In this document: piece by piece, positions 1 to 61,147 of the stretch
Layout: every line of letters begins with the position of its first letter
Position numbering within the stretch: the stretch's first letter is position 1
Assembly: GCA_016839515.1 (NCBI GenBank)
Contig: JAEOUE010000207.1
Span: 1-61,147 of the forward strand
Length of the DNA: 61,147 nt
Source: Candidatus Hodarchaeum mangrovi
GTDB lineage: Archaea > Asgardarchaeota > Heimdallarchaeia > Hodarchaeales > Hodarchaeaceae
Direction of reading: 5' to 3'
Program-made: the position numbers and the translations under genes
Notes under the pieces: generated by a model
Told to the model about the DNA's origin: nothing
What the model saw: only the letters and a program-made list of their open reading frames with translations
Databases searched by the model: none

Positions 1-657
1 AAATTGTTGAAATTCAACTGGACCATCATATTTACCCTTTGGTTTTTTAAATTGAAATTCTATGGCGTCTTTCTCCCCAGATACTAACTGATCTCCTAAT
101 CCGTGTATATAATTACCAACCATGTGGTCTCGATCACCTGACACAGGATCACCTGTAAAGAGGACTCCTGATAAGTCTGAGTGAATTTGTTCTTGGACCA
201 CAACTGCTACTTCATGTTCAAATGTTATTCCTTTAGCCTCACTATATGCTTTTACTCGATCGCTCATTCTACTTTCATGAACTTTAAGGATAGCTTGGTA
301 TAATGAGCTAAAATTTACATCGAGCTCGGTTTCAAACTGACCCCCAAATGATGCTTGTGCTGAATCCTCAGCTAAAGCAGATGAACGAACTGCAAATGAA
401 ATATCTTGATTTTTCTTTGTATAGTCGTGTAATTTTGTTTTTATAGTATTCCAGGCAGCTTCTTTTAGTTGATCTCCATCGAATGCATGGGGCATGATAA
501 TAAATCCATATGGAACTGGTAGTCGTAACTGATACAGAAAAGCTAAAGTTCCTCCTTTACCACCTGCAGATGATTGTAACTCGTCAGTTAACTCATCAAA
601 CGAGTAAATATATTTTGGTCCACTATTTTTCGATTGAGACAAAATTTTCCTCACCAT
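1..657 (-). CDS. PEP synthase/PPDK-type N-terminal ATP-grasp domain protein (3' truncated by window)
   Basis: About 219 residues of the amino-terminal nucleotide-binding domain of the phosphoenolpyruvate synthase / pyruvate phosphate dikinase family, which phosphorylates a carrier histidine with ATP. Reading the minus strand shows SSAGGKGGTLA near residue 30, FAVRSSALAEDS near residue 90 and GVLFTGDPVSGDRDHMVGN near residue 160, in family order; the arginine of VRSSA is an ATP-contact position in the family. The gene runs off the left edge, so the phosphohistidine and PEP-binding domains, if present, lie outside. The ATG at 657 is the only ATG in frame; the frame stays open to about 768 without another usual start. 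It is divergent from the regulator at about 825-1424. Confidence 0.8.
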   Translation of the reverse strand, partial: MVRKILSQSKNSGPKYIYSFDELTDELQSSAGGKGGTLAFLYQLRLPVPYGFIIMPHAFDGDQLKEAAWNTIKTKLHDYTKKNQDISFAVRSSALAEDSAQASFGGQFETELDVNFSSLYQAILKVHESRMSDRVKAYSEAKGITFEHEVAVVVQEQIHSDLSGVLFTGDPVSGDRDHMVGNYIHGLGDQLVSGEKDAIEFQFKKPKGKYDGPVEFQQF

Positions 658-824
658 TTTGCGATTTATTTCACTTATCTGAACTGTTTCATAAATATGA
701 ATCGTTTCAGTTTTTTGACATAATATTCTTAAATAGTTTTCTAATATGGTAGCGCGAGTGTTTATTCAGTCTATATTCTCTGGTTCTAATTAATCATGAA
801 AAATATACAGTAGGATGTGAGTAG

Positions 825-1424
825 ATCATTAACAATATCAAGAGCGAAGCCAAGGATGAAGTAATAATTCTTGATGAACTTGAAAAAAAATTTATAAATG
901 TTTATGCCAATATATTTAAAATTAGAGATCGTTCAGAGAATTTTGGAAAGATCTTCGCTTTATTAACATTAAGAGCTCGAACTATTACCACAGCTCTAAC
1001 TCAAGAACAAATTAGCGAAATTTTATCGGCAAATTTTCCAGATTCACCCGTCTCAGTTACCACTGCTTTCCGAGCATTGAGTTATTTACATAAAAACCGA
1101 TACTGCAATTATAAGGAAGGATCATATAAGAAAAGACAGTATTATTTATCCCATCAAAATATTACAGGCCTTAGCATTCAACGAATTTCATATCAAAAGG
1201 AGAATATACGGGGATTTCTTGAGGAATTAAAAAAATTAAGGCAAACATTTGTTACTAGTAAAAAGGGTTACTCAAAAGAACTGCTAATTTTGCTAGATCA
1301 GTTCATTGAGGAATATAGTTTATTATTTGATATCTATGATGAATTTCTATCTAAAATCTATACGGAATTATCAGGAATTCAAGACAAATATACAAAGGTT
1401 CGCGAAACCAGTAATTCCCCTTAG
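825..1424 (+). CDS. GbsR/MarR-like winged-helix regulator (start unresolved)
   Basis: An open frame of about 195 residues follows an in-frame TAG at 822-824. The region ILDELEKKF...FALLTLRARTITTALTQEQISEIL...VTTAFRALSYL has the helix pattern of GbsR-type MarR-family regulators, followed by a helical carboxy-terminal half rich in E, K and L that could dimerise. The frame has no ATG, GTG or TTG until TTG 1077, yet start at 1077 would cut the winged helix in half, so the true start is probably a non-standard codon (ATA 864 or ATT 867, just after a GGATGA stretch) or the 5' end carries an indel. Divergent from the PEP synthase-like gene. The ligand is unknown. Confidence 0.55.
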   Translation: MINNIKSEAKDEVIILDELEKKFINVYANIFKIRDRSENFGKIFALLTLRARTITTALTQEQISEILSANFPDSPVSVTTAFRALSYLHKNRYCNYKEGSYKKRQYYLSHQNITGLSIQRISYQKENIRGFLEELKKLRQTFVTSKKGYSKELLILLDQFIEEYSLLFDIYDEFLSKIYTELSGIQDKYTKVRETSNSP

Positions 1425-1680
1425 TTAAAACTTTCTGATTTTAAACTTGCTGCCACGGGGACTAACGACAACAATCGTGGATTAGTAGAAGAGTGCTGGA
1501 ATAGAACATTCCATTGATAAATTAACAGTGTACATGGGGAGGGATCGACCAACAGGCTTAATTGGCTAGCAATTATGAAAATATACTTATTTTATTGGTT
1601 CAATAGCCCTTCAATCTTATTTTTATCCATTTGAAGAAATTATCCAAATTTCAATGACTGAATAGAAAACTATTTATACT
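1425..1680. other. Intergenic region with one copy of a short dispersed repeat
   Basis: No gene is supported here. Positions 1520-1572 share an imperfect match (AACAGTG, TACATG, then TCGACCAACAGGCTTAA and GCTA) with 6768-6817 upstream of the first 505-aa paralogue. Nothing shows whether this is a mobile remnant, an RNA or a protein-binding site. Confidence 0.4.
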
Positions 1681-1725
1681 GTATCACTTACTGTATATTT
1701 GCTAATACAGTATTGTGGGTGATAC
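1678..1725. promoter_or_regulatory. Palindromic operator of the PadR gene
   Basis: ACTGTAT at 1690-1696 and ATACAGT at 1705-1711 form a perfect inverted repeat with an 8-nt spacer; a further ACTGTAT lies at 1678-1684, and GTATCAC (1681-1687) pairs with GTGATAC (1719-1725). The right outer arm overlaps the GGTGAT ribosome-binding site at 1718-1723 that precedes the TTG start at 1729. PadR proteins commonly bind such repeats and repress their own operon, so autoregulation is likely; this is inferred from placement and symmetry. Confidence 0.7.
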
Positions 1726-1728
1726 AAT

Positions 1729-2280
1729 TTGATCAGTAATATCAAAGGATATGACTTGACTACGTTGATAGAATCTGAAGCTCATCGTAAATTTCTCGAA
1801 AACTTTGAAAGTGATCTATTACGTGGGATAGGGAAGATTTGTATCCTAAAAGTAATCAAAAATCATGGGAAAGAAGGAGTATATGGTTATCAACTCCTAA
1901 AAGATCTAAAAGAATTAACAAATAATATTTTAATAATTAAAGAAGGAACTCTTTATCCATTATTAAGAAATCTTGAAAAATGGCAATTCAAGGGTAATGA
2001 GCTTTCTTTAATTCAATCTTACCGACACATTGAGGGAGACCGTCCAAGAAAATACTATTATCTTACAGAAGAGGGCGAAAAAATTCTTTCTCACTTAGAA
2101 GGGTTTTTTCTCAAACTACTTGAAGCAATTTCAGGTATAAATGATTTTCAAATCATCCTGAAAGAGGAAAAATATATTTTTTGTCAAAACTGTAAAACTA
2201 GAATTGATTATTCAAACAGTGATATTCAGTTCTGTGAAATTTGTGGGTTTAAGTTAAATAATAAAGTTCTGGAGAAATAA
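1729..2280 (+). CDS. PadR-family regulator with C-terminal zinc ribbon
   Basis: A 183-residue regulator. Residues about 30-125 carry the PadR winged helix (YGYQLLKDLKEL, then IKEGTLYPLLRNLEK, then DRPRKYYYLTEEG), the hallmark of the family. The end has a short treble-clef or rubredoxin-like ribbon with CQNC and CEIC about 18 residues apart, probably binding zinc; most PadR proteins lack it. The TTG start is preceded by GGTGAT at a 5-nt spacing. The next gene starts 2 nt after the stop, giving the classic PadR plus membrane-partner operon. The inverted repeats in its promoter suggest autorepression. The effector is unknown. Confidence 0.85.
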   Translation: MISNIKGYDLTTLIESEAHRKFLENFESDLLRGIGKICILKVIKNHGKEGVYGYQLLKDLKELTNNILIIKEGTLYPLLRNLEKWQFKGNELSLIQSYRHIEGDRPRKYYYLTEEGEKILSHLEGFFLKLLEAISGINDFQIILKEEKYIFCQNCKTRIDYSNSDIQFCEICGFKLNNKVLEK

Positions 2281-2282
2281 AA

Positions 2283-3323
2283 ATGAGAACAGAAAACGAA
2301 AAACTAGTAGATAATTTCCTTAAAGAAATTAAGAAACAGTTGCCAGATTGGCTTAAAAATAATGATGATAAAGTAGAAGACATTTTATTAGAAGTCAGCT
2401 CTCATATTTGGGATAGTGCACAAGAAATTGCTGGATCTGATGATCCGGATCCAGCTAGTATTCAAGAAGCTATCAATCGATTAGGCACTCCAAAAGAAAT
2501 CGCAAAAAGTTATAAAAAACGTGGAACACCAAAATATTTTATCTCAGAAGAATTATGGTCAATTTATACCAAAGTTAATTGGATTCTAATTAGTCTTGTA
2601 TTTACGGTGATTGTTATAGTTCAAGTAGTAATAGTGGAACCAACTGATTTCGTAAAAGCTCTTATCAATGGGATTACTCTTTCTTATCCAATTATTATTA
2701 CCTTTATTATCATTATCCTTGCTATTTTCGTCGGTTTATCTTATGAAGGCTATTTCCCAGAAGATTTAGGTTCAGTTGATGCGATTCAAGGTGACACAAA
2801 GGATAAGAAGTTAGAATTTTACAAACCTGACGAATTTCTCTTTAATGGTTTAGTAGGTATTTTATTTGGATTCCTTATAATCATCCTACCAAAAGATATG
2901 ATAAATCTCATCAGGATCATTATTAATTTGATCATTGGGTTGTTTGGCGGTAATACGATGGCCACCATTTCCGAATATGTGAATATATCAATGGAATTAC
3001 AAATTTGGTTAACATTAATCGGAATAGTTGCTATAATTACTGGTTTTGTTAATTTACTGAAAATAAATACTAAAGATTTGAAATTCCATCTTACAACGAA
3101 TTTAATCTTAATTTTTACAGGTTTAGTTGATTTCGGTTTAAGCCTCTATATAGTGACAAACCTGCACTTATTTTCGGAAGTATTACCACTTTCAGTAAAT
3201 ATATTATTCTTCCTTGGTATTATCGGAGTTATTGGAACAGTTATTGATATTTTCAGGACAGTTTCCAAAAATATCCAGCTTTTTGGACTTCTTAATGAAG
3301 AAGAGAGTTATCAAACAAGTTAA
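2283..3323 (+). CDS. PadR-associated membrane protein (DUF1700/HAAS-like, 346 aa)
   Basis: The first ~95 residues are soluble and helical, with the pattern VDNFLKEIKKQLP...EDILLEVSSHIWD...IQEAINRLGTPKEIAKSY, which resembles the HAAS helical domain placed before DUF1700-type membrane regions. Hydrophobic segments follow at about 98-120, 134-157, 197-223, 240-262, 270-290 and 303-325, so it is an inner-membrane protein with its head in the cytoplasm. HAAS proteins are usual partners of PadR regulators, and the 2-nt spacing to the PadR gene supports this. What it senses or transports is not evident. Confidence 0.7.
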   Translation: MRTENEKLVDNFLKEIKKQLPDWLKNNDDKVEDILLEVSSHIWDSAQEIAGSDDPDPASIQEAINRLGTPKEIAKSYKKRGTPKYFISEELWSIYTKVNWILISLVFTVIVIVQVVIVEPTDFVKALINGITLSYPIIITFIIIILAIFVGLSYEGYFPEDLGSVDAIQGDTKDKKLEFYKPDEFLFNGLVGILFGFLIIILPKDMINLIRIIINLIIGLFGGNTMATISEYVNISMELQIWLTLIGIVAIITGFVNLLKINTKDLKFHLTTNLILIFTGLVDFGLSLYIVTNLHLFSEVLPLSVNILFFLGIIGVIGTVIDIFRTVSKNIQLFGLLNEEESYQTS

Positions 3324-3788
3324 GAAGAAAAGCTAGTGGATGAATTTTGTCGTTAAAATCCTCTTTATTACCAGATCTGAGAGAAGCGCGAATTCCTCTA
3401 CTATGCGCATGAATACTTATACTAGCGAACCTTAGCATAAATCATGAAGAATTCTCGCTCTAATTTTATATAAATATTTTGATAGAAGAAAAATAGATAG
3501 TTCTTAACAATAGTCTTTCTTTTACAGTTTGAATTGAAGCTTTTTCAAACAATGCAAATTCATAAGGAATGAGGAAAGATCCTCGAATAAGTGTGAGAGT
3601 AAGCCTCTGGTCTTTTATCTTAAGTTAACTTTAGAATTTTACATTCTATCGTGTATATCATGAAATTATAATGCTAATTTTTCAATATCCATCCCATCTA
3701 GAATGTTAGATGAGTATTCCAAAGTGAAATGAGGCATAACGCTTTAAAATCCTGATTATGATCGTGAGAGAGGCTATTAGGAGCTTGT
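3324..3788. other. Intergenic region between convergent genes
   Basis: No coding frame is convincing. A TATA-like TTTATATAAATATTTT lies near 3465-3480 without a recognisable gene after it, so a small RNA cannot be excluded but is not supported. Confidence 0.3.
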
Positions 3789-4715
3789 TTATTTCTTATC
3801 TCCGTTCCAAACATAAACAATATAGGGAGTTACTTCTTTGAATCCTATTGAAGAATACAGTTTAGAGGCGTAGTTATTATCTATTGTGACATCCAAATCG
3901 ACCCTCGGGGATGAATCATGTTTATTAATAAATTCCTTTAAACTATGAATCAAAAGAATTTTCCCCAATCCTTTTTGTTTCTCTGTTCGCGAGATAACTA
4001 TTTCTGGAATATATCCTATATCATTGGCAAGAGTGGTCACGAAACAAACCCCGATAGGAAAATTCTCCTTCATAATAATTTTATTGTCACTCAGTTCAAA
4101 TTTTCCATAAACACTATTTTCTATTCCAGATAAAAGATCTAAACATCCATTTATCCCATTCCAATTGCCCCAAATTAAACCATCAGGGTGATTTTCGTTG
4201 AAATGAGAGTCGGCCATTATCTCAGCAAGAGTATTTCGAAGATCAGTGCTATAATCTTTAAATCGATAACCTTTGGGACAAAATGGATTTTCTAAAGCTT
4301 TTATTTGGGTGTTATCAATAGACATCCTCTTTCGGTTAAACGATTGAAAGTTATTATCTTCAAAAAATTTTAGTAAGGTCTCTGATACTGGTCCCATGTA
4401 TTTTATAGATTTGTAATTTTTTTTCATAAGACTAAATGCGGCATTAAAGAGTTCAGATTCAACATTAATTAATTTTTTCTCCTCTATCAACTTGTTGTCC
4501 AAAAATAAATTAATTCCTACCGAATTCAAGTTCACTACTGAAATCCCTATAGCTTCATTATTGAGATATTTACCAAAAACTACTATTGTCTCCTTTTTTA
4601 TGCCCTCAGCTAATCTTTCTTTAAGTGGAAAGCTCGGACGATTGGTATATTGAAAATAATTCAAGATAAGTGAATCTAAAGAATCTAAATCCTTAATTGA
4701 TAAGTTTTTGATCAT
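3789..4715 (-). CDS. GNAT N-acetyltransferase (two-lobed)
   Basis: A 308-residue protein, about twice the usual GNAT length. The second half has the clear acetyl-CoA fold: IGYIPEIVISRTEKQKGLGK (motif A, with a Q/RxxGxG/A-like KQKGLGK loop) then NNYASKLYSSIGFKEV (motif B). The first half (residues 1-145) has weak similarity to a degenerate GNAT lobe, a layout common in tandem GNAT proteins. The substrate is unknown. It is a single gene with no close neighbour in its direction; ATG 4715 starts the first predicted helix. Confidence 0.75.
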   Translation of the reverse strand: MIKNLSIKDLDSLDSLILNYFQYTNRPSFPLKERLAEGIKKETIVVFGKYLNNEAIGISVVNLNSVGINLFLDNKLIEEKKLINVESELFNAAFSLMKKNYKSIKYMGPVSETLLKFFEDNNFQSFNRKRMSIDNTQIKALENPFCPKGYRFKDYSTDLRNTLAEIMADSHFNENHPDGLIWGNWNGINGCLDLLSGIENSVYGKFELSDNKIIMKENFPIGVCFVTTLANDIGYIPEIVISRTEKQKGLGKILLIHSLKEFINKHDSSPRVDLDVTIDNNYASKLYSSIGFKEVTPYIVYVWNGDKK

Positions 4716-4885
4716 TATGACTCCTCATTGTAAAAATAGGTTATCCTAATGCATATTTTCTTGAAAAATAATTGAGATTATCAAATATATATTTTATCTT
4801 TAGGGCAATAATCTAAATCGCCAGATTGCAGATGAATAAGAAATTATTGAATGTTTATATTATGCTTTTAGAATAAAGGCAAAAT

Positions 4886-5098
4886 TTTTGGGTGTTTATA
4901 ATAATATACCCCAATGTGAAGGAACGGGGAACAATAACTTATGATTCACAAGATCCTTACCTGTTTTAGGGACCTTATAAATCGTCTGCGAGGCAAAGCA
5001 ATGGTGAAGAAAACGATGATGCCTCCAAGAGATAGTCCACCTGGTGCTTGTTAATTAAATTCTTATTGAAAGAATCTTTCTTTCTCCTCTTTTTTTTT
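4886..5098 (+). repeat. Small-gene cassette, copy 1 (TATA box, conserved core, hairpin and T-run)
   Basis: This stretch is repeated in diverged form at 8522-8741. Shared parts in order are GGGTGTTTATAATA (TATA-like box at 4895-4903), a core from about 4968 to 5052 including TGTTTTAGGGACCTTATAAA, then a hairpin (ATTCTT 5059-5064 with AAGAAT 5070-5075) and a run of nine T at 5090-5098 typical of archaeal termination. In both places the unit points towards, and ends just before, the stop codon of a ~505-aa paralogue on the other strand. It looks like an independent short transcript. Confidence 0.65.
4941..5054 (+). CDS. Possible 37-aa peptide in cassette copy 1
   Basis: ATG 4941 lies about 40 nt after the TATA-like box and just after a purine-rich GGAACGGGGAAC stretch. 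The predicted peptide is basic with a CFRDLINRLRGKAMVKK core and a P-rich end. Compared with copy 2, six codons differ only at the third base (AAT/AAC, CTG/CTA, AAG/AAA, ACG/ACA, CCA/CCT, CCA/CCG), the one indel is a whole ATG codon, and both frames end in TAA; this favours coding. Against it, copy 2 has a stop just upstream and no matching start, so a structured RNA is the alternative. Confidence 0.4.
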   Translation: MIHKILTCFRDLINRLRGKAMVKKTMMPPRDSPPGAC

Positions 5099-5117
5099 AT
5101 GCTAAATACCTTTGAAT

Positions 5118-6641
5118 TTATGATCTTAATACCTGTGGCATAATCCATCCTTCATCATCCTTAAACCATTTCCTATTGATCTGTAAGGGAACATTAATAT
5201 TCTGAAGTGGGTGGATAAGCCATTTTGCTTGTGTTCGCATCCATGTTGCCATGGAAGTATTAAGATACGCCCGAATGTGCATTTTTTCGGCTGTGTGGAG
5301 GATTAAGGCTTCAGGAAGAAGATTCAAGACTCCATATAATTGAGAGAAATCCTTGGGTTCTACTTGAGGAAGAGTTATCCAATAAAGATCCACGGAATTT
5401 TCAAAAATTAAAGCTCGAGGAGTAAACAGAGGTGTCAATACTTTAAGTGAAATTAACTCTTCAAGTTTCTGGATTTTTATTTTTGGAATGATTGTGTTGA
5501 TCCTTAATGTCCTTTCAATTGGAATTGAACGTGGTAAATTACAATAAAGATTTATGAAATCCCTAGGGTTGTCAGAATCCAGATAATTCCATTTTTTAGA
5601 GAATAATGGTGAAATAAATACGGGAGGGGGTTTGGTTTCTCTTTTACGGGCTGTTTTTTGTTTAAAATTTTCCATTTTTCTGGCTAAATTTGCAGAATCA
5701 GGAATATCTTCACTCCATCCGTGATTAGGGATATATTGCATCAAGGAATTAGAAAATTGATAATTTGTTATTTTAGTTATTTCATGAATTTTAATTGAGT
5801 TGGTATTTTTGAGTGTTGTTAAATAGCTCTGTAGATTTTTTTCAGCATTTTGGGGTATGAAGAGTTGACCATGGATAATTCTGGGATTATTTTCTACTGA
5901 ATAGATATTACTAAGACATAAAGTTGTATTTGACTCATCTTTAAGGTCAAGAAGATTTTTGAAACTGATATCTTTTAACTGTTCTATATGAAAAATAAAA
6001 GACTCTATCCCAAATGCTTCAGGAAAGAAACGAAATTCTAAATTACTATCAAGCATGGTAAGGATAGGATATATATTCCGTGTTTTAATTGAAGGAATAG
6101 GAAGCTTTATTTTTTTGCTTAAATGATGTCCTGAGAAATCCTCTAATCTCAAAGATGGTAAGATCATATAAATGATATTTAGAAGATTTATCTCTTCGTC
6201 GCTTAATTTAACTGGAAGTTTCAATGATTCTCGTTGTAAATCTTCCCATATCTCCGATTTTAAGGAGGTTTGATTTCGTATTAGATTGAAGAAACCAATA
6301 GGTTTATTCCTTAAATGGAAAATTAAGTAATTATAGAAAGTATCAGAATAATAAGAAGGGAGGGTTAAGTATCGCGATGCTCCTAAAAAATAATCTACTG
6401 TGAACCATAGAAATGAATACTCTAAATAATCATTTGAATCTATATGAAGGTTTATATATCGGTGTATTTCCTTGTGAAGCTCCTTTCTGGACTCTTCTAG
6501 GTCAGTATCAACCTTTTTAAGAATTTCAATAAATTCGTTTAGATAATTTTGCTCATTTTTAGGATATTCTTTGATATAATCTTTGGAATGTTTAAGAACC
6601 AGCTTTAAAAATTTCCGATCGCTAGCATTGGAATACTTCAT
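5118..6641 (-). CDS. Unknown protein, paralogue 1 of a duplicated ~505-aa family
   Basis: 507 residues, soluble by composition, with no signal peptide or membrane segment. It is clearly homologous along its length to the product of 8740-10254: shared landmarks are the start (SxxRKFL...YPKNEQNYLNEFI against RFL...YPKDDQILLNDFI), FLWFTVDYF against FLWFAVGYF near residue 75, and WEDLQRESLKLPVKL against WEELQRKSIKIIIPL near residue 140. No catalytic motif or known fold is recognisable. Short helical repeats in the first half and W/P-rich ends are the only visible features. The gene is followed on the opposite strand by a small-gene cassette, as is its paralogue. Confidence 0.75.
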   Translation of the reverse strand: MKYSNASDRKFLKLVLKHSKDYIKEYPKNEQNYLNEFIEILKKVDTDLEESRKELHKEIHRYINLHIDSNDYLEYSFLWFTVDYFLGASRYLTLPSYYSDTFYNYLIFHLRNKPIGFFNLIRNQTSLKSEIWEDLQRESLKLPVKLSDEEINLLNIIYMILPSLRLEDFSGHHLSKKIKLPIPSIKTRNIYPILTMLDSNLEFRFFPEAFGIESFIFHIEQLKDISFKNLLDLKDESNTTLCLSNIYSVENNPRIIHGQLFIPQNAEKNLQSYLTTLKNTNSIKIHEITKITNYQFSNSLMQYIPNHGWSEDIPDSANLARKMENFKQKTARKRETKPPPVFISPLFSKKWNYLDSDNPRDFINLYCNLPRSIPIERTLRINTIIPKIKIQKLEELISLKVLTPLFTPRALIFENSVDLYWITLPQVEPKDFSQLYGVLNLLPEALILHTAEKMHIRAYLNTSMATWMRTQAKWLIHPLQNINVPLQINRKWFKDDEGWIMPQVLRS

Positions 6642-6984
6642 AGCTACTCAACAATAGATCTAATATGTCTTTTTATTTATAAATTTTTTAAAAAAAAACA
6701 CGAAGTTTGTTTTAGAACAATCTCGAGCTGATTTGAAAGGATTTTGTTTAAACATTTAATTGCTAGATCAACAGTGGATACATGAAAACTTCGACCAATA
6801 GGCTTAACTAGCTACCACTAGTCACATGAGGGCAACTTTATTGGAAATTAAGTGGCCTATCATCAGTTAATATAAGGAATAAGTAATCATTCCCTAATTG
6901 TTGTGAGATGGCACATCTGGTCTTTTTTCTCAGGACAATTACGAATTTAACTATTATTATTGTTTTAATCCGTTTTACTGTCGA
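6642..6984. other. Intergenic region with second copy of a dispersed repeat
   Basis: Positions 6768-6817 match 1520-1572 imperfectly (CAACAGTGGATACATG, TCGACCAATAGGCTTAA, GCTA). It lies about 130 bp upstream of the 505-aa paralogue start and could be a regulatory element or remnant. I see no gene. Confidence 0.4.
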
Positions 6985-7329
6985 CTACCTTGAAAATTTG
7001 GCTTGCATTTGAGTAAATTTCATAGTAGCCATGACATCGCCTGTAATTTTCAGATTTTTAGCAAAGAATTCTTTCTGGCCATCTTTTTCCCCTGATGATA
7101 TTTGTGCCCATAGCTCGGTTGTACATTGGAAGGTAAAGGACGGTTTTTCAGGTACTCCTTCATGAAATTCTGCTGTTCCATCTGGATGAAAGATGACATG
7201 AAAGATTCCATCTTCTCCTTCCAAATCATATGCAGCAATTTTATTCCAGTTTTTTAGAAAATCTTGTACCTCAGGGGTTTGATTGACTAATTCAACTAAT
7301 TGCTTAACAGCTTCTTTTCCTGAACCCAT
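6985..7329 (-). CDS. SCP2 sterol-carrier domain protein
   Basis: A 114-residue single-domain protein of the SCP2 family, which holds fatty acyl chains or other lipids in a hydrophobic tunnel. The pattern runs AVKQLVELVNQTPEVQDFL, a W at residue 28, GEDGIFHVIFHPDGTAEFHEG, FTFQCTTELWAQISSGEKD and a final helix ITGDVMATMKFTQMQAKF; the DVMATMKFTQM ending is typical of the family. The gene lies about 155 bp downstream of, and in the same direction as, a MaoC-type hydratase. In eukaryotic peroxisomal MFE-2 the hydratase and SCP2 are fused in this order, so a joint role in fatty acyl-CoA metabolism is likely. Confidence 0.9.
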   Translation of the reverse strand: MGSGKEAVKQLVELVNQTPEVQDFLKNWNKIAAYDLEGEDGIFHVIFHPDGTAEFHEGVPEKPSFTFQCTTELWAQISSGEKDGQKEFFAKNLKITGDVMATMKFTQMQAKFSR

Positions 7330-7484
7330 ATCTTAGTCTCCTTTTATTATTTAAGTAATTGATTAGGATAAGAATAAACAGAACTGATTAAGTAATTTGA
7401 TTTTATAAATTTCATGGTTTATCTCAGCATTTTAAGAGCCTCTTATTATGAAGGATTGGAAAGGAATAATATTCATTTGATTTT

Positions 7485-8345
7485 TTATTTTACCAGTTCT
7501 ATTACACCAAACTTCAATACAGCTTCTCCATTTTCATTTTTAGTTTCAAATCCAATTATCATATTCGTTTCATTTTCCTCCAAGAGCCATCCTTCTGTAG
7601 TAAGTATGTCCTCCATAAAAACTGGTTTTGAAAACCTTGTTTTTATTCGTTTGACCTTGGTTGGATCACCAGCTGCAAGGTTATCTACAATGGCTTGGGT
7701 AGCGAAGGCTAAAGTGCACAATCCATGAAGGATCTTATCAGGTAATCCTGCAGCCCTAGCAATATCTTTGTCAACATGAATAGGATTTTCATCACCTGAT
7801 GCTTCAGCGTAACGGACTGACTGATCAGGAGTTACTTTCATTGTTTGTCTAACTAGTATTTGTTTTTTTAATGAATCCTCTTTAATTATTGGTTTAGATG
7901 TTTCGATTTTCTTTGTTGCTTTTTTAAAAAATAATCCGGCTCGCATTTCAAAAATGATCTCTTCTTTGGCATAGCCAGTCATTTTTGCCCAGAGAACATC
8001 ACCTGTTTCTTTGACATCGACAGAATCTAATTTAATCTTTGTCTTAATCTTTTCTCTTGGTCTTAATGGTCGAAGGTATAGAATTTCCTGTTCACCATGA
8101 ACCATTCGGAGAATGTCAAGGTTGAGTGTTTCATCTGTAACAATCTGCATCATTGGATCTATTAACATAGTTACTGGGAAAAGGGGTGGGATCCTTAATT
8201 TATTCTCGTCCAATTCATAGTATTGGGGATTTATCTCATTGGTAGCTTTAGCATAGGCTATTGTTTTTCCTGGATCAACAGTTACTATCTTTCCCTCGTA
8301 AATCTTACCAACAATATTAGGATCAAGGCCACTTTCGTTCATCAT
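7485..8345 (-). CDS. MaoC-type double hot-dog enoyl-CoA hydratase 2
   Basis: 286 residues with two hot-dog lobes, as in eukaryotic hydratase 2. The carboxy lobe carries the hydratase-2 signature: YAEASGDENPIHVD (Asp185 and His190, spaced as the catalytic pair of the family) followed by AAGLPDKILHGLCTLAFA. The amino lobe (1-145) lacks it and probably shapes the long acyl pocket. The expected reaction is (R)-specific hydration of trans-2-enoyl-CoA. The closest architectural match is the middle of peroxisomal MFE-2; here the SCP2 part is a separate downstream gene and no dehydrogenase is adjacent. An alternative role is an unrelated MaoC acyl dehydratase. Confidence 0.88.
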   Translation of the reverse strand: MMNESGLDPNIVGKIYEGKIVTVDPGKTIAYAKATNEINPQYYELDENKLRIPPLFPVTMLIDPMMQIVTDETLNLDILRMVHGEQEILYLRPLRPREKIKTKIKLDSVDVKETGDVLWAKMTGYAKEEIIFEMRAGLFFKKATKKIETSKPIIKEDSLKKQILVRQTMKVTPDQSVRYAEASGDENPIHVDKDIARAAGLPDKILHGLCTLAFATQAIVDNLAAGDPTKVKRIKTRFSKPVFMEDILTTEGWLLEENETNMIIGFETKNENGEAVLKFGVIELVK

Positions 8346-8521
8346 GTTTTCACCTAAACTATTTTTGAATAATTAACTGAATTGAGATTAAAAAGTAACT
8401 GGGATTGAATTATCTCTTAAAGATGATCAATGGATATGAGGGGTGTCTTTAGATCTTTTGATTCTAGTTGCTATTTACATTCAACTTTTTCGAATTTTTT
8501 TATTCTCTTTCCTAGATTGAA

Positions 8522-8741
8522 TTCTTGGGTGTTTATAATACCCCTCCTCAATGGGAGAGAAAGGAAACATGGAGTAACTGTAAAAAGACTTCTGTATCTG
8601 TTTTAGGGACCTTATAAACCGTCTACGAAGCAACTTAATGGTGAAAGCAACAATGATGATGCCTCCTACAGATCCCCCGGTTGGTTCAACTTAAAAACAT
8701 CTAAAATTTCCCTCTGGAAATTAAAAATCCCCTCTTTTTTT
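8522..8741 (+). repeat. Small-gene cassette, copy 2
   Basis: Diverged copy of 4886-5098: GGGTGTTTATAATA (TATA-like box at 8532-8540), the core TGTTTTAGGGACCTTATAAA at about 8599-8618, hairpin AATTTCC (8705-8711) with GGAAATT (8716-8722), and a T-run at 8735-8741 abutting the paralogue stop. The frame matching the copy-1 peptide is open from 8584 to 8691 with TAA at 8692-8694, but its only ATG is 8638, giving 18 residues (MVKATMMMPPTDPPVGST). So either the shorter conserved peptide or the RNA itself is the product. Confidence 0.6.
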
Positions 8742-10254
8742 ACTTTAAAAGTGGCGGTTTCCATTTCCTTCCTGTGGGATTGAACCAGTCAAATTGAGGG
8801 GGAACGGGACTATGCTCCGGAAGGACACTGAATATCTCCCATTTCACCCGATAGTCTTGAATCAACTGTTCTACCAAAGCTTTCATTTGGGGATTCAAAA
8901 CTGTTGTAATGATACATGATTGATCAGTTCTTCCAATCTGTGCATAAGGAAGAAGATCTAATAGCCATGTTAGCTGTTGAGTAGACATCAAAGGGAGGAT
9001 TAAAATAAATTCATCAGGAGAATAATCAATACGTAACCGATTTACCATGAACCAGATTGATAATATCTTTTCGTCATATAATGCTTTGAGTATTTCTAGC
9101 TCTTCCTTGTGAATACTAGACTCAAGGGGTAAGGTATCGTACTCATAGGGGCCAAAATATGTACAAAATATTTTTACATAATCTGTAAAAGTTTTTAAAT
9201 GGTCTAGCTGCGCATTTATGTTAAAAATTGTTGATAGAAATGCTGTGGACTGTTTTCGTCTTTTTCGAGGTTTAGAGGTGGACAGACGTTTCATGATAAG
9301 GATTTCTTCGGTCTCTGTTAATGTTTTCCATCCTTTATTTATTTCATATTCACTAAGAGAGGCACTCCAGAAAACTTGCTTTATGGGATTAAATTCTATT
9401 AAATTTATACTGTGTTTATCTAAAAGAAAATCCTTTAGTTCATTTACCTCCTCTTTCGTCGTTATTAAGGTCCCAAAATAATCCTTTGAGTTTGTTCGGG
9501 AACGATATATTCTACTCATTTGAAGAAGGGTATTTTTAGGATCCTTAAAGTTTATTATTTGATTCAGTGACACTCCATTCTCAAGCTTCATTTGAAAATT
9601 TATTCGTTCCAACCCAAATGCAGGTAGATGGTATTGGAGAAGCCAAAGAGAGGTTAATGGTTTAAAAAACCGACGTTGATCTGTTCTTCTGGAATAACCT
9701 TTGATTTGGCTTGCAATTAGCTTTCCTAACCGATTTTGATAGAGTAGATTTATTCCTAAATACTTGCACCCATTATAAACTGCTTTAAGTACCGCTAATT
9801 GATCACTATCTAGTGGAATAATAATTTTAATGGATTTTCGTTGCAATTCTTCCCAAGAACCATCTGTAAGTGGAGTAATCTGTCGGAGTAAGTCAAATCC
9901 TCCCTTTTCATTTCCTGTAGATCGAAGAGAACTAACTAAGTATTGGTAAAATCGTGAGGCATAGAACTTCTCCTCTTCCAATAGCTGACCTGATGTTTCA
10001 AAATATCCAACTGCGAACCAAAGAAAAGGTGTGCTGCGATATAATTCAGTGTAACGATAATTTTTACTAAAATCATTGATCTTCTGAATAAGATTTTCTC
10101 GTTGAAGTTTTGTATCTACTTCATAGAATGAAAGAACTGCAATAAAATCGTTTAATAGAATTTGATCATCTTTTGGATATTTTTGAACAAAATTTGGTAA
10201 CAAATTAAGAATACTATCTAAAAATCGTTTATTACTTCTATCTGGTTCCCTCAT
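8740..10254 (-). CDS. Unknown protein, paralogue 2 of a duplicated ~505-aa family
   Basis: 504 residues, soluble, homologous over its length to the product of 5118-6641 but well diverged (by eye perhaps a quarter identical), so the duplication is not recent. It shares the FLWF motif near residue 80 and WEELQRKS near residue 155, and has its own basic stretch (SKPRKRRKQS) near residue 330 where paralogue 1 has ARKRETKPPP. No known domain is recognised. Conservation of length, of the basic hinge, and of the convergent downstream cassette suggests one function in two versions. ATG 10254 aligns with the paralogue's start. Confidence 0.75.
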   Translation of the reverse strand: MREPDRSNKRFLDSILNLLPNFVQKYPKDDQILLNDFIAVLSFYEVDTKLQRENLIQKINDFSKNYRYTELYRSTPFLWFAVGYFETSGQLLEEEKFYASRFYQYLVSSLRSTGNEKGGFDLLRQITPLTDGSWEELQRKSIKIIIPLDSDQLAVLKAVYNGCKYLGINLLYQNRLGKLIASQIKGYSRRTDQRRFFKPLTSLWLLQYHLPAFGLERINFQMKLENGVSLNQIINFKDPKNTLLQMSRIYRSRTNSKDYFGTLITTKEEVNELKDFLLDKHSINLIEFNPIKQVFWSASLSEYEINKGWKTLTETEEILIMKRLSTSKPRKRRKQSTAFLSTIFNINAQLDHLKTFTDYVKIFCTYFGPYEYDTLPLESSIHKEELEILKALYDEKILSIWFMVNRLRIDYSPDEFILILPLMSTQQLTWLLDLLPYAQIGRTDQSCIITTVLNPQMKALVEQLIQDYRVKWEIFSVLPEHSPVPPQFDWFNPTGRKWKPPLLK

Positions 10255-10403
10255 CTAATATTTCTCTGTAACAATGATAATTAAAATTCTTAAATCATGA
10301 GTTATTTTTATATATTTTTATTAGTTGGAAGCATTTTTCAAATGAACCCCTAGAATCATTTCTAGGTAAATTTTTGAATCCTAAAATAGATAAAATCAGC
10401 ATT

Positions 10404-11870
10404 ATGTTCTTTACAAAAACCCAGTTATTACTCTTTATTTTCATCTTCCAAGGCTTTATCATCCTTTTACCCTCCCTAAGTTTTGAGGAAAAAATTCCAT
10501 TACAAGATCCGACTCCTGATTATATTTTTTATAACGGGACGATAATTACAATGGAAGAAACTCAACTTATAACGGAATCAGTGGCTGTTTTAGGTGATAT
10601 CATTAGTGCTGTTGGAAATGAGAGTGAAACTTTTCGGTTTGCTGATTCCACTACCCAATTTATCAATATGCAAGGAGCAACTTTAGTTCCAGGTTTTATT
10701 GATTCCCACTCACACTGGATTGGTGATCGTGGATTAACAAATATGACTGAACTTACTGATGTTATTGATTCTTTAATTTCCTATGGCTGGACCAGCATTT
10801 CAGAATTATTTGTGAATCAAGATCGATTAAATGAATTACAAGCTGTCGATGAAGCTAATTTATTGAAGATACGCGTTAATTGTTATCTCCCTCTGGGGTA
10901 TGGATTTAATCGGTTTGGGGACTGGTATCAGACCTATACACCTGGCTATGAATATAGTCCCCAATTACGGATCGCAGGGGTTAAATTATTTGCAGATGGG
11001 TGGTATTTAGATCCAGTTAATTATATTAATCAAACTGAAATGAATCAGCTCGTTCAAGAGGCTCATTCTTGGGGTTTTCAAATCGCTACTCATAGTGTGA
11101 CCCCCAATGCGACTGATATTGTACTCAATGCATATGAATCGGTGATAGGTAATGAACCTAACAACTTACGCCATCGTATCGAACATTTGGTTCTCCTCCG
11201 AAATGATCAAATTTTTCGTTTAGCTGAATTGAATATATTAGGTTGTATTCAACTTCCTTGGTTCAATTCGGATTGGAATGATCGTATTGAACCCTTAATC
11301 GGCCGAAAATGGGCTGAAATAACTGGTAGATGGCAGGATCTCCTTAATACTGGTATTCATCTTTTGGGTAGTACTGATTATCCCTATGTTCTAGGGGATA
11401 TTAGAACACCCCTTGGCGCTATCGCTACAGCTGTTACACGGATAGGAACCTTAGGTGACACACCAACCGATTTTATGCTCAACCAAACGATTACCCCTGA
11501 ACAAGCGTTACGAACATTAACAATCGATGGAGCTTATGGCACATTCCAGGAAAATATCAAAGGAAGTATTAAATTTGGCAAATTAGCAGATTTAGTAGTG
11601 CTTTCAGATAATCCACTCACGATTCCAGAGACAGATCTAAAAAATATTGAAGTCTTAATGACAATGATTAATGGGGAATTTGAGTATATTAAACCAGATA
11701 GTCCAGACACCACTTCTAGCCTTTCTAGCACATCGATGATTAGCACAACATCAGGGACATTAGGATCAACTTCCACTACAATTCCTCCCTTAACGACATC
11801 AGCTCCTTTTTTACCATTTATAATTCTTGGTGTTTTATTAATTGGCATAATACGGACTAGGAATAAATAA
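10404..11870 (+). CDS. Secreted, membrane-anchored amidohydrolase (YtcJ/AepA-like)
   Basis: A metal-dependent hydrolase of the amidohydrolase superfamily. Metal-site landmarks are GFIDSHSHW after the first beta strands, a later [13 protein letters not shown] and GSTDYPYV, and the closing [13 protein letters not shown] strand is typical. The start at ATG 10404 gives a signal peptide ([24 protein letters not shown]). The end has an S/T-rich stalk and a hydrophobic segment ([17 protein letters not shown]) followed by RTRNK, so the enzyme is held outside the cell. An upstream in-frame TTG 10374 adds ten residues before the signal peptide and is less likely. The substrate is unknown; imidase or amidase activity is common in this group. 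Confidence 0.82.
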
Positions 11871-11941
11871 TACAGAATTATTTTAATTTCAAGAATAGTA
11901 ATATTGAAGACAACAAAAATTTCTTTTTGGTGTTCATTTAT

Positions 11942-12532
11942 ATGTTTCATGATATTCCGAATAGTATACAAGAAAGAATGAATTACCTAAGAACCTTAGA
12001 TGCTGCAGATCGTAAAGATGGAACTCCTTTACTACAACGGTTACGACAAGTACCCCCTGAAACTGGAAAATTTCTTGCTCTTATTGCATCAAATGCGCCC
12101 AAAGGACAGTTTATTGAAATAGGTACAAGTGGTGGGTATTCAACTTTATGGATAATTCTTTCTTGTATGAAAATAGAAAGAAAAATCAAGACATTTGAAG
12201 TCCTTAAAGAAAAGGTACAATTAGCAAAAGAAACATTCAGAGTAGCTCAAGTAGAACCATATGTTGAATTAATTTTTGGGGATGCACGAGACTATTTGGA
12301 AAAAACTGAAGAAATTGCATTCTGTTTTTTAGATGCAGAGAAAGAATATTATAAGGCATCTTATGATTTAATCATTCCAAAAATGGTAAAAGGTGCATTT
12401 CTTATCGCTGATAACGCTATCAGCCATAAAGAGGATTTAAAACCAATGTTAAACCAAGCTATGACGGATAAGCGCATAGATTCTCTGATCGTTCCAATAG
12501 GAAGTGGTTTACTGTTTTGTAGAAAACAATGA
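11942..12532 (+). CDS. SAM-dependent O-methyltransferase (COMT-like)
   Basis: About 196 residues. [15 protein letters not shown] near residue 60 is the SAM-binding glycine loop, followed by the acidic strand [17 protein letters not shown], and [11 protein letters not shown] with the metal-binding aspartate region of the Mg-dependent COMT/CCoAMT family; LIADNAI continues the pattern. ATG 11942 is preferred over the upstream TTG 11927 because the first conserved helix begins shortly after. The gene follows the secreted hydrolase by about 70 bp, possibly in one transcript. The acceptor substrate is unknown. Confidence 0.82.
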
Positions 12533-12632
12533 ACTATTAATTCTCAAAAAAAATAAAAAAGACTAAGATAGTCCAAATTTAGGGTAATTACGATTTTGAA
12601 TCGTAAAAAGAAATAGCTTAAGGAGAGATAAA

Positions 12633-13094
12633 TTATATTTCCGATTCTAGAAAAATAATTGACTCTTTCTCCTTAAATCTTAATTTATTCTTAAATAGGT
12701 TCAGGGAAGGCGTATTATCGCCTTGGATATCAGCTACAAGCTTTTTATATTCTTTTGCTCGATAAATATCAATCAGAGCTTTAGCAAGTTCCTGTGCATA
12801 CCCCTTACCACGGTAGCTCTTGTCCACTGCAATCCACTCGAAATAACCAACATCGGTTAGATGTTCATAACTAGGATGGCCTATGGCAAAACCAATGACT
12901 TTTTTTCGAAAAGTTGCAACCAAGGATAGCTCAGGATATTCTTCTATAATCTTACTTAGCCCTGTCAATGTCCAGTAGCTATAAGCATAAGCTTTTTCAC
13001 TACCTTTTTCCTTTATGTAAGCTGTAACTCCGAGTTTAAAAACCGCAGGGATGTCTTCTATTTCCATTTTTCTTATAACTATTCCAACAGTCAA
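12633..13094 (-). CDS. GNAT N-acetyltransferase
   Basis: 153 residues of a single GNAT domain: IRKMEIEDIPAVFKLG at the start, FEWIAVDKSYRGKGYAQELAKAL as motif A with the R-x-x-G-K-G acetyl-CoA loop, and DNTPSLNLFKNKLRFKEKE as motif B. It resembles RimI-type protein acetyltransferases but the substrate cannot be told. The TTG start (13094) lies one base after the stop of the 735-aa membrane protein gene, with GAGGT a few bases upstream, so translation is probably coupled. Confidence 0.82.
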   Translation of the reverse strand: MTVGIVIRKMEIEDIPAVFKLGVTAYIKEKGSEKAYAYSYWTLTGLSKIIEEYPELSLVATFRKKVIGFAIGHPSYEHLTDVGYFEWIAVDKSYRGKGYAQELAKALIDIYRAKEYKKLVADIQGDNTPSLNLFKNKLRFKEKESIIFLESEI

Positions 13095-13095
13095 T

Positions 13096-15303
13096 TCATG
13101 CTACCTCTGAAATTATTGTCTTCCCTTTTTTTTTACTTTCACGTGATTCCACGAAAATTGATCCTCTGGACTTAAAATACCCCCAAGCAAGCCAAAGTAG
13201 GATTAAAGCTGAAAAGAGAAGCACGATTATTATTACAGTAAGTTTAATCGGTTCCTGAATCTCTAAAGGAACATTTAAGGCTGATAGAAAACTATCAAGT
13301 AATGATATCTGAGCAAATCCTGCAATTAAAAGAGTTACAACTTTTATCAACCTTTGTTGACTCTGAGAGACTTTTTCATTGTACTTTGAGAGGATATCAT
13401 CAGCAGTTCTAACTATTCCTTTTTGTGATTCTTTCACCATGTTAAGCTTCTGCTCTAGAGACTGTACAATAGGATCAATTCCAGTATTGTCAATCAAAGT
13501 GGTCATAAATTCAGAATGATCAAAAAATCTAAGCGTACCTTGATTTCTTAGCAGTTGAATAGACTGAAGTGCCAATAACTCAAATTCTGTAATTTCAATT
13601 GACCTTTTTCGTATTTTTGTGATGGCATCAGTCATTTTTGATATTTTAACCTGTTCTAAAGATCTTTTTGCCTCTTGAACTTGGAGAATTAATGAAGAAC
13701 GAACTTTTTCAGCCATAATATCAAAACTAATAATTAGTGTTGAAATCTCATTGACAAGTCGTGCACAAGCCATAATCTGTTGTATGATCCAATCAGGGTC
13801 ATCTGGCATAAATACAATTAAATTATGCCGTGTTTGGATAATTAGATCAACCTCATGATTTCTAATCTCTGCTAGATTTGTCCAAGGTTTTTCTGACTTT
13901 TGAATCCAGTCATCTAGAGCAGATCGTCCTTCAAATAGAGGTATTACAATTCCTTTGAAATCAGGACTCCTTTGTAAGTCTTTGTAATGATTTACAGGTT
14001 CAGTTGTGCCATTAAACGAATTTTTAAGACAAATTTTTCTAATTAAAATCCTTGAAAACCAAGTTCTTTCATGTTCTCTTGGTACCTTGTCCATATGAAA
14101 ATCTTCTAAAGTTTTGGAAGTTTGTTTCCATCCCTTATGGAAATTTATTAACAAATCCTCAAGTTCAATACAAATTTTCTCTAGTTTGTCATATTTTTCA
14201 TCATTCCAAGAAATAACTGTTGTTCCCGTCTGTGGACTAACCAATTGTTGTAATGTCCGTAAATCAGATACATTAAGATTAAAATCATTCAAATCAAATG
14301 AAAAGGTTATAATAGCAATTCCAAATCTTCTAATATAAAATTCAGGCTGAAATTTCAGGGTATGTCCTTTAAACTCAAGTGTTCCTTCTTCCAAGATGAG
14401 ATGAAAATTATCAGCATATTCACTTCCTATTGTGGTCTGTAAAAAGTCATCAAGGCCATCAATACCGGCAGCAACAATAGAAACTTTAGAATTGAATAGT
14501 TTCTTTGAGATCTCTTCTATAGGTTCTTTTGCATACTCATTCAAAATATAATTGGCAAAATCTCCCCCTATATAGACACTTAAAGAGAGGACATGAAATG
14601 AGTCAGTAATAAGAATTTGAGGATCATTTTTATCAATAATTGCCTTTTTTTGAATAAGATTTTGTAGAAATGCATTCACTTCGGTATATGGAATTACACT
14701 ACCTAATTCTTTTAATTTAATAACAAAATTATTGAGCTTTAATATTCGATCGTTATATTCAGCATTAAACTGTTTCGGATCTGTGGTTTGCAAGAATATT
14801 GTTTCGGCATATTCAGCCATTCCAGCCTGATAATAATAGTACTCCTCCAGTTTATCTTTCATTTTTGAAAGGATTGATTTAGCATCGATTTCTTCTGGAT
14901 ATAATTCTAATGTTTTTTTAGAGATATTTGCTGCCTCTTTGGCATATTTTGCCATTTTTTGGGGATTATTCCCTATCAAACCATTTTCAACCTCAACAGC
15001 CCGTTTTACAACTTCAGAGAGTGCAGAAAAGCTTTTTACTAGAATTAATTCATGATCTTTAAGCTCATCGAATAGATCATTGAAAAATTGAATACTCTGA
15101 TCTAATTTTTCAATGATTGAATAGTAATTATAGCTTTTTTCCCACTCATCATTTGCTTCAGCAAATTTCTTTATTCCAAGAATAATATTCAAGGAAGTCT
15201 CGAAAAGTTCTTTTCTTTTTATTTCTTCATCACAACAAAGAATGATTGATTCATATTCTTCCTCAAAATAGAGTTCTAAAATATCATCAGGTAGGTTAAA
15301 CAT
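13096..15303 (-). CDS. Large tail-anchored membrane protein of unknown function (735 aa)
   Basis: The first ~150 residues are helical and TPR-like (repeated ESIILCCDEEIKRKE and YNYYSIIEKL patterns). A mixed alpha/beta middle follows, then a long coiled-coil-prone stretch (about 540-650) and two hydrophobic helices near 654-677 and 686-709, with a basic tail. The body should therefore be cytoplasmic and anchored at its carboxy end, a layout vaguely like CorA or RMD1 proteins but without their motifs. It is coupled to a GNAT gene. The function is unknown. Confidence 0.65.
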   Translation of the reverse strand: MFNLPDDILELYFEEEYESIILCCDEEIKRKELFETSLNIILGIKKFAEANDEWEKSYNYYSIIEKLDQSIQFFNDLFDELKDHELILVKSFSALSEVVKRAVEVENGLIGNNPQKMAKYAKEAANISKKTLELYPEEIDAKSILSKMKDKLEEYYYYQAGMAEYAETIFLQTTDPKQFNAEYNDRILKLNNFVIKLKELGSVIPYTEVNAFLQNLIQKKAIIDKNDPQILITDSFHVLSLSVYIGGDFANYILNEYAKEPIEEISKKLFNSKVSIVAAGIDGLDDFLQTTIGSEYADNFHLILEEGTLEFKGHTLKFQPEFYIRRFGIAIITFSFDLNDFNLNVSDLRTLQQLVSPQTGTTVISWNDEKYDKLEKICIELEDLLINFHKGWKQTSKTLEDFHMDKVPREHERTWFSRILIRKICLKNSFNGTTEPVNHYKDLQRSPDFKGIVIPLFEGRSALDDWIQKSEKPWTNLAEIRNHEVDLIIQTRHNLIVFMPDDPDWIIQQIMACARLVNEISTLIISFDIMAEKVRSSLILQVQEAKRSLEQVKISKMTDAITKIRKRSIEITEFELLALQSIQLLRNQGTLRFFDHSEFMTTLIDNTGIDPIVQSLEQKLNMVKESQKGIVRTADDILSKYNEKVSQSQQRLIKVVTLLIAGFAQISLLDSFLSALNVPLEIQEPIKLTVIIIVLLFSALILLWLAWGYFKSRGSIFVESRESKKKGKTIISEVA

Positions 15304-15596
15304 GATTTCTGGTTTTTTTTTTGATCTATTAAAATGTTTTATTGCAAGAGGTTCAATCTTAATTCCATTATCAAAACTCTAAAACCTCATCAACAGATGT
15401 ATCAGAATCAAAGATTATTTTACACTATCAGTCTCAAAAGTATTGATAAGTCTTTAAATGGAATGAATTAAGGCAAAACTATTTAATCTTTAGTTTTCTT
15501 TATTTTTTCACCAGTTCTGGGAACTGTTTTAATATAACGTCTTATTTGGCAATAAATTTTAATATTTTCAGGTTTTTTTCTTAGGTTAGATCGTCT

Positions 15597-16421
15597 ATGT
15601 TCAAAATAGGGTTAACAATCCAAAAATTTGGAACAACTAATCCATCCAGTTTGGTCAAGTTTGCTGCTTTTATCCGTTTAGAACATATTGAATTTGATAT
15701 TTCCGTTTTTGATGACATTGAGGCAGTAATCCCTGTTCTTAAATCAAAACAAACCGCTATTCATGCTCCATATTATGAGGATTATAAATTAGACCTTTCT
15801 TCTAAAAACCCTGAGTTAGATTCTCTCATAGAGAATATTATTAATTATCAAAAGGAATTAGAAATTATTGGAGTAATAGTACATCCTCCTGTAGATCCTA
15901 AAGGCGATCTTGATCTCTATTACCAACGATTAGATCATTTACCTGTTCTACCACTCCTTGAAAATATGCCCCATCAACCTTGGAATCAATTTCTTCTTCA
16001 ATTTCATACCACTCAAGAAAATATATCCCACTCTCTAGGATTTTGCTTTGATATCCCTCATTCCTATATAACTAATGAAGATCAATTCTTAAACCTACCA
16101 GATTCTTTAATTAACTTATTGAAACAAAATTATGGTTATATACACATTTCAGGGGGAAATAAAAATAAAGATACCCATTTTGCACTTTTATCAGAAGGAG
16201 AAATGCCCATTCCTCCAATTAAAACATTTTTAAGAAAACTTCCATTTAAAGGAACTGTAACCATGGAACTTGCCCCTCGCAATTTTAATGAAATTGATAA
16301 AATGCTTCGATCTTATTCTCAGATGCTTGGTATAGCAAAAAAACCCCTGAAAAAACTTGAAAATGAAATTAAGCGCCCATTTCTTATGAAAAAAATCCGA
16401 AAATTTTCCAGTGGTTCTTAA
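15597..16421 (+). CDS. Sugar phosphate isomerase/epimerase-like TIM-barrel protein
   Basis: 274 residues of the xylose isomerase-like / AP endonuclease 2 superfamily. Landmarks are IEFDISVFDD, AIHAPYYED (metal-site His), GVIVHPPVDP, LPLLENMP (Glu), GFCFDIPHSY (Asp, His), YIHISGG and a closing strand VTMELAP (Glu). These are the usual metal-binding strand ends, so a divalent-metal enzyme is likely. Whether it acts on a sugar, on myo-inositol or on DNA cannot be told. It stands alone between a divergent gene and the SatD-like operon. Confidence 0.78.
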   Translation: MFKIGLTIQKFGTTNPSSLVKFAAFIRLEHIEFDISVFDDIEAVIPVLKSKQTAIHAPYYEDYKLDLSSKNPELDSLIENIINYQKELEIIGVIVHPPVDPKGDLDLYYQRLDHLPVLPLLENMPHQPWNQFLLQFHTTQENISHSLGFCFDIPHSYITNEDQFLNLPDSLINLLKQNYGYIHISGGNKNKDTHFALLSEGEMPIPPIKTFLRKLPFKGTVTMELAPRNFNEIDKMLRSYSQMLGIAKKPLKKLENEIKRPFLMKKIRKFSSGS

Positions 16422-16491
16422 AATTCATGAAAGTAGTAAAAGTAATAAAAGAATTTATTCAAAAATGTCAATAATATTTAGTTGAATTATT

Positions 16492-16519
16492 CAAAGTCAA
16501 TTGATTTCTGTTGACTTTG
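16492..16519. promoter_or_regulatory. Inverted repeat upstream of the SatD-like operon
   Basis: CAAAGTCAA (16492-16500) and TTGACTTTG (16511-16519) form a perfect 9-bp inverted repeat with a 10-nt loop, and a third TTGACTT lies at 16626-16632, about 50 bp before the start codon at 16682. It may be an operator for the downstream helix-turn-helix protein, or a terminator for the upstream gene, although no long T-run follows. Confidence 0.45.
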
Positions 16520-16669
16520 TTAAGAATTTAACTTATTTAGAGTTATGATTAGATCAGCAATAACATGATTGGAGATATATGGCAATATAATTTTGTTGAC
16601 AAATTAAGAGTAAATGTTATAAAGTTGACTTAACTAAAATAAATTAAGAAAGATAATATTTTGAATTAA

Positions 16670-16675
16670 GGTGAT
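16670..16675 (+). promoter_or_regulatory. Ribosome-binding site deciding a TTG start
   Basis: GGTGAT lies 6 nt before TTG 16682 and matches the archaeal anti-Shine-Dalgarno core; this supports the TTG as the real start. Confidence 0.7.
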
Positions 16676-16681
16676 ACTTAC

Positions 16682-17290
16682 TTGACCTACTTTATTGTTA
16701 CTGGTGATTTAATTGCATCTCGTGAGATTCCTAACCGTGCTCAAATTCAAAAAGACCTACAAAAAACTCTTGAAGACATAAATAATCGATTTGCTAAAAA
16801 TATAGTTTGTCCTTTTGTCATTGGATGGGGAGATGCATTTCAAGGAGCATTAGTTTCGCTTTCAGGACTATATGATATTATTGAATCTTTTGAAAACCAG
16901 CTTACTATTAAATTTCGATGTGGAATTGGTATTGGGGAAATTTCGACAGATTTTAAATTAAATCCGCTGGAAATGGATGGCCCAGCATTTCATGCCTCTC
17001 AATTTGCCTTAGCTGAAGCGAAGAAGAACCAAAACTTTGTCTGGATCAAATCTGAACGCGGACAATTTGATATGATTATTAACACACTTTGGCTTCTTCT
17101 TTCTACCATTAAATCTGGTTGGACAGAACGTCAATGTGAAGTTATCCAACTACGTCGTATGAGTCTAACATATGTAGAGATAGGCAGGAAACTTGGAATC
17201 ACCAAACAAGCAGTTTACAATATTCTTAAAAGTGCTCAATGGGAGGCTGTAGAGCATGGGATTAATACTCTAAATCATTTAGAATACTAA
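16682..17290 (+). CDS. SatD-like protein with C-terminal helix-turn-helix
   Basis: 202 residues. It starts with FIVTGDLIASREIPNRAQIQKDL and has VIGWGDAFQGAL, FRCGIGIGEIST and GPAFHASQFALAEAK, all landmarks of the SatD family. The end (about 155-190) is a helix-turn-helix, SLTYVEIGRKLGITKQAVYNILK. SatD proteins are usually followed by a DUF3307 membrane protein; the next gene, 13 nt downstream, looks like the carboxy half of DUF3307. The family is poorly understood. The resemblance of the core to a nucleotide cyclase-like fold is suggestive only. Confidence 0.78.
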   Translation: MTYFIVTGDLIASREIPNRAQIQKDLQKTLEDINNRFAKNIVCPFVIGWGDAFQGALVSLSGLYDIIESFENQLTIKFRCGIGIGEISTDFKLNPLEMDGPAFHASQFALAEAKKNQNFVWIKSERGQFDMIINTLWLLLSTIKSGWTERQCEVIQLRRMSLTYVEIGRKLGITKQAVYNILKSAQWEAVEHGINTLNHLEY

Positions 17291-17303
17291 TTTTACAGAT
17301 TAA

Positions 17304-17720
17304 ATGGAGAAAAAAATTATGGTACCTCTTGAAGTAATAATTCTTTACCTTATAGGAATTTATATGATAGTAGTAGGGGGAGGTGTCGTCTTTGTTTCGT
17401 TTACTTTGAGGATTTTACGAATGTTCCAAGCTGATAAGGATAATATGACTAAAAACATTACGAAGGGATTACGGGGTGCTGGAATTTTTGTTGGTATATT
17501 AGAACGTGCCATCGTTCTAACTTTAAGTCTATTAAACCAATTTGGGGCAATTTCCTTCGTTTTCTTGGCTAAATCTATGGCTCGGTTTAAACAGCTTGAA
17601 CAAAGAGATTTTGCTGAATATTATTTAATTGGAACACTGACCAGTTTTTTTATTGCTTTATTAGGGGGAGTTCTTGCTCAGGCACTCTATCAAGTTCTGA
17701 TAGTCCCTTTCTTTCCATAA
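17304..17720 (+). CDS. DUF3307-like membrane protein, SatD partner
   Basis: 138 residues with hydrophobic segments at about 7-31, 55-70, 75-90 and 108-135. The stretch GLRGAGIFVGILERAIVLTL...LAKSMARFKQLEQRDFAEYYLIGTLTSFFIALLGG follows the pattern of the carboxy-terminal half of DUF3307 proteins (ER, AKS-RF, AEY-IGT-S). It sits directly downstream of the SatD-like gene, as DUF3307 does elsewhere. The usual amino-terminal half of DUF3307 is missing and is replaced by a single membrane helix. The function is unknown. Confidence 0.65.
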   Translation: MEKKIMVPLEVIILYLIGIYMIVVGGGVVFVSFTLRILRMFQADKDNMTKNITKGLRGAGIFVGILERAIVLTLSLLNQFGAISFVFLAKSMARFKQLEQRDFAEYYLIGTLTSFFIALLGGVLAQALYQVLIVPFFP

Positions 17721-17854
17721 AATCTGAGGATATGTTGATTAAATGTACTGAAGGAACAATTAGAAATAAGAAGAACATAAAGATGTATTTTTTTTCAATA
17801 CAATCTTAGTGTGCTAATATACTCTCACAGATAAAGATCCTTGAATATAAGCTG

Positions 17855-20017
17855 ATGAGAGTTATTATTTTGAGTATGCAAGGATTTCATTTTCTTCATG
17901 TTCCTCAAAACCACGATCATACTGGAGTGAAAGTATTTATTAACACAGAATCCATCTTTTCTCTTGAATATTTAATAACAGAACCATCTACAATTAATAT
18001 TCATATGATCCCAGTTCAAAGAAAGAGCTGGAGGAAAAAATCTCTTAAAAAAAATTTAGCTATAATTCAACAATTCGCCTCAAGTCTCGGATTACATCCA
18101 GACTCTCATCTCATTGACTTTTCCCCAACGAACCCGATTCTCGAATTACTTCAGAGTGAGTTCCAATTTGAATCTGAAGGAACGAAATATTATTGCGGAG
18201 GGGTAATAGGAAAGAAAAACAAAGAACCTTTCGCTATTAGACCTTTTACAACAAATTTTATTGATGATCTTTTGGAGATCCTTACTGATTCTCCTCATTT
18301 TGCAGTGATCCAGCTAGTTTTTAAATCCGTTCCTCTTCCTAAGGGGGTTAAGTTAGATGAAGAGGTAGAACATAAAAGATCTCATGTAAAATTCAATTTA
18401 AGAGAAGGAAAAGTTGAAAGGAATTACTCAGGAATTAGTAGACAGAATATTGTTAATGAAAGTGGTTGTTTTGAATTCTCACCACGAATACTGTTAATTG
18501 AGACAGATGTTGACATTCTTGCTACTAAATTAGAAAGAATATCTGTTATCTTTTCATCTAGTGGCTTTAAATCTCAAATTCATCCTACATTTTTTCGAAG
18601 ATTTTCTTTTTTCCGTAAAATCATGCAAAAAAGGAAACTTATATCCTCTAGTCTAATAGATGGTTATTCATTGATGAATTATATTGCATTACCAAAAAAC
18701 CAATATTCTCATGAAGGCTATAAGATAGTCCCGAATAAATCTTATTATTCTTTAACAACAAGTCCCTTATCCCATATAAAACAAGAACGAATTAACCTTG
18801 GTGTTCCAATTCTTAGCGGTAAGACCTCAGATATTCCACTCACAATAGGAGGTAAGGAACTGAGTCGTCATATGGCTGTTTTTGGTATGACAGGTGAAGG
18901 AAAAAGTAGGTTCATCTACAGCTTGATTAAAGAATATTCAAGATATGGTAGGAAATTCATTATAATAGACCCAAAAGGAGAATATCTCCCCCCTGTGCAA
19001 AATATTTGCTCTGATTTCATCTATCTCAAACCTGGAAGCTCTAATTTTCCTTGGGGGATTAATATTTTTCAAATCCCCAAAGATAGTCAAGATAAGAACA
19101 TAATTCCACAAGAAGATCATATACAATTCGTTGTTTCTGTTCTTGAAAATGTTCTCGATGAACATGATAATATCACACCCCAAATGCGACGGTTATTACA
19201 CTTAGGAGTAGAATCTACTATTTTAAAACAAGGTAATCTTGGGATTTTTCTTGACTTCTTCAAAAACATTCCGAACTCTGAAATAAAAGGACCATATATA
19301 GAAAATTCTGCAATTGCTATGCTAAATCGCTTTCAAAAATTTCGTTTTGGTAATGTAGGACGATGTTTTTCAGTGAAACAGACATCATTTGAAATAGTGT
19401 CATTACTTGAAAATAATGTAATCATTGACCTTTCTACTTTTGAAATGATGGAAGATGAGTTGGGCCGTCGTTTATTTTTAGAAGTTCTCCTTCAAAATCT
19501 CTATTATCATCTCAGGACTTCACGTCCTCCGATTAAAGAGGAATCCCTTCCAAAAAATATTTTAATAATGGATGAAATCCAGAAGTTACTCCCTTCGAAA
19601 TCTAAATGGAATAATTTTCCAACTTCAATGATCAGTAAAGGCCCGTGGACCTTGCGTGCATATGATATTTCAATGATTTTTGTGGGAACCGATCCAATAG
19701 TAGATCAACCGATGTTATCTAATACAGGTATCAAAGCAGTATTTTTTACAACATTTGATCCAAATGTGATTGCTAATATGTTGGGTATTCCACGTAATGA
19801 GTATGAACAGTTACGAAAATTATTAAAAATTAAGAATGATGAACATAGATGTCTGTTAGCCATCAATGGTAATATATCATTAATAAAAACTAATAATTTT
19901 CCATTAGATCCCATTTCTAACGATCTTTACTTAAATTTAGAATTAAAATCAACTCAGTTAAAGATCAAACAATCATATGAAAATTTAATAATAAACAATC
20001 AAGACCTTATACAGTGA
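17855..20017 (+). CDS. HerA/VirB4-type ATPase (DUF87), 720 aa
   Basis: The carboxy half is a P-loop motor of the HerA-FtsK class: GMTGEGKS (Walker A, about residue 345), IIDPKGEY, a long insert, NILIMDEIQ (Walker B, about 570) and FVGTDPIVDQPML. The first ~320 residues contain no membrane segment or recognisable barrel. HerA works with NurA in DNA end resection, whereas VirB4/TraC types power conjugation or pili; neither nurA nor other conjugation genes are next to this one. Start ATG 17855 fits. The gene ends just before tRNA-Gln on the other strand. Confidence 0.75.
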   Translation: MRVIILSMQGFHFLHVPQNHDHTGVKVFINTESIFSLEYLITEPSTINIHMIPVQRKSWRKKSLKKNLAIIQQFASSLGLHPDSHLIDFSPTNPILELLQSEFQFESEGTKYYCGGVIGKKNKEPFAIRPFTTNFIDDLLEILTDSPHFAVIQLVFKSVPLPKGVKLDEEVEHKRSHVKFNLREGKVERNYSGISRQNIVNESGCFEFSPRILLIETDVDILATKLERISVIFSSSGFKSQIHPTFFRRFSFFRKIMQKRKLISSSLIDGYSLMNYIALPKNQYSHEGYKIVPNKSYYSLTTSPLSHIKQERINLGVPILSGKTSDIPLTIGGKELSRHMAVFGMTGEGKSRFIYSLIKEYSRYGRKFIIIDPKGEYLPPVQNICSDFIYLKPGSSNFPWGINIFQIPKDSQDKNIIPQEDHIQFVVSVLENVLDEHDNITPQMRRLLHLGVESTILKQGNLGIFLDFFKNIPNSEIKGPYIENSAIAMLNRFQKFRFGNVGRCFSVKQTSFEIVSLLENNVIIDLSTFEMMEDELGRRLFLEVLLQNLYYHLRTSRPPIKEESLPKNILIMDEIQKLLPSKSKWNNFPTSMISKGPWTLRAYDISMIFVGTDPIVDQPMLSNTGIKAVFFTTFDPNVIANMLGIPRNEYEQLRKLLKIKNDEHRCLLAINGNISLIKTNNFPLDPISNDLYLNLELKSTQLKIKQSYENLIINNQDLIQ

Positions 20018-20024
20018 GAGAAAA

Positions 20025-20096
20025 TCGCCCCGCCCAGATTCGAACTGGGGTCACGAAGCCAAAACTTCGCATGATGGTCCTCTACACTACGGGGCT
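20025..20096 (-). tRNA. tRNA-Gln(TTG), with a 6-nt anticodon loop
   Basis: On the minus strand: acceptor arm AGCCCCG (20096-20090) with CGGGGCG (20032-20026), leaving A1 opposite G72; D arm GTGT...ATCAT; T arm CCCAG-TTCGAAT-CTGGG. The anticodon stem CGAAG/CTTCG encloses only TTTTGG (20064-20059) instead of seven bases. TTG at 20062-20060 is preferred because G follows it and the acceptor resembles archaeal tRNA-Gln. The short loop could be a base-call deletion or real. Confidence 0.7.
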
Positions 20097-20098
20097 TA

Positions 20099-20329
20099 TT
20101 ATTGTTCTTCTGGTGTCCAAAATACTTCTATGGCCTCAACAGGGCAAACTACTTCACAAGCACGACATTCAAAACAAAGATGAGAATCAGTCACCTGAAT
20201 AATCCTAGAATTACTAGAAGAGGATTTTTTTATTTTAAGAATCTCTGCAGGACAACTCCGAATGCACTTTAAACATAGTGTGCAGAGATCTTGATTAATA
20301 ACTATATTCGGAATAGAGACACCTCTTAT
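20099..20329 (-). CDS. Dicluster 2[4Fe-4S] ferredoxin (no standard start codon)
   Basis: The frame reads INQDLCTLCLKCIRSCPAEIL and later LCFECRACEVVCPVEAIEVF before TAA at 20101-20099, i.e. two complete C-x2-C-x2-C-x3-CP motifs, so about 70 residues carrying two [4Fe-4S] clusters for cytoplasmic electron transfer. No ATG, GTG or TTG occurs in frame before the first cysteine; candidates are ATA 20329 or ATT 20314. The frame overlaps the end of the ribophorin-like gene in the -1 phase, so an unusual start, programmed frameshift or a sequence error must be considered. The partner enzyme is not in the window. Confidence 0.72.
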   Translation of the reverse strand: MRGVSIPNIVINQDLCTLCLKCIRSCPAEILKIKKSSSSNSRIIQVTDSHLCFECRACEVVCPVEAIEVFWTPEEQ

Positions 20330-22407
20330 TTGGTAAGGAGAGATCTTAATTCGATTAAAACTTTGTCTATATCATTATTTGCTTTCCGAAGCTGTTTATC
20401 ATAATTTAGCTTTAGCTTCGCATAAGCTTCTTTACCTATCCTTCCTTGGGTTTTCTTTTTCTCAAGTGAATCAATGTTTAGAAGGATAGCTTCACGATTT
20501 GCTTCTGCTACCTCGATTGATCGCATTGAAACACGATATTTAGTTCCTTCATCAGAGAGCTTACTTGATACATTTACTAATGCTCGATCCATTCTTTGTT
20601 GACGATTCAGTAATATTGTCCGTGTTTGCTCGAATTCTCTTGCACTAATATTTTTAGATTTTCTTTTTTTATCAAGGCGGATGATTTGCTCTCTTAAAGC
20701 AGTTTTTTCTTCATATGATTTCACAAATTCTCTAATTAGATCTAGAGGTATTTCCTCAATAACGATTCCTCTAGGTCGCAACCCAAATGAGAGATTCCGA
20801 GCTAAGGCATAAATTATACCTAAAGATAAGAAGAAGAAGGATATTGAAAGAGGAACTTTGAAAAATACAAATGGATCCAATCCAAAATCAATATTAATAA
20901 TTTTATTGCTCAATGGGGTTATATCAGTAAAATTAATTTGTACTCCTGGTTTATTAAATATTCCAAATCCGATTCCAAGTTCACGTTTTTGGATAGATTT
21001 ATTTAATGTGGCTTGACGTAATGTAGCTGTTTCAATTGTTTCAACGAATTTTTGCCTGCTATATGAAGACCCATGAGGAACAAAGATGTTTAGTTCAAAT
21101 TCCCTTACAGTCCAATTAAAGTTCATGGAAAGAGGAATAGATAATCTAACTTTCCCTCCTCCACGATCTTTTACTAGCTCCGAGACGGGTTCACGATATG
21201 AAAGATAAAGATGATATTCAGCATCCTGTTCAATTTCAATTCGAGGATACACTTCAAGGGATTTCTTTTGAAGAACTGAATCAAAAACAACGGAGGGAGT
21301 GAGGTTTCCATAATTGTCATGCATCCCTATTTTACCAGCATACCTAGGAAGATAGAATCCAATAGTATTAAATGTTGGTCCACCGAGATTAGTAGATAAA
21401 ACTGGTCCAGATTTCAATCCAATATTTTTAATTAAAATTTCATGTTTTGTATATACATATCCCCATTCTGACATCTCAATTGTCGTCTTTAGTTGAGAAA
21501 ATTCAATTTTAGTTTCTGCAAATTGATAATAATCAAAGCTTAGATATAAAGAGAGATTTTGGGCCAAAGATGGAGAAAATGCTGGGATAAAACTTTTATT
21601 TTCTAAAGCTACCATGTCATAATTATAATCAGAGCTATTCAAGATCGTACGATTTATTCCCGTAATTTCTGTGATATTATTAAAGACAATTCCTTGGGTT
21701 GATTGTATTGAAGAACCTGTATAATTCGATTTTCTAGGCAAAATGGTCTCATTTTTAATTTTGACTTCTATTTCTGTCCCTACCTTCCAATCAATATCAT
21801 ATTTTGTTATTGGTATTGAAATTAAGGGAATAAAACTCATATTAAAATGATAAGGATAAGCAGTTTCTGCCAATTGATTATTCTTATCAAATGAGACTGC
21901 ATTTAAGTGATCCATGACAATAACTAAAATTGTGTTTTCTCCTGTATCAATATCAGGAAATTTAATTGTGATAGTACATGAGTCATTTCCTAGAAAACTC
22001 TGCCACTCAGTTTGTTGTTCCTCGGTGTCATTAGAAGAGAAAATTTTGATAAACTTGCTATCATCATATTCATGTATTGGTAAAGTCAAATTTATGGCAT
22101 TAATTATATTTGAATCATTGTTAAATATCCGAAGCTCAGTTCTAGAGGTTGTATAGCCATATTCGTTAGCTCGAATTACTCGACTAACATTTATTGTGTG
22201 ACTAGTTGAGTCAAAATTCCTAACATCAAAAAAATGAAGATCTTCCAGATTAAATTCATTAGTCTTCATTTGTAAACGTGGTTGAGTAGATTCATATACT
22301 TGAAGATTAATATTACTATTTAGTGCAATTATCATCGATAAAATTATAAAAATAATGAACAAACGATTAAACTGGGATCCTAGCAATTTTTTCATATAAT
22401 TATGCAC
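20326..22407 (-). CDS. Ribophorin I (Ost1)-like oligosaccharyltransferase subunit
   Basis: 693 residues: signal/anchor helix at about 10-28, a ~480-residue exterior domain with many N-x-S/T sites, one membrane helix at about 509-535, then a cytoplasmic coiled coil. It matches eukaryotic ribophorin I in order: TTIEMSEWGYVYTKHEILIKN against its VSHWGNIAVEENVDLKH, HDNYGNLTPS against YRDEIGNVSTS, EVYPRIEI against EIRPRFPL, and the tail KIGKEAY-type helix GRIGKEAYAKLKLNYDKQ against GKLKKDTYIENEKL. In eukaryotes it presents substrate to the N-glycosylation enzyme STT3 beside Sec61. No STT3 is in the window; SecY lies 535 bp away, divergent. Confidence 0.82.
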   Translation of the reverse strand: MHNYMKKLLGSQFNRLFIIFIILSMIIALNSNINLQVYESTQPRLQMKTNEFNLEDLHFFDVRNFDSTSHTINVSRVIRANEYGYTTSRTELRIFNNDSNIINAINLTLPIHEYDDSKFIKIFSSNDTEEQQTEWQSFLGNDSCTITIKFPDIDTGENTILVIVMDHLNAVSFDKNNQLAETAYPYHFNMSFIPLISIPITKYDIDWKVGTEIEVKIKNETILPRKSNYTGSSIQSTQGIVFNNITEITGINRTILNSSDYNYDMVALENKSFIPAFSPSLAQNLSLYLSFDYYQFAETKIEFSQLKTTIEMSEWGYVYTKHEILIKNIGLKSGPVLSTNLGGPTFNTIGFYLPRYAGKIGMHDNYGNLTPSVVFDSVLQKKSLEVYPRIEIEQDAEYHLYLSYREPVSELVKDRGGGKVRLSIPLSMNFNWTVREFELNIFVPHGSSYSRQKFVETIETATLRQATLNKSIQKRELGIGFGIFNKPGVQINFTDITPLSNKIINIDFGLDPFVFFKVPLSISFFFLSLGIIYALARNLSFGLRPRGIVIEEIPLDLIREFVKSYEEKTALREQIIRLDKKRKSKNISAREFEQTRTILLNRQQRMDRALVNVSSKLSDEGTKYRVSMRSIEVAEANREAILLNIDSLEKKKTQGRIGKEAYAKLKLNYDKQLRKANNDIDKVLIELRSLLTK

Positions 22408-22942
22408 CTTAGAATCTGTCTTTGAATATGAACGGAATATAAGTGTTTTATGAAATGTGCTTAATCAGATTTTCTTTCCGAATAGGCCGAATCTTACTAT
22501 TTTGGACTCGTTTTGATAGATATAATATAGTTTATCTTTTCTTACATAATTCTTCTTCATGGCTTTAAGGGGTATTTAACAACCTAAATTGATAAACTAG
22601 GGCAATTGATGATGATAAGTTCTATTTGAAATTTTTAATATCAATAAAATCTATCTAGTTTAATAAAATTTGTTTAACTGAAGGAAAATAGTCGATTGTA
22701 GCTAGAATTAGCTAATTTACTTTATTAGAGAGAGATTTTTTAGCATTTACTCATCTATTTTCTTAGAAATTAAATGTTACAAAAGAAAAAGAATAAATTC
22801 CTTTCTTAATTCCGATAGCCATGAAGGTAAACCAACGAAATACATCATTTTACCCTAGTGAAATATTATATTGGATTACCTAAGTTTACCAAATCATTCA
22901 TATGTTTGAAAGAAAATTTGGTTTATATTTGAGGATAAAATT
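22408..22942. other. Divergent intergenic region between ost1-like and secY
   Basis: No coding frame or folded RNA stands out. It should hold both promoters, but its A/T content makes TATA boxes ambiguous. Confidence 0.3.
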
Positions 22943-24454
22943 ATGACATCTCGATTTCTTCAGGCTGTTCGCCCATTTATGTCAATCACTCCAGAGGTTA
23001 TAAAGCCAACTCGTGAAGTTCATTTCAATGAAAAATTAGTTTGGACCTTTGCTGCCTTAGTCATTTATTTTGTTATGGCATCTACCCCAATAATTGGTGC
23101 TGATCTTGGAGAGGCAGATCCTTTCGCCTTTATGAGAACTATTACTGCATCAACTCAAGGTTCCTTAGCTGAACTTGGAATAGGGCCTATAGTAACTGCA
23201 GGATTAATTATGCAAATTCTTGTTGGTTCAAAAATCATTAATGTGAACATGGGTGATCCAGAAGAACGTTCATTATATACTGGTGCCCAAAAAGTCATGT
23301 CAGTGTTGATGACAATCATTGAAGCTTCTGCATTTCTTATTGGTGGAACATACGGATCTAATTTAACCCTCCCAGACCAACTTGCTATTATTGGTCAATT
23401 ATTAACAGCGGGTATCATTATAATTCTTCTTGATGAAATGGTTCAGAAAGGATGGGGACTTGGTTCAGGAATTTCCCTCTTCATTGCTGGAGGAGTGGGA
23501 TTACAGATTTTTACAGGTCTTTTCTCTGTTCAAGTCCTTTATGAAGGCCCTCAGAATGTTCTTTCAAATCGAGGTATTTTAATGGCGTTTCTTGCTTGGT
23601 TAACAACTGAGGGTCCACTAGTTGCAATTGGGACATTATTCTTCAGATATAATCCTAACACATCATATAATTTAAATCTCCCCTCCTTGTCAATCCTCTC
23701 ATTAATAGCTACAATAGTTGTATTCATTATAGTTATCTATTTTGAATCAATGAGAGTCGAAATTCCCATTTCTTATTCACAGTACAAAGGGATGAGATCT
23801 ACCTATCCAATCAAACTCCTATACGTCTCAAATATCCCTGTAATTCTGACTTCCGCAGTCTTTGCAGACATTTATTTTATTGCTCAAATGGTGTGGAATG
23901 CAGCAGGACGAGAAGCAGCTTCAAACAATTTATTGGCTCAAATATTAGGTCTTTTTGAAGTTGATGCAGCTTCAGAACAATTTGTCCCAAAAAGCGGATT
24001 GGTTTATTTTTTAACACCACCACGGTCACTAGTAGGAGACTTAGGTGTTTTAGATCCCTCTAATCCTGCCGGTTCAATAGTAAGAGCATTTGTTTATGCG
24101 ATAATATTGATAATACTCTCTGTAGTATTTTCAGTCATGTGGCTTGAGACTGCAGGTATGGGGCCCCGTGATGTAGCATCACAATTTTTACAATCGGGAA
24201 TGCAAATGCCAGGATGGCGTCGAAATAAAAAAATTGTAGAAAGAAGATTAGAAATGTATATTCCAACCATAGCAGTTATAGGAGGATTATTTATAGGAAC
24301 ATTAGCTGCTTTTGCAGACTTTTTAGGTGCAATTGGTTCAGGAATGGGAATTCTGCTTTCAGTGAGTATTATGCGACAATATTTCGAATTAATAAGTAAA
24401 GAACGTGTTGCAGAAATGAATCCTGCATTACGGGGATTCTTAGGGATTTCATAA
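22943..24454 (+). CDS. secY: Protein translocase channel subunit SecY (Sec61 alpha)
   Basis: 503 residues with about ten membrane helices, the pore-forming subunit that exports and inserts proteins. Family landmarks: an amphipathic amino-terminal helix with P-E-V, the plug region after helix 1 (STPIIGADLGEADPF), LGIGPIVTAGLIMQIL in helix 2, YFESMRVEIPISYSQYKGMRSTYPIKLLYVSNIPVIL covering the cytosolic loop with conserved R residues that bind the ribosome, and DVASQFLQSGMQMPGWR before helix 9. The length is a little above the ~440-480 usual for archaea. It stands alone rather than in the usual spc ribosomal-protein operon. Confidence 0.95.
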   Translation: MTSRFLQAVRPFMSITPEVIKPTREVHFNEKLVWTFAALVIYFVMASTPIIGADLGEADPFAFMRTITASTQGSLAELGIGPIVTAGLIMQILVGSKIINVNMGDPEERSLYTGAQKVMSVLMTIIEASAFLIGGTYGSNLTLPDQLAIIGQLLTAGIIIILLDEMVQKGWGLGSGISLFIAGGVGLQIFTGLFSVQVLYEGPQNVLSNRGILMAFLAWLTTEGPLVAIGTLFFRYNPNTSYNLNLPSLSILSLIATIVVFIIVIYFESMRVEIPISYSQYKGMRSTYPIKLLYVSNIPVILTSAVFADIYFIAQMVWNAAGREAASNNLLAQILGLFEVDAASEQFVPKSGLVYFLTPPRSLVGDLGVLDPSNPAGSIVRAFVYAIILIILSVVFSVMWLETAGMGPRDVASQFLQSGMQMPGWRRNKKIVERRLEMYIPTIAVIGGLFIGTLAAFADFLGAIGSGMGILLSVSIMRQYFELISKERVAEMNPALRGFLGIS

Positions 24455-24539
24455 TAAATCCTTTTTTCTATTCCACAATTGTTCTTTTCTTTATTTTCTA
24501 AAGTTAATATAACAGAAATTATCTTTTAACTGAAGGATT

Positions 24540-25883
24540 TCAGTTTCTAATAGCTATTTTCAGAATTATTAGTCCAATCAAGCTAATTGAGAATAAAAAA
24601 CTAAGCCCCCCAAAAAATTTAAGAGAATCTAGGATATTACCAATTAATGTAAACCCAATTAGCGATATCAAGAGATTTACAGTATTATAAACCGATTCTT
24701 GAGAACTCCGATATTTTGGGGATGTAATTTGATAATAAACTTCCCAATAAAACCCAGTAGCTAATCCTGAAATTATTACTTTTATCAAGAATAATATAAT
24801 ATATCCTAAAACCTTTACAATGGTTGGAATTTCTAATAATAGCAAGATTATATAGAAACACCAGATAACGGGGTAGTTAAGAAAATAAAATTTTATCAAA
24901 CTTTCAACTGATGATTTAGAAAACTGGGATATGTGACCTGAAAATCGACAAGCGATTGCATAAATAAGATCTGATGATGCTAATGTAATTGAAGCAAGGA
25001 GAGTAGCAATATCAGCAAAATTATAGATTGGTCTCCCAACTATTTTAAAACCAAAAATTTCGTCATATAATAAAGCAATAAAAATAATGGTATTAAATGA
25101 TGTGGAAGTAAAACCAATCAAAGAAAAACTGAGAAAATATGGAATAACATGAAAATATCTCTGTTTTAATGATAAGGATTTACTGTGTGCTACGAAATGA
25201 GTATTAGAATTGTTTTTTAATTTTGGGCTTTGCTTTACATCGTCTCGTTTTAATTGTGGATTTTTTATGAATTTAAAGCCTAAAATTATACCTAAAATAG
25301 ATATTAGGGCCTGAAAAAAGAAGATAAATTCTGGTGTGATGTTTTTTTCTTGGAGAAGTAGACCTCCCAGTAATATTGCGCCACTCACAATCAAAGTTTT
25401 GGTAAAGTTAAGTGATCCCATTATAGAACGAAATATTGATTTATCTTCATTTGGGGAAAAATATTCCCAAGAGTTCATGAACCAAGAAATATATGATCCT
25501 GACAATAAAGCAGAGTAGATTCCTACAATAATCTCTAAAATAAGAAACTCCAAAGGTGTTACTGCAAATATAATTCCTATATAATATGATGCTAAACAAA
25601 AAAGAGCACTACAGAAAGCTAACCGTTGGCCAAATTTATCTGTTAAAATTCCAAGAGGAATATCAAATCCAGCACCTATAAGCATACCAATAGACACAAT
25701 TATTCCAAATAAGGAATATGAACCAAGTTTATTAATATAATAGAGGGATATCCAAGCATAAGAAAGATATATTCCAGAGACTGTTGCCTGTAAACTAATA
25801 TATTTAATGCTTAATAACTGAAGTTCTTTAGGAAAATTATTTAATCCTAAAAACTTGTTAAAGAAAGCCATAATAAACCTCAT
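24540..25883 (-). CDS. Major facilitator superfamily transporter
   Basis: 447 residues with about twelve hydrophobic segments. GAGFDIPLGILTDKFGQRLAF near residue 65 is the MFS motif-A loop between helices 2 and 3 (G-x3-D-x-x-G-x-R). The substrate cannot be inferred. ATG 25883 overlaps the stop of the FIST gene by one base (TAATG), so it is the last gene of a coupled operon with the FIST, roadblock and KaiC-like genes and may transport the ligand sensed by FIST. Confidence 0.85.
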   Translation of the reverse strand: MRFIMAFFNKFLGLNNFPKELQLLSIKYISLQATVSGIYLSYAWISLYYINKLGSYSLFGIIVSIGMLIGAGFDIPLGILTDKFGQRLAFCSALFCLASYYIGIIFAVTPLEFLILEIIVGIYSALLSGSYISWFMNSWEYFSPNEDKSIFRSIMGSLNFTKTLIVSGAILLGGLLLQEKNITPEFIFFFQALISILGIILGFKFIKNPQLKRDDVKQSPKLKNNSNTHFVAHSKSLSLKQRYFHVIPYFLSFSLIGFTSTSFNTIIFIALLYDEIFGFKIVGRPIYNFADIATLLASITLASSDLIYAIACRFSGHISQFSKSSVESLIKFYFLNYPVIWCFYIILLLLEIPTIVKVLGYIILFLIKVIISGLATGFYWEVYYQITSPKYRSSQESVYNTVNLLISLIGFTLIGNILDSLKFFGGLSFLFSISLIGLIILKIAIRN

Positions 25884-27259
25884 TATGAAGAATGGGGAGA
25901 CTTCAAGGAATAAGCTAAACTGGAGATTAAACTAAAATTCACGATTGGAAATTGTTGAGAATTAATCTCGCCTCCTGAAAGGATAATGAGGTATGGAGTG
26001 TTTCCAAGGTGATTTTTAAATTTTGAGACATATTGATCAAATCTGTCTCCAATTATCATTGCTCTATTTGCACAATCGAAAAAGAGGCCAAATTTTATTG
26101 GGGAGGCATTAAGTGTTTCTAAAGTTAGATCTAATGTCTCTTCGATCGTAATTGCACTCTGACATGTCAAATAAGCTCTTAACTTTTCTGAATTTTTAGT
26201 CTTAAGCTTTTTCGCTAATTGATTTGGAGCAGTTAATAGTCCGTGCTTTAAATTGGGATTTATAGCTAATCCATATAGATTTATATCTTTATTTTCATCT
26301 AAAATACATAAAGGACGATGAGGGAGATAATAAAAGTACCGTTGAGTGATTTCTTCAAGGATTTCAGGAGTCTGTTCCATATCATACAATTTTAATAGAG
26401 CATTAGCTCCCCATTCTCCATTGATCCTTGGAATGAATCCTCCATCTAAGTAACTATCAATTTCAAGTTCCTTATTCCGTAATGGGGTTGCTCCAGAGTC
26501 TGTATGGCTCACAAATTCTAATTCAGATGAACTGAGTGAAACGAAAGCCAAAGAATCCTTATAAGCTTGATAATCATAGAATTGATATGATTTATTCATC
26601 GTTAATGCATCAGTCCCAAAACTCCCTGTAAAATGAATGTTTCTAGAAAATAACGAGGTAAATAATGGCCATGCACATGAATAAGATATTCCAATACCTA
26701 AAAGATCCATAAGAAAACTTGTAATCTTTCCTGAAAATGAAGAGAAGATCGGAAAATTCTTCCAAATTCTGTTGTTCAAAATAAAAAATGGATTAAATCC
26801 CTCTATTCGATGATTCAATAAATTAACCATAAATTTAGGAAAACCCAACCCAGGAGGAAAAAAAAGAAAAGAAGTGTTTAGATGTTTATTTGTTTTTATG
26901 ATCATATCACAAAGTGATAAGGCTTTTCGTGATTTCAATCTATTAAAAATTCTAAATCTTTTAATAACATGAGTTTGTGCAACAATATCTGATAACATCA
27001 TAATTGCTGCACCTTTTAATCCATAATCATGATGATGAGCAATACCAACTCCCGAGCATCCAACCATGGGAACTTCAGGATAGTTCTTTTGTATTATTGA
27101 CATAGCTCTATCATAGGTTTTACTTCCCCCTTTGTGAGACCCAGTAAAATATAAAATTATAGTAGGATCTTCATTAAGTTCAGCAGAGGCTTTTTTTAAG
27201 GCTTTAGAGGTTGAATAATTTAAATCATGATTAATATTAAGACCAACAGATCCTTTCAA
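25883..27259 (-). CDS. FIST-domain sensor protein
   Basis: 458 residues. The amino half fits FIST_N (TIILYFTGSHKGG...NYPEVPMVGCSGVGIA...GAAIMMLSD) and the second half fits FIST_C (RAYLTCQSAITIEETLDLTLETL...GLFFDCANRAMIIGDRFDQYV...PYLIILSGGEI). FIST domains bind small ligands, probably amino acids, and usually feed signalling proteins. Here it stands without a kinase or receiver domain, three bases after a roadblock gene and coupled to an MFS transporter. It is probably cytoplasmic; one hydrophobic patch near 185-200 is too short to be a clear membrane helix. Confidence 0.85.
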   Translation of the reverse strand: MKGSVGLNINHDLNYSTSKALKKASAELNEDPTIILYFTGSHKGGSKTYDRAMSIIQKNYPEVPMVGCSGVGIAHHHDYGLKGAAIMMLSDIVAQTHVIKRFRIFNRLKSRKALSLCDMIIKTNKHLNTSFLFFPPGLGFPKFMVNLLNHRIEGFNPFFILNNRIWKNFPIFSSFSGKITSFLMDLLGIGISYSCAWPLFTSLFSRNIHFTGSFGTDALTMNKSYQFYDYQAYKDSLAFVSLSSSELEFVSHTDSGATPLRNKELEIDSYLDGGFIPRINGEWGANALLKLYDMEQTPEILEEITQRYFYYLPHRPLCILDENKDINLYGLAINPNLKHGLLTAPNQLAKKLKTKNSEKLRAYLTCQSAITIEETLDLTLETLNASPIKFGLFFDCANRAMIIGDRFDQYVSKFKNHLGNTPYLIILSGGEINSQQFPIVNFSLISSLAYSLKSPHSS

Positions 27260-27262
27260 AAC

Positions 27263-27700
27263 TTATCCTCCAATTTGTTTTTTAGTATCAATAATCAATC
27301 CAATCCTTTTGGCACTACGACTCATCTCTATTTCCATTAATCCTGTATTAGCCTTTGATTGTAGAACTATAACCAGAATACTAGATCGACCTGCCAAATA
27401 AAAGTAAACAGGTACTCTTATACTCTCTGTTATCATTTTATTATATTTAATTGATCTTGAACCACTTTGAAGCTCTTCCATTGTTTTAGAAATTATACTT
27501 TTAACCCAGCTACTTATAATCAATAGATTTTGGGAGAATTTTTCAGGGTGTCGAGTCTTTAAAACCTGTCCATCTAAACGAAAAAGTAATATTGCAATCA
27601 CATCTTCATATTCAGACAAATATGAAAGTTCTAAATCAAGAAAATTAAAAACTGATCTATTAAAAACAGTTTTTTCTGAAAATTTATTGGCTAGCGTCAT
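27263..27700 (-). CDS. Roadblock/LC7-domain protein
   Basis: 145 residues. The domain pattern is DVIAILLFRLDGQVLKT (first strands), a helix SSWVKSIISKTMEEL, then VPVYFYLAGRSSILVIVLQSKANTGLMEIEMSRSAKRIGLII, with the family's L-V-V-L...NxGL...R-A...I ending. Roadblock proteins dimerise and act as platforms or regulators of small GTPases and ATPases; Asgard genomes have many. Its start overlaps the KaiC-like gene by 17 bp, so they are probably made together and may interact. The first 30 residues are an unassigned extension. Confidence 0.78.
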   Translation of the reverse strand: MTLANKFSEKTVFNRSVFNFLDLELSYLSEYEDVIAILLFRLDGQVLKTRHPEKFSQNLLIISSWVKSIISKTMEELQSGSRSIKYNKMITESIRVPVYFYLAGRSSILVIVLQSKANTGLMEIEMSRSAKRIGLIIDTKKQIGG

Positions 27701-28445
27701 TTATTTTCAAACCTACGTTCAATTCAAAACTAATTGGTTGAGGAGTTTCAGAATGTGCGGAACCTCTAAATTTTCTAATCCTTAGTGTCCTGTTATATAA
27801 TCCCCCAAGTCCAATATGTTCAAGCTCAATGATTGAATCTGCTAGGAATAATGGTACCCGTGCAAGTGTTTCTCCAAAGCCCTTTTCAATTGTAATTACT
27901 GATGTACCAATTTTTCTTAAAGAAGTGAAAATTCTGTTAATTGCGTTTCTTTGTTGATTTACATCAGGAATTTCAAGTAAAAGAGGAGTTAAAGGATCGA
28001 TTGCTACCCGAATCCCACCTGAATAATGAGCTGATGTTTCCCGTATTACCTCTAAATATTTAGGTAATTCAGACATAAAAAATCTTAATCCGATCTCTCC
28101 AGAGGTAAGATTGGAATCTTCACTGAAAGCAACTTGAAATTGAAGAGTACCTCGTTTATATTTATCCTCAAAAGATGATAAACCGATTTCACGACAGTCT
28201 CTTAGCACTGAATCCAAATTTTGTTCTAAAGTCACATATAGTGCGGGAGAATTAAGGTCTTGAGAACAATATTGCCAACAAAAGGTTGACTTCCCACATC
28301 CAGGATCTGCAATAATAACATTCACTGAGTTTTCGCGGAAACCACCATATACTAACGTGTCAAAACCTGGTACACCACTTTGGATGCGATTGGAGTTTTG
28401 AACTTTCATTTTGTTAAATAATTTTTGCAAAAAGTTACACCTCAT
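27684..28445 (-). CDS. KaiC/RadA-superfamily ATPase, single domain
   Basis: 253 residues with one RecA-like core: GVPGFDTLVYGGFRENSVNV (the entry loop of KaiC/GvpD-like proteins), IIADPGCGKST as Walker A (46-54), ALYVTLEQ with the catalytic glutamate, and GGIRVAIDPLTPLLL as Walker B. The length and single domain resemble ArlH or archaeal KaiC-like regulators rather than the RadA recombinase, which needs extra DNA-binding parts. It overlaps a roadblock gene, suggesting an ATPase-roadblock signalling pair. An inner ATG at 28409 is an alternative start. Confidence 0.82.
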   Translation of the reverse strand: MRCNFLQKLFNKMKVQNSNRIQSGVPGFDTLVYGGFRENSVNVIIADPGCGKSTFCWQYCSQDLNSPALYVTLEQNLDSVLRDCREIGLSSFEDKYKRGTLQFQVAFSEDSNLTSGEIGLRFFMSELPKYLEVIRETSAHYSGGIRVAIDPLTPLLLEIPDVNQQRNAINRIFTSLRKIGTSVITIEKGFGETLARVPLFLADSIIELEHIGLGGLYNRTLRIRKFRGSAHSETPQPISFELNVGLKINDASQ

Positions 28446-28452
28446 GACATAA

Positions 28453-28947
28453 TTAGGATTTTAAGAATTTAAATGGGGAATTAGGGTTGTTAAAAAAATT
28501 TAGTTTGATTAACCGATTAACTGAAGGTAAATTATTTTTGAAAAAACTAATCAAAATTAAAGAATCTTTAAAATAGCTTTTAAAGGTCTTAATACGTTTA
28601 TGTTTTTTAATAAACTCTAATGAAATAATTTTACTTTTTTTAAGTGAAAATGTGTCTATTTTTGTTTCGATGAGAAAAAATGGAAACACAAAATTAATGA
28701 AATAAACCCATTTTGACAACAAATAAAGGATGAATAAGTCGATTATTATCCTTGAATGAAGCATAATTATTAATTTTTGACTTAATCCGAGAAAAAATAA
28801 GCTTGCAATAAAAATCCTTGAAAGTACTGTATTAAAAATCCCTATTTTTTCTAAAATAAGAAAATCAAGTGATCTGCTTCTTTCGATTGGTTTCATCCTA
28901 AATAATTCCACCAATCGAAAATATTCCTTTACTAAATATAATCTCAC
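28453..28947 (-). CDS. Possible small basic membrane protein (164 aa)
   Basis: The open frame has two likely membrane segments (about 43-63 and 70-95, rich in I, L and F) and a very basic second half (KKSKIISLEFIKKHKRIKTFKSYFK). It ends 7 bp before the KaiC-like gene in the same direction, which favours a real gene, but K/I/F/L-rich frames arise easily in such AT-rich DNA and nothing in it is recognisable. Confidence 0.4.
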   Translation of the reverse strand: MRLYLVKEYFRLVELFRMKPIERSRSLDFLILEKIGIFNTVLSRIFIASLFFLGLSQKLIIMLHSRIIIDLFILYLLSKWVYFINFVFPFFLIETKIDTFSLKKSKIISLEFIKKHKRIKTFKSYFKDSLILISFFKNNLPSVNRLIKLNFFNNPNSPFKFLKS

Positions 28948-29015
28948 TAAAATCTTTAATCTTTGAACAACTTGGGACCTTATAAAAAGAACTTGTAAAA
29001 TTCTACTGATGATAA

Positions 29016-29231
29016 ATGAAGATTAATAAAAAACTGCTCAATCGATTATCATTCCTTAATAAAAGGATGAAAACTGACAAAAGAGGGTCTCCTCTAGTTG
29101 AAGAAGGGATATTAATCGGATTAGGTTTATTCGGGTTCCTCTTAATATTATCCATTGTTACTGGGGTTCTTGATTGGCTTTTACTTAATGCTGATAAATT
29201 ATTATCTGAATTAACTTCATTATTTCCTTAA
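29016..29231 (+). CDS. Type IV pilin-like small protein with class III signal
   Basis: 71 residues. A basic leader ends in DKRG, followed by SPLVEEGILIGLGLFGFLLILSIV: the K-R-G cleavage site with a glutamate at +5 and a long hydrophobic helix is the pattern of archaeal pilins and archaellins processed by a PilD/ArlK-type peptidase. A short tail (LLNADKLLSELTSLFP) follows, so the mature subunit would be about 47 residues, close to Flp/Tad-type pilins. It could be the filament subunit of the Tad-like locus 9 kb away; this is inference. Confidence 0.62.
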   Translation: MKINKKLLNRLSFLNKRMKTDKRGSPLVEEGILIGLGLFGFLLILSIVTGVLDWLLLNADKLLSELTSLFP

Positions 29232-29335
29232 AGTATGGAAAATTAAATCCTAAAATCAAAAAAAATAACCAGAGACTTCCTTTCTTCAAATTAATCTTAA
29301 TTCTGTCTAATTTTTAATCCCAGATAATTAGTTTA

Positions 29336-29410
29336 TGGACCGAGTGGGATTTGAACCCACGACCTCCTGGATGCAAACCAGGCGCTACTACCAAGCTGAG
29401 CTATCGGCCC
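29336..29410 (-). tRNA. tRNA-Ala(TGC)
   Basis: Acceptor GGGCCGA/TCGGTCC with the G3-U70 pair that identifies alanine tRNA, D arm AGCTCAGCTTGGTAGTAGC, anticodon arm CCTGG-TTTGCAT-CCAGG (TGC), T arm GTGGG-TTCAAAT-CCCAC, A73. There is no intron and no encoded CCA. Confidence 0.95.
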
Positions 29411-29455
29411 AAAGATTCAATTCCAGAACAAAAACCTTTTCTTTTTAAATATGTT

Positions 29456-30022
29456 TCAATCTTCTTCTAAAGGTGGTTCCTTCCAGATTCTTAGCGGTCT
29501 TTGCTTAGATTGAAACCGAATTTGTTCAAGATAACGATAAACCGTACTATGTCTTGAACCTTGAATAAGTTGTAGAATCGCCTCTTTAGCATAATTGATT
29601 TCCTCTAAGTTACCAATTAATGCAACTTGATTTCCAAAGACAGAAACATGTGTATCGGTACTAGTTTCTATAATATTACGCGTTTTTCCTTTTTCTCCTA
29701 TTATCCGAGATTTAATTCTTTTAATATTATTTTTGGTCCCTTCTAAGTCAATTGTTTCTAAAAAAATATCATCATCAAGGAGATAAAGAGCTTTTTCTGC
29801 ACTAAAACCCTTACCGATTGCTTTTACAATATCTCGGGCTTTTAAAACAAGCGTGGGATCTGTAGTATCAGGGGTTGATTTAATTATTACTGAACCATCA
29901 TCACTATTTACTAAAATACTTACCTGAGTAATAGATTCTATATCAGACTTTGTTTCTCCTTTTTTACCTATTAAAACCCCAATTCGTGATTTAGGAATTC
30001 GGATATGGCTATCAATTACCAT
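29456..30022 (-). CDS. KH-domain ribosome-assembly protein (Dim2/Pno1-like)
   Basis: 188 residues with two KH domains: IPKSRIGVLIGKKGETKSDIESIT near residue 8 (GxxG loop GKKG) and KSRIIGEKGKTRNIIETST near 104 (loop GEKG). The tail (YRYLEQIRFQSKQRPLRIWKEPP) is typical of archaeal Dim2/Krr1-like proteins, which bind pre-16S rRNA near its 3' end and help the final cleavage. It lies 16 bp after the RIO1 gene, the usual archaeal pairing, since the two act together in small-subunit maturation. Confidence 0.88.
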   Translation of the reverse strand: MVIDSHIRIPKSRIGVLIGKKGETKSDIESITQVSILVNSDDGSVIIKSTPDTTDPTLVLKARDIVKAIGKGFSAEKALYLLDDDIFLETIDLEGTKNNIKRIKSRIIGEKGKTRNIIETSTDTHVSVFGNQVALIGNLEEINYAKEAILQLIQGSRHSTVYRYLEQIRFQSKQRPLRIWKEPPLEED

Positions 30023-30037
30023 TTTTTGCGCCTCTGA

Positions 30038-30868
30038 TCAAGTAATTTCTATATCAGGAAAGTCACGGGTTAATGACTCAAAAACTTCATTCTCCAATGG
30101 AACTGGAATACCTTTTGAAGAAAATGCATATAAGATATTTTCGATATCTCTTTGAAGGAATTCTAAAGCCCTTGGATGTGATGTTAGAACACTTTGACTC
30201 ATATCAATAAAATAAGGTTTATCATGATGAATGATAATATTATAGGCAGAAAGGTCAGCATGGATAAGATTAGCGTTCAATACAAGCCTTTCCATTTGTA
30301 CGAGTATTAATTCTAACATCTCTTTTGTAAATGCCTTGGGATAATCTTTCAATAGGGGTGAGGGAGTTCCATCCTCTCCCAAAAGTTCCATGAGGAGCAT
30401 ATTATTTCTTACCAGGATTGGTTTTGGTACATTAATATTAGCTTGAACACATCTTAAAAGATTCTTATATTCTTTATCAGCCCAAAGATTGATAATTTTT
30501 CTAATATTTTTACTCTTTTTATGAAATCTAACATCTCCAGAAACATAGTCAATAATTCTCTTAAAATTCAGTGTACTAGTTCTAAAGATTTTAATTACAA
30601 TTGGTGAGGATACTCCAGATTCTTTTACCATTTCAGTGCCTTTTGAACCTAATAACGCTAAAAAAACTCCAGACTCTTTTCCAGAAGCTATAGTACCAGT
30701 TATTTGATCGATTATACGCAATGATTGAAGTTTTTTAATCTGTTTTGCTGTATTTAAATCAATGACAGCACTCACAGTTTCATAATCTTCTTTTTTTTTT
30801 CTCTTCTTTCTCCATCGATCTTCTTTATCTTCTAATTTTTCCCATATTCTTTTGTCGTTTATTTTCAT
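30038..30868 (-). CDS. rio1: RIO1-type atypical serine kinase/ATPase
   Basis: About 277 residues from ATG 30868. Kinase landmarks: TGTIASGKESGVFLA (the RIO P-loop-like GKEA/S loop), VIKIFRTSTLNFKRI (catalytic lysine), LLMELLGEDGTPSPLL, HADLSAYNIII (catalytic loop Asp) and YFIDMSQSV (metal-binding Asp; the D-M/V-S-Q-S-V form is the RIO1 signature). RIO1 helps release assembly factors from the late small subunit. The longer frame from 30907 would overlap csl4 by 83 bp; ATG 30868 cuts this to 44 bp. Confidence 0.92.
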   Translation of the reverse strand: MKINDKRIWEKLEDKEDRWRKKRKKKEDYETVSAVIDLNTAKQIKKLQSLRIIDQITGTIASGKESGVFLALLGSKGTEMVKESGVSSPIVIKIFRTSTLNFKRIIDYVSGDVRFHKKSKNIRKIINLWADKEYKNLLRCVQANINVPKPILVRNNMLLMELLGEDGTPSPLLKDYPKAFTKEMLELILVQMERLVLNANLIHADLSAYNIIIHHDKPYFIDMSQSVLTSHPRALEFLQRDIENILYAFSSKGIPVPLENEVFESLTRDFPDIEIT

Positions 30869-31478
30869 CTCGATGGGACACCGGTTTATAAATGATAGGT
30901 TTGCCATAATTTCTAGAGGTAATTCTAGGTTGAATTAATCCACAATTTGGGCATTCTAATAAATCTTGCCTTTTATATTCTATTTCTTGACCACAATGAT
31001 TACAAAATGCTATTATAACACCTAAACCAGATCCTACTAGACCAACAGATAATGGAGTTGATGTTCGAATAATTTTTACTGCTAGCCAATCACCTGGTCT
31101 AGCAACTTCATACATATTCCTAACATAATGTTTTGACGCCTCAGAAACATGAAGAATCGCATTTACAGGTAGAGGTATATTTATATTGTTAACATAATGC
31201 AAGTTAAGGGAAGCAACTTGCTTTTTAACAAATTCTACACGACCAATCCCAATATCTCCTACATTTATTTGTAAGTACCTTTTCTTAGGTACAATGGAAA
31301 TTTTATGTTTCTTACGATCCGTAACAATATTCCCGAGTAGAGATGAAAAAATTTCTCCTTCTTCTTCAAAACAAGTTTCATCAGGTAAAAATTCTTCTAT
31401 AATTGCAATTTTTTCCCCTGGTACAACTATTTCATTATGACTTTGATAATCATCTTTTTTACTCATTTCCTTTCCCAA
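30825..31478 (-). CDS. csl4: Exosome RNA-binding subunit Csl4
   Basis: 217 residues: an amino-terminal beta domain (VVPGEKIAIIEEFLPDETCFEEEGEIFSSLLG), an S1-type domain in the middle (VGDIGIGRVEFVKKQVASLNLHY...LHVSEAS...VRNMYEVARPGDWLAVKI) and a zinc ribbon with CNHC and CPNC near 157-177. This is the cap subunit of the archaeal exosome that gathers RNA for the Rrp41/42 core. A second ATG at 31466 is an alternative start. It leads the csl4-rio1-dim2 operon. Confidence 0.92.
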   Translation of the reverse strand: MGKEMSKKDDYQSHNEIVVPGEKIAIIEEFLPDETCFEEEGEIFSSLLGNIVTDRKKHKISIVPKKRYLQINVGDIGIGRVEFVKKQVASLNLHYVNNINIPLPVNAILHVSEASKHYVRNMYEVARPGDWLAVKIIRTSTPLSVGLVGSGLGVIIAFCNHCGQEIEYKRQDLLECPNCGLIQPRITSRNYGKPIIYKPVSHRDENKRQKNMGKIRR

Positions 31479-31604
31479 ATAGCCATTCTAAAGGTTCATT
31501 ATTAACTCTAACCACTATGATCAATAGATAAAAATTTGATTTAATTTCATAATGGAATGCAGTATTAAGTCTATCTAAAATTGTTTTGATTAAAATAATT
31601 AAAA

Positions 31605-32300
31605 TCATACATTTGTCTTTAAAATCCTGAATATATCAATTCTAACGATATGTTTCTCTTTATGGTGAAATATCATACTTGGAAGTAAAGAGAATTCAAC
31701 AGTTGACACAATCGACACATCCATATTGTTATTCCCTCCCATCTGAAAAATTCTCTTTCTAGTTCTAAAATTTGATTTATGAATTGAAATTATTGTACTA
31801 GCAAATGTCATTGCTTTTATTAAGAATATAAAATCTATTTTTCTTCTTTTTGTCCCGAATGGAGGATTCATAATACATGTTTGGAATTTTTTACCCCAAT
31901 TAAATGCTTCTAAGAATTCAATTGATGTGACCAATGAGTCAACTTCGAGTTTTTCTTTATGTGCAACTTGTAACATATGTTTAACACTTATTTCGTCAAT
32001 ATCTACACCTAAGACTTTTTTTGTTATATATTTCCTTAAAGGAAGGGTAAATCTTCCAGTTCCACATCCTAAATCTACAATTGATTTATTCTCTAAATAT
32101 TTCCATTGAGAAATAAATATAAAAGCGATAAGATCACTTGGAAGACTATATTGCTCCAGAATTACTTTTGGGTATTGAAATTCTTGAATAGTTGATATAA
32201 AATTAGATATCTGTTCAAGTTTCCTTTGCTTTTCTACGGTCCATCTTAATTCTTGCGAAGATAGAATTTTAAAATTTTTATTAACCAAGTTCAACTCCAC
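31605..32300 (-). CDS. METTL5-like rRNA N6-adenine methyltransferase
   Basis: 231 residues. KSIVDLGCGTGRFTLPL is the SAM-binding loop (residues about 76-92), VLGVDIDE the acidic strand end, and MNPPFGTKRR the catalytic NPPF motif of N6-adenine methyltransferases; the NPPFGTK form followed by ...ISIHKSNFR is characteristic of METTL5. In eukaryotes METTL5 methylates one adenine in 18S rRNA near the decoding centre. Position beside csl4/rio1/dim2 and uS12 suits an rRNA target. Unlike eukaryotes, no TRMT112-type partner gene is nearby. Confidence 0.85.
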   Translation of the reverse strand: MELNLVNKNFKILSSQELRWTVEKQRKLEQISNFISTIQEFQYPKVILEQYSLPSDLIAFIFISQWKYLENKSIVDLGCGTGRFTLPLRKYITKKVLGVDIDEISVKHMLQVAHKEKLEVDSLVTSIEFLEAFNWGKKFQTCIMNPPFGTKRRKIDFIFLIKAMTFASTIISIHKSNFRTRKRIFQMGGNNNMDVSIVSTVEFSLLPSMIFHHKEKHIVRIDIFRILKTNV

Positions 32301-32355
32301 TTATCTATCCTCACGTATGAGTTGAAAATCCTAAATGCAAAAAGGATTAAGAAAA

Positions 32356-32799
32356 TTAACGCATTTTCTTCTCTCTTTTTCCAGAGAGCATTGCATCGAG
32401 ACTAACTCCATTGATGTGAACAACACGATATCTAACACCAGGAAGGTCTCCAATGGCTCCACCTTTAGCCCCTCCAATGCCTTCAATAGAAACTTCATCA
32501 TGTTCATCAATATATAGCAGACCTCCATCGCCAGGTATGAATGCTGTAACCTGTTTCCCATTTTTAATTAATTGAACACGAATGCATTTCCTGATTGCGG
32601 AGTTAGGTTGTTTTGATTCAATACCTACTTTTTCAATCACAATACCCCTTGCTTGAGGGGCTCCCTCGAGGGGGTCATATTTTTCTTTAAGACGAAGAAT
32701 TTTTCGTTTATATGCAGTACTCTTCCAACGGAATTTCTTTCTTTTGCGAACTAACTTACTTGCAGCAAATTCTCCTCGGGGGGATTTAAGTCCTGTCAT
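32356..32799 (-). CDS. rpsL: Small-subunit ribosomal protein uS12
   Basis: 147 residues, the archaeal/eukaryotic form (eukaryotic RPS23-like). Landmarks: [60 protein letters not shown] with the decoding-centre PNSA loop, and [18 protein letters not shown]. It belongs to the minus-strand rpoA1-rpoA2-eL30-nusA-uS12 string but lacks the usual following uS7, which lies 24 kb away. Confidence 0.97.
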
Positions 32800-32940
32800 T
32801 TTTATGCACCTACATCTATATTTCGACTAATTATTAATTTTACAATAAATTCTATTAGTAATTTTAGGAACTAACATTAATTACTATTTTTTACTTGAGT
32901 TTTATGAAGGATTGTATTTTTTATATAACTGGGCAGTTTA

Positions 32941-33381
32941 TCATGTTGCCTCGCGAAGCTCTACATGATCAATTCCAAAATGCCTTTTCAGGAGTAATCG
33001 AGAACGGTGAATATTTCTACCGTTTTTTCCAATAGCTTTTCCCTTTTCCTTAGAAACAACAGTTACAACGACAACTTTTTCACCAGCTCTCTTTAAAATT
33101 TCTACACTTTTAGTTTTGGCTGGTGCTAAAGTGTTTGAAACAAAATCTTCAAGTTTATTAGAATATTCTACAATATCAATTTGTTTTTGGAAATATTCTC
33201 TTAAACGTCTTATTGTGGTACCTCCGCGTCCTATTACTTTTCCAGTGTCGTGTCTTTTCACTACGAAAATCACACGACTCCCTTCTTTATCCCAAATACA
33301 ATCTACAGCTAAAGCTCCAGTGAAACCTTCAAGTTTAGATATAAATTGAAGCTCTTCTTGGGACATTCGAATATTTGACAC
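32941..33381 (-). CDS. nusA: NusA-like KH transcription factor
   Basis: About 146 residues, the short archaeal NusA made of two KH domains without the bacterial S1 part. Landmarks are IFVVKRHDTGKVIGRGGTTIRRLRE and VVVTVVSKEKGKAIGKNGRNIHRSRLLLKRHF, each with a GxxG loop. GTG 33381 is preferred because the family normally starts a few residues before the TTEEL/SQEEL helix; TTG 33396 and ATG 33366 are alternatives. It lies between eL30 and uS12 as in most archaea. Confidence 0.93.
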   Translation of the reverse strand: MSNIRMSQEELQFISKLEGFTGALAVDCIWDKEGSRVIFVVKRHDTGKVIGRGGTTIRRLREYFQKQIDIVEYSNKLEDFVSNTLAPAKTKSVEILKRAGEKVVVVTVVSKEKGKAIGKNGRNIHRSRLLLKRHFGIDHVELREAT

Positions 33382-33396
33382 TAGTAAACATCCCAA

Positions 33397-34900
<1,504 letters not shown>

Positions 34901-34903
34901 CTA

Positions 34904-37591
34904 TTACTTCTCCTCTGAGGATAAAACTTCCTCAATAATAGCATCAATATCAACAGGTCTTCCATGGTAAGATTTCATAGGATCTACTCCATCTTCCCCA
35001 TATTTTAGTTGAACAACATCTCCCTCCGTTGTTCGAACGATTATATCGTAATTTACATGGAGGTCTTGTAAAGCATTTACTAACCTTCTTTGCAGATATC
35101 CACTTGTTGAAGTTCGAACTGCTGTGTCTACTAATCCTTCGCGACCTCCCTGAGCATGGAAGAAGAATTCGGTAGGAGAAAGGCCGGAACGATAATTTGA
35201 ACGGACAAATCCACGAGCAATAGGTCCAATATCATTCTTTTCAAAGTGTGGTAACGCTCTTTTACGGTATCCTCTCAAAATTCTTTCTCCACGAATAGAT
35301 TGCTGTCCAACACATGCAGCCATCTGAGCGATATTTAATTGAGTACCTTTAGCTCCAGTTGATGCCATAACAACAGCTGTATTCGATATTCCCATGTAAT
35401 CATTGGCTATACTTCCGGCACCATCTCTTGCTTTTGCTAGGACACTCATAATTCGCATTTCTAGCGTTTCTTCAAGTGATTTACCTGGGAGAGGTTCTAA
35501 TTCTCCTTTACGATATGATCCAATCATTTCATGAGCAGAATTCTCTTTTTCTTCAATTAGGGCACGTATTCTCCGCTTTCCTTCTTCGGGAATATTTACA
35601 TTTGAGTACCCTAAGCTAAATCCTTCGTGAGACAAGAATTCTAGTAGCATTTGAGTAAGGGAATCTAAGAATTCACGTGCACGATCGCTTCCATGATCTT
35701 TAACTACAACATGTAATACACTTTCTGATTCATCTGCTCCAATAGCTCGTCGATCAATAACCCCAGATAATAATTGTCCACCTCTGATATACACATAACT
35801 ATCAAACTCGCAAAGTTCTCCCTTACAAACATCATGCTTACGACATGTTCTAGATTTTGAGGTTACATTGACATCTGGTGGTAACAATAAACTAAAAACT
35901 TGTTTTCCAGTCCAAAGTTCTTTAGGATGTTGTACCGCAGGTAAAGGAAGTTCTCTTTCATAATTTCCCGCTAATAGAAGCTGCCATACATCCTCTTTAG
36001 TAATTAATGTTTTCTTACGTGTTAAAAGAAATGCTGCTGAGACATAATCATGTAAAGCACCAATTATAGGGCCACCATACCTAGGAGAAAGAATTTGTTC
36101 CTGAACTCTCATTAAAACTCTAGTTTCTGCCCGTGCTTCTTCACTCTGAGGGACATGAAGATTCATCTCATCTCCATCAAAATCAGCGTTATAGGGGGTA
36201 CATACACATAGATGAAGTCTAAAGGTTTTATAGGGCATAACTCGTACTTCATGAGCCATTATTGACATTCGATGTAATGAAGGTTGTCGATTAAATAACA
36301 CCATATCTCCATCCCTTAAATGTCGTTCAACAATAAATCCTTGATCAATCATTTCAGCGGTATTATTAAGATCACCAACAAATCTGAGATCTATTCTTTT
36401 TCCATCTGGTCTAATGATATAATTTGAACCTGTTTTAGATACCCCAGTTTTTTCATCAATCTCAGGATTTGGACCATTCATAACTAACTCTTTCATCTCT
36501 TCAATATTCCATTCTGTTACTCTCTCTGGAACAGTAAGGATCTTAGCTATTTGTTCAGGCACACCAACTTCATTGATAGAGATATTAGGATCTGGAGAGA
36601 CAACTGTTCGTGCTGAAAAATCTACACGTTTACCTGATAGATTTCCTCTGAAACGCCCTTCTTTTCCACGAAGGCGTTGTGTAAGAGTTCTCAATGCTCT
36701 TCCCGACCGATGTCTGGCAGGGGGAATGCCTGCTACCTCATTATCCATGAAAGTAGTGACATGATATTGTAAAAGTTCCCATAGATCTTCTACTATTAAT
36801 TGTGGAGCTCCTGCTTCAATATTTTCTCTCAGTCTTTGATTTATGCGAATAATATCTACTAATTTATGAGTGAGATCGTCTTCACTTCTCACACCAGATT
36901 CTAAAGTAATTGATGCACGTACTGATACAGGAGGAACTGGAAGGACAGAAAGTATCATCCATTCAGGTCGAGAATGCTGTGCATCTATACCAAGAAGATA
37001 AAGATCTTGGGTTACAATTCCTTCAAACCTTTTTTGAATTTCTGTGGGGGTAATTCTTACCGAGCCTTCGGGTGTCTCCTCATAAAAGCTTGTTGGTTTC
37101 TCATACTTGATTTTATACTGAGTTTGCTCACAATGTGGACACTCTGACCTTTTTCTAGCCTCTTTAACAACATCTTTATATAAATCAGAGACAAGCTTTA
37201 GGTCTTCTTCTTGTTCTGCTTTTTCAATCGCGTGATGGTATCTTCTGATTGTTAGAGGATCAAGAAGAATTCTTGAACACGCACGACAAGAGGTTCGAAG
37301 AAGCTTATAGATAATTGACTTTGCATAACCGACATGGATTACAGGTCTGGCAAGCTCAATCATGCCAAAATGTCCAGGACATTCTCCCACTTGATTTCCA
37401 CAGGTTTTACAACGTTGACCAGGCTCAATTGTACCTAATCTACGATCTATTAATCCACCCTCAATAGGGGTTCCATCTTCGTTATAGGTATCAGCAGTTA
37501 TAATTTTAGTAACAGCCATTTTCCGAATTTCGTCTGGTGAAAGAATTCCAAATTGAATTTGATTAATTTTTTTCAGCTCTGGTGTCCACAT
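34904..37591 (-). CDS. rpoA1: RNA polymerase subunit Rpo1N (A')
   Basis: 895 residues. It has the clamp zinc site (CKTCGNQVGECPGHFG near residue 60), a second zinc motif (CRAC...CPHC), the lid/rudder region with RLRGKEGRFRGNLSGKRVDFSARTVVSPDP, FNRQPSLHRMS, and NADFDGDEMN at about 468-477, whose three aspartates hold the catalytic magnesium. The usual upstream rpoH and rpoB genes are absent; a 507-bp intergenic region precedes it instead. A TATA-like ATTTAAAAT lies about 60 bp upstream. Confidence 0.98.
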   Translation of the reverse strand: MWTPELKKINQIQFGILSPDEIRKMAVTKIITADTYNEDGTPIEGGLIDRRLGTIEPGQRCKTCGNQVGECPGHFGMIELARPVIHVGYAKSIIYKLLRTSCRACSRILLDPLTIRRYHHAIEKAEQEEDLKLVSDLYKDVVKEARKRSECPHCEQTQYKIKYEKPTSFYEETPEGSVRITPTEIQKRFEGIVTQDLYLLGIDAQHSRPEWMILSVLPVPPVSVRASITLESGVRSEDDLTHKLVDIIRINQRLRENIEAGAPQLIVEDLWELLQYHVTTFMDNEVAGIPPARHRSGRALRTLTQRLRGKEGRFRGNLSGKRVDFSARTVVSPDPNISINEVGVPEQIAKILTVPERVTEWNIEEMKELVMNGPNPEIDEKTGVSKTGSNYIIRPDGKRIDLRFVGDLNNTAEMIDQGFIVERHLRDGDMVLFNRQPSLHRMSIMAHEVRVMPYKTFRLHLCVCTPYNADFDGDEMNLHVPQSEEARAETRVLMRVQEQILSPRYGGPIIGALHDYVSAAFLLTRKKTLITKEDVWQLLLAGNYERELPLPAVQHPKELWTGKQVFSLLLPPDVNVTSKSRTCRKHDVCKGELCEFDSYVYIRGGQLLSGVIDRRAIGADESESVLHVVVKDHGSDRAREFLDSLTQMLLEFLSHEGFSLGYSNVNIPEEGKRRIRALIEEKENSAHEMIGSYRKGELEPLPGKSLEETLEMRIMSVLAKARDGAGSIANDYMGISNTAVVMASTGAKGTQLNIAQMAACVGQQSIRGERILRGYRKRALPHFEKNDIGPIARGFVRSNYRSGLSPTEFFFHAQGGREGLVDTAVRTSTSGYLQRRLVNALQDLHVNYDIIVRTTEGDVVQLKYGEDGVDPMKSYHGRPVDIDAIIEEVLSSEEK

Positions 37592-38098
37592 AAGGTATTC
37601 TCCCAGCTATTATTACGCTTAATACAAATCAAAGTAATCTTGAAGGGTTAATGTCATTTTAAATAGAAAATTGGTCGCGAAATAAGAGAAGTGCTTAGTT
37701 AAAGCGAACCACAATTTTGCTTATGTATCTTCATACCAAATTTCTCTCAATTGAGAAATTTTGAAATACCATATTTTCAATATTTTTAAACCAAAGCATT
37801 AATTTAACCTTTAAATAGCCTTTAAACTCATTCTTGGAGATCATTTGAACTAAATATATACATGATACTAACCAGAATCGGATTGATAATATATAATGAC
37901 AGAATTTCTATAGATAGGAGTAAATTAGACTTTTTGAAGAATAGAGACTAGCTACGACACGATATAACACTTTGGTTGATATTAAAAATTCTTAAGCTAC
38001 CTTTCCATGGCTTTTATTAATTATATTGAACTGTCAAGAAGAACTAAATATTTAATCCTAAAATTCAAAGCATTCCTTTTTATATAAAGTCTCTGAGG
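37592..38098. other. Intergenic region upstream of rpoA1 with an inverted repeat
   Basis: AAATTTCTC (37738-37746) and GAGAAATTT (37753-37761) form a perfect 9-bp inverted repeat with a 6-nt loop, about 150 bp upstream of rpoA1. No gene is visible, and rpoB is not encoded here. Confidence 0.4.
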
Positions 38099-38293
38099 TT
38101 AAAAATGTGAGATCTGGTTAATTGTAAATAAGAATAAACCGATAAATAAACAATATTTTCCCAATTTACTTCCAGTTGGAGGATAAATTATTGCACCTAA
38201 TGCAATTAAAAATGCACCAAATGGAATAGAAGTTATTATCTCAACTATTGAATTAATAATTTGGATTATTATTTCATCTAATATTTCTACCAC
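38099..38293 (-). CDS. Small two-helix membrane protein
   Basis: 64 residues from GTG 38293, which overlaps the stop of the upstream gene (TTGTGGTAG). Two hydrophobic segments (about 20-34 and 43-60) are separated by YPPTGSKLGKY. Coupling to the four-TM protein suggests they function together. The frame extends upstream to 38344, but that start would overlap the neighbour by 58 bp. No family is recognised; it could be a small component of the pilus-like locus. Confidence 0.55.
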   Translation of the reverse strand: MVEILDEIIIQIINSIVEIITSIPFGAFLIALGAIIYPPTGSKLGKYCLFIGLFLFTINQISHF

Positions 38294-38796
38294 AACCAAA
38301 TAGGCATTTTTGGAAATTTGAACCCAATAGGAAGAAGAACACATAAAAGACAGATAATACTTTTCTTTAGACTTTTCTTACGTTTTAAATCTGCTTCTAT
38401 TAAAAATAATCCTAAATTCCCAATAAAAACTATTAATGATAAAGCAGCAAAGGTAAATAATAAGTAAGAGGTAATATACGAAGTAATTGGGACAATATCA
38501 GATAAATATTCGTTTTCTGACTGTTTATTATTCATTTGATATGTAAAAATATTCATTATCAGGATTAACACGATTAATGAACGAGCTATGATCCTTTTCC
38601 CATTTTCCTCATTATAATCAACTAAATATGTAATCGCTCCCAAAATTAAAGCAATATTTGAAGTCGCAAATGCTAGGATGATTAAAATCGGTAATATAAA
38701 CTCTAAACTTGAAATAATATAAGATGAGAAGTTTCCTAGTGTCTGTTCAATTGTAAAAGGGATATAGGGACTTAAACCACTCATTTTGATTTCCAT
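38287..38796 (-). CDS. Four-helix membrane protein of the pilus-like locus
   Basis: 169 residues with hydrophobic segments at about 28-58, 66-84, 102-128 and 140-157. The stretch ALILGAITYLVDYNEENGKRIIARSLIVLIL has the helix-loop-helix look of small TrbC/VirB2-like membrane subunits, but the similarity is weak. It lies next to the secretion ATPase gene in the same direction, so a structural or membrane-accessory role in the appendage is a reasonable guess. Coupled to the 64-aa protein downstream. Confidence 0.55.
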   Translation of the reverse strand: MEIKMSGLSPYIPFTIEQTLGNFSSYIISSLEFILPILIILAFATSNIALILGAITYLVDYNEENGKRIIARSLIVLILIMNIFTYQMNNKQSENEYLSDIVPITSYITSYLLFTFAALSLIVFIGNLGLFLIEADLKRKKSLKKSIICLLCVLLPIGFKFPKMPIWLW

Positions 38797-38872
38797 TTAT
38801 ACAAATTCATGCGATTTAATCTACCTGCTACTATCTAAATTTAATCACCTAAATTTTAGAAGGAGGTAATCA

Positions 38873-40228
38873 TCATATAGTGATACTTTTGAGAGTAAGT
38901 GGATCATCAAACATCTGTTTTAAAAAGTTAATAGTAAAAATGTCAGAAGAATTACACTCTTGTGCAAAAAAAGAGTTAATTACTTCATCTTCAATCACAT
39001 TTACTTGTCCTTTGTTATTTAATTCTGCAATCTTTAATACAAATCTTCTTTTTTTGTTTTTATTCCAAGTTACAGCTAGTTCAACAAAAACATGAGGGAT
39101 TGAAGTTTTAAGAAGACTTAAAGGTATATGATATATGTCATTAAGCCGAATAAACAAGAGCTGAGAATTGGAACCATGAATTGTTTGAATAGAAGGTATT
39201 CCTACTGAAAGAATATTTAAAAAGGCATTATAATGATCTTCCGTAGATAACTCGCCTAGATTGATAAAGTCTGGACTTCGGTGCAAGATTTTTTGGATTT
39301 CAAGCGATTTTGTGATCAATTGAGTAGAATAAGGATCATAACCTAATCTGAATTTAATTGTTTTTCCAATACGGGTGCTAGATGCCTCTAAAACATCTTC
39401 AATTGAGATGAGCCTATAATGAGAAGGAATAAATTCTATTAATGCGTTCTGAAGCGTTGTTTTCCCCGAGTTAGGAGGGCCTATGATTGTGATCGTAACA
39501 CGATTTTTTATAAAAAAAGCCAACAACAGGGCTTGATTCCTTGTTAAACTGTTATTTTCTATTAAATCTTTCAGCCTAAGGGATTTATTACGAAACTTTC
39601 TTATGTCAATATAATAATCTCCTATTATTAATGGTGGTATATCTACTGTTACTCGTGTATGGAAAAGAGACGAAATAAAATCTGCTTTCATGGTAGGATT
39701 GGCATGATTCAATGAAAAATCATTTTCTAATGCTATTCTATAAATAAAAGATTCAATTTCGCTTTTTTTTAACTTAATCGATGTGGAACATCTTCCATAC
39801 TTTGAATGATCAATATAGAGATTATTATCACTTGAATCTAAATAAATTTCATCTATTTGATTGTCTAAAAGTAAAGGAGCTAATTTTTCAAGTTGGAGAA
39901 CTTTAAAAAAAATTGGGATAAACAATTTGTAGGGTATCTTCATTTTATTTTTCAAAATTTCTTTATTTAGAATTTGGAATAAATTTCCTAATGAATAGAA
40001 TTCATTTTTTTCCTTTAAAAAAGAAATTAGATATTCTTTTAATATGGATTCGTACTCGATAAAGTTTTTGAGAGATTCAAACGTTTTTTGATCATAATCA
40101 ACAGAATATTCAATATTTTGATTTAAATTATCGAATAAAATATTAATTATATAATTGTAATTAGAATACGATTCAATTAATTGGTGTTGCTTCTTTTGTA
40201 GACTATTTAACAGGACAGAGTAAGTCAA
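38873..40228 (-). CDS. Type II/IV secretion ATPase (TadA/PilT/ArlI family)
   Basis: 451 residues. The motor has GPPNSGKTT as Walker A (about 250-258), the Asp box LISIEDVLE, a Walker B-like FINLGELS (about 322) in place of the usual VGEVRG/D-x-E, and the His box QTIHGSNSQ. The amino domain (LAPLLLDNQIDEIYLDSSDNNLYIDHSKYG) follows the family pattern for the N-terminal alpha/beta domain. Such ATPases power assembly of archaella, pili or Tad filaments. It is shorter than many archaeal members and pairs with the divergent platform gene at 40689. Confidence 0.88.
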   Translation of the reverse strand: MTYSVLLNSLQKKQHQLIESYSNYNYIINILFDNLNQNIEYSVDYDQKTFESLKNFIEYESILKEYLISFLKEKNEFYSLGNLFQILNKEILKNKMKIPYKLFIPIFFKVLQLEKLAPLLLDNQIDEIYLDSSDNNLYIDHSKYGRCSTSIKLKKSEIESFIYRIALENDFSLNHANPTMKADFISSLFHTRVTVDIPPLIIGDYYIDIRKFRNKSLRLKDLIENNSLTRNQALLLAFFIKNRVTITIIGPPNSGKTTLQNALIEFIPSHYRLISIEDVLEASSTRIGKTIKFRLGYDPYSTQLITKSLEIQKILHRSPDFINLGELSTEDHYNAFLNILSVGIPSIQTIHGSNSQLLFIRLNDIYHIPLSLLKTSIPHVFVELAVTWNKNKKRRFVLKIAELNNKGQVNVIEDEVINSFFAQECNSSDIFTINFLKQMFDDPLTLKSITI

Positions 40229-40256
40229 TTTCTAAACCTTTTATGAATAGTATAAT

Positions 40257-40568
40257 TTATCGTGAATTGAGTGAATCTTTTAACATTTGGTCAAAAACTA
40301 GATCTAATTTTTTGGGTAGGTGTATATTTCTATTCAAATCATTCTTTTCAGCTATTTCGAAACAATATTTCCTCCTTACAATTCCCTCCCCATCAATATA
40401 TAGGGTTAAGACATGACCATTATTTGTATGTGAGATTGCCTTAGTGATTAATGCATGATTTGATCGAGCATAATCTAATTCACCTTTACTAAGAAAAATG
40501 GTTTCTTTCTCACCACAAAGAGGGCAACTTGTTTGAATCATTGACTTTTGAGCTTGAATAGACACCAC
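40257..40568 (-). CDS. Small single-zinc-knuckle protein upstream of the secretion ATPase
   Basis: 103 residues. CPLCGE at 16-21 gives one CxxC pair, possibly half of a zinc site; the rest reads like a small alpha/beta domain (HALITKAISHTNNGHVLTLYIDGEGIVRRKYCFEIAE) with a later cysteine. HxxxH-like spacing in LITKAISHTNNGHVLTLYID recalls Asgard/archaeal proteins encoded in secretion loci, but no family is certain. It ends 28 bp before the ATPase gene and probably shares its transcript. Confidence 0.6.
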   Translation of the reverse strand: MVSIQAQKSMIQTSCPLCGEKETIFLSKGELDYARSNHALITKAISHTNNGHVLTLYIDGEGIVRRKYCFEIAEKNDLNRNIHLPKKLDLVFDQMLKDSLNSR

Positions 40569-40688
40569 AACAATAACCTATCTTCTTTATAATTTCTAGA
40601 ATAAAAACTCCTAAATTTTTAAGATAAAAACAAACTAGGGAATTTATAAAGAAGAATATAGGTCTTTAAAGATTGATGAATATTACAT

Positions 40689-42212
40689 ATGAAATATTCC
40701 AAGGTCAAAATTTTAAATAAACCTTTTCCATTCATAAAATACCGCTTTTTGGGAGACTATAACTTTTTTTATGAGATGGAATTTCATAAATATTTTCAAT
40801 CACGGTTTAAACTTCATTTAAAACATCTAAGAGTAATTCAGGCTTTATTTATCCTAACAGGTTTTGGATTAATATTTATCCAAGCTTTTGTTTCGTTGAA
40901 AAATTTTTTTCTACTAATTTGTATCGAATGTGTTTTAGTCTTCTTATTCATAAAATCATTTTATTATATCATTCACATTCAATTCCAAAATTATAAGATA
41001 AACACACAAATAACAGGATTTTTTGTTCTTAACGAGCTATCAATTATTCTAGAGACAACCAAATCCTTAAAAGATGCAACTAAATTCATAATTGCGGGAA
41101 GTTATCCTCTTTATTCTCTTATCTTTGAAGAAGCCTTAATAAAGTCACATCTAGGAAATCCGTTAAAAAAAACTTTATTAGTAGAAATAAGCAAAAAATT
41201 GTCTGGAGAGGTCAGAACATATTTTTTAAACATCATTCAGACTTGGGAAAGAAGCGAAAGAATTATAGAAATATCACGAAGTAATTTAATAAATAAGATA
41301 GAAGAGCAAATAGTAAAAGAAATGGAAGAATTAAATACATGGTCCTCTCTTTCTTCTGGTCTGACTTTTTTAAGCCCCCCGGTAGTCTTATGTTTTTTAT
41401 TGTTATCTAACACATTTTCCCTTCTTTCAGGGCTTATTTTATTTTTATTCCTGATAATTTCGTCTGTTTTCATACACCCTGATAGACATGTCTCAATTTT
41501 ATCATTAAAAAACCATCTATTATATTCAGAGGATAACTTAGGGTTTGATTTCCTAATTCTTCTTTCAGAAAATCTATCAAAAGGAAATTCTTTTTACCGA
41601 AGCTTGTATAATTCTATTAATACTTATATAGAAAGTAATGTGACACTTTCCTCAAAAAAAAGACAAGAAATCCTAAAATTAAGAGTTTATACAAAAGATA
41701 TATCTGAAAAAGGGATTGAAAAATTCCAATCTATTTTTCCTAAACGAATTGTAAAACTTATATCACTCTCAGCAAAATTTTCTCTTCTTGATAGCAAAAT
41801 TGCTGGAGAAAGATTATTTTTTCTGTGTTCAGAATTACGAAAACCTATTGATCTTATAATTCAAGGGAGAATGCGGCTTAAAGCCTCAAGCTTCCAAGAA
41901 AAGGTAATTCAATTACTTTCTCTTCTAGTTCTAGGATTTATATCTGGAGCAGCTCCTTTTTTTCTTTTTATTTCTTCATTTCTAAGTAAGCAACTTCATG
42001 AAACAGAATTAATTATTCAAAATGCTTTATATGACTTTTTATTCATTGGATATGGCCTTTTCATGAGTTTTATCCCATATAACATTCAAAATCTTGAATA
42101 TTCTAAAATCTTAACAGCTATTCCAAGTAAAGTTTTATTAATGGGATTAAAATTCATTTTATTTCTTGGGATTTTTCTATTTACTCGAATCTTCTACCTA
42201 AATCTAATTTAA
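40689..42212 (+). CDS. Archaeal pilus/Tad platform membrane protein (TadC/ArlJ-like)
   Basis: 507 residues with hydrophobic segments near 50-95 (two helices), 225-262 (two), 410-435, 448-467 and 482-505. Between them lie two helical cytoplasmic T2SSF-like domains: LSIILETTKSLKDATKFI...HLGNPLKKTLLVEISKKLSGEVRTYFLNIIQTW and FLILLSENLSKGNSFYRSLYNS...AGERLFFLCSELRKPIDLI. This duplicated arrangement is that of archaeal ArlJ/TadC platform proteins, which hold the ATPase and insert pilin subunits. It is divergent from the ATPase gene and leads the plus-strand half of the locus. Confidence 0.82.
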   Translation: MKYSKVKILNKPFPFIKYRFLGDYNFFYEMEFHKYFQSRFKLHLKHLRVIQALFILTGFGLIFIQAFVSLKNFFLLICIECVLVFLFIKSFYYIIHIQFQNYKINTQITGFFVLNELSIILETTKSLKDATKFIIAGSYPLYSLIFEEALIKSHLGNPLKKTLLVEISKKLSGEVRTYFLNIIQTWERSERIIEISRSNLINKIEEQIVKEMEELNTWSSLSSGLTFLSPPVVLCFLLLSNTFSLLSGLILFLFLIISSVFIHPDRHVSILSLKNHLLYSEDNLGFDFLILLSENLSKGNSFYRSLYNSINTYIESNVTLSSKKRQEILKLRVYTKDISEKGIEKFQSIFPKRIVKLISLSAKFSLLDSKIAGERLFFLCSELRKPIDLIIQGRMRLKASSFQEKVIQLLSLLVLGFISGAAPFFLFISSFLSKQLHETELIIQNALYDFLFIGYGLFMSFIPYNIQNLEYSKILTAIPSKVLLMGLKFILFLGIFLFTRIFYLNLI

Positions 42213-42327
42213 GGAATTTTAGTAATTAATTACATATTCAACCAATCCACTTTTGATTAATCTTTGGGAGGTTTTATTGATTATAAAACATTCATAAGGT
42301 GAAAATTATTACAATGAAGTTTTCACT

Positions 42328-45300
42328 ATGATTCAATTTTTAATCCCCAAAAAAAACTCGCGAATTTTTTCACTCTTGATAATGGTTTTGACATTCTCAA
42401 TTATTTTTACTCATCACGAACCATTGAATTTTTTAAATTCACCTGATATATCGTTGGAATTTCCTTTCGACCAACAATTTGAGAATGAAAACACCTTAAT
42501 TTCGTCTGCTCACGAAATTAATTCTCAATTATCCTCATTTGATGAAAATTCATCTATTAAATATAATATAGAGAAGATGGAAGAGAGTATAGTTGATGCA
42601 TCACAAACATTAAACTTTTTTACACCTAATGAATCTCAATTTCATTTTCAATCAAATATTAGAAATATTTCTTTTGAGATAAATTCCTATCCAAATTTAA
42701 CTGGTTCACATTGGGCAAACAGCCCTAATATTGGTGATGGTGATGTAAATATTACCAAATTTACTTCTTCTGAGGAGTCATTCTACCGTCTAAATTTTTC
42801 TGACACAGGAGAATCCATTATTTATGGTACGGTCAACGAATTATTCAATTCTATATCAATTCCATCAATTTTTAATCATTCAACAATTGTTCAATTCTCT
42901 TTTAGAATACCTTATCTATCATCGGAATTAACAAACTCATTACATAGACTAGAATTGGAATTAAATTTCATTAACCGTTCTCTTATATTTGTACTTTCAA
43001 ATTATGGTTGGAATTATGGAGCTGAAGTAGAAGAAAATATAGTAAAAGGAACAAATGCTCTTTATATAATGTGTAATCAATCAGAATCTATAGAATGGTA
43101 TCACTTTTCTATCAACATTACAAGATTAATTCAGACATATTTTAATCCTGAAGAATTCAGTTTATTCTCACATATTGAATCCTTATATTGTAATATGCTT
43201 TCTATGGTTCCAAGGTATGAATTATTATTAGATTTCAAACAAATTATTTTTAATACACAATTAGAACCATTATTTCCATTAAATTATACAATTGGGAGCT
43301 ATGAAACATTTTGTTTTGATGGAACTTTATTTTATAATACAACGATTGGAAACGTCTCCATTTCAATTGAAGAACAATCTTCATGGGAAAAAAATCTACG
43401 AACGATTTTAAATATTAAAGTTAAGAGAATTTTCATTTATAATTCTATCATAGAATTATCTAATTGGAATTCAACCCATTTAGAACTTTTAATGAAGATA
43501 GAGAATCAAATTCTTCTCAGTAATTATCAAAGTTTTTTTGTAATTATAATACCTTCTGATTGGAATAATCTAATTTTAAATGTCAACTCCTCATCATTCA
43601 AGAGAATGAGAAATTACTCTTCTTTGAATACTTATTTAACGTTAGATTTAGTGAGATTTAATATTACTGGTTTTAATCCAACCTTATTCTCTGCAATTTC
43701 CCCAAATTATCTAGAGAATATCTCTGTTCAAACCGAAATCATACACGGAGAAGTATTTAAAGTGAGGGGAGAACTTAAATATCCTTTGCAAGGAAATATT
43801 AATTTATTTCTTGAGACTAATCAATTTATTTATTATCAAAGCACATTAGTGATGATTAATTGTACATTTATCTTTCCAGAAATTATAATTTCTGATCAAT
43901 TTCCTACTGGTCTTGTAAATCTAACTTTAAATTGGACCAATACTTTTGAATATGGTTTTTTCAATCAGATAATTTTGGTTCATGATTTTCCAAATCCTGA
44001 ATCAGATTATATTTCCCTTGACTCTTCTCATGCTTTAATAATTAACCAGTTTAATCAATTTATATTAAATGTCTCTTTATTCAGAGATGAAATTCCTTTT
44101 ATATCAAATAAAACTCAAGTTTTTTTGTTAAAAGAAACTGAGAGCTATTTTTTCTTTAAAATAATCGATAATAACTATAAACTCCATATAGAACATATAA
44201 CATGGGAACCAGGTCTCTATCAACTTGATATTTATGCTATAGAAGTTTCTGGGTTTTTTACCCAGCATTCTATAAATATCACAGTAATAGAGTCAGAAAT
44301 TCTCTGGAATTTTGAATATTTAAATCCTATCTATCAAATTTCCAGTAATTTAACTTTTTTACTATATACATATTTTTTTCCAAGGGGAAGCGAATCCTAT
44401 TACCCAATTAATGACTTTAAAATTGAACTATGGATTGATGAAACTCTTTTGGGCATTTATTTTTCAGATCAATTTGGACTAATACTTGTGAATGTTTATC
44501 CTGTTATTCAAAGTAATATATCTGAATTTAATCTTTTTATAATTGGATCACTCAATGGAAAAATAGAGAAAATTGACTCCTTATCCTTTATTGTCCAAAA
44601 TACGAGCATTATTGAGGGTTTTTCTCAAGTTGTCGTTAAAGAAGTTTCAAGAACTCCCATCGAACCAAATAAATCTTTTTTTGTACATTACGAAGTTGAA
44701 TATTTAACTGATGCTTCAAATTGGTATTATTTTATAGGAACTCAAAGTAATAACGTTCTTTCATCTTTTATTATCAGAGATTCATTTGTAATAAATACAG
44801 AAATTGTCAATCAAAGCATTATTTGGAACCAACAAGCAAATCCAACTTTTAAAGATTTTTTAATAATTGAGTATCCTGGTCCTAGAATTTATACTACAAT
44901 TGAATTAGATAAACCCATTTTTAAATTTAAAATTGATATCAAATCAAATATATCCATTAGTAATTTTTCAATAAGTTTAAATCTTCAATTCCTTGAATTT
45001 CCCTTCTCAAATTTGTCACTTTTGGATTCGCTTTCTCGAGATGTTACTAGTTCATTCCCATTGGAAATTGATGGCCCCATTATCTTTATTAGATCCCTAA
45101 ATATACTTGAAGGTAAATCAATAATTCTTACTCTTTTAGGTCAATATGAAACTCCCGAAATTATAAATTTCTATCCATTTTTAGAAAATTATTCCTATAA
45201 TGAGAGTATGATAGGAGGGTGGAAATTCAATTGTTATTCAAATTTTACATATAAGATATATTATGTCATAGATGCAATTAAACGAGAGAATATAAATTCT

Positions 45301-45843
45301 ACTCATTCTAAATTCGAAAATGGAACTGTTATTATCATAACAACATTACCTCGACTTTCTTGGAATAATACAGTATATGTTTATCTTTGTCTTTATTTTT
45401 CTGATTATTTTATAATACAAAGTATAGAACAAAAAATTGTTATTAATGACCCTTATCCTCCAGAGCTTACAGTGTCTTTTGAATCTTCTGAAACAGATGT
45501 TATTATTCATAGTTTTATTTTTGAACCTGAAAGAGCTTCAGGAATCAGAAATATAATTTTTAACACTGAAAAACGATTGATTGAAAATATCTCAAAACCT
45601 GATTACTATTTACAATTCATATTTCCAAGATCAGACCTTAAAACAGAACAATATCAAATAGTTGTTTTTGATTTTGCTAATAATAATATTTCGCTAAAAT
45701 TTGATTTAACAAGGTTTTTTTTAGAAAATTTACCTGGATTTTTTGAAAATCCTGTTTTTTTCTCAATATTTTGCTCTTTAATATTTTCAACTGGAATTGT
45801 GCTATTGAGGATATACCGAAAGCATAAAACTACAATTTTATGA
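42328..45843 (+). CDS. Giant secreted surface protein with C-terminal anchor (1171 aa)
   Basis: Amino-terminal signal sequence (LLIMVLTFSIIFTHHEPL, about 16-33), more than 1,100 exterior residues rich in N, S, F, I and Y with dozens of N-x-S/T glycosylation sites, then one membrane helix (VFFSIFCSLIFSTGIVLLRIY, about 1142-1162) and a short basic tail. Beta-rich segments such as NLTLNWTNTFEYGFFNQIILVHDFPNP suggest stacked Ig-like domains. No family is recognised. Placement 115 bp after the TadC-like gene and before a small membrane protein argues for an adhesin or structural partner of the pilus. Confidence 0.7.
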   Translation: MIQFLIPKKNSRIFSLLIMVLTFSIIFTHHEPLNFLNSPDISLEFPFDQQFENENTLISSAHEINSQLSSFDENSSIKYNIEKMEESIVDASQTLNFFTPNESQFHFQSNIRNISFEINSYPNLTGSHWANSPNIGDGDVNITKFTSSEESFYRLNFSDTGESIIYGTVNELFNSISIPSIFNHSTIVQFSFRIPYLSSELTNSLHRLELELNFINRSLIFVLSNYGWNYGAEVEENIVKGTNALYIMCNQSESIEWYHFSINITRLIQTYFNPEEFSLFSHIESLYCNMLSMVPRYELLLDFKQIIFNTQLEPLFPLNYTIGSYETFCFDGTLFYNTTIGNVSISIEEQSSWEKNLRTILNIKVKRIFIYNSIIELSNWNSTHLELLMKIENQILLSNYQSFFVIIIPSDWNNLILNVNSSSFKRMRNYSSLNTYLTLDLVRFNITGFNPTLFSAISPNYLENISVQTEIIHGEVFKVRGELKYPLQGNINLFLETNQFIYYQSTLVMINCTFIFPEIIISDQFPTGLVNLTLNWTNTFEYGFFNQIILVHDFPNPESDYISLDSSHALIINQFNQFILNVSLFRDEIPFISNKTQVFLLKETESYFFFKIIDNNYKLHIEHITWEPGLYQLDIYAIEVSGFFTQHSINITVIESEILWNFEYLNPIYQISSNLTFLLYTYFFPRGSESYYPINDFKIELWIDETLLGIYFSDQFGLILVNVYPVIQSNISEFNLFIIGSLNGKIEKIDSLSFIVQNTSIIEGFSQVVVKEVSRTPIEPNKSFFVHYEVEYLTDASNWYYFIGTQSNNVLSSFIIRDSFVINTEIVNQSIIWNQQANPTFKDFLIIEYPGPRIYTTIELDKPIFKFKIDIKSNISISNFSISLNLQFLEFPFSNLSLLDSLSRDVTSSFPLEIDGPIIFIRSLNILEGKSIILTLLGQYETPEIINFYPFLENYSYNESMIGGWKFNCYSNFTYKIYYVIDAIKRENINSTHSKFENGTVIIITTLPRLSWNNTVYVYLCLYFSDYFIIQSIEQKIVINDPYPPELTVSFESSETDVIIHSFIFEPERASGIRNIIFNTEKRLIENISKPDYYLQFIFPRSDLKTEQYQIVVFDFANNNISLKFDLTRFFLENLPGFFENPVFFSIFCSLIFSTGIVLLRIYRKHKTTIL

Positions 45844-45854
45844 GATGAAATATT

Positions 45855-47252
45855 GTGAATAAGAGAATTCTATTCCCAATTCTAGTAACTAATTTTTTCT
45901 TATTATTTTTTATTATTTACACTATAAATTTTTTTGATATTGCCAGTTATTTATCATTATCTCCTTTAATAATAATTCTTTTTCGAGAAATGTTATGGAT
46001 TAAAAAAACAAATCTTAAGAAGTTTAAAATAGTGTTAACTGATCGTAATTTTGCTTTTATTCAAAATCATAGTATATGGATGTGCATATTTGAAGCACAG
46101 ATTAATGAAAATATTAAACTAGATAAATTACAACATTTAACATTTCTTAAGACCTTTTCAATAGAAATCAATAAAAACGAATCCATAATATATATTAGGA
46201 TATTTACTACCTCATTGGAAGAAATAAACCTTTTAGTGAATAAATGTTATCCCATTTTAGAAGTAATCTTTCCTGATATACAATTATTAGAGTTAAACAC
46301 CTTGATAGAAAAAATTAATGAGTATAAGATATTAACATTCAGAAATAAAAGCTTTCTTTATTCAAAAACTCATTTTATCTTTCCCTTAATTCCAGAAAAG
46401 GAAATTGAAATAAAGGAATATTCTTCAATGATATTGACTTACAATAAAGATAGTAAATCAAATAAATTACTTGGAAATATTTATTATATCAAACTATTTG
46501 ATAAAAAAACCCCTTTCTTATTTTTAAAAGAAATTTTTCTTACCTATGGAACCCCAAGTTATCTAAAGTTTATTAAGAAAGATTTTGTGAGGATAAGACT
46601 AAAATCGCCTTTAAAAGACTATTCTGAGCTACCATTTGAGAAAACAATTGATAAAATTTCTTTGTTCTTACAGAAGGAAAACATTAATTCTTTCATAAGT
46701 GAGGAGAAAATTAAATCAAGAATTCAGTGTCAGGGGACAAGTAAATTCACTAGTATCCCTCCATCTAATGATAGTTTCATGAGGGGAAAGAAATCAAAAT
46801 TATTTAATACAATCTACGATCAATTTCTAAATCTTCCAAATTTAAATCAAATATGTTTTGAATTATGTAGTATTTTCGACGATTCCTTTCTTGCAGAGGA
46901 TGAAAAACGAGTGAAATGTGACCGAAAATCAAAATTTTGCTTGAAATTGCTGAAAAATGAAAACTTCAAGCTTATCATTGAAAATATCACAAAACAAAAA
47001 AATGCAGCTGAACTCGAATATCTTTTAGGAGAATTAGCACAGCATATTTCTACTCAACAGCTGGTCTGTGTTATGGCCCATCTTTCTCAAGAATCTAGTA
47101 AAAATTTGTTACATAATGATTTGTTACCAATTCTTTACTTTCTCATAAAACTCTTTATTGAAACTCAATTGAAACTAGGAAAAGATGAAACTATTAGTTT
47201 AATTCCTTTGAAAAGAGATTTAAATAGGAATAAAATCTTGGGAGATATTTAG
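45855..47252 (+). CDS. Two-TM membrane protein with large cytoplasmic domain, pilus-like locus
   Basis: 465 residues from GTG 45855, 11 bp after the giant surface protein gene, so clearly cotranscribed. Two helices lie near 5-27 and 30-48, then a soluble alpha/beta region and a helical end containing ICFELCSIFDDSFLAEDEKRVKC and a conserved-looking LEYLLGELAQHISTQQ. The topology (short hairpin, cytoplasmic body) suits a regulator or a coupling factor between surface protein and ATPase. No recognisable domain. Confidence 0.6.
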   Translation: MNKRILFPILVTNFFLLFFIIYTINFFDIASYLSLSPLIIILFREMLWIKKTNLKKFKIVLTDRNFAFIQNHSIWMCIFEAQINENIKLDKLQHLTFLKTFSIEINKNESIIYIRIFTTSLEEINLLVNKCYPILEVIFPDIQLLELNTLIEKINEYKILTFRNKSFLYSKTHFIFPLIPEKEIEIKEYSSMILTYNKDSKSNKLLGNIYYIKLFDKKTPFLFLKEIFLTYGTPSYLKFIKKDFVRIRLKSPLKDYSELPFEKTIDKISLFLQKENINSFISEEKIKSRIQCQGTSKFTSIPPSNDSFMRGKKSKLFNTIYDQFLNLPNLNQICFELCSIFDDSFLAEDEKRVKCDRKSKFCLKLLKNENFKLIIENITKQKNAAELEYLLGELAQHISTQQLVCVMAHLSQESSKNLLHNDLLPILYFLIKLFIETQLKLGKDETISLIPLKRDLNRNKILGDI

Positions 47253-47275
47253 AATGCTAAAATGTATATATAATA

Positions 47276-47377
47276 TGGGCCCACCCGGATTTGAACCGGG
47301 GATCTTTACCTTGCCATCTAAAAAAATGGCATCTCGGTTATCAGCCGAGCGCTTTAACCAGGCTAAGCCATGGGCCC
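47276..47377 (-). tRNA. tRNA-Ile(GAT) with an intron in the variable loop
   Basis: Acceptor GGGCCCA/TGGGCCC, anticodon arm CTCGG-CTGATAA-CCGAG (GAT), T arm CCCGG-TTCAAAT-CCGGG, A73. Between the anticodon stem and the T stem are 32 bases instead of five. Removing about 27 nt (47306-47332), which fold as TGCCAT-TTTTTTAG-ATGGCA, leaves AGATC, a normal variable loop. The intron therefore lies outside the usual 37/38 position. Exact cut sites are uncertain by a few bases. Confidence 0.88.
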
Positions 47378-47438
47378 TTCTTAACTTTCAATTGAGGGCA
47401 TAATCAGTCCTTCTGTTTATATAAATAAACCTTATGGA

Positions 47439-47840
47439 TTAACGGTAGCTTTTTGTATATTTTGCTCTTGCTCCAGGTCCACCAAATTGTTTAGGTTCAC
47501 GCCGCCTAGGATCACCAACTATCATATGTCTATCATAATCAAAATATTTGGCTCGAAGTTGATCAGAATTAGTCCATGCAAGTAGGGCTCTAGCTGTTGC
47601 AGTTCTAGCAGCATCAGCTTGTCCCATAAAACCACCGCCTTTCACTTTAACCTTGATATCGATACTTTTTCTTAATTTTTGGTCGATAAAGTGTAAAGGT
47701 TCCATTAATTTCATTTTTACAATATCAGGTTCAAGAATCTCTAAGGGCGTACCGTTTACTAATACACGACCAGAACCATTCCTTATAATTGCACGAGCAA
47801 TTGCAGTCCTTCTTTTCCCACTTCTTAATATACTTTTCAT
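47439..47840 (-). CDS. rpsI: Ribosomal protein uS9
   Basis: 133 residues from ATG 47840, which follows GAGGG with a good spacing; the longer frame from 47864 would overlap uL13 and add eight residues. Landmarks: SGKRRTAIARAIIRNGSGRVLVNG, VKGGGFMGQADAARTATARALLAW and the closing GGPGARAKYTKSYR, whose last arginine contacts the P-site tRNA. It follows uL13 as in other archaea. Confidence 0.95.
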   Translation of the reverse strand: MKSILRSGKRRTAIARAIIRNGSGRVLVNGTPLEILEPDIVKMKLMEPLHFIDQKLRKSIDIKVKVKGGGFMGQADAARTATARALLAWTNSDQLRAKYFDYDRHMIVGDPRRREPKQFGGPGARAKYTKSYR

Positions 47841-47850
47841 AATTCTTCCC

Positions 47851-48288
47851 TCAGATTTTTGCATTTAATTCCTCTAATGTTATATAAGCTGATTTTTTAC
47901 TCAGTTCCTTCGTATTTTGGAGGACTTCTACTTTTTTTTCTTTGAAAATCTCAGGAGAATTCTTAAAGACAATTAATCTCTTATAGGCCTCTTTACCCTG
48001 ACCTTTCTTATAGGGAAGCATACCACGTACTGTTCTTTTGAAAATCTGGTCTGTTTCCCTAGGATAAAAAGGACCTCTTAAAGGATTTGATTTTGTTTTA
48101 ATTTTATACCTTTGAAAATATTTCAAACCAATATTATCAGGATTACCAGATATCATTACCTTATTCGCATTAATTATTATAATTTCTTCACCCTTCAATA
48201 AACGTTTAGCCACATTACTAGCTAAACGCCCTAATATCGAATATTCAGCATTAATTATTGTTGCATTTTCAGAAATAAAATCGTCCAT
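47851..48288 (-). CDS. rplM: Ribosomal protein uL13
   Basis: 145 residues: TIINAEYSILGRLASNVAKRLLKGEEIIIINANKVMISGN, then NPLRGPFYPRETDQIFKRTVRGMLPYKKGQGKEAYKRLIV, the full family pattern. It sits between eL18 and uS9 in the conserved rpoD-eL18-uL13-uS9 string; the uS9 ATG is 11 bases downstream of its stop. Confidence 0.96.
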   Translation of the reverse strand: MDDFISENATIINAEYSILGRLASNVAKRLLKGEEIIIINANKVMISGNPDNIGLKYFQRYKIKTKSNPLRGPFYPRETDQIFKRTVRGMLPYKKGQGKEAYKRLIVFKNSPEIFKEKKVEVLQNTKELSKKSAYITLEELNAKI

Positions 48289-48307
48289 TTTATCACCACA
48301 TTTCCTT

Positions 48308-48682
48308 CTACTTTATTATTCGTATATTTGATCCTTTAGGGTATTTAGTTAGTAACTCTCGTATTGAAAACATTTGGCTTCCTGAATTATTAAGCTTAGC
48401 ACGTGCTTTCTCTGAAAAAGATTCAGCTGCTATCTCAATTTTATGATTGAATTCACCAGAACCCAGAACTTTCCCAGGAATTAAAAGAATATCACCAGAC
48501 GAAGAAATACGATTTAAATGGGATAAATTAACTGTAGGTTTTTTTCGATTAGGTTTAGATAATTCAGAAGCTAATCTAGACCATATCATAACATTTTGAC
48601 TTATAGATATAGCTTTTAGCTCTTCAATCAAGGATACCATGTTTGGATTAGTTCTTCCTTTTATTGTCACTCTATTTCCCAC
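48308..48682 (-). CDS. rpl18e: Ribosomal protein eL18
   Basis: 124 residues. RTNPNMVSLIEELKAISISQNVMIWSRLASELSKPNRKKPTVNLSHLNRIS and VLGSGEFNHKIEIAAESFSEKARAKL match archaeal L18e. The gene starts one base after rpo3 stops. Confidence 0.94.
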   Translation of the reverse strand: MGNRVTIKGRTNPNMVSLIEELKAISISQNVMIWSRLASELSKPNRKKPTVNLSHLNRISSSGDILLIPGKVLGSGEFNHKIEIAAESFSEKARAKLNNSGSQMFSIRELLTKYPKGSNIRIIK

Positions 48683-48683
48683 A

Positions 48684-49484
48684 TTAAAATTCGTCTACGT
48701 GTTTCTTAAATGTTTGAGTCTTTTCTTTTAATACTTTTAGAGATTCTAATAGAATTTCCTTTATTTTCAAAGAACCAGTGCTTTCAATTAAAAATACAAA
48801 ATCCTTTCCAGTTGTAGAGACATTAACAGCATCTAATTCACAGATATCAACACATTGATTGCACAAACTACAATTAATCACATTAATTGCTTTAATTTTA
48901 TCATCCTCGATTTTAATAATATCACGAGGGCAGACTTGAACACAATCCCCGCAATAAGTGCAATTATCTAAATTAAATTCAACCACAGGAAAATATTTAT
49001 AAGAAACTGTTGATACAGGTTGCCATTTGGCGTGATCCATTCCTCTACCTAATCGAGCAATAGCTTCTAGGAAGATTTTTTGATTCTTAGCAAGTTTAAG
49101 GAGAGGTATTGTAGAATATACTGGAGTAACTTTAGGATCTTGAGAAAGTAGATCACTAGAAAAAACAACTTCAACCTCTTGAGTTCCAGTTTTTTCCAAA
49201 GTTAAAGAGACTTCACATGATGTACAACCTTGACCATTACAGGAACAGACATCTGATCTTACATAGCTGTTAAGATCAGTTTTTAAGGGTATTAATCCTA
49301 GTCGATGAGCGATTATCTCGTCGTAAAGCGGTGTAGTATTCTCAATAATGATTACTTCATCAATAGCCATCGTAGGTACTTCGCTCATTATCATTCTTCG
49401 TAATGAATTAGCGAAAGTTGGAGTTACATCGGAGAGAATGAACTTAATATAGTTCTCCCGTTGTTCAATTATCTCAAGTTCCAA
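48684..49484 (-). CDS. rpoD: RNA polymerase subunit Rpo3 (D) with two [4Fe-4S] cluster motifs
   Basis: 266 residues. The RPB3/alpha-like dimer domain is seen in VTPTFANSLRRMIMSEVPTMAIDEV and HRLGLIPLKTD. A ferredoxin-like insert has cysteines 175, 178, 181, 185 (CTYCGDCVQVCP) and 205, 208, 211, 215 (CSLCNQCVDIC), both sets complete, so two [4Fe-4S] clusters are possible; many archaea keep one or none. A further group, C80/C82/C87/C90, may bind zinc. It starts the rpoD-eL18-uL13-uS9 operon. Rpo3 pairs with Rpo11 to begin polymerase assembly. Confidence 0.95.
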   Translation of the reverse strand: MELEIIEQRENYIKFILSDVTPTFANSLRRMIMSEVPTMAIDEVIIIENTTPLYDEIIAHRLGLIPLKTDLNSYVRSDVCSCNGQGCTSCEVSLTLEKTGTQEVEVVFSSDLLSQDPKVTPVYSTIPLLKLAKNQKIFLEAIARLGRGMDHAKWQPVSTVSYKYFPVVEFNLDNCTYCGDCVQVCPRDIIKIEDDKIKAINVINCSLCNQCVDICELDAVNVSTTGKDFVFLIESTGSLKIKEILLESLKVLKEKTQTFKKHVDEF

Positions 49485-49908
49485 GTATACACTTCCGCTT
49501 TAACAAGGATTTATTTTTTCTTTAATATTATGTAAATTTCAATCGAAATAAAGGTCTTCAGAGCTTTATTTTTTTGTTGATAAATTACATAGAGTTTTTT
49601 TTACCGATTTGGCAACATCTGCCTTAGCTTTAAATGTTTTTTTCTGAAAATGGTTTCTATTCCTAAGAAAAGTCGAATATTCAACCTAGAATATTTTGAT
49701 CTTAGAATTAAAAGAGAAAAATACTCCTGAACTTATATTTACAATTTAAAAAGGATTATTTCAAATCTATATTACCATTTATTCTCATCATTTAAATTAT
49801 TTTTAGGATATTAACCTTAAATTATTAAGATATATTTCTCTAATCAATAATTAGGGATTTAATAAGAAAATTTTATCAGATAATTTAAAAAATAGGATTG
49901 TTCTGAAA
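49485..49908. other. Divergent intergenic region
   Basis: No gene or RNA is recognisable in this very AT-rich stretch, which separates the rpo3 operon from a small membrane protein gene. Confidence 0.3.
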
Positions 49909-50187
49909 ATGATTTTAAAAATCCTAGGTCAATGGGATGAATATATCCATGGCTGGCAATTATTGATTGAATCTGGTGATCAACTATTTTGGACTTCTCT
50001 CGTTCTAGTCGCTTGGATAGTTAGAGCAATTTCATTAACGATGATACTTTTACAATTAGGTGACAAACTTATTAGAAATAAGAAGGATTTCGAATTTAAC
50101 TTGTTAATTACAGGAGTAATATTTCTCTTAGTAACTGTACCATTTTTTTTAGCAGGATTACCTTTAGTTTATCCGTTTTTACCATAA
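49909..50187 (+). CDS. Small two-TM membrane protein
   Basis: 92 residues with hydrophobic segments at about 30-51 and 65-88. HGWQLLIESGDQLFWTSLVLVAWIVRAISLTMILLQLGD precedes the loop KLIRNKKDFEF. The aromatic amino terminus and good codon use suggest a real gene, but no family is recognised. It ends one base before the ksgA stop on the other strand (convergent). Confidence 0.6.
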   Translation: MILKILGQWDEYIHGWQLLIESGDQLFWTSLVLVAWIVRAISLTMILLQLGDKLIRNKKDFEFNLLITGVIFLLVTVPFFLAGLPLVYPFLP

Positions 50188-50188
50188 T

Positions 50189-51058
50189 TTAGTTTTCAGG
50201 AAAGTTTTTCCTGATATCATTATAAATCAACAATATTTCTTCTCGATCAAGATTGATAGGCTGAGACTCCATATTTTCTAGCTCGTCTAACCTCGAATAG
50301 TAATTTTTCCATTTAAACGAATATTTTTCCTTAAAATATGGTTTAAGATTGTTTTTTACCTTTTTATGCTTTCGACAAAATAGATGATTGAGAAAGTTAA
50401 TATAATCAGCAGTTTTTACAACATCAGGTGGACTTAGACAGTCTCCTCTTATTATGCTTGAATACACCTTTGGAGATGGATAAAAAGAATGGGGAGAGAT
50501 ATCTTCAATTATAGTTCTGAATTTGAAGAAATATGAGGGGTAGACTGAAATTTTACTATAATTAGAAGTTGCAGGGGCTGCACAAAGGTGTTTTGCGAAT
50601 TCTCTCTGCAAAGTAACTACTATTAATTCAGGGGACTGTTTAAGCACGCTAATTCTATGAAAAAAGGGAGATGATATATTATATGGTAAATTTGAAACAA
50701 TTTTATGATGAAAAGGGAGCTCAGTCTTTAAAAAATCCTCGGAGATGATATCCAGTTTCTTATCGAATTCTATAAACTCTTTCCGAACGAGTGAAGCTAA
50801 TAACGGATCAATTTCATAAGAATATACTTTCTTACAATTTTTCAGTAAAAAATATGTCAAAATTCCAATCCCTGTTCCTATTTCTATTATAATATCATCT
50901 GATTTTAATTCAGAATTTAATATAAGAAGATCAATTAGTCCTTTATCGATCATAAAATGCTGACCAATAGATCTACGTATTCTAAGGGCATATTTATCTG
51001 AAATCTCTCTAACAAACTGTCTTAAATCCCCAGATTCTAATAAATTTAATACCTTCAA
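50189..51058 (-). CDS. ksgA: 16S rRNA dimethyladenosine transferase KsgA/Dim1
   Basis: 289 residues. SIGQHFMIDKGLIDLLI, then IIIEIGTGIGILTYFLLKN (SAM loop), VYSYEIDP, DFLKTELP and VSNLPYNISSPFFHRI, where NLPY is the catalytic motif of adenine N6-dimethylases. It adds two methyls to each of two adjacent adenines near the 3' end of 16S rRNA late in assembly. Its start overlaps DUF655 by four bases (ATGA), the usual archaeal pairing. Confidence 0.95.
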   Translation of the reverse strand: MKVLNLLESGDLRQFVREISDKYALRIRRSIGQHFMIDKGLIDLLILNSELKSDDIIIEIGTGIGILTYFLLKNCKKVYSYEIDPLLASLVRKEFIEFDKKLDIISEDFLKTELPFHHKIVSNLPYNISSPFFHRISVLKQSPELIVVTLQREFAKHLCAAPATSNYSKISVYPSYFFKFRTIIEDISPHSFYPSPKVYSSIIRGDCLSPPDVVKTADYINFLNHLFCRKHKKVKNNLKPYFKEKYSFKWKNYYSRLDELENMESQPINLDREEILLIYNDIRKNFPEN

Positions 51059-51672
51059 ACTTCATCAAGAGTTTTTCTTTTTTTAACAAATAGAAAATAT
51101 TTTGGAGATCCATCTAATTCAGAGAGAATTCGATTGGCAAATAAGGAAATAGGATCAGATATTCCCGTACGAATCGAGAAATCTTCAAATGATTCAAAAG
51201 GTGCTTTTTTACGGGTGTCTAATATTGCCCACAATCTTTTATTCCCAATCCCTGGAAGCAACTGTAACTGATGCATTTGAGTTGTGAGGGGATGAGCTTG
51301 ATTCAAGAATTGAATAAATCGTTTCTCAGAGTTCTTAATGATTTCTGTAATAACTTGAGTTAGAATTGAACTAGCTGAATTAGAGATTTGATTTAGAGAT
51401 GTTTGATTTACCTTAATTATTCGTTTATTTTTAGGTGAAATCATTATTGCATCATTTACTTTTAGGCCTGTTCCTGCAGTCATTGTTACATCGAAAAATT
51501 CGAACCATTGTGACGTTATAACTACAGCTAAGGGATTAAAATCCTCAGAACGCCTCCGACTCAATGATTTTCCTTGAGGATAAAAGTCAATAACGATAGC
51601 AGTACCTAAATCTTCAAATCTAGGTTTTAAGTCTCTATTTTCCCGTTTAGGTTTAATATCTCGTTGTTTCAT
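51055..51672 (-). CDS. DUF655 nucleic-acid-binding protein
   Basis: 205 residues: TAIVIDFYPQGKSLSRRRSEDFNPLAVVITSQWFEFFDV matches the start of DUF655, with an S1/OB-like middle, and LQLLPGIGNKRLWAILDTRKKAPFESFEDF is a helix-hairpin-helix. In archaea this protein is almost always next to ksgA, as here, and is thought to act on rRNA or in tRNA/rRNA processing; its exact role is not known. The rpl21e and rpoF genes that often precede it are missing. Confidence 0.9.
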   Translation of the reverse strand: MKQRDIKPKRENRDLKPRFEDLGTAIVIDFYPQGKSLSRRRSEDFNPLAVVITSQWFEFFDVTMTAGTGLKVNDAIMISPKNKRIIKVNQTSLNQISNSASSILTQVITEIIKNSEKRFIQFLNQAHPLTTQMHQLQLLPGIGNKRLWAILDTRKKAPFESFEDFSIRTGISDPISLFANRILSELDGSPKYFLFVKKRKTLDEV

Positions 51673-51901
51673 CCATCAATTTCCTCAATGGGTTATAAAG
51701 AAGTCATTTGGTTTCACTTTTAAAATCTTATAAGCTTTTTTTCTTTGACTTTTTTACTTTAACGATATCATTCTTATTTTAAAAGAAATTAATGTTTTCT
51801 TTGACTTTTTTTAAGCTTTTTAAAATTCTCATTTTCACATCAGTCTCTCATTCTGTATTTAATTTACATATAAGGTTCCTATCTTTTTCCTTGGTGATTA
51901 T

Positions 51902-52915
51902 GTGAATTTTAACTGTCTAGAGTGTGGTGGAAATTTAGTACAAACAGAGTCAGACTTAGTTTGTATAAATTGTGGGTTGGTGGCAAATAGTATTTTTGAA
52001 AATCCTGCAATTCAACTTATAAAAGCAGAAAAAAGTTATGGTAGTCAGTATGCTTCAATAAGTGAAAGGCCTGCAAATATTAAATCACTTGGAACATATG
52101 TGGGAACATATCGTAAGTCTTTCCTAGCTGATATCAAAGGATCTCCATTAAAGATATCTGCAAAAAGACAGTTTCGTAGATTAAAATCATTAAACGATAT
52201 TTATCTTCATTTTAGCGGAAGACAAAGGGAATATCGGGGATACAATCTTCTTTCAACAATTTGTAGTGCTTTACAAATTACAGATGCAACTAAAGCAGAT
52301 GCGCTCTTTCTATTCCAAAGGATCCATCCACATCTTCAAAGAGAAATAAAATTATCAAGAATTGTTCTTGGATCTATTTATCTATCTTTAAGATCTAGAA
52401 AAGAGAACATTGAACTTTCACGATTGGTTTCCACTGCTCAAAGTCAAGGTTATGTTATTAGAGGAAAAGATATAATTAAAGCCGCTTCTCTAATTAGACA
52501 ACATGCTAGAATCCGAGTTTGTCATGTGAAATCAGAGGAATATCTAGATAATATTCTCTGTCGTCTCCAAAAAGATAACAAGATATTAACGAAACTGGAA
52601 AAAAAAGTAGTTGTAAGTAAGAATCAATATTTTCATTACCTCAAACTTACCTCAAAAAAGCTTCTATCTCGATTTCCTTCGTTTGACCGAGGAGGTAGAA
52701 ATCCGTTTATATTAGCTGCTGCTGTGATTATTGCTTCTGATATCTTACTAGCTCAAAAGAATGTATTCCCAAATTGTTATAAAAAAAGATCAAAACGAGG
52801 AATATTAACTCAAAAATATATTGCAAAGATACTTGATATCGCAGAATTTACTCTTAGAGAACATTTTTTACTTCTAATTAAACCACTAATTGAACAGGAG
52901 CTGTCAATAGGTTAA
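51902..52915 (+). CDS. tfb: Divergent transcription initiation factor TFB
   Basis: 337 residues. A zinc ribbon with Cys5, Cys8, Cys21 and Cys24 (CLECGG...CINCGLV) precedes two cyclin folds: QREYRGYNLLSTICSALQI...IVLGSIYLSLRSRKENIELSRLVSTAQSQG and NPFILAAAVIIASDILLAQKNV...LTQKYIAKILDIAEFTLREHFL. TFB recruits polymerase to TBP-bound promoters. The B-reader/finger region, usually HDxGLxT, reads KSLGTYVGTY here, so this is probably a secondary TFB. GTG 51902 follows GGTGAT by three bases. Confidence 0.88.
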   Translation: MNFNCLECGGNLVQTESDLVCINCGLVANSIFENPAIQLIKAEKSYGSQYASISERPANIKSLGTYVGTYRKSFLADIKGSPLKISAKRQFRRLKSLNDIYLHFSGRQREYRGYNLLSTICSALQITDATKADALFLFQRIHPHLQREIKLSRIVLGSIYLSLRSRKENIELSRLVSTAQSQGYVIRGKDIIKAASLIRQHARIRVCHVKSEEYLDNILCRLQKDNKILTKLEKKVVVSKNQYFHYLKLTSKKLLSRFPSFDRGGRNPFILAAAVIIASDILLAQKNVFPNCYKKRSKRGILTQKYIAKILDIAEFTLREHFLLLIKPLIEQELSIG

Positions 52916-53445
52916 TAACTATTTGAATTTGAAAAGAGGATCTACTTAATCCCATTGAAGTAAAAATATAATAGATTAATTTTTCAGGAGTAAAACTTGT
53001 TTTAATTAATACTTTCCATACAAAAAAATTACAATAGCAAAGAAAGAAAAAAAATTCAATGCTTATTGAGGGAGTTCAAATGGGGTTAAATTAACCATAA
53101 TTTTAAGTAAATCTGTATTATTAAATCTGGTAATTTTAGTTTGAAATTTGCGTACACGCTATTTTCAGGGGATTACTTACTATATGAAGAAGGCAAAAGA
53201 ATTGACATTTCAGAAAAAATGATCTATTTCCCCTTTTAAAGCAAAAATCTTAATTTCTGATGATTTCCAGACAAAACACGTTGTTTCGGTTATTTATAAT
53301 CCATTTTTCATATAGAGCATGGAAACAAAAGTAAGATAAAGAGAGGATCGGGTCGCTCATATGTTGGATTAAATTTTAAATATCACTCGGTAATGAAATA
53401 TTTAATCCTAAAGTGTTAATACGAGTAATATTTTGGTGAATAATA
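52916..53445. other. Intergenic region upstream of the EF-1A gene
   Basis: No gene is seen. TTATTTATAAT at about 53290-53300 is the best TATA box, which would give a leader of about 120 nt to EF-1A; a closer TATTTAATC near 53398 is an alternative. Confidence 0.35.
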
Positions 53446-54975
53446 ATGGCAGATCTCGAAAGAATGAATCTAGTGGTCACAGGACATGTTGATCATGGTA
53501 AGTCAACTGGCCTTGGCCATATGTTGTTCTTACTCGGTCAGATTCACGATCCTAAAAAGAAACGACAACCTTGGCGAATTGCCAATAGATATTTTAACGA
53601 AAGTAAAGCCCAAGGAATGGGAAGTTGGTCCTACGCATGGATTCTTGATCCCCTTATGGATGAAAGAGAAAGGGGTCTCACAATTAACATTTCCTTCCAA
53701 GAATTTAAGACCAATAAATATATTTATAATCTCATTGATGCACCAGGGCACAGTGACTTTATTAAAAACATGATTACTGGAGCCTCACAGGCAGATGCTG
53801 CAATTCTTGTTGTTTCAGCAAGAAAAGGAGAATTTGAAGATGGAACGAAGGTTGCTGGAACAGCTTCAGGAAAATATGCTAATGTTATTGGAATGACTAC
53901 CGAACATATGCTATTACTAACCTCTCTTGGAGTTACCAATATCGTTGTGGCAATCAACAAGATGGACGTTGTGGATTGGGATCAGAAGAGATATGAACAA
54001 ATTAAAACTCAAATCCATGCTGTTTTTACACAATTAATGACCGCCCTCCAAATTGAAGGCAAAGAAAGTCGTTTAGAAGCAATAAAATATGTTCCAACAA
54101 GTGGTTTAATAGGAGTCAATCTTCTATCTAAAGAAACAACACTTAAAAACCTAGAAGGACATATCGCAGCAGCTAAATCTGGTGGTGGAGACGCAGAATT
54201 TATTGAATCTCTTGAAAAGGAAGCTGAGGATATTAAAGCTGGATTTGATGGATTATCTTGGTATAAAGGCCCATCTTTGATGGATGCGTTAGATTTACTT
54301 GAGTCTCCAGCTGTTAGGAAGGAAACACTGTCAAAACAACCATTACGTATTCCTATTCAACAAACATTGAACATAGGTGGAGTAGGTACAGTTTTAACAG
54401 GTCGTGTATCAAGTGGTATTTTAAAACCAAATACAGAAATGGTCATTGCACCAACTAAGCAAAGTATAGAGCCCCTGCAAATCTCTGTTAAAACACTCCA
54501 AGAATTTCATAAAGAAATCCCACAAGCATTACCTGGAGACAACATTGGCTTTAATATTAAAACTAAAAATATTGCTGCAAAAGATATTATCCGCGGTGCA
54601 GTTGTAAGCGAACCAAATAATCCCGCAAAAGCACTTCGACCTAATGTAGACGCATTTCTCTCTTTAGTGCTAGTAGTAAGAGGTTTAGGTAAGAAAGGAA
54701 AGAAGAAGGATGAGGTTTGGGGTATTCATGAGAATTACTCACCAGTAGTTCATTGTGGAACAGCTCAAGTCGCATGTAGAGTAACACAGGTTCAAGAAAA
54801 AGATATGTTAAAACAGGGTGATAGAGGCATGATTTGGATGACTCCTCTTAATCCTATGGTTGTTGAACCTTTATCTCAGTCTCCAGCCTTAGGCCGTTTT
54901 GCATTGAGGGATTCAGGAAAAACCGTTGCAGTCGGGGTAGTTCAGAAAATAGAATTCGGGAAATATGCATCTTAG
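53446..54975 (+). CDS. Translation elongation factor EF-1A-type GTPase, 509 aa
   Basis: G1 is GHVDHGKS (13-20), G3 DAPGH (about 98-102), G4 NKMD (about 171-174); ERGLTINISFQEF replaces the usual RGVTID switch segment. EF-Tu domains 2 and 3 follow (GVGTVLTGRVSSGILKP and HCGTAQVACRVTQV...LGRFALRDSGKTVAVGVV). At 509 residues it is longer than typical aEF-1A (about 430), with an insert after G4 (ESRLEA...AAKSGGGDAEF). It should carry aminoacyl-tRNA to the ribosome. Position beside uS7-uS10 is the normal one, but they are on the other strand. Confidence 0.88.
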   Translation: MADLERMNLVVTGHVDHGKSTGLGHMLFLLGQIHDPKKKRQPWRIANRYFNESKAQGMGSWSYAWILDPLMDERERGLTINISFQEFKTNKYIYNLIDAPGHSDFIKNMITGASQADAAILVVSARKGEFEDGTKVAGTASGKYANVIGMTTEHMLLLTSLGVTNIVVAINKMDVVDWDQKRYEQIKTQIHAVFTQLMTALQIEGKESRLEAIKYVPTSGLIGVNLLSKETTLKNLEGHIAAAKSGGGDAEFIESLEKEAEDIKAGFDGLSWYKGPSLMDALDLLESPAVRKETLSKQPLRIPIQQTLNIGGVGTVLTGRVSSGILKPNTEMVIAPTKQSIEPLQISVKTLQEFHKEIPQALPGDNIGFNIKTKNIAAKDIIRGAVVSEPNNPAKALRPNVDAFLSLVLVVRGLGKKGKKKDEVWGIHENYSPVVHCGTAQVACRVTQVQEKDMLKQGDRGMIWMTPLNPMVVEPLSQSPALGRFALRDSGKTVAVGVVQKIEFGKYAS

Positions 54976-55046
54976 ATTGCTTATTCCCACTTTTCTCTCT
55001 TTTTTCTTATTAATTTATAGTGCAATTTTTCTGGTGTCTTCTAGTA

Positions 55047-56378
55047 ATGATAGGTGATAAACCAACTATTTCTTTAATTTGGATAGGTCATGTAGATCAT
55101 GGTAAATCTACTACTTTAGGCCATTTATTGGCACAGATAGGGGTGATTGATCCCCGAACCATCGAAAAACTAAAGGAAGAAGCTATTCAGAATCAGATGG
55201 AATCATGGCAATGGGCTTATGTATTAGACTCACTACCTGAAGAAAAAAAGAGAGGAATTACATCAGATATAGCTTTTTATCCCTTTAAAACGCAAGAAAG
55301 AAATTTTATGCTTATTGATGCACCAGGACACAGAGATTTTGTTAGAAATATGATTAGGGGGGCTGCTCAGGCTGATGCATGTGTTCTTGTCTTAAGTGCT
55401 GTTCCAAATGATTTGAAATCTGGTTTAAAAAAAGGAAAAATAAATGATCCTGGAGGACAAACAAGAGAACATGCAATTTTAGCATCGGTATTAGGTATTG
55501 GGCAGATTATTATAGCAATTAATAAAATGGATCTTGTTAATTATCAGGAAGAAGCATTTAAATTAGCTGTTAAGAGTATTAAGGAATTATTTAGTGAAAT
55601 TCAATCCCCTTGGATGAAGAATTTCGATTCAATACCAATTGTTCCTATTAGTGGTTATTTTGGGGAAAATTTAATAGAAAGCTCAGATAAAATGCCATGG
55701 TACTCAGGACTTACATTGATTGGAGCTTTGAATAGCCTTGAGGGAATGATTCCTAAGCGTGAAGGAATTTCTAGGTTCATAACTTATGATGTTGACGAAC
55801 GTCATGGATTCGGGACTTTCTTAATAGGAAAAACTTTGGGAGCATCTTTTAAGATTGGTGATACTATAACTATTCTTCCTCAGGGAATTAACGATGAAAT
55901 CAAAGATATCTGGGTTCAAGACGAGAAAAGAGAAGAAATAAAACCAGGAGAACATGGATCTATTCTTTTAAAGAGTTTTGATAAGGATGCGCTTGAAGAA
56001 GGCCTTGTATTGGCAACTCAGATGAAAAGTTATCTAAATCCATCAAGTATAAGAGCCCGTTTACTTTTACTCGAAGGAACATTGATACCTGGTAGCTCAG
56101 TGGTTTGTCATTGTGGTGCATCGTATAGTACAGGTCAAATCTCTAAAATCAACCAAATTCTTAAAAGTAATCCAATACATAAAAACCTTCCAAGAGAATT
56201 TGAAGGAAGAATAACAATCGCATTTCCTAATGAGTTGGTACAAGTTGAAATAAAATTAGATACACCAATCGTTATCGAGAAATTCAATGAATTTCCAGAA
56301 CTCGGACGACTTATTTTACGCCATTCTGGACAAACAATCGCTGTTGGTATTGTCCACGATTTAATGTACGAAAAATAG
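55047..56378 (+). CDS. Second EF-1A-family GTPase (EF-1A/Hbs1/eRF3 group)
   Basis: About 443 residues from ATG 55047, which places the first strand (ISLIWIGHVDHGKSTTLGHLL) in its normal spot; a GTG 27 bases earlier is an alternative. G3 is DAPGH, G4 NKMD, and the switch is KKRGITSDIAFYPF. Domain 3 ends LGRLILRHSGQTIAVGIVHDL. It differs from its upstream neighbour throughout, so it is not a recent copy. Archaea often use one aEF-1A for elongation, termination and ribosome rescue; a second gene suggests division of labour. It lies 71 bp downstream, probably cotranscribed. Confidence 0.85.
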   Translation: MIGDKPTISLIWIGHVDHGKSTTLGHLLAQIGVIDPRTIEKLKEEAIQNQMESWQWAYVLDSLPEEKKRGITSDIAFYPFKTQERNFMLIDAPGHRDFVRNMIRGAAQADACVLVLSAVPNDLKSGLKKGKINDPGGQTREHAILASVLGIGQIIIAINKMDLVNYQEEAFKLAVKSIKELFSEIQSPWMKNFDSIPIVPISGYFGENLIESSDKMPWYSGLTLIGALNSLEGMIPKREGISRFITYDVDERHGFGTFLIGKTLGASFKIGDTITILPQGINDEIKDIWVQDEKREEIKPGEHGSILLKSFDKDALEEGLVLATQMKSYLNPSSIRARLLLLEGTLIPGSSVVCHCGASYSTGQISKINQILKSNPIHKNLPREFEGRITIAFPNELVQVEIKLDTPIVIEKFNEFPELGRLILRHSGQTIAVGIVHDLMYEK

Positions 56379-56414
56379 GAAATAAAATTCATAATAAAAC
56401 TTATTTAGGATGAT

Positions 56415-56990
56415 TTAGCGAGCACTTAATGCAACACGTTCAATATCTTGCTTTCGTTTAATAGCATTTGAATTTAGGTTATTTGTTGACGCCATAATAA
56501 GCTGATCTGCTAAAATCTCTTCAAATGGCCTAATATTATTAAATGATGTTTTTCGTACAGCATCTGCAATTAGCCTGAGAGCAACATCAACTCTTCTTTG
56601 TGGAGCACTATCAACTGCAGTATGATAAACAATTCCACCATATGATATTCTAGTAGTTTCTTCTCTTGGAGCACAATTCACAATTGCATCTACTAATACT
56701 TGAACAGGATTAGTACTAGTTTTTAATTCAATTAGATGAAAAGCAATTTTAACTGCATTGAGGGCAACGAGCTTCTTTCCAGTATTTCTACCTGGACTCA
56801 TTAATTTATTTGCTAGACGTTCTACAATATGGACATAAGACTTGTGAAACCTTTTATGCTCATGTCGGCCTGCACTATGAGGCACGAGTCTATCTGTTAA
56901 GTTTATATAACGAGCGAGACTAATATCTTTAACCTCTACTTCTCCACAGTTCCAAAGATCAAAAATTTTCATATTTTCAGAAGAACTCAT
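56415..56990 (-). CDS. rpsG: Ribosomal protein uS7
   Basis: 191 residues: PHSAGRHEHKRFHKSYVHIVERLANKLMSPGRNTGKKLVA, NPVQVLVDAIVNCAPREETTRISYGGIVYHTAVDSAPQRRVDVALRLI and FEEILADQLIMAS with the NSNAIKRKQDIERVALSAR ending match archaeal uS7. It lies 21 bp after uS10 in the same direction and is convergent with the EF-1A pair, an inverted version of the usual uS7-EF1A-uS10 order. Confidence 0.97.
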   Translation of the reverse strand: MSSSENMKIFDLWNCGEVEVKDISLARYINLTDRLVPHSAGRHEHKRFHKSYVHIVERLANKLMSPGRNTGKKLVALNAVKIAFHLIELKTSTNPVQVLVDAIVNCAPREETTRISYGGIVYHTAVDSAPQRRVDVALRLIADAVRKTSFNNIRPFEEILADQLIMASTNNLNSNAIKRKQDIERVALSAR

Positions 56991-57011
56991 TCACTTCTAA
57001 CCTCTTCTAAT

Positions 57012-57335
57012 TTAGGAACGTAATTCAATTTCTACAAAAATTAAGCGGGAAACATTTAATCGAATGATTTGTCTCATGGTTCTATCATCAGCATCTATGT
57101 CAATCAAGCGTTTATGAATACGAAGTTCATAATCTTCCCATGTAGCTGTACCCTGTCCGCTAGGGGATTTTCGTACAGGCAATCGTAATTTTTTTGTTGG
57201 TAATGGAATAGGCCCTCTCATCTTAACTCCTGATTTTTCTGAAATTCTCTTCATTTCATCACAGATTCCATCAAGTTGCCCTACATCCGTACTCATTAAA
57301 CGAATCCTTGCTACGGAAACCAAATCATAATTCAC
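57012..57335 (-). CDS. rpsJ: Ribosomal protein uS10
   Basis: 107 residues: ARIRLMSTDVGQLDGICDEMKRISEKSGVKMRGPIPLPTKKLRLPVRKSPSGQGTATWEDYELRIHKRLIDIDADDRTMRQIIR is the complete archaeal uS10 pattern. It precedes uS7 in a two-gene operon. Confidence 0.97.
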   Translation of the reverse strand: MNYDLVSVARIRLMSTDVGQLDGICDEMKRISEKSGVKMRGPIPLPTKKLRLPVRKSPSGQGTATWEDYELRIHKRLIDIDADDRTMRQIIRLNVSRLIFVEIELRS

Positions 57336-57546
57336 CTAAAGAATTTTGCTTTATCTCTTTCAAGAGTGCTCGATTAGGGGGATTGATATGAGGTTATAAG
57401 CATTATTGGCTTTTAACATAGTAATTGAAGTTAGATGAATTTAGATCTTCTTCTAAATCCACATATGTATTATAATTATTAATGAAGAATTCTAAGATGA
57501 TCCTGTAAATATTACATTAATAAAGCCATTGAAAAACCAATATTAA

Positions 57547-57721
57547 CGCCGGGGGAGGGATTTGAACCCTCGAGTACAGGAGTACACTGGCTTTCTATCT
57601 ATAGCTTGAACAATCTATAGACTCAAGGCCAGCGCCGTTCTACAGGGTAATTAAAACCTTAACCCGTCCGCTTGGCTTTCAGTTCAATTTCTTTGTAGAG
57701 GTAGAAATATGATACCCCGGC
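57547..57721 (-). tRNA. tRNA-Ser(TGA) interrupted by three introns
   Basis: Acceptor GCCGGGG (57721-57715) with CCCCGGC and G73; anticodon stem CTGGC (57632-57628) with GCCAG (57591-57587); anticodon TGA at 57625-57623; variable arm GTAC-TCCT-GTAC and T arm GAGGG-TTCAAAT-CCCTC mark a class II serine tRNA. Three insertions are visible: about 36 nt before the D stem (57677-57712, hairpin TTTCT/AGAAA), about 25-28 nt in the D loop (within 57638-57665, hairpin GGGT/ACCC), and 29 nt after position 37 or 38 (57593-57621, hairpin TCTATAG/CTATAGA). Splice points of the first two are approximate. Confidence 0.85.
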
Positions 57722-57751
57722 AGAGCGGATGGTTTTGGGTTTATTAGTAAA

Positions 57752-58204
57752 TTAAGTAGTTTTAAAATCGTACATCACAATCGTACCACCAGAGGCAACA
57801 ATAGTAAGGATAATACCAAGGAATAATAAAGTTAATGACGTTCTTATATCATATGCAAATCTTGTAGAGTAATGAATCAGATACAATCCTCCTGTTCCAA
57901 TTCCAAAGAATAAAGCAGCTATTAAAGATTCAACGAGAAATTGCTCACTAGAAGATCGAAAAATGGGAACTAATGCATTCGCTGTTTGACCCATAGGAAG
58001 AGGATTCTCGGCAAGATCATAAATCCCACCAGCTAGTATGAATACCACCGCAAACAAAGTAATGGCTAATAGATATTTATGAGGAGCTTCATATGGTAAC
58101 TCAATTTCAGGGATACGAAAATCAATATTAGGTCTCTTAAAACCTGGAAGCCATGGGATACCTTGAGCTTTTTCGGTTTCTTTATCATTTTGTTTTTTTG
58201 ACAC
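57752..58204 (-). CDS. OSTC/Ost3-Ost6-like oligosaccharyltransferase membrane subunit
   Basis: 150 residues with membrane helices at about 43-63, 88-111 and 122-144. The order and wording match eukaryotic OSTC (DC2) and the membrane part of Ost3/Ost6: FAVVFILAGGIYDLAENPLPMG against [24 protein letters not shown], and EQFLVESLIAALFFGIGTGGLYLI against [23 protein letters not shown]. In eukaryotes this subunit links the glycosylation enzyme STT3A to the Sec61 channel. A thioredoxin domain like that of full Ost3/Ost6 is absent. The 40-residue amino end is cytoplasmic and proline-rich. Confidence 0.82.
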   Translation of the reverse strand: MSKKQNDKETEKAQGIPWLPGFKRPNIDFRIPEIELPYEAPHKYLLAITLFAVVFILAGGIYDLAENPLPMGQTANALVPIFRSSSEQFLVESLIAALFFGIGTGGLYLIHYSTRFAYDIRTSLTLLFLGIILTIVASGGTIVMYDFKTT

Positions 58205-58445
58205 TTTTTTTCCCTTTTTCTCGTCTTAATAAGAGTTTTTATCTTCAGATTATTGCTTTATTTATTTAAATTATTCTGAAATAGCTTGTAATCTCTGGAA
58301 TTACTATTAAGCTTGTGATTGACATCTTAGAGTCTGGCTTTTATTGTAATTATACGATATTAGACGCTCTGAATTAAACTTAATTTCCTTTCGACTAGTA
58401 ATTTATTTTTACTAAAAGTGAAATATTATTTGAAAATCGCTATTT

Positions 58446-59498
58446 CTAGGTTTTCTCACTTTTAATTAATTTAAAAAATTCCTCTGGAGGCATACTTTCT
58501 AAATCAGATATATGTAGAATCTTAAATGAGAGATCTTCAATACAAGTGCTATTAGAAATATTTTCATCCTCAGTAAACCAGAATGCCTTTTTTTTCAAAA
58601 ATCTTGATAAACTCTCTATAGTTTGAATACGATTTGAATTTATAGATTCATCAGGAGTAGCAACCCCAGTTAGAATAGGAAAAGAATTTTTTTTCCTGAT
58701 GTTTAGGTTTCCTTCTATGTTTGGTTCTGATAAACCATCAAAAGGCTCCGATTTGAACCAAAGTACACTAAATTCTTTTTCAGCAAGATAATCTGCGACC
58801 TCTTTTTGTAATTTTGATCGTGGTAATTTAAAATTATTTAACGTTTCTTGTGTTATGTTTTCTGTCTTAACTTCGAAAATCTCGATAGGAACATCAAGAT
58901 CCTCTCCTAAAATTTCAGAGAGTAATATAAAGCTTTCAATTTTAGGGAAACTCTCACCTTTCTCATAACGATATAAAGCATGACGAGAAATTCCAGTGAG
59001 GTTGGAAATAATGCTCATCTCTAGCTTTAACCTTTCACGACGCTCTTTAAAAAGATCATGTGATAAATTTACAAATATTCCTCCGCGATGGGCAAATTTT
59101 GAAATTTTCAGAAACTTTGAGCCTCTCTCTGAATGTAAAAGTTTACGTAAGGTTTCTAACGATATAGCAGAGATATTATGACGTCGATAAAGGGTGAGAT
59201 CCGAAATCTCTTTTCCAGATGAATACAGACCAATTAATAAAGGAACACCTGAGATTAACTTCGAGATTAATAATAATTGGATGGAAACGTGTTTTTTAAA
59301 AAAATCGAAATCAATGATATTTTTAGTAATTATTTTATTTGGTGTTTGAGATACATCTAAATTCGAATCTTCAACTGCAATATAATCAAATGCTTGGGAT
59401 TTACCACTATCCTCCCATAAAGAGTACCCCGCCTTTAAAAACTCCACTTTGGAAAGATCAATCAATAAATTTTTAGTAACAGGTTCCTGTAAAGCCAT
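58446..59498 (-). CDS. Archaeal HTH regulator of the COG1395 type
   Basis: 350 residues. The centre has ISLETLRKLLHSERGSK...RGGIFVNLSHDLFKERRERLKLEMSIISNLTGISRHALYRYEKGESFPKIESFILLSEILGEDLDVPIEIF, an XRE-like helix-turn-helix in the layout of the archaeal COG1395 proteins, flanked by an amino-terminal domain that resembles a restriction-endonuclease-like fold and a carboxy domain of the same size. The regulated genes are unknown. It lies downstream of tRNA-Ala(CGC) and may share its promoter region. Confidence 0.78.
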   Translation of the reverse strand: MALQEPVTKNLLIDLSKVEFLKAGYSLWEDSGKSQAFDYIAVEDSNLDVSQTPNKIITKNIIDFDFFKKHVSIQLLLISKLISGVPLLIGLYSSGKEISDLTLYRRHNISAISLETLRKLLHSERGSKFLKISKFAHRGGIFVNLSHDLFKERRERLKLEMSIISNLTGISRHALYRYEKGESFPKIESFILLSEILGEDLDVPIEIFEVKTENITQETLNNFKLPRSKLQKEVADYLAEKEFSVLWFKSEPFDGLSEPNIEGNLNIRKKNSFPILTGVATPDESINSNRIQTIESLSRFLKKKAFWFTEDENISNSTCIEDLSFKILHISDLESMPPEEFFKLIKSEKT

Positions 59499-59538
59499 AG
59501 CAATTCCAAGATTCTAATATTCAATTTTGTATATAAGA

Positions 59539-59632
59539 TGGACCGACCGGGATTTGAACCCGGGGTATACGGTCACTATGGGGTGAACTCCGCCTTGCGA
59601 AGGTGGCGTGATACCAACTTCACCATCGGCCC
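59539..59632 (-). tRNA. tRNA-Ala(CGC) with an insertion in the variable loop
   Basis: Acceptor GGGCCGA/TCGGTCC with the alanine-specific G3-U70 pair, D arm GTGA-AGTTGGTA-TCAC, anticodon arm CCACC-TTCGCAA-GGCGG (CGC; one A-C mismatch), T arm CCGGG-TTCAAAT-CCCGG, A73. Twenty-six bases separate the anticodon and T stems; about 21 of them (inside 59566-59587, hairpin TCAC-CCCATA-GTGA) are best read as an intron, since alanine tRNAs have a five-base variable loop. Confidence 0.85.
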
Positions 59633-59909
59633 TGATTTGCGATTAAATATCTGCATTATCATGTTTAGATTAAGTTATACTAGGAAAGAATATTGGAGTT
59701 CATCTATTCTTACAATCTATTTTAGGTACTAAAATTTTTTTCCATTCTCCACCATTCGAATTTACACACCCAAAATCATTAATCAATTTAAAAAGATAGT
59801 GTAGAGACAAAAATATTGGATAAACAACTCTACATTTGATATTAAAGTTGCGAATGAATCCTAATACTTAAAAAAATAAAAAATGTGAGAAAAAAGAAAA
59901 TTGATTTGG

Positions 59910-60209
59910 TTACCCAAATAGAGAGGATAATCCTAAATCATCGCCCTCTTCTTCTTTTTCTTCTTCTACTGCACCTTTGTCCTCTTTTTTAGTCTCTGTT
60001 GTAGAAGATACTGTCGGAGCGGCTGCAGACATGAGAGAAGCTCCTTTAATAGCTTCTTCAATGTTTATTCCACTTAGAGTAGCAACAAGAGCTTTTATCT
60101 TAGAATCATCCGGTTTAGCGCCGGCAGCTTTAAGAATAGCTTCAATTCCTTTTTCTGTTATTTCTTTGCCAGATGAATGTAAAACCAATGCAGCATGTAA
60201 ATATTCCAA
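59910..60209 (-). CDS. rpl12: Ribosomal stalk protein P1 (archaeal L12)
   Basis: 99 residues: MEYLHAALVLHSSGKEITEKGIEAILKAAGAKPDDSKIKALVATLSGINIEEAIKGA is the dimerising helical domain, then an alanine-rich hinge, an acidic K/E stretch and the ending DDLGLSSLFG that binds translation factors such as EF-1A and EF-2. It stands alone here, without the uL1-uL10 genes that usually precede it. Confidence 0.95.
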   Translation of the reverse strand: MEYLHAALVLHSSGKEITEKGIEAILKAAGAKPDDSKIKALVATLSGINIEEAIKGASLMSAAAPTVSSTTETKKEDKGAVEEEKEEEGDDLGLSSLFG

Positions 60210-60583
60210 TTAAAGTCACTTCCAGATTTATTATCAAACAGTTCTTTGTATTTAATGATGTTAATTTTATTCTACTAACACTAAAGGGTTTTGTGTAGTA
60301 TTTGAATGCATAAATTGTTACTAAGAACCATTTATTTTCTGTTTCTGGCATTTTCGATACGATATTTATCTGTTTAACTCCCCTTTGAGAAAAGTAATAA
60401 TCCAGAAATTGGATATATGAAATAAATAAAAACTATTGCTGGGTTAAAAATAAAAAGTATAGATATTAAAAGGTTTTTTAGTAAAATAAAAAACATCTGT
60501 TTAAGGAAAATATCAAATTTTATAATATAGATATTTTTTTGATGTAATAATTAATGATTTCGAAGAAATAATATAAAAATTGA
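60210..60583. other. AT-rich spacer between P1 and the structured RNA
   Basis: No coding frame. T-rich AATTTTTATATTATTTC on the minus strand at about 60567-60583 directly follows the closing stem of the structured RNA and could end its transcript. Confidence 0.35.
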
Positions 60584-60817
60584 GTGGGCACGGTCGGAAT
60601 TTCATTAAGGAAAGGAATTTTTTCTCAATTTTGAACCGACGATTTTCGGACACCCTGCAACGTGCAGAGGTGACACCGAGTTTCCTCATTTTTCCAGAAC
60701 TTCATCATGAGTCTCAGTAAACCCAGTGTAGTTCATTGGGGGGTTCTGGAGCCCGGCGCGATACTTATCCGGTCTCGCTAACATAACGCGAGGCCCCTAG
60801 CTTCGCTACGTGCCCAC
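60584..60817 (-). ncRNA. GC-rich structured RNA, family unassigned
   Basis: 234 nt that are far richer in G+C than their surroundings. The ends pair perfectly (GTGGGCACG 60584-60592 with CGTGCCCAC 60809-60817). Inside are further stems: GTCGG/CCGAC, CACC-CTGCA-ACG-TGCAG-GGTG, CCAGAAC/GTTCTGG and CTCGC/GCGAG. The minus strand is preferred because a TATA-like TTTAATTATA lies about 30 bp before its 5' end and T-rich DNA follows its 3' end. I could not find the helix-8 motif of SRP RNA or the AGGAAAGTC and other conserved regions of RNase P RNA. Confidence 0.65.
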
Positions 60818-60869
60818 TACGCGTGGGAAACATGTACATTCCCGATATAATTAAATTCAATACATCTTA

Positions 60870-61147
60870 TTAAAAATTTTCGTTGAAATCACGCCAAGTA
60901 ATGTTTTGAAAATTCAGGGGAAAATAAGTTGGATAAATATCCTTTTTAAAACCTTGATGATACCAATGAGTAAAATCAAAGGTTATTTTTCCAGTAAGTA
61001 GAATGATAGAGTCATGTGTTAAAATAATGTCATTTTCTATTTGTTTTAATTGCTTATCAACTGATTTTAAACATATAGCTGAGCCAGAAACTCCTAATTG
61101 CTGCAATTTTGATTCAATTAAGTATTTATGGATACGACTATGACTTT
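60870..61147 (-). CDS. Unknown protein, 5' end cut by window
   Basis: The frame is open to the right edge and gives at least 92 residues, ending HQGFKKDIYPTYFPLNFQNITWRDFNENF. A TTG at 61106 could be a start, but reading continues upstream (SRIHKYLIESKLQQLGVSGSAICLKS), so the gene is probably truncated. No domain is recognised. Confidence 0.5.
   Translation of the reverse strand, partial: SHSRIHKYLIESKLQQLGVSGSAICLKSVDKQLKQIENDIILTHDSIILLTGKITFDFTHWYHQGFKKDIYPTYFPLNFQNITWRDFNENF

Follow-up and report, generated by a model that had tools for sequence, protein, structure and literature searches.

Two divergent paralogues are each faced by a small convergent unit

The window analysed here is the whole 61,147-nucleotide stretch from Candidatus Hodarchaeum mangrovi (GCA_016839515.1 JAEOUE010000207.1:1-61147), a genome of Hodarchaeota type (Heimdallarchaeia). 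Two of its minus-strand genes encode regulator-like proteins: paralogue 1 (5118–6641), of 507 amino acids, with a helical N-terminus and a tandem winged-helix/ferredoxin-like region, and paralogue 2 (8740–10254), of 504 amino acids. The two proteins align end to end at 26–27% identity, confirming the view of the first-pass annotation that they are divergent duplicates. The intervening genes, SCP2 (6985–7329) and a MaoC-like hydratase (7485–8345), are each single, in line with the earlier statement that the DNA between the paralogues is not duplicated. A second repeated element, at 6825, is not specific to the cassettes and gave no signal when folded as RNA.

Each paralogue is faced by a similar unit on the plus strand (4885–5098 and 8522–8741), also in agreement with the earlier description. 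The units share ~73% DNA identity over 150 nt and align in the blocks TTGGGTGTTTATAATA, CTGTTTTAGGGACCTTATAAAyCGTCTrCGA and AATGGTGAA..ATGATGCCTCC. A 27-base core has two matches in the window against none expected, and a search of the whole 4.0 Mb genome with the unit returned these two as its only strong matches (E 2.7e-90 and 4.8e-15; the next at 0.63).

Each unit contains a 12–13-codon open reading frame, a point missing from the first-pass annotation. Unit 1 begins with a distal promoter-like motif, TTTTTGGGTGTTTATAA (4885–4901; PWM score 22.2), followed by a proximal promoter motif with the TATA box, TTTTAGGGACCTTATAA (4964–4980), which lies 35 nt upstream of the ATG, a spacing shared by many homologues. 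A Shine-Dalgarno-like TGGTGA (5002–5007), aligned with the GAGGT of homologues, precedes micro-ORF 1 (5016–5054), which encodes the peptide MMPPRDSPPGAC and has homologous micro-ORFs at 29 loci; an in-frame alternative start at 5001 would give MVKKTMMPPRDSPPGAC. The unit closes with a terminator-like T-run (5090–5098). Unit 2 has the same arrangement on the same strand: a distal motif, TTCTTGGGTGTTTATAA (8522–8538; found with the PWM and a motif search of the genome), a proximal motif, TTTTAGGGACCTTATAA (8601–8617; PWM and core match), TGGTGA (8639–8644), micro-ORF 2 (8653–8694; peptide MMMPPTDPPVGST, or MVKATMMMPPTDPPVGST from an in-frame alternative start at 8638) and a T-run (8735–8741) that ends on the stop codon of paralogue 2. 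The TATA-like box of the earlier description, at 4885 and 8522, is the distal one of two promoter-motif copies. The proximal copy falls within the "conserved core", and the T-run described for the unit is present.

Micro-ORFs recur beside homologues across the genus

Profile searches found the 505-amino-acid family in 12 of 12 genomes of the window's genus, with one to nine copies each. Outside the genus but within the class there was one marginal partial match only, and 228 Asgard genomes yielded one further partial match only (E 4e-7). The full-family alignment is highly divergent, and a close 12-row subset was used to search GTDB, where the matches were Hodarchaeota or Heimdallarchaeota MAGs. 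Pfam, PADLOC, PHROGs and NCBIfam gave weak single-member matches only and no convincing curated family, and sequence and fold searches revealed no viral relatives. In the family tree, many lineages are long and unresolved, and two clades are tight and slow.

Every homologue was oriented, and the strand facing its 3′ end was read for micro-ORFs. Five of the 44 family genes lie too close to contig ends, leaving 39 that could be assessed. A micro-ORF was present 45–206 bp past the stop codon at 29 of these, giving 30 micro-ORFs, since one locus (L073) carries two; a single genome holds up to eight unit-bearing copies. A unit is missing from ten homologues: the members of the two slow clades (L044/L064/L065/L072 and L045/L067–L070) and a singleton (L063). 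Both slow clades, nine loci in all, adjoin genes for Ras-family GTPases, while the unit-bearing copies have no such adjacency in common. Because 29 of 39 keep the unit, homologues do not consistently lack it, which is the outcome that the first-pass annotation had named as refuting; its suggestion of a functional pair kept through divergence is supported.

The same units escape a plain DNA search. With the unit DNA as query, blastn found nothing outside the window's genome; the unit is not conserved between genomes at this level, so such a search would miss it. Concluding from the blastn result that the unit is absent in relatives would be wrong, given the micro-ORFs at 29 loci.

Peptide genes also occur where the partner is damaged or missing. 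One partner gene (L075) is frameshifted next to an intact peptide ORF, and on contig G003:C314 a third peptide unit adjoins the relic 3′ end of a partner, 52 amino acids long, the peptide having been kept and the partner lost. In another genome (G010), an orphan ORF encoding MMPPRTEPSNK, with a strong promoter match, precedes a HerA-like gene.

The unit is organised as a coding gene

In the alignment of units the conserved parts are the promoter (TTTTnGGGTGTTTATAA, often repeated upstream), the Shine-Dalgarno sequence, ATG(ATG), CCN CCN and the T-run; the reading frame, which precedes the T-run, spans 9–16 codons. The predicted peptides of 9–16 amino acids open with M(M)PP and continue into a hypervariable tail rich in Pro, Gly, Asp and Asn, with Pro and Gly making up 48% of residues; examples are MMPPKDGGTGNN, MPPNPPGPNGPT, MSPPPGGPGPKE, MMPPQEPGPGW, MPPDDGPIGL and MMPPGDRGNGK. 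They are hydrophilic and lack a signal sequence.

Several features separate these frames from their surroundings. A Shine-Dalgarno sequence precedes 27 of 30 micro-ORFs versus 37 of 125 other genes, and the exact GAGGT 20 of 30 versus 3 of 125. A run of at least six T follows within 120 nt at 29 of 30 units, against 26 of 125 other genes, and GC content is 0.54 in the micro-ORFs versus 0.32 in the flanks. The invariant Pro-Pro pair is written with different codons (first position: CCC 24, CCT 5, CCA 3; second position: CCA 20, CCT 9, CCC 3), and the similar tails GDRGNGGK (L047) and GDRGNGK (L074) use mostly different codons.

The signature GAGGTN{2,14}ATGATGCCNCC has 14 matches in the 12 genomes versus none for the reversed pattern; twelve lie at partner genes, one (G003:C314:8176) beside the 52-amino-acid relic and one close to the end of a contig. 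Searched alone, ATGATGCCCCC gave 24 matches versus 2 in the control; its other matches were discarded, as they fell inside ordinary genes or gave unrelated ORFs. Judged from these sequence features, the unit is a micro-gene and not an antisense RNA, and both the pairing with the partner and the coding nature of the micro-ORF are well supported.

A promoter motif marks the peptide genes

The proximal element, TTTTnGGGnnnTTTATAA, lies mostly 33–36 nt before the ATG. From the archaeal TATA spacing, this position predicts a transcription start just before the Shine-Dalgarno sequence. At a PWM score of at least 14, 29 sites were found in 30 peptide upstream regions, whereas none occurred in 31 partner upstream regions, whose promoters therefore lack the motif, or in 120 other upstream regions. 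Further copies lie upstream of the proximal element, 24 in forward and 3 in reverse orientation (shuffle mean 1.0); because the PWM was trained on proximal sites, these distal copies are independent evidence. Over whole loci, 28 of 41 PWM sites precede a micro-ORF. Allowing at most one mismatch, TTTTTGGGTGTTTATAA has two matches in the 4.0 Mb genome of the window, at 4885 and 8522, both at units, and genus-wide, at one mismatch, it has 9 matches versus 3 in the control. By these counts the motif appears almost confined to peptide units.

The partner models resemble AsnC-type proteins at the level of fold

AF2 models were obtained for paralogue 1 (pLDDT 87.6, pTM 0.87) and paralogue 2 (pLDDT 89.3, pTM 0.87). 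As we read the order of secondary structure, both predicted structures comprise a helical domain (~1–145) and then two winged-helix plus ferredoxin-like modules, the C-terminus being formed by ferredoxin-like α/β modules. The best Foldseek match in the PDB is the siroheme decarboxylase NirDL for both paralogue 1 (E 4e-4, prob 1.00) and paralogue 2 (4ch7; E 4.1e-6, prob 1.00), at about 10% identity over the match and with TM-scores of only 0.27–0.44 over the whole chain; Lrp-type proteins such as 2dbb rank lower. NirDL is a member of the AsnC regulator family with two fused ferredoxin-like domains, which hold the ligand in a cavity between them (PMC4835899). The Lrp/AsnC layout, a winged HTH followed by a βαββαβ ligand domain, was found at residues ~383–481 of the models, at fold level only.

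Sequence comparisons gave no such link. None of 40 family members had an AsnC match in Pfam, and the 505-amino-acid family loci were not among the matches when the genome was searched with PF17805 and PF01037. No HTH family matched by sequence, the winged-helix-like elements being seen by fold only. With hhalign, neither a link to the Lrp proteins of the same genome nor an internal duplication in the 505-amino-acid protein was supported. TPR repeats were found neither by Pfam nor among the listed PDB fold hits. In the absence of a sequence-level Lrp/AsnC match, it is from the predicted fold that we infer DNA binding by the partner.

Peptide and partner are inherited together

Where partners are at least 50% identical, the variable tails of their peptides are also similar (mean 0.40 vs 0.14, permutation p 1e-4). 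Over all pairs, peptide and partner distances are uncorrelated (Spearman rho 0.08, p 0.16), because tails saturate. As far as sequence comparison reaches, these data show joint inheritance with rapid change of the tail and not yet co-evolution; the signal is limited to close relatives and may come from plain co-inheritance. Neighbours of the family genes include no recurring exporter, modifying enzyme or transporter.

A proposed cognate peptide–regulator pair and its alternatives

In our preferred reading, which we consider about an even call, the cassette is a cognate micropeptide–regulator pair that works in the manner of Rgg and its leaderless peptides but is unrelated to them. This accords with the "protein plus small regulator" option of the first-pass annotation. 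The micro-gene would be transcribed from its own promoter into a very short mRNA, with a predicted leader of ~15–20 nt, the Shine-Dalgarno sequence near the 5′ end and the T-run as terminator. Translation would yield the Pro/Gly-rich peptide, which opens with the constant M(M)PP and ends in the variable tail, and the convergent gene would supply the ~505-amino-acid protein with its N-terminal helical domain and two tandem AsnC-fold modules. We infer that the partner binds the peptide and controls DNA. The variable tail could act as the specificity signal and cognate ligand, with a probable binding site in or close to the ferredoxin-like barrel, and the AsnC-like modules may serve as the sensor and probably also contact DNA. 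The peptide-bound protein would most likely be a transcription regulator, and its likely first target the repeated TTTTnGGG(n3)TTTATAA promoter that drives the paired peptide gene, an auto-regulation as in Rgg/leaderless-peptide systems. Several findings speak against this reading: peptide and partner distances do not correlate over all pairs, the family shows no Lrp/AsnC match by sequence, partner promoters are devoid of the motif, the peptides are hydrophilic with neither a signal sequence nor a recurring exporter nearby, and ten homologues have no unit.

Other readings share part of this evidence. The peptide could act inside the cell as an inhibitor or antidote (or toxin) by binding the partner, in a toxin–antitoxin or self-recognition module without transcriptional signalling. 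Tight linkage, an accessory copy number of one to nine per genome and variable tails would fit, as would the intact peptide beside the frameshifted partner and the one retained on G003:C314. But peptides persist as orphans or beside broken partners, no toxin or defence family matches the partner, and the peptide promoter is specific, which suggests regulated signalling; we regard this explanation as unlikely. Only a little less probable, in our estimate, is that the partners are GTPase-linked signalling factors to which the peptide gene was added as a regulatory element in some lineages. The Ras-family genes beside both unit-less clades, perhaps the ancestral context, speak for it, whereas the unit-bearing copies share no GTPase adjacency. 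Small GTPases are abundant in Asgard genomes, and the adjacency in two orthologous clades may thus be only two events.

It is improbable, in our judgement, that the micro-ORF is a modified-peptide (RiPP-like) precursor and the winged-helix partner its binding or maturation factor. The constant head and variable tail do resemble a recognition part and a core, NirDL, which comes nearest in fold, is an enzyme, and winged-helix folds can bind leader peptides, as in RiPP recognition elements. Yet neither modifying enzymes nor transporters recur among the neighbours, and the peptides are shorter than usual RiPP precursors. We give still less credence, and very little overall, to a reading in which the unit works as a regulatory or antisense RNA on the mRNA of the facing gene and the ORF is incidental. 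The convergent position, the separate promoter and, in the window, the T-run that ends at the facing stop codon would suit such an RNA, and the first-pass annotation had offered an antisense RNA pair as one option. What is kept, however, is the reading frame, with Shine-Dalgarno sequence, promoter and T-run, while the Pro-Pro codons change synonymously. The micro-ORFs end 45–206 bp before the partner gene, short of the overlap complementary to the partner mRNA that defines type I toxin–antitoxin and antisense pairs, and neither between-genome DNA conservation (blastn) nor an Rfam match in a structured RNA search was found for the unit.

A further extension of the peptide–regulator reading is speculative, and we think it rather doubtful: Hodarchaea may have invented, independently of bacteria, a peptide-based cell–cell communication or kin recognition, in which a new receptor family of tandem AsnC-fold modules would read ultra-short leaderless peptides, diversified into several private channels per genome.

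Comparison with known peptide–regulator systems

A literature search on Asgard and archaeal peptide signalling and microproteins yielded no paper on peptide pheromone systems in Asgard archaea. The genus-wide, variable genes for 9–16-residue peptides, each tied to a divergent regulator-like partner, offer a testable candidate in the proposed sister order of eukaryotes. Genes of 9–16 codons are invisible to standard annotation and missed by DNA-level comparison; the promoter motif, Shine-Dalgarno sequence, ATGATGCCNCC and T-run together provide a signature for finding them.

Among known proteins, NirDL and the Lrp/AsnC family share with the partner, at fold level, a pair of fused ferredoxin-like domains accompanied by winged-helix elements, whereas the Hodarchaeal protein has an extra helical domain of ~145 residues and no Pfam AsnC match. 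Among known systems, the streptococcal regulators Rgg/RopB pair with leaderless communication peptides (LCPs, e.g. SIP) of 8–10 amino acids, and in Group III the SHP gene converges on the end of rgg (PMC13361665). Like the Hodarchaeal pairs, both place a regulator gene beside a tiny, separately promoted peptide gene; an adjacent short peptide gene per receptor, as in RRNPP/Rgg systems, is present at 29 of 39 loci, with peptides that differ between paralogues. Rgg, however, combines HTH and TPR-like parts, whereas the partner has a helical N-terminus with tandem AsnC-like modules and no sequence match; SHPs are hydrophobic, whereas the Hodarchaeal peptides are rich in Pro, Gly, Asp and Asn; and Rgg systems are found in Firmicutes, the present pairs in archaea. 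Alo (RRNPP) systems reach more than 25 peptide–receptor pairs in some Paenibacillus genomes; their peptide genes follow the TPR receptor gene in an operon and encode 30–50-amino-acid pro-peptides whose N-terminus forms a hydrophobic helix (PMC7425212). They resemble the Hodarchaeal pairs in having many pairs per genome, variable peptides and divergent receptors, and differ in that the latter are convergent, with peptides that have no signal sequence and partners that have no TPR. As the cassettes have the layout of peptide–regulator pairs yet lack TPR, we propose that they may work like Rgg and Alo systems without being one.

Peptide units and a promoter motif at other loci

At locus L141 (position 1539; G010:C28, ~47505), an orphan micro-ORF encoding MMPPRTEPSNK follows a strong unit-type promoter and lies upstream of a gene for a HerA-like ATPase; the partner gene is absent from the flanks examined. 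A peptide unit, MMPPTNPPGGIN, was also located at a contig end (L155, position 1500; G001:C80), where the adjoining dehydrogenase gene is the same as at locus L071. The partner of this unit is probably L058, which lies on another contig and would have been separated from it by assembly. At L073 (G008:C70), a single partner has a pair of peptide genes facing it, MMAPNDHGNDGK and MMPPRDGPDSGL, arranged in tandem. The partner gene at L075 (G001:C88, 37166-38633) is frameshifted; the peptide facing it remains intact and has the same sequence, MPPDDGPIGL, as the L048 peptide. At L139 (position 1500; G011:C154), one promoter motif of the unit type lies before a gene encoding a small Cys-containing protein, which is followed by a gene for a pilus/secretion-type ATPase.

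A repeated element near the cassettes

The window contains a single copy of a repeated element, CACTAnTCgCATGAGGGC(5-35)GGAAATTAAGC..TCCTATCgTtAAT, at 6825-6852, ~180 bp upstream of paralogue 1. Six further copies occur in the relative G003 (C314 at 1016, 4074 and 7803; C139 at 626; C44 at 2073 and 5834), mostly between cassettes. A search for an RNA structure signal in the element found none, and it may represent a mobile-element or recombination site.

Other features of the window and related contigs

Two tRNA genes in the window are unusually long, one of about 102 nt (47276-47377; matched by Rfam, with no ARAGORN match) and the other of about 94 nt (59539-59632), and both likely contain introns. 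Large-subunit rRNA-like sequence at the contig end behind family member L060 (G011:C63) is probably a misassembly.

Unit-less clades and a possible distant relative

A Ras-family small GTPase gene adjoins family members in both unit-less clades, lying directly upstream on the same strand in one (L044, L064, L065 and L072) and accompanied by nearby thioredoxin-like and DnaJ-like genes in the other (L045 and L067-L070). A 598-aa protein from another Heimdallarchaeial family (L114, 739-2535; G045:C25), which contains HTH/ferredoxin-like stretches, shows marginal similarity to the ~505-aa family (E 8.6e-5) and is possibly a distant relative.

Follow-up and report, generated by a model that had tools for sequence, protein, structure and literature searches.

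The DNA analyzed here, the whole 61,147-nt stretch that we call the window (Candidatus Hodarchaeum mangrovi, GCA_016839515.1, contig JAEOUE010000207.1, forward strand, 1 to 61,147), is likely to encode a minimal Tad-like archaeal pilus, to which the Heimdall branch would have added a glycosylatable Ig-like stalk and, probably, a TFIIB-like regulator of its own. At the sequence level, the pilus parts are encoded: an assembly ATPase, a platform with two T2SSF-type domains, and a mini-prepilin in the window, with an A24 peptidase elsewhere in the genome. These same parts bear out the initial annotation of the locus as type IV pilus/Tad-like. Heimdall/Hod-type Asgard archaea are among the archaeal groups nearest to eukaryotes. 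The features considered are the following.

17855-20017: HerA/VirB4-like ATPase
25883..27259, minus strand: FIST-domain sensory protein (PF08495, 4.5e-11), member of a conserved KaiC group beside the pilin
27684..28445, minus strand: KaiC-family ATPase (PF06745, 2.4e-29), divergent from the pilin, linkage kept in the genus
28971..28985, plus strand: promoter-like element CTTGGGACCTTATAA before the pilin (motif reading)
29016..29231, plus strand: mini-prepilin, 71 aa (motif scan)
38099..38344, minus strand: small two-TM protein, ORF of 81 aa as called, start probably near 38293
38287..38796, minus strand: 169-aa four-TM protein, present in genus loci
38873..40228, minus strand: assembly ATPase of the VirB11/TadA/FlaI family, 451 aa (profile matches and tree)
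40257..40568, minus strand: 103-aa protein with one CxxC, conserved in the genus
40635..40649, plus strand: promoter-like element CTAGGGAATTTATAA ahead of the genes for platform, giant, and 465-aa protein (motif reading)
40689..42212, plus strand: platform of two fused T2SSF-like halves, 507 aa (profile and fold matches)
42328..45843, plus strand: giant surface protein, 1171 aa, with N-terminal TM, all-beta ectodomain, and C-terminal TM (AF2)
45855..47252, plus strand: 465-aa protein with two N-terminal TMs, present in genus loci (alignment)
49909..50187, plus strand: 92-aa two-TM protein; of 6 family copies counted, 4 have the promoter motif
51902..52915, plus strand: divergent TFIIB-like factor with a zinc ribbon and a TFB-like body (alignment)

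Components of the proposed filament machine

The ATPase has the assembly ATPase type (VirB11/TadA/FlaI) of the type IV filament superfamily, matching the T2SSE profile (7e-15) and, in the PDB, 2oap (1.4e-19). Its NCBIfam matches, led by VirB11 (2e-25) and including FlaI (2e-19), all stayed under the equivalog cut-offs: it scored 89 versus 250 bits for VirB11 (type IV secretion), 70 versus 550 for ArlI/FlaI (archaellum), and 60 versus 373 for the TadA model (bacterial Tad). In the ATPase tree, the window sequence fell outside bacterial CpaF/TadA, on a separate branch and in a 100/100 clade within which nest loci of the subclade 4D type, recognized by gene content alone. Because this clade also holds 4D-matching loci, the window locus is no stand-alone oddity. 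A separate T2SSE match (L003, on C149) was also drawn as a gene map.

The platform is a T2SSF/TadC-type protein by fold. It is one fused gene here and two separate genes in other families, and its halves match those split genes with profile probabilities of 96.7 and 96.5. Its AF2 model, built from four full-length alignment rows, reached a pLDDT of 61.9. The top solved structures were T2SSF domains, one per half: the N half matched EpsF (Z 7.9, rmsd 2.8 over 112) and OutF (Z 6.7), and the best match of the C half was TcpE (Z 6.0), values of 6 to 8 being modest for helical bundles. Foldseek returned a PilC model at a probability of 0.98, yet with an E value of 0.018. Sequence support was weak, as the only match of Pfam T2SSF among 10 platform proteins scored 0.014. 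Profile comparison with the platform of the genome's second pilus system gave no match.

The statement that the locus holds no pilin is true for 38099-47252 but false for the window, since a prepilin lies at 29016-29231, about 9 kb from the block. Its sequence, KRG|SPLVEE followed by a single hydrophobic helix, carries the cleavage motif and Glu+5 of the superfamily, and the motif is conserved in a 10-row alignment. Across 17 Asgard and TACK rows, S25, E29, E30, L33, and G35 are invariant, giving a class III cleavage motif of G or A followed by S-P-x-x-E-E. Homologues were found in 48 of 56 relatives (E<1e-10), a count that leaves out the pilin matches of G017 and G027 (E 0.007-0.009). In TACK, 15 loci were mapped, and in 10 of them (11 if the L227 pilin is included) the mini-prepilin follows directly 3' of the platform genes; in our genus the KaiC/FIST group remains linked to it. 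As the initial annotation had it, no prepilin peptidase is in the locus itself; the single A24 peptidase sits elsewhere in the genome (PF01478 at C138:19695, E 4.6e-7, above the cut-off).

Conservation of the block and the giant surface protein

All seven ORFs of the block were found as listed, with phmmer matches in same-genus loci. The block is intact in 7 of the 9 giant-carrying same-genus relatives (L047, L048, L051, L052, L054, L055, and L056); of the other two, L053 ends with its contig and G003 is split across two contigs. Its flanks are rpoA1 and uS9 in 6 of these 9 relatives. The window's own block likewise has RNA polymerase genes on one side and ribosomal protein genes on the other (names from sequence reading). 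Neither family ATPase nor giant was found in the same-genus genomes G004 and G009, which are about 70% complete. Beyond the genus, a synteny check showed ATPase, platform, and giant still linked across several families of the class, so that homologous ATPase-platform pairs do occur elsewhere with these neighbours.

We then counted co-occurrence in 56 genomes. Family ATPase and pilin were both present in 43, ATPase only in 1, pilin only in 5, and neither in 7 (Fisher, 2.5e-5); the exceptions, five genomes with pilin only and G035 in reverse, are mostly incomplete MAGs. Strict ATPase and giant occurred together in 36 genomes, ATPase only in 3, giant only in 0, and neither in 17 (1e-11), so that none of the 17 genomes lacking the strict ATPase has a giant. 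When on one contig with the ATPase, the giant (31/31), the TFB-like gene (32/32), and the pilin (30/30) all lay within 15 kb of it. The HerA/VirB4-like ATPase was rejected as a component, its linkage to the pilin not being conserved in the genus: among six same-genus stretches, such a gene lies near the pilin only in G006.

Among the lesser genes, both proposed small membrane proteins are present in genus loci, but the 81-aa one was probably called from too early a start; since several relatives have 60-62 aa without overlap, it probably begins near 38293 (about 64 aa), a start also examined at the codon level. "Zinc-knuckle" is not borne out for the 103-aa protein, which has one CxxC only and drew no convincing match in a Pfam search; its gene is probably co-transcribed with the ATPase. 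For the 465-aa protein, the Pfam search gave nothing above cut-off and the NCBIfam search no family, and its identity as the N-terminal part of a HerA-like ATPase was rejected (hhalign probability under 1 percent). Hydropathy had raised the idea that the 169-aa and small two-TM proteins are T4SS-type pilins, which a Pfam search did not support.

The reading of the giant as glycosylatable finds support in its 40 N-x-S/T sequons versus 17.6 ± 3.6 in shuffles, an excess absent in platform, ATPase, and rpoA1. AF2 and fold searches indicate an ectodomain of tandem Ig-like sandwiches, the searches returning generic sandwiches of this kind without a specific relative. The giant is homologous to proteins of about 960 aa in other families (probability 99.5, E 1.5e-22); its profile search gave no match in G012, G013, and G028. 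In a sister family locus (L080), a 1221-aa protein of similar build adjoins an ATPase fragment. In the initial annotation, the combination with the giant matched neither archaella nor Ups/Aap pili; the giant is unusual, but parallels exist, because other archaeal pilus loci encode large proteins that are S-layer-like and anchored in the membrane by their C terminus (Makarova 2016, PMC4858521, in the portion used here).

A divergent TFIIB-like factor and a shared promoter motif

Across families, the ATPase gene is accompanied by one for a divergent TFIIB-like factor. In the window its gene lies 4.6 kb past the block, and in families f3 and f5 and part of TACK it adjoins the ATPase; the window gene aligns with these flanking TFB-like genes of other families. 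It has no PF00382 match, whereas the genome's three other TFBs do, and its Zn_Ribbon_TF score (0.003) is under the cut-off.

The promoter-like element takes the forms CTTGGGACC-TTATAA and CTAGGGAAT-TTATAA. Because gene starts are uncertain, we searched from 250 bases (genus) or 150 bases (f3 and f5) ahead of each called start to 60 bases within the gene; the genus count excludes locus L284 and duplicate proteins. The genus motif preceded 21 of 81 pilus-set genes versus 2 of 229 others, a circular count because the motif was read by eye from the pilin and platform promoters; genome-wide it is rarer than a reversed control (54 versus 92). It was absent before the window's KaiC-group lead gene and 92-aa gene. 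The f5 motif was found for giant 8/9, pilin 4/5, and others 1/108, and the f3 motif for giant 4/4, pilin 3/4, and others 0/40.

We predict a dedicated TFIIB-like factor with a promoter class of its own, which would activate the scattered pilus genes via the common element; the KaiC/FIST sensing group beside the pilin may join it in pilus gene switching. More tentatively, and with somewhat more doubt than belief, we envisage an ancient mini-pilin regulon of Heimdall-type Asgard and TACK archaea under its own TFIIB-like factor and a dedicated BRE-like box plus TATA promoter, in which the Heimdall-type lineage gained the giant glycosylated Ig-like stalk as an envelope collar or adhesin. Such a regulon would explain the long-standing link between 4D ATPases and TFIIB homologues.

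Alternative readings and relation to known systems

ATPase, platform, and prepilin would serve equally in a type II secretion-like or pseudopilus device, in which the mini-pilin forms no more than a short piston and drives proteins, the giant among them, across the envelope; the co-occurrence of the giant is what one would expect of a structural part and equally of a dedicated substrate. We consider this unlikely. The giant needs no secretion machine, because it has a hydrophobic segment of its own at the N terminus and a TM at the C terminus, and the pilin is small and without a globular domain, as is typical of the pilins that build long Flp-like filaments. Quite improbable, too, is a DNA-uptake or conjugation-like machine. 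VirB11 is the top NCBIfam match of the ATPase, and HerA/VirB4-like ATPases lie beside the pilin in the TACK loci L112 (tested) and L224, L225, and L227 (sequence reading), with one more in the window; but the ATPase is far under the VirB11 cut-off, the HerA-like gene is near the pilin in a single one of the same-genus stretches, and no VirB6/VirB10-type part was noticed in passing.

The reading without any pilus starts from subclade 4D, described as two-component, pilin-less, of unknown function, and perhaps transcription-linked (Makarova 2016, PMC4858521, in the portion used here). The adjoining TFIIB-like gene across families and the surroundings of the window locus, with RNA polymerase genes and ribosomal protein genes at its sides, would suit an ATPase pair in such a pathway. 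However, a conserved prepilin shares the operon in TACK and occurs in most 4D-type genomes, and A24 peptidase-like genes, under cut-off, lie near two such loci, so that we regard this reading as highly improbable.

The preferred reading is thus a pilus, in which the A24 peptidase would cut the mini-prepilin after Gly/Ala and the ATPase hexamer would turn or flex the platform, so that single-helix pilins are added singly to a thin filament. The giant may be a membrane-anchored glycosylated Ig-like stalk around or tethering the filament base at the envelope, or else an adhesive partner of the filament. This would provide Heimdall/Hod-type Asgard archaea with a defined candidate for a surface filament and with a giant surface protein specific to the lineage, which is relevant to ideas of how such cells touched partners.

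The window ATPase may share a clade with that of 4D, whose TFIIB homologue adjoins the ATPase, while the TFB-like gene of the window is 4.6 kb past the block; 4D-type and pilin-bearing TACK loci have common Sm-like and thermosome neighbours (names from sequence reading). The window differs from 4D in its full two-domain platform, its pilin, and its giant, and in an ATPase without the N-terminal Cys domain found on the short 4D ATPases of Pyrobaculum and Thermoproteus (Makarova 2016, PMC4858521, portion used here). In 4D no pilin or secreted protein is in the locus; here the giant is inside it and the pilin nearby. A stand-alone mini-prepilin was found in 15 of 18 4D-type genomes by a separate search; among eleven 4D-type pilin regions (L260-L270), the ORF picker, which favours longer overlapping ORFs, displayed the pilin in six (L260, L261, L265, L266, L269, and L270) and kept no pilin ORF in the other five. 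These data suggest that the "pilus without pilin" system known from other archaea is a machine of this type, and the mini-prepilin in 4D relatives and most 4D-type genomes bears directly on the question of 4D function. A literature search, with subscription papers outside its scope, returned nothing on this system in Asgard nor any 4D pilin, and arCOG05558/05559 appeared there in Makarova 2016 alone.

Bacterial Tad/Flp pili differ in that CpaF is on a separate ATPase branch and their pilins have Glu-Tyr at +5/+6, where the window pilin has Glu-Glu; a secretin is not expected in an archaeon. Common to both are the single ATPase, the two platform domains, and a pilin that is very short and has its Glu at +5 (Denise 2019, PMC6668835, portion used here). 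By its description in the same portion, the archaeal Epd pilus has two platform genes and a short pilin, with TFIIB-like factor and giant unmentioned. By description, the pilus loci of T4P clades 4B/4G also encode large surface proteins that bear a C-terminal TM, but theirs are S-layer-like with conserved cysteines and accompany PilA pilins (PMC4858521, portion used here); the giant contains 7 Cys.

Layout and conservation of the pilus-like locus

Our comparisons demonstrate the parts of a pilus system, their conservation and their linkage. All seven ORFs of the pilus-like locus lie at the positions given in the initial annotation, and a divergent gap of 120 bases (40569-40688) separates four minus-strand genes from three plus-strand genes:

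minus strand, 103-aa protein
38873-40228, minus strand, ATPase (451 aa)
minus strand, 169-aa protein
minus strand, small two-TM protein
40689-42212, plus strand, T2SSF-like platform protein (507 aa)
42328-45843, plus strand, giant surface protein (1171 aa)
plus strand, 465-aa protein

Within the gap, an imperfect inverted repeat (ACCTAT..TCTTCTTTATAA) flanks TATA-like boxes. The block is whole on one contig in 7 of the 9 giant-bearing relatives of the same genus, and of the remaining two, one is cut by a contig end and the other is split. In 6/9 of these relatives it is placed, like that of the window, between rpoA1 and uS9. Despite identities to relatives of 31 to 36% (platform) and 28 to 35% (giant), both proteins have kept their lengths, which marks them as products of genes under selection rather than of chance ORFs.

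The ATPase matched Pfam T2SSE (7e-15) and resembled solved GspE2-type and FlaI chains in single-sequence and profile searches; it also matched the VirB11 and FlaI models, with scores under both equivalog cut-offs. Platform proteins carried almost no Pfam signal: of 10 members, a single one matched T2SSF, at 0.014. Families of the class other than the window's encode the platform in two genes that follow the ATPase (~270 and ~207 aa); by profile comparison, each corresponds to one half of the window protein (probabilities of 96.7 and 96.5). Its AlphaFold model, built from a four-row alignment, had a pLDDT of 61.9. Among the best solved structures, the N half matched the cytoplasmic domains of EpsF (Z 7.9 over 112 residues) and OutF, and the C half that of TcpE (Z 6.0 over 98 residues); Z scores of this size may be chance for helical bundles, yet the top three ranks all belonged to the expected family.

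The giant has a TM segment at both ends, an all-beta ectodomain with generic matches to tandem Ig-like sandwiches, and more than twice the sequons expected by chance. Its homology to proteins of ~960 aa from f3 and f5, two further families of the class, extends over ~700 columns. The giant was found in 36/56 genomes, each with the ATPase under the narrower (strict) count, and in 0/17 genomes without the strict ATPase; in three genomes, the strict ATPase occurred without a match to the giant profile. The remaining four proteins (103-aa, 169-aa, 465-aa and the small two-TM protein) are putative accessory parts.

A mini-prepilin and a TFIIB-like factor

In other families, small one-helix proteins with the motif R-A/G-S-P-L-x-E-E adjoin the ATPase loci. 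All six frames of the window were scanned for a prepilin pattern (basic stretch, G/A/S, four residues, acidic residue, hydrophobic helix), which gave a single good candidate; a second one, on the strand opposite to the platform gene, was a poor match. A relative of the TFB-like genes that adjoin the ATPase elsewhere is also present:

29016-29231, mini-prepilin, 71 aa (...KRGSPLVEEGILIGLGLFGFLLILSIV...)
51902-52915, TFIIB-like factor

The locus finding stands, and is better in one respect than the initial annotation, which had noted that the locus itself lacks a pilin: the window does encode one. Ten mini-prepilin-like proteins aligned well with each other, and their profile matched in 48/56 relatives (E below 1e-10). 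Pilin and ATPase lay within 11 kb in all 30 genomes carrying both on one contig. The genome has one A24-type prepilin peptidase, on a contig other than the window's.

The TFB-like gene adjoins the ATPase in f3, f5 and 7 of the 15 mapped loci of TACK archaea. A profile that included two of the mapped loci (L123 and L125) matched in 45/56 relatives, with the gene at most 15 kb from the ATPase in 32/32 same-contig cases. A PF00382 search recovered three other TFBs of the genome and not the window protein.

Beside the pilin lies a conserved divergent group (25883-28947, minus strand) comprising a lead gene, a KaiC ATPase, a 145-aa protein and a FIST protein; the 145-aa protein, without a Pfam match, is putatively roadblock-like by sequence reading. 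A 720-aa HerA/VirB4-like ATPase (17855-20017, plus strand; DUF87, 4.5e-15) resembles one beside the pilin in the TACK locus L112; its linkage to the pilin is not conserved within the genus.

Promoter-like elements of the pilus genes

The element YTTRGG-NNN-TTAWAA, defined by eye on pilin and platform promoters, lies 5' of the pilin in seven genomes of the genus and, slightly loosened, 5' of the platform in 5/10. Outside its definition, it precedes the gene for a 92-aa protein (4/6), the first gene of the KaiC group (3/7) and the 169-aa gene (2/9), compared with 2/229 other genes (Fisher, 2.6e-9 for the three), and none of the 103-aa, ATPase, giant and 465-aa genes. Another element, likewise defined on the genes that carry it, is shared by giant and pilin in f5 (giant 8/9, pilin 4/5, other genes 1/108) and f3 (giant 4/4, pilin 3/4, other genes 0/40). 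Across the window's genome, the genus element was not enriched (54 copies, versus 92 for its reversed control); the window contig has 7 of the 54, and two of these precede pilus genes. The elements hint at a shared regulon but do not prove it.

Two similar plus-strand stretches (4887-4980 and 8524-8617), each with two copies of the genus element 79 bases apart, lie behind similar-sized genes (5118-6641 and 8740-10254) and are perhaps small transcripts.

Relation to TACK loci and subclade 4D

In a scan of named genomes, members of this ATPase family turned up both among Asgard records of the Heimdall and Hod types and among TACK records. The TACK order is ATPase, two membrane proteins and mini-prepilin, consecutive in L112, L116, L123, L125, L224, L225, L226 and L231 and with other small genes in between in L228 and L230; the pilin is in the ATPase locus in 10/15 mapped loci, and that of L227 was additionally placed by profile search. 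In the class of one TACK record, close family members occurred in 13/81 genomes, and other genomes of this set had short ATPases (337 to 347 aa). In all ten short-ATPase loci fetched (L234 to L243), a TFB-like gene precedes the ATPase, with one intervening gene in L243; most have a CxxC N terminus on the ATPase and a short membrane protein behind it. These loci fit archaeal type IV pilus subclade 4D, described by Makarova et al. (2016; PMC4858521) as a system of unknown function that never showed a pilin, has a TFIIB homologue within its operon and adjoins RPB8. No Pfam family matched the gene at the RPB8 position, and its name is taken from Makarova et al. Putative Sm-like and thermosome neighbors, named by sequence reading, occur both in 4D-type loci and in loci with a pilin, for example L226.

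In a midpoint-rooted tree of 60 ATPase rows, whose inner order is partly open with some long branches, a 100/100 branch separated 45 rows (window, Asgard relatives, TACK pilin loci and 4D-type loci) from 15 others (the genome's second pilus ATPase, other TACK ATPases and bacterial CpaF). The pilin profile found a mini-prepilin in 25/28 TACK genomes: in 10/10 of the pilin-locus type (E of 1.4e-18 or better) and in 15/18 of the 4D type (E of 3.3e-4 or better), the latter counted by their ATPases and, for fetched regions, their neighbors. Examples from the 4D type are MKTRGAILVEEVLLLL and RRRRGDIFIEEVLLIA; G122, G126 and G128, also of this type, gave no profile match. Where 4D-type regions were read, the mini-prepilin gene is located away from the ATPase locus.

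Filing as Tad, archaellum or T4SS was tested in each case and rejected. The system is most likely an archaeal type IV pilus variant whose ATPase falls in the clade holding the 4D-type loci; its giant is specific to the lineage, and it should not be filed simply as 4D. The peptidase would cut the mini-prepilin, and the two-domain platform would add single-helix pilins, driven by ATP, to a presumably thin filament; the giant may serve as envelope collar or adhesin, and the TFIIB-like factor may exert control.

Next to L112, L124, L224, L225, L228, L230 and L231, three to four small proteins with an N-terminal TM segment stand together and look like minor pilins. The Asgard loci showed no such proteins; there, the giant may be a substitute. 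A24 prepilin-peptidase-like genes near the ATPase, both below cut-off, occur at L124:2199-2687 (PF01478, 7.5e-4) and L237:7946-8536 (2.1e-4).

The window's genome (G000) harbors a second pilus-type system, L067 (contig C138, 53000-72500), with a 502-aa ATPase that branches apart from the window ATPase in the 60-row tree, two putatively TadC-like genes, several class III signal-like proteins and a 1106-aa protein.

Follow-up and report, generated by a model that had tools for sequence, protein, structure and literature searches.

The window, a 61,147-nucleotide contig (JAEOUE010000207.1) of Candidatus Hodarchaeum mangrovi, carries a tRNA-Ser(UGA) gene whose sequence is interrupted three times (Table 1). 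Read on the minus strand from window position 57721 to 57547, the 175-nucleotide gene begins with GCCGGGGU and ends with CCCCGGCG. These ends pair with each other as a perfect acceptor stem, and the long variable arm and T arm lie within the last 46 nucleotides. The original prediction had proposed a tRNA-Ser(TGA) gene of 175 nucleotides with three insertions at this site, and its coordinates, length, isotype, and number of insertions are all correct, with the minus strand as the coding strand. Because a similar 3′ end of a small protein gene also precedes tRNA-Ser(UGA) in relatives from the same genus, we consider these loci to be orthologous.

Table 1. Features of the tRNA-Ser(UGA) locus (window coordinates).
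Feature	Coordinates	Strand	Remarks
tRNA-Ser(UGA) gene, unspliced	57547..57721	-	175 nt; discriminator G73; CCA not encoded; orthologues in genus
Exon 1, nt 1-8	57714..57721	-	GCCGGGGU
Intron 1, position 8/9	57678..57713	-	36 nt; BHB; shuffle p 0.013
Exon 2, A9 to C20a	57666..57677	-	AGCCAAGCGGAC; same as intron-less relatives
Intron 2, D loop 20a/20b	57640..57665	-	26 nt; BHB; shuffle p 0.012
Exon 3, nt 20b to G37, with anticodon UGA	57622..57639	-	AACGGCGCUGGCCUUGAG
Intron 3, canonical 37/38	57593..57621	-	29 nt; BHB; shuffle p 0.022
Exon 4, A38 to G73, long variable arm and T arm	57547..57592	-	AGCCAGUGUACUCCUGUACUCGAGGGUUCAAAUCCCUCCCCCGGCG; T loop uninterrupted in window gene
150-aa hydrophobic protein gene	57752..58204	-	Directly upstream of tRNA-Ser(UGA)

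Two other regions of the window also merit mention. Two diverged, adjacent genes for EF1A-like GTPases (53446-54975 and 55020-56378, both on the plus strand) lie beside rps7- and rps10-like genes, all named by eye. In addition, a tRNA-Asp/Glu-like gene at 20025-20096 (minus strand) has a good T arm and acceptor stem and an anticodon that cannot be read (ARAGORN reports “tRNA-???”). Its loop is either GUUUUGGC or UUUUGG, and the gene could be either a relic or an atypical tRNA.

Removal of 36, 26, and 29 nucleotides from the 175-nucleotide gene leaves an 84-nucleotide cloverleaf with a UGA anticodon, a long variable arm, and G73, and ARAGORN identifies tRNA-Ser(UGA) across the whole of this 84-mer. 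The locus is a multi-intron tRNA gene, in that it has at least two introns whose complete removal yields a standard tRNA. Before splicing, ARAGORN calls no tRNA in the 175-mer, and the best score with Rfam RF00005 is 17.5 bits, which is below the gathering score of 29. Genes of this kind are overlooked by tRNA finders that are run without bulge-helix-bulge (BHB) splicing. No other tRNA-Ser(UGA) gene, and in particular no intron-less one, was found in this genome, whose tRNA census rests on Rfam and a T-arm pattern, and UCA is the commonest serine codon in the long reading frames of the window (318 of 12,622 codons). The locus looks like an essential gene.

All three junctions exhibit the archaeal BHB layout, wherein two 3-nucleotide bulges are separated by a 4-base-pair helix, and the central helices have three, four, and two of four possible pairs, respectively. 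For intron 1, the outer helix joins G1C2 to G10C11, the central helix sets C3GGG6 against ACUG, the inner helix has 3 base pairs, and the bulges are GU↓A and AA↓A. The central helix of intron 2 pairs GCGG with CUGU (including two G.U pairs), its inner helix is GGU/ACC, and its bulges are AC↓G and AG↓A. For intron 3, the 5-base-pair anticodon stem serves as the outer helix, the inner helix is CUAUAG/CUAUAG (6 base pairs), and the central helix sets CUUG against AUAG. Thus, introns 1 and 3 represent relaxed BHBs. The earlier proposal of a hairpin fold for every insertion is correct in the sense that each contains an intron-internal helix beside the BHB (3, 3, and 6 base pairs, respectively).

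When each intron was shuffled, with its boundaries left free to slide, the BHB scores yielded the P values listed in Table 1, which combine to about 3e-4. Alternative boundaries obtained from an unconstrained BHB scan were dropped, as they either formed no tRNA or did not match the relatives. Folding the entire precursor freely with ViennaRNA does not recover the BHBs of introns 1 and 2, and the canonical introns of the same genome likewise fail to appear in such folds. Pair probabilities for the BHBs are near zero in the window precursor, as they also are for most intron controls from this genome. If the 5′ segment is folded alone, the intron-1 BHB reaches pair probabilities of 0.2-0.6 in five siblings and 0.01 in the window gene and in one further sibling (L038), and the value is near zero in the full-length fold.

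The precursor was compared with 38 genomes (its own included) of the same genus, order, and class. Orthologues are present in ten other genomes of the genus, resulting in 12 copies in the genus altogether, and the BHB layout recurs in 11 homologous copies. By site, the BHB geometry is observed in 8 (8/9), 12 (20a/20b), and 12 (37/38) copies, generally with scores above those of shuffled introns. Introns 2 and 3 are each present in all 12 copies. Intron 1 is missing from four of them (L034b, L039, L041, and L043), and its position is fixed at 8/9 because GCCGGGGUAGCC is uninterrupted in these four genes. A T-loop intron at 59/60 that is absent from the window gene is carried by four copies (L034b, L038, L039, and L043), wherein the central helix is UUCR/NGAA, a bulge reads AA↓, and the T stem forms the outer helix.

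The central helix of intron 1 is CGGG/CCCG, with four of four pairs, in five copies (L035-L037, L040, and L042), and UGGG/UCCG or CGGG/UUCG in two more. In L041, the central helix of intron 2 is GCGG/UCGU instead of GCGG/CUGU, and it remains paired. Covariation in the central helix is weak since the changes there are one-sided, and standard pairs make up 91% of those counted in the D-arm region versus 44-55% for slid partners. Across 11 copies, the mean identity of the spliced exons is 95%, whereas in the same comparison the introns are only 42% (8/9), 64% (20a/20b), 45% (37/38), and 67% (59/60) identical. This difference indicates that selection acts on the spliced product.

Comparisons with the D arms of more distant relatives are independent of BHB folding. 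The sequence GCCAAGCGGACAACGGC, which is the D arm predicted for the spliced window gene, occurs exactly and without interruption in tRNA-Ser(UGA) genes from other families of Heimdallarchaeia (L079, L082, L083, and L088). Similarly, the D arm of L087 is GCCAAGCGGACUACGGC, the spliced form predicted for most siblings. No introns occur in the tRNA-Ser(UGA) genes read from other families of the class, and in one genome of the same order (G013; L145) the D loop of tRNA-Ser(UGA) is ordinary and the only intron lies in the anticodon loop. Intron locations before the D stem and in the D loop, as originally proposed, are therefore backed by the orthologues that lack intron 1 and by the D arms of intron-less relatives, as well as by BHB geometry.

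A different interpretation of the 20a/20b insertion is that it forms an extra hairpin that the mature tRNA would retain as part of an enlarged D arm, such that only the insertions at 8/9 and 37/38 are removed. Its occurrence in all 12 genus copies would fit this possibility, as would the conservation of its ends (GG..CCCUGUA), which exceeds that of any other intron stretch. However, these ends coincide with the BHB elements and the adjoining helix, and the interior diverges and varies in length by 1-2 nucleotides. Moreover, intact D arms of relatives have exactly the sequence predicted for the spliced D arm, and other tRNAs of this genome (Leu-UAA and Pro-UGG) also have D-loop insertions. We consider retention of this hairpin to be very unlikely.

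Still less probable is a pseudogene or relic at this locus, with the true tRNA-Ser(UGA) gene residing in a portion of the genome missed by an assembly that is 91% complete. Although one relative does carry a degenerate tandem copy of the gene (L034a), the exons show full base pairing and hardly vary across 11 genomes, two of which are recorded as single contigs (G004 and G005), and none of the 11 has an intron-less tRNA-Ser(UGA) match. Finally, the possibility that the insertions are chimeric sequence created by binning or misassembly of this metagenome-derived assembly (contamination estimate 6%) is negligible, given that ten other assemblies from the genus have insertions at the same positions in the same gene neighborhood.

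Two genes in the genome match PF01974 (L001, alpha; L002, beta). The 182-amino-acid EndA alpha has its best sequence match to the Aeropyrum pernix EndA alpha (E 4e-43), retains the Tyr, His, and Lys residues, and carries the lysine of the “Crenarchaea-specific loop” (CSL), which aligns to A. pernix K44 (GKPVGIRKPKS aligned to GQPLDVEKPRG). The second protein, of 216 amino acids, has Ser in place of the catalytic His and is most similar to the epsilon2 enzyme of ARMAN-2 (E 1e-24), and it is taken as the EndA beta subunit. A check of the subunit type thus reveals the crenarchaeal arrangement, with separate genes for a catalytic alpha and a beta without the catalytic His. The broad-specificity endonuclease that had been predicted to be necessary for splicing such introns therefore appears to be encoded, in the form of an EndA of the (alpha-beta)2 type that carries the CSL lysine.

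The CSL lysine allows crenarchaeal (alpha-beta)2 enzymes to cut relaxed BHBs (PMC6379350). Compared to the A. pernix (alpha-beta)2 EndA (PDB 3P1Z/3AJV), the predicted enzyme is alike in its catalytic Tyr/His/Lys and in the residue equivalent to K44, but it is an Asgard protein with a divergent beta subunit. Each of the 29 alpha sequences aligned from Heimdallarchaeia (L001, L099-L127) has the same lysine, even in families with intron-less tRNA-Ser(UGA). Thus, the CSL is not confined to Crenarchaeota. RtcB is also present; its match begins at model position 87, near the end of the fetched stretch, and the gene is probably cut by the contig end.

The exon/intron boundaries, the BHB layout, exon conservation versus intron turnover, and the presence of the enzymes can all be read directly from the DNA, and from these we infer that cleavage and ligation occur, and in what order. 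We consider it highly probable that this tRNA-Ser(UGA) gene is functional and that its transcript carries three BHB introns, which would be removed by EndA, with the exons then joined by RtcB. Specifically, a heterotetrameric (alpha-beta)2 EndA with a CSL-type loop would cut both bulges of each BHB, and RtcB would join the exons to produce a serine tRNA that decodes UCA. The intron-1 BHB is built from nucleotides 1-6 and 10-11, which are strands of the acceptor and D stems in the mature tRNA, and therefore it cannot coexist with these two stems. This suggests that intron 1 is probably removed before the acceptor and D stems close. Early removal, perhaps during transcription while the 3′ half of the precursor is still being synthesized, is a reasonable inference.

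Two related genomes are informative regarding how the number of introns might change. A sister species (L038; G004, CP070665.1; L038:1391-1667) has introns at 8/9, 20a/20b, 37/38, and 59/60 in a precursor of 221 nucleotides, which yields a complete tRNA-Ser(UGA) when spliced. This may be the record number of introns for one tRNA gene. Another relative (L034:1070-1500; G007, JAEOTY010000322.1) has tRNA-Ser(UGA) twice in tandem, and the two copies differ in their sets of introns. The first, upstream copy has introns at 8/9, 20a/20b, and 37/38, has no 3′ acceptor strand, and resembles a relic; the other has introns at 20a/20b, 37/38, and 59/60. The four-intron gene resembles the first of these copies upstream of the T arm and the second copy downstream of it. 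This double resemblance suggests that introns could be stacked through recombination between copies.

Given these arrangements, we lean toward the view that tRNA-Ser(UGA) genes of this genus draw on up to four fixed intron sites (8/9, 20a/20b, 37/38, and 59/60), two of which come and go, and that L038 with all four exceeds the “up to three” per tRNA gene given in the literature cited here. By this same view, a BHB formed at 8/9 from acceptor and D-stem strands would compel splicing to follow a set order before the mature fold is reached.

Introns are also common in other tRNA genes of this genome, which is a 348-contig MAG estimated to be 91% complete with 6% contamination. We observed about 26 introns among the 38 tRNA genes found, such that more than half of the genes have introns and half of the introns are non-canonical. 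This intron count is a lower bound, and a few boundaries are approximate (the CAU tRNAs for Ile/iMet and Pro(UGG)). The census, which relied on Rfam and a T-arm pattern and is incomplete, found no tRNA gene for Trp, Tyr, Glu, Gln, Ser(CGA), or Pro(GGG).

T-loop introns at 59/60 reside in the genes for Gly(CCC), Gly(GCC), Phe(GAA), and Asn(GUU) (L032, L130, L131, and L007 (C150:81540-81596)), and the central helix in all four is UUCA/UGAA with four of four pairs. D-loop introns are also present in tRNA-Leu(UAA) and tRNA-Pro(UGG) (L129 and L135), and the former combines a D-loop intron of about 57 nucleotides with an 18-nucleotide anticodon-loop intron. Within the window, the genes for tRNA-Ile(GAU) (47276-47377) and tRNA-Ala(CGC) (59539-59632), both on the minus strand, each have a non-canonical BHB-like intron on the 3′ side of the anticodon stem/variable loop.

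As many as three introns per tRNA gene have been described before (PMC8450103, PMC4033280, PMC4090602), for example in a tRNA-Pro(UGG) gene of Pyrobaculum islandicum with introns at 25/26, 37/38, and 56/57 (PMC4090602), and multi-intron tRNA genes occur in Thermoproteales, Thaumarchaeota, and Caldiarchaeum. Those of Thermoproteales are similar to the window gene in that one gene can hold up to three BHB introns, at canonical as well as non-canonical positions, and in the presence of an (alpha-beta)2 endonuclease. In contrast, the window gene belongs to another phylum and uses other sites, as 8/9 and 20a/20b are not named in PMC4090602 (whose list ends with “etc.”), and a sister species of the window organism has a fourth intron at 59/60. 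The original statement that such introns are mostly known from Thermoproteales is outdated, because they are also on record for Thaumarchaeota and Caldiarchaeum (PMC8450103, PMC3293823) and, within the Asgard archaea, for Atabeyarchaeia and Freyarchaeia (PMC11291895). The latter report, from 2024, describes multi-intron tRNAs in Asgard archaea with frequent non-canonical tRNA introns, as is seen here. However, Atabeyarchaeia and Freyarchaeia are other classes, and their 228 introns in three genomes exceed the density of about 26 introns in 38 genes observed in this genome.

The window gene extends multi-intron tRNA genes to another Asgard lineage. Furthermore, the twelve close copies with differing intron sets provide a ready-made series for the study of how introns are gained, lost, and recombined. 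The Hodarchaeales belong to the archaea that are placed nearest to the eukaryotes. With their dense non-canonical tRNA introns and a CSL endonuclease, they are a group in which to test for a broad-specificity state that preceded the eukaryotic Sen complex.
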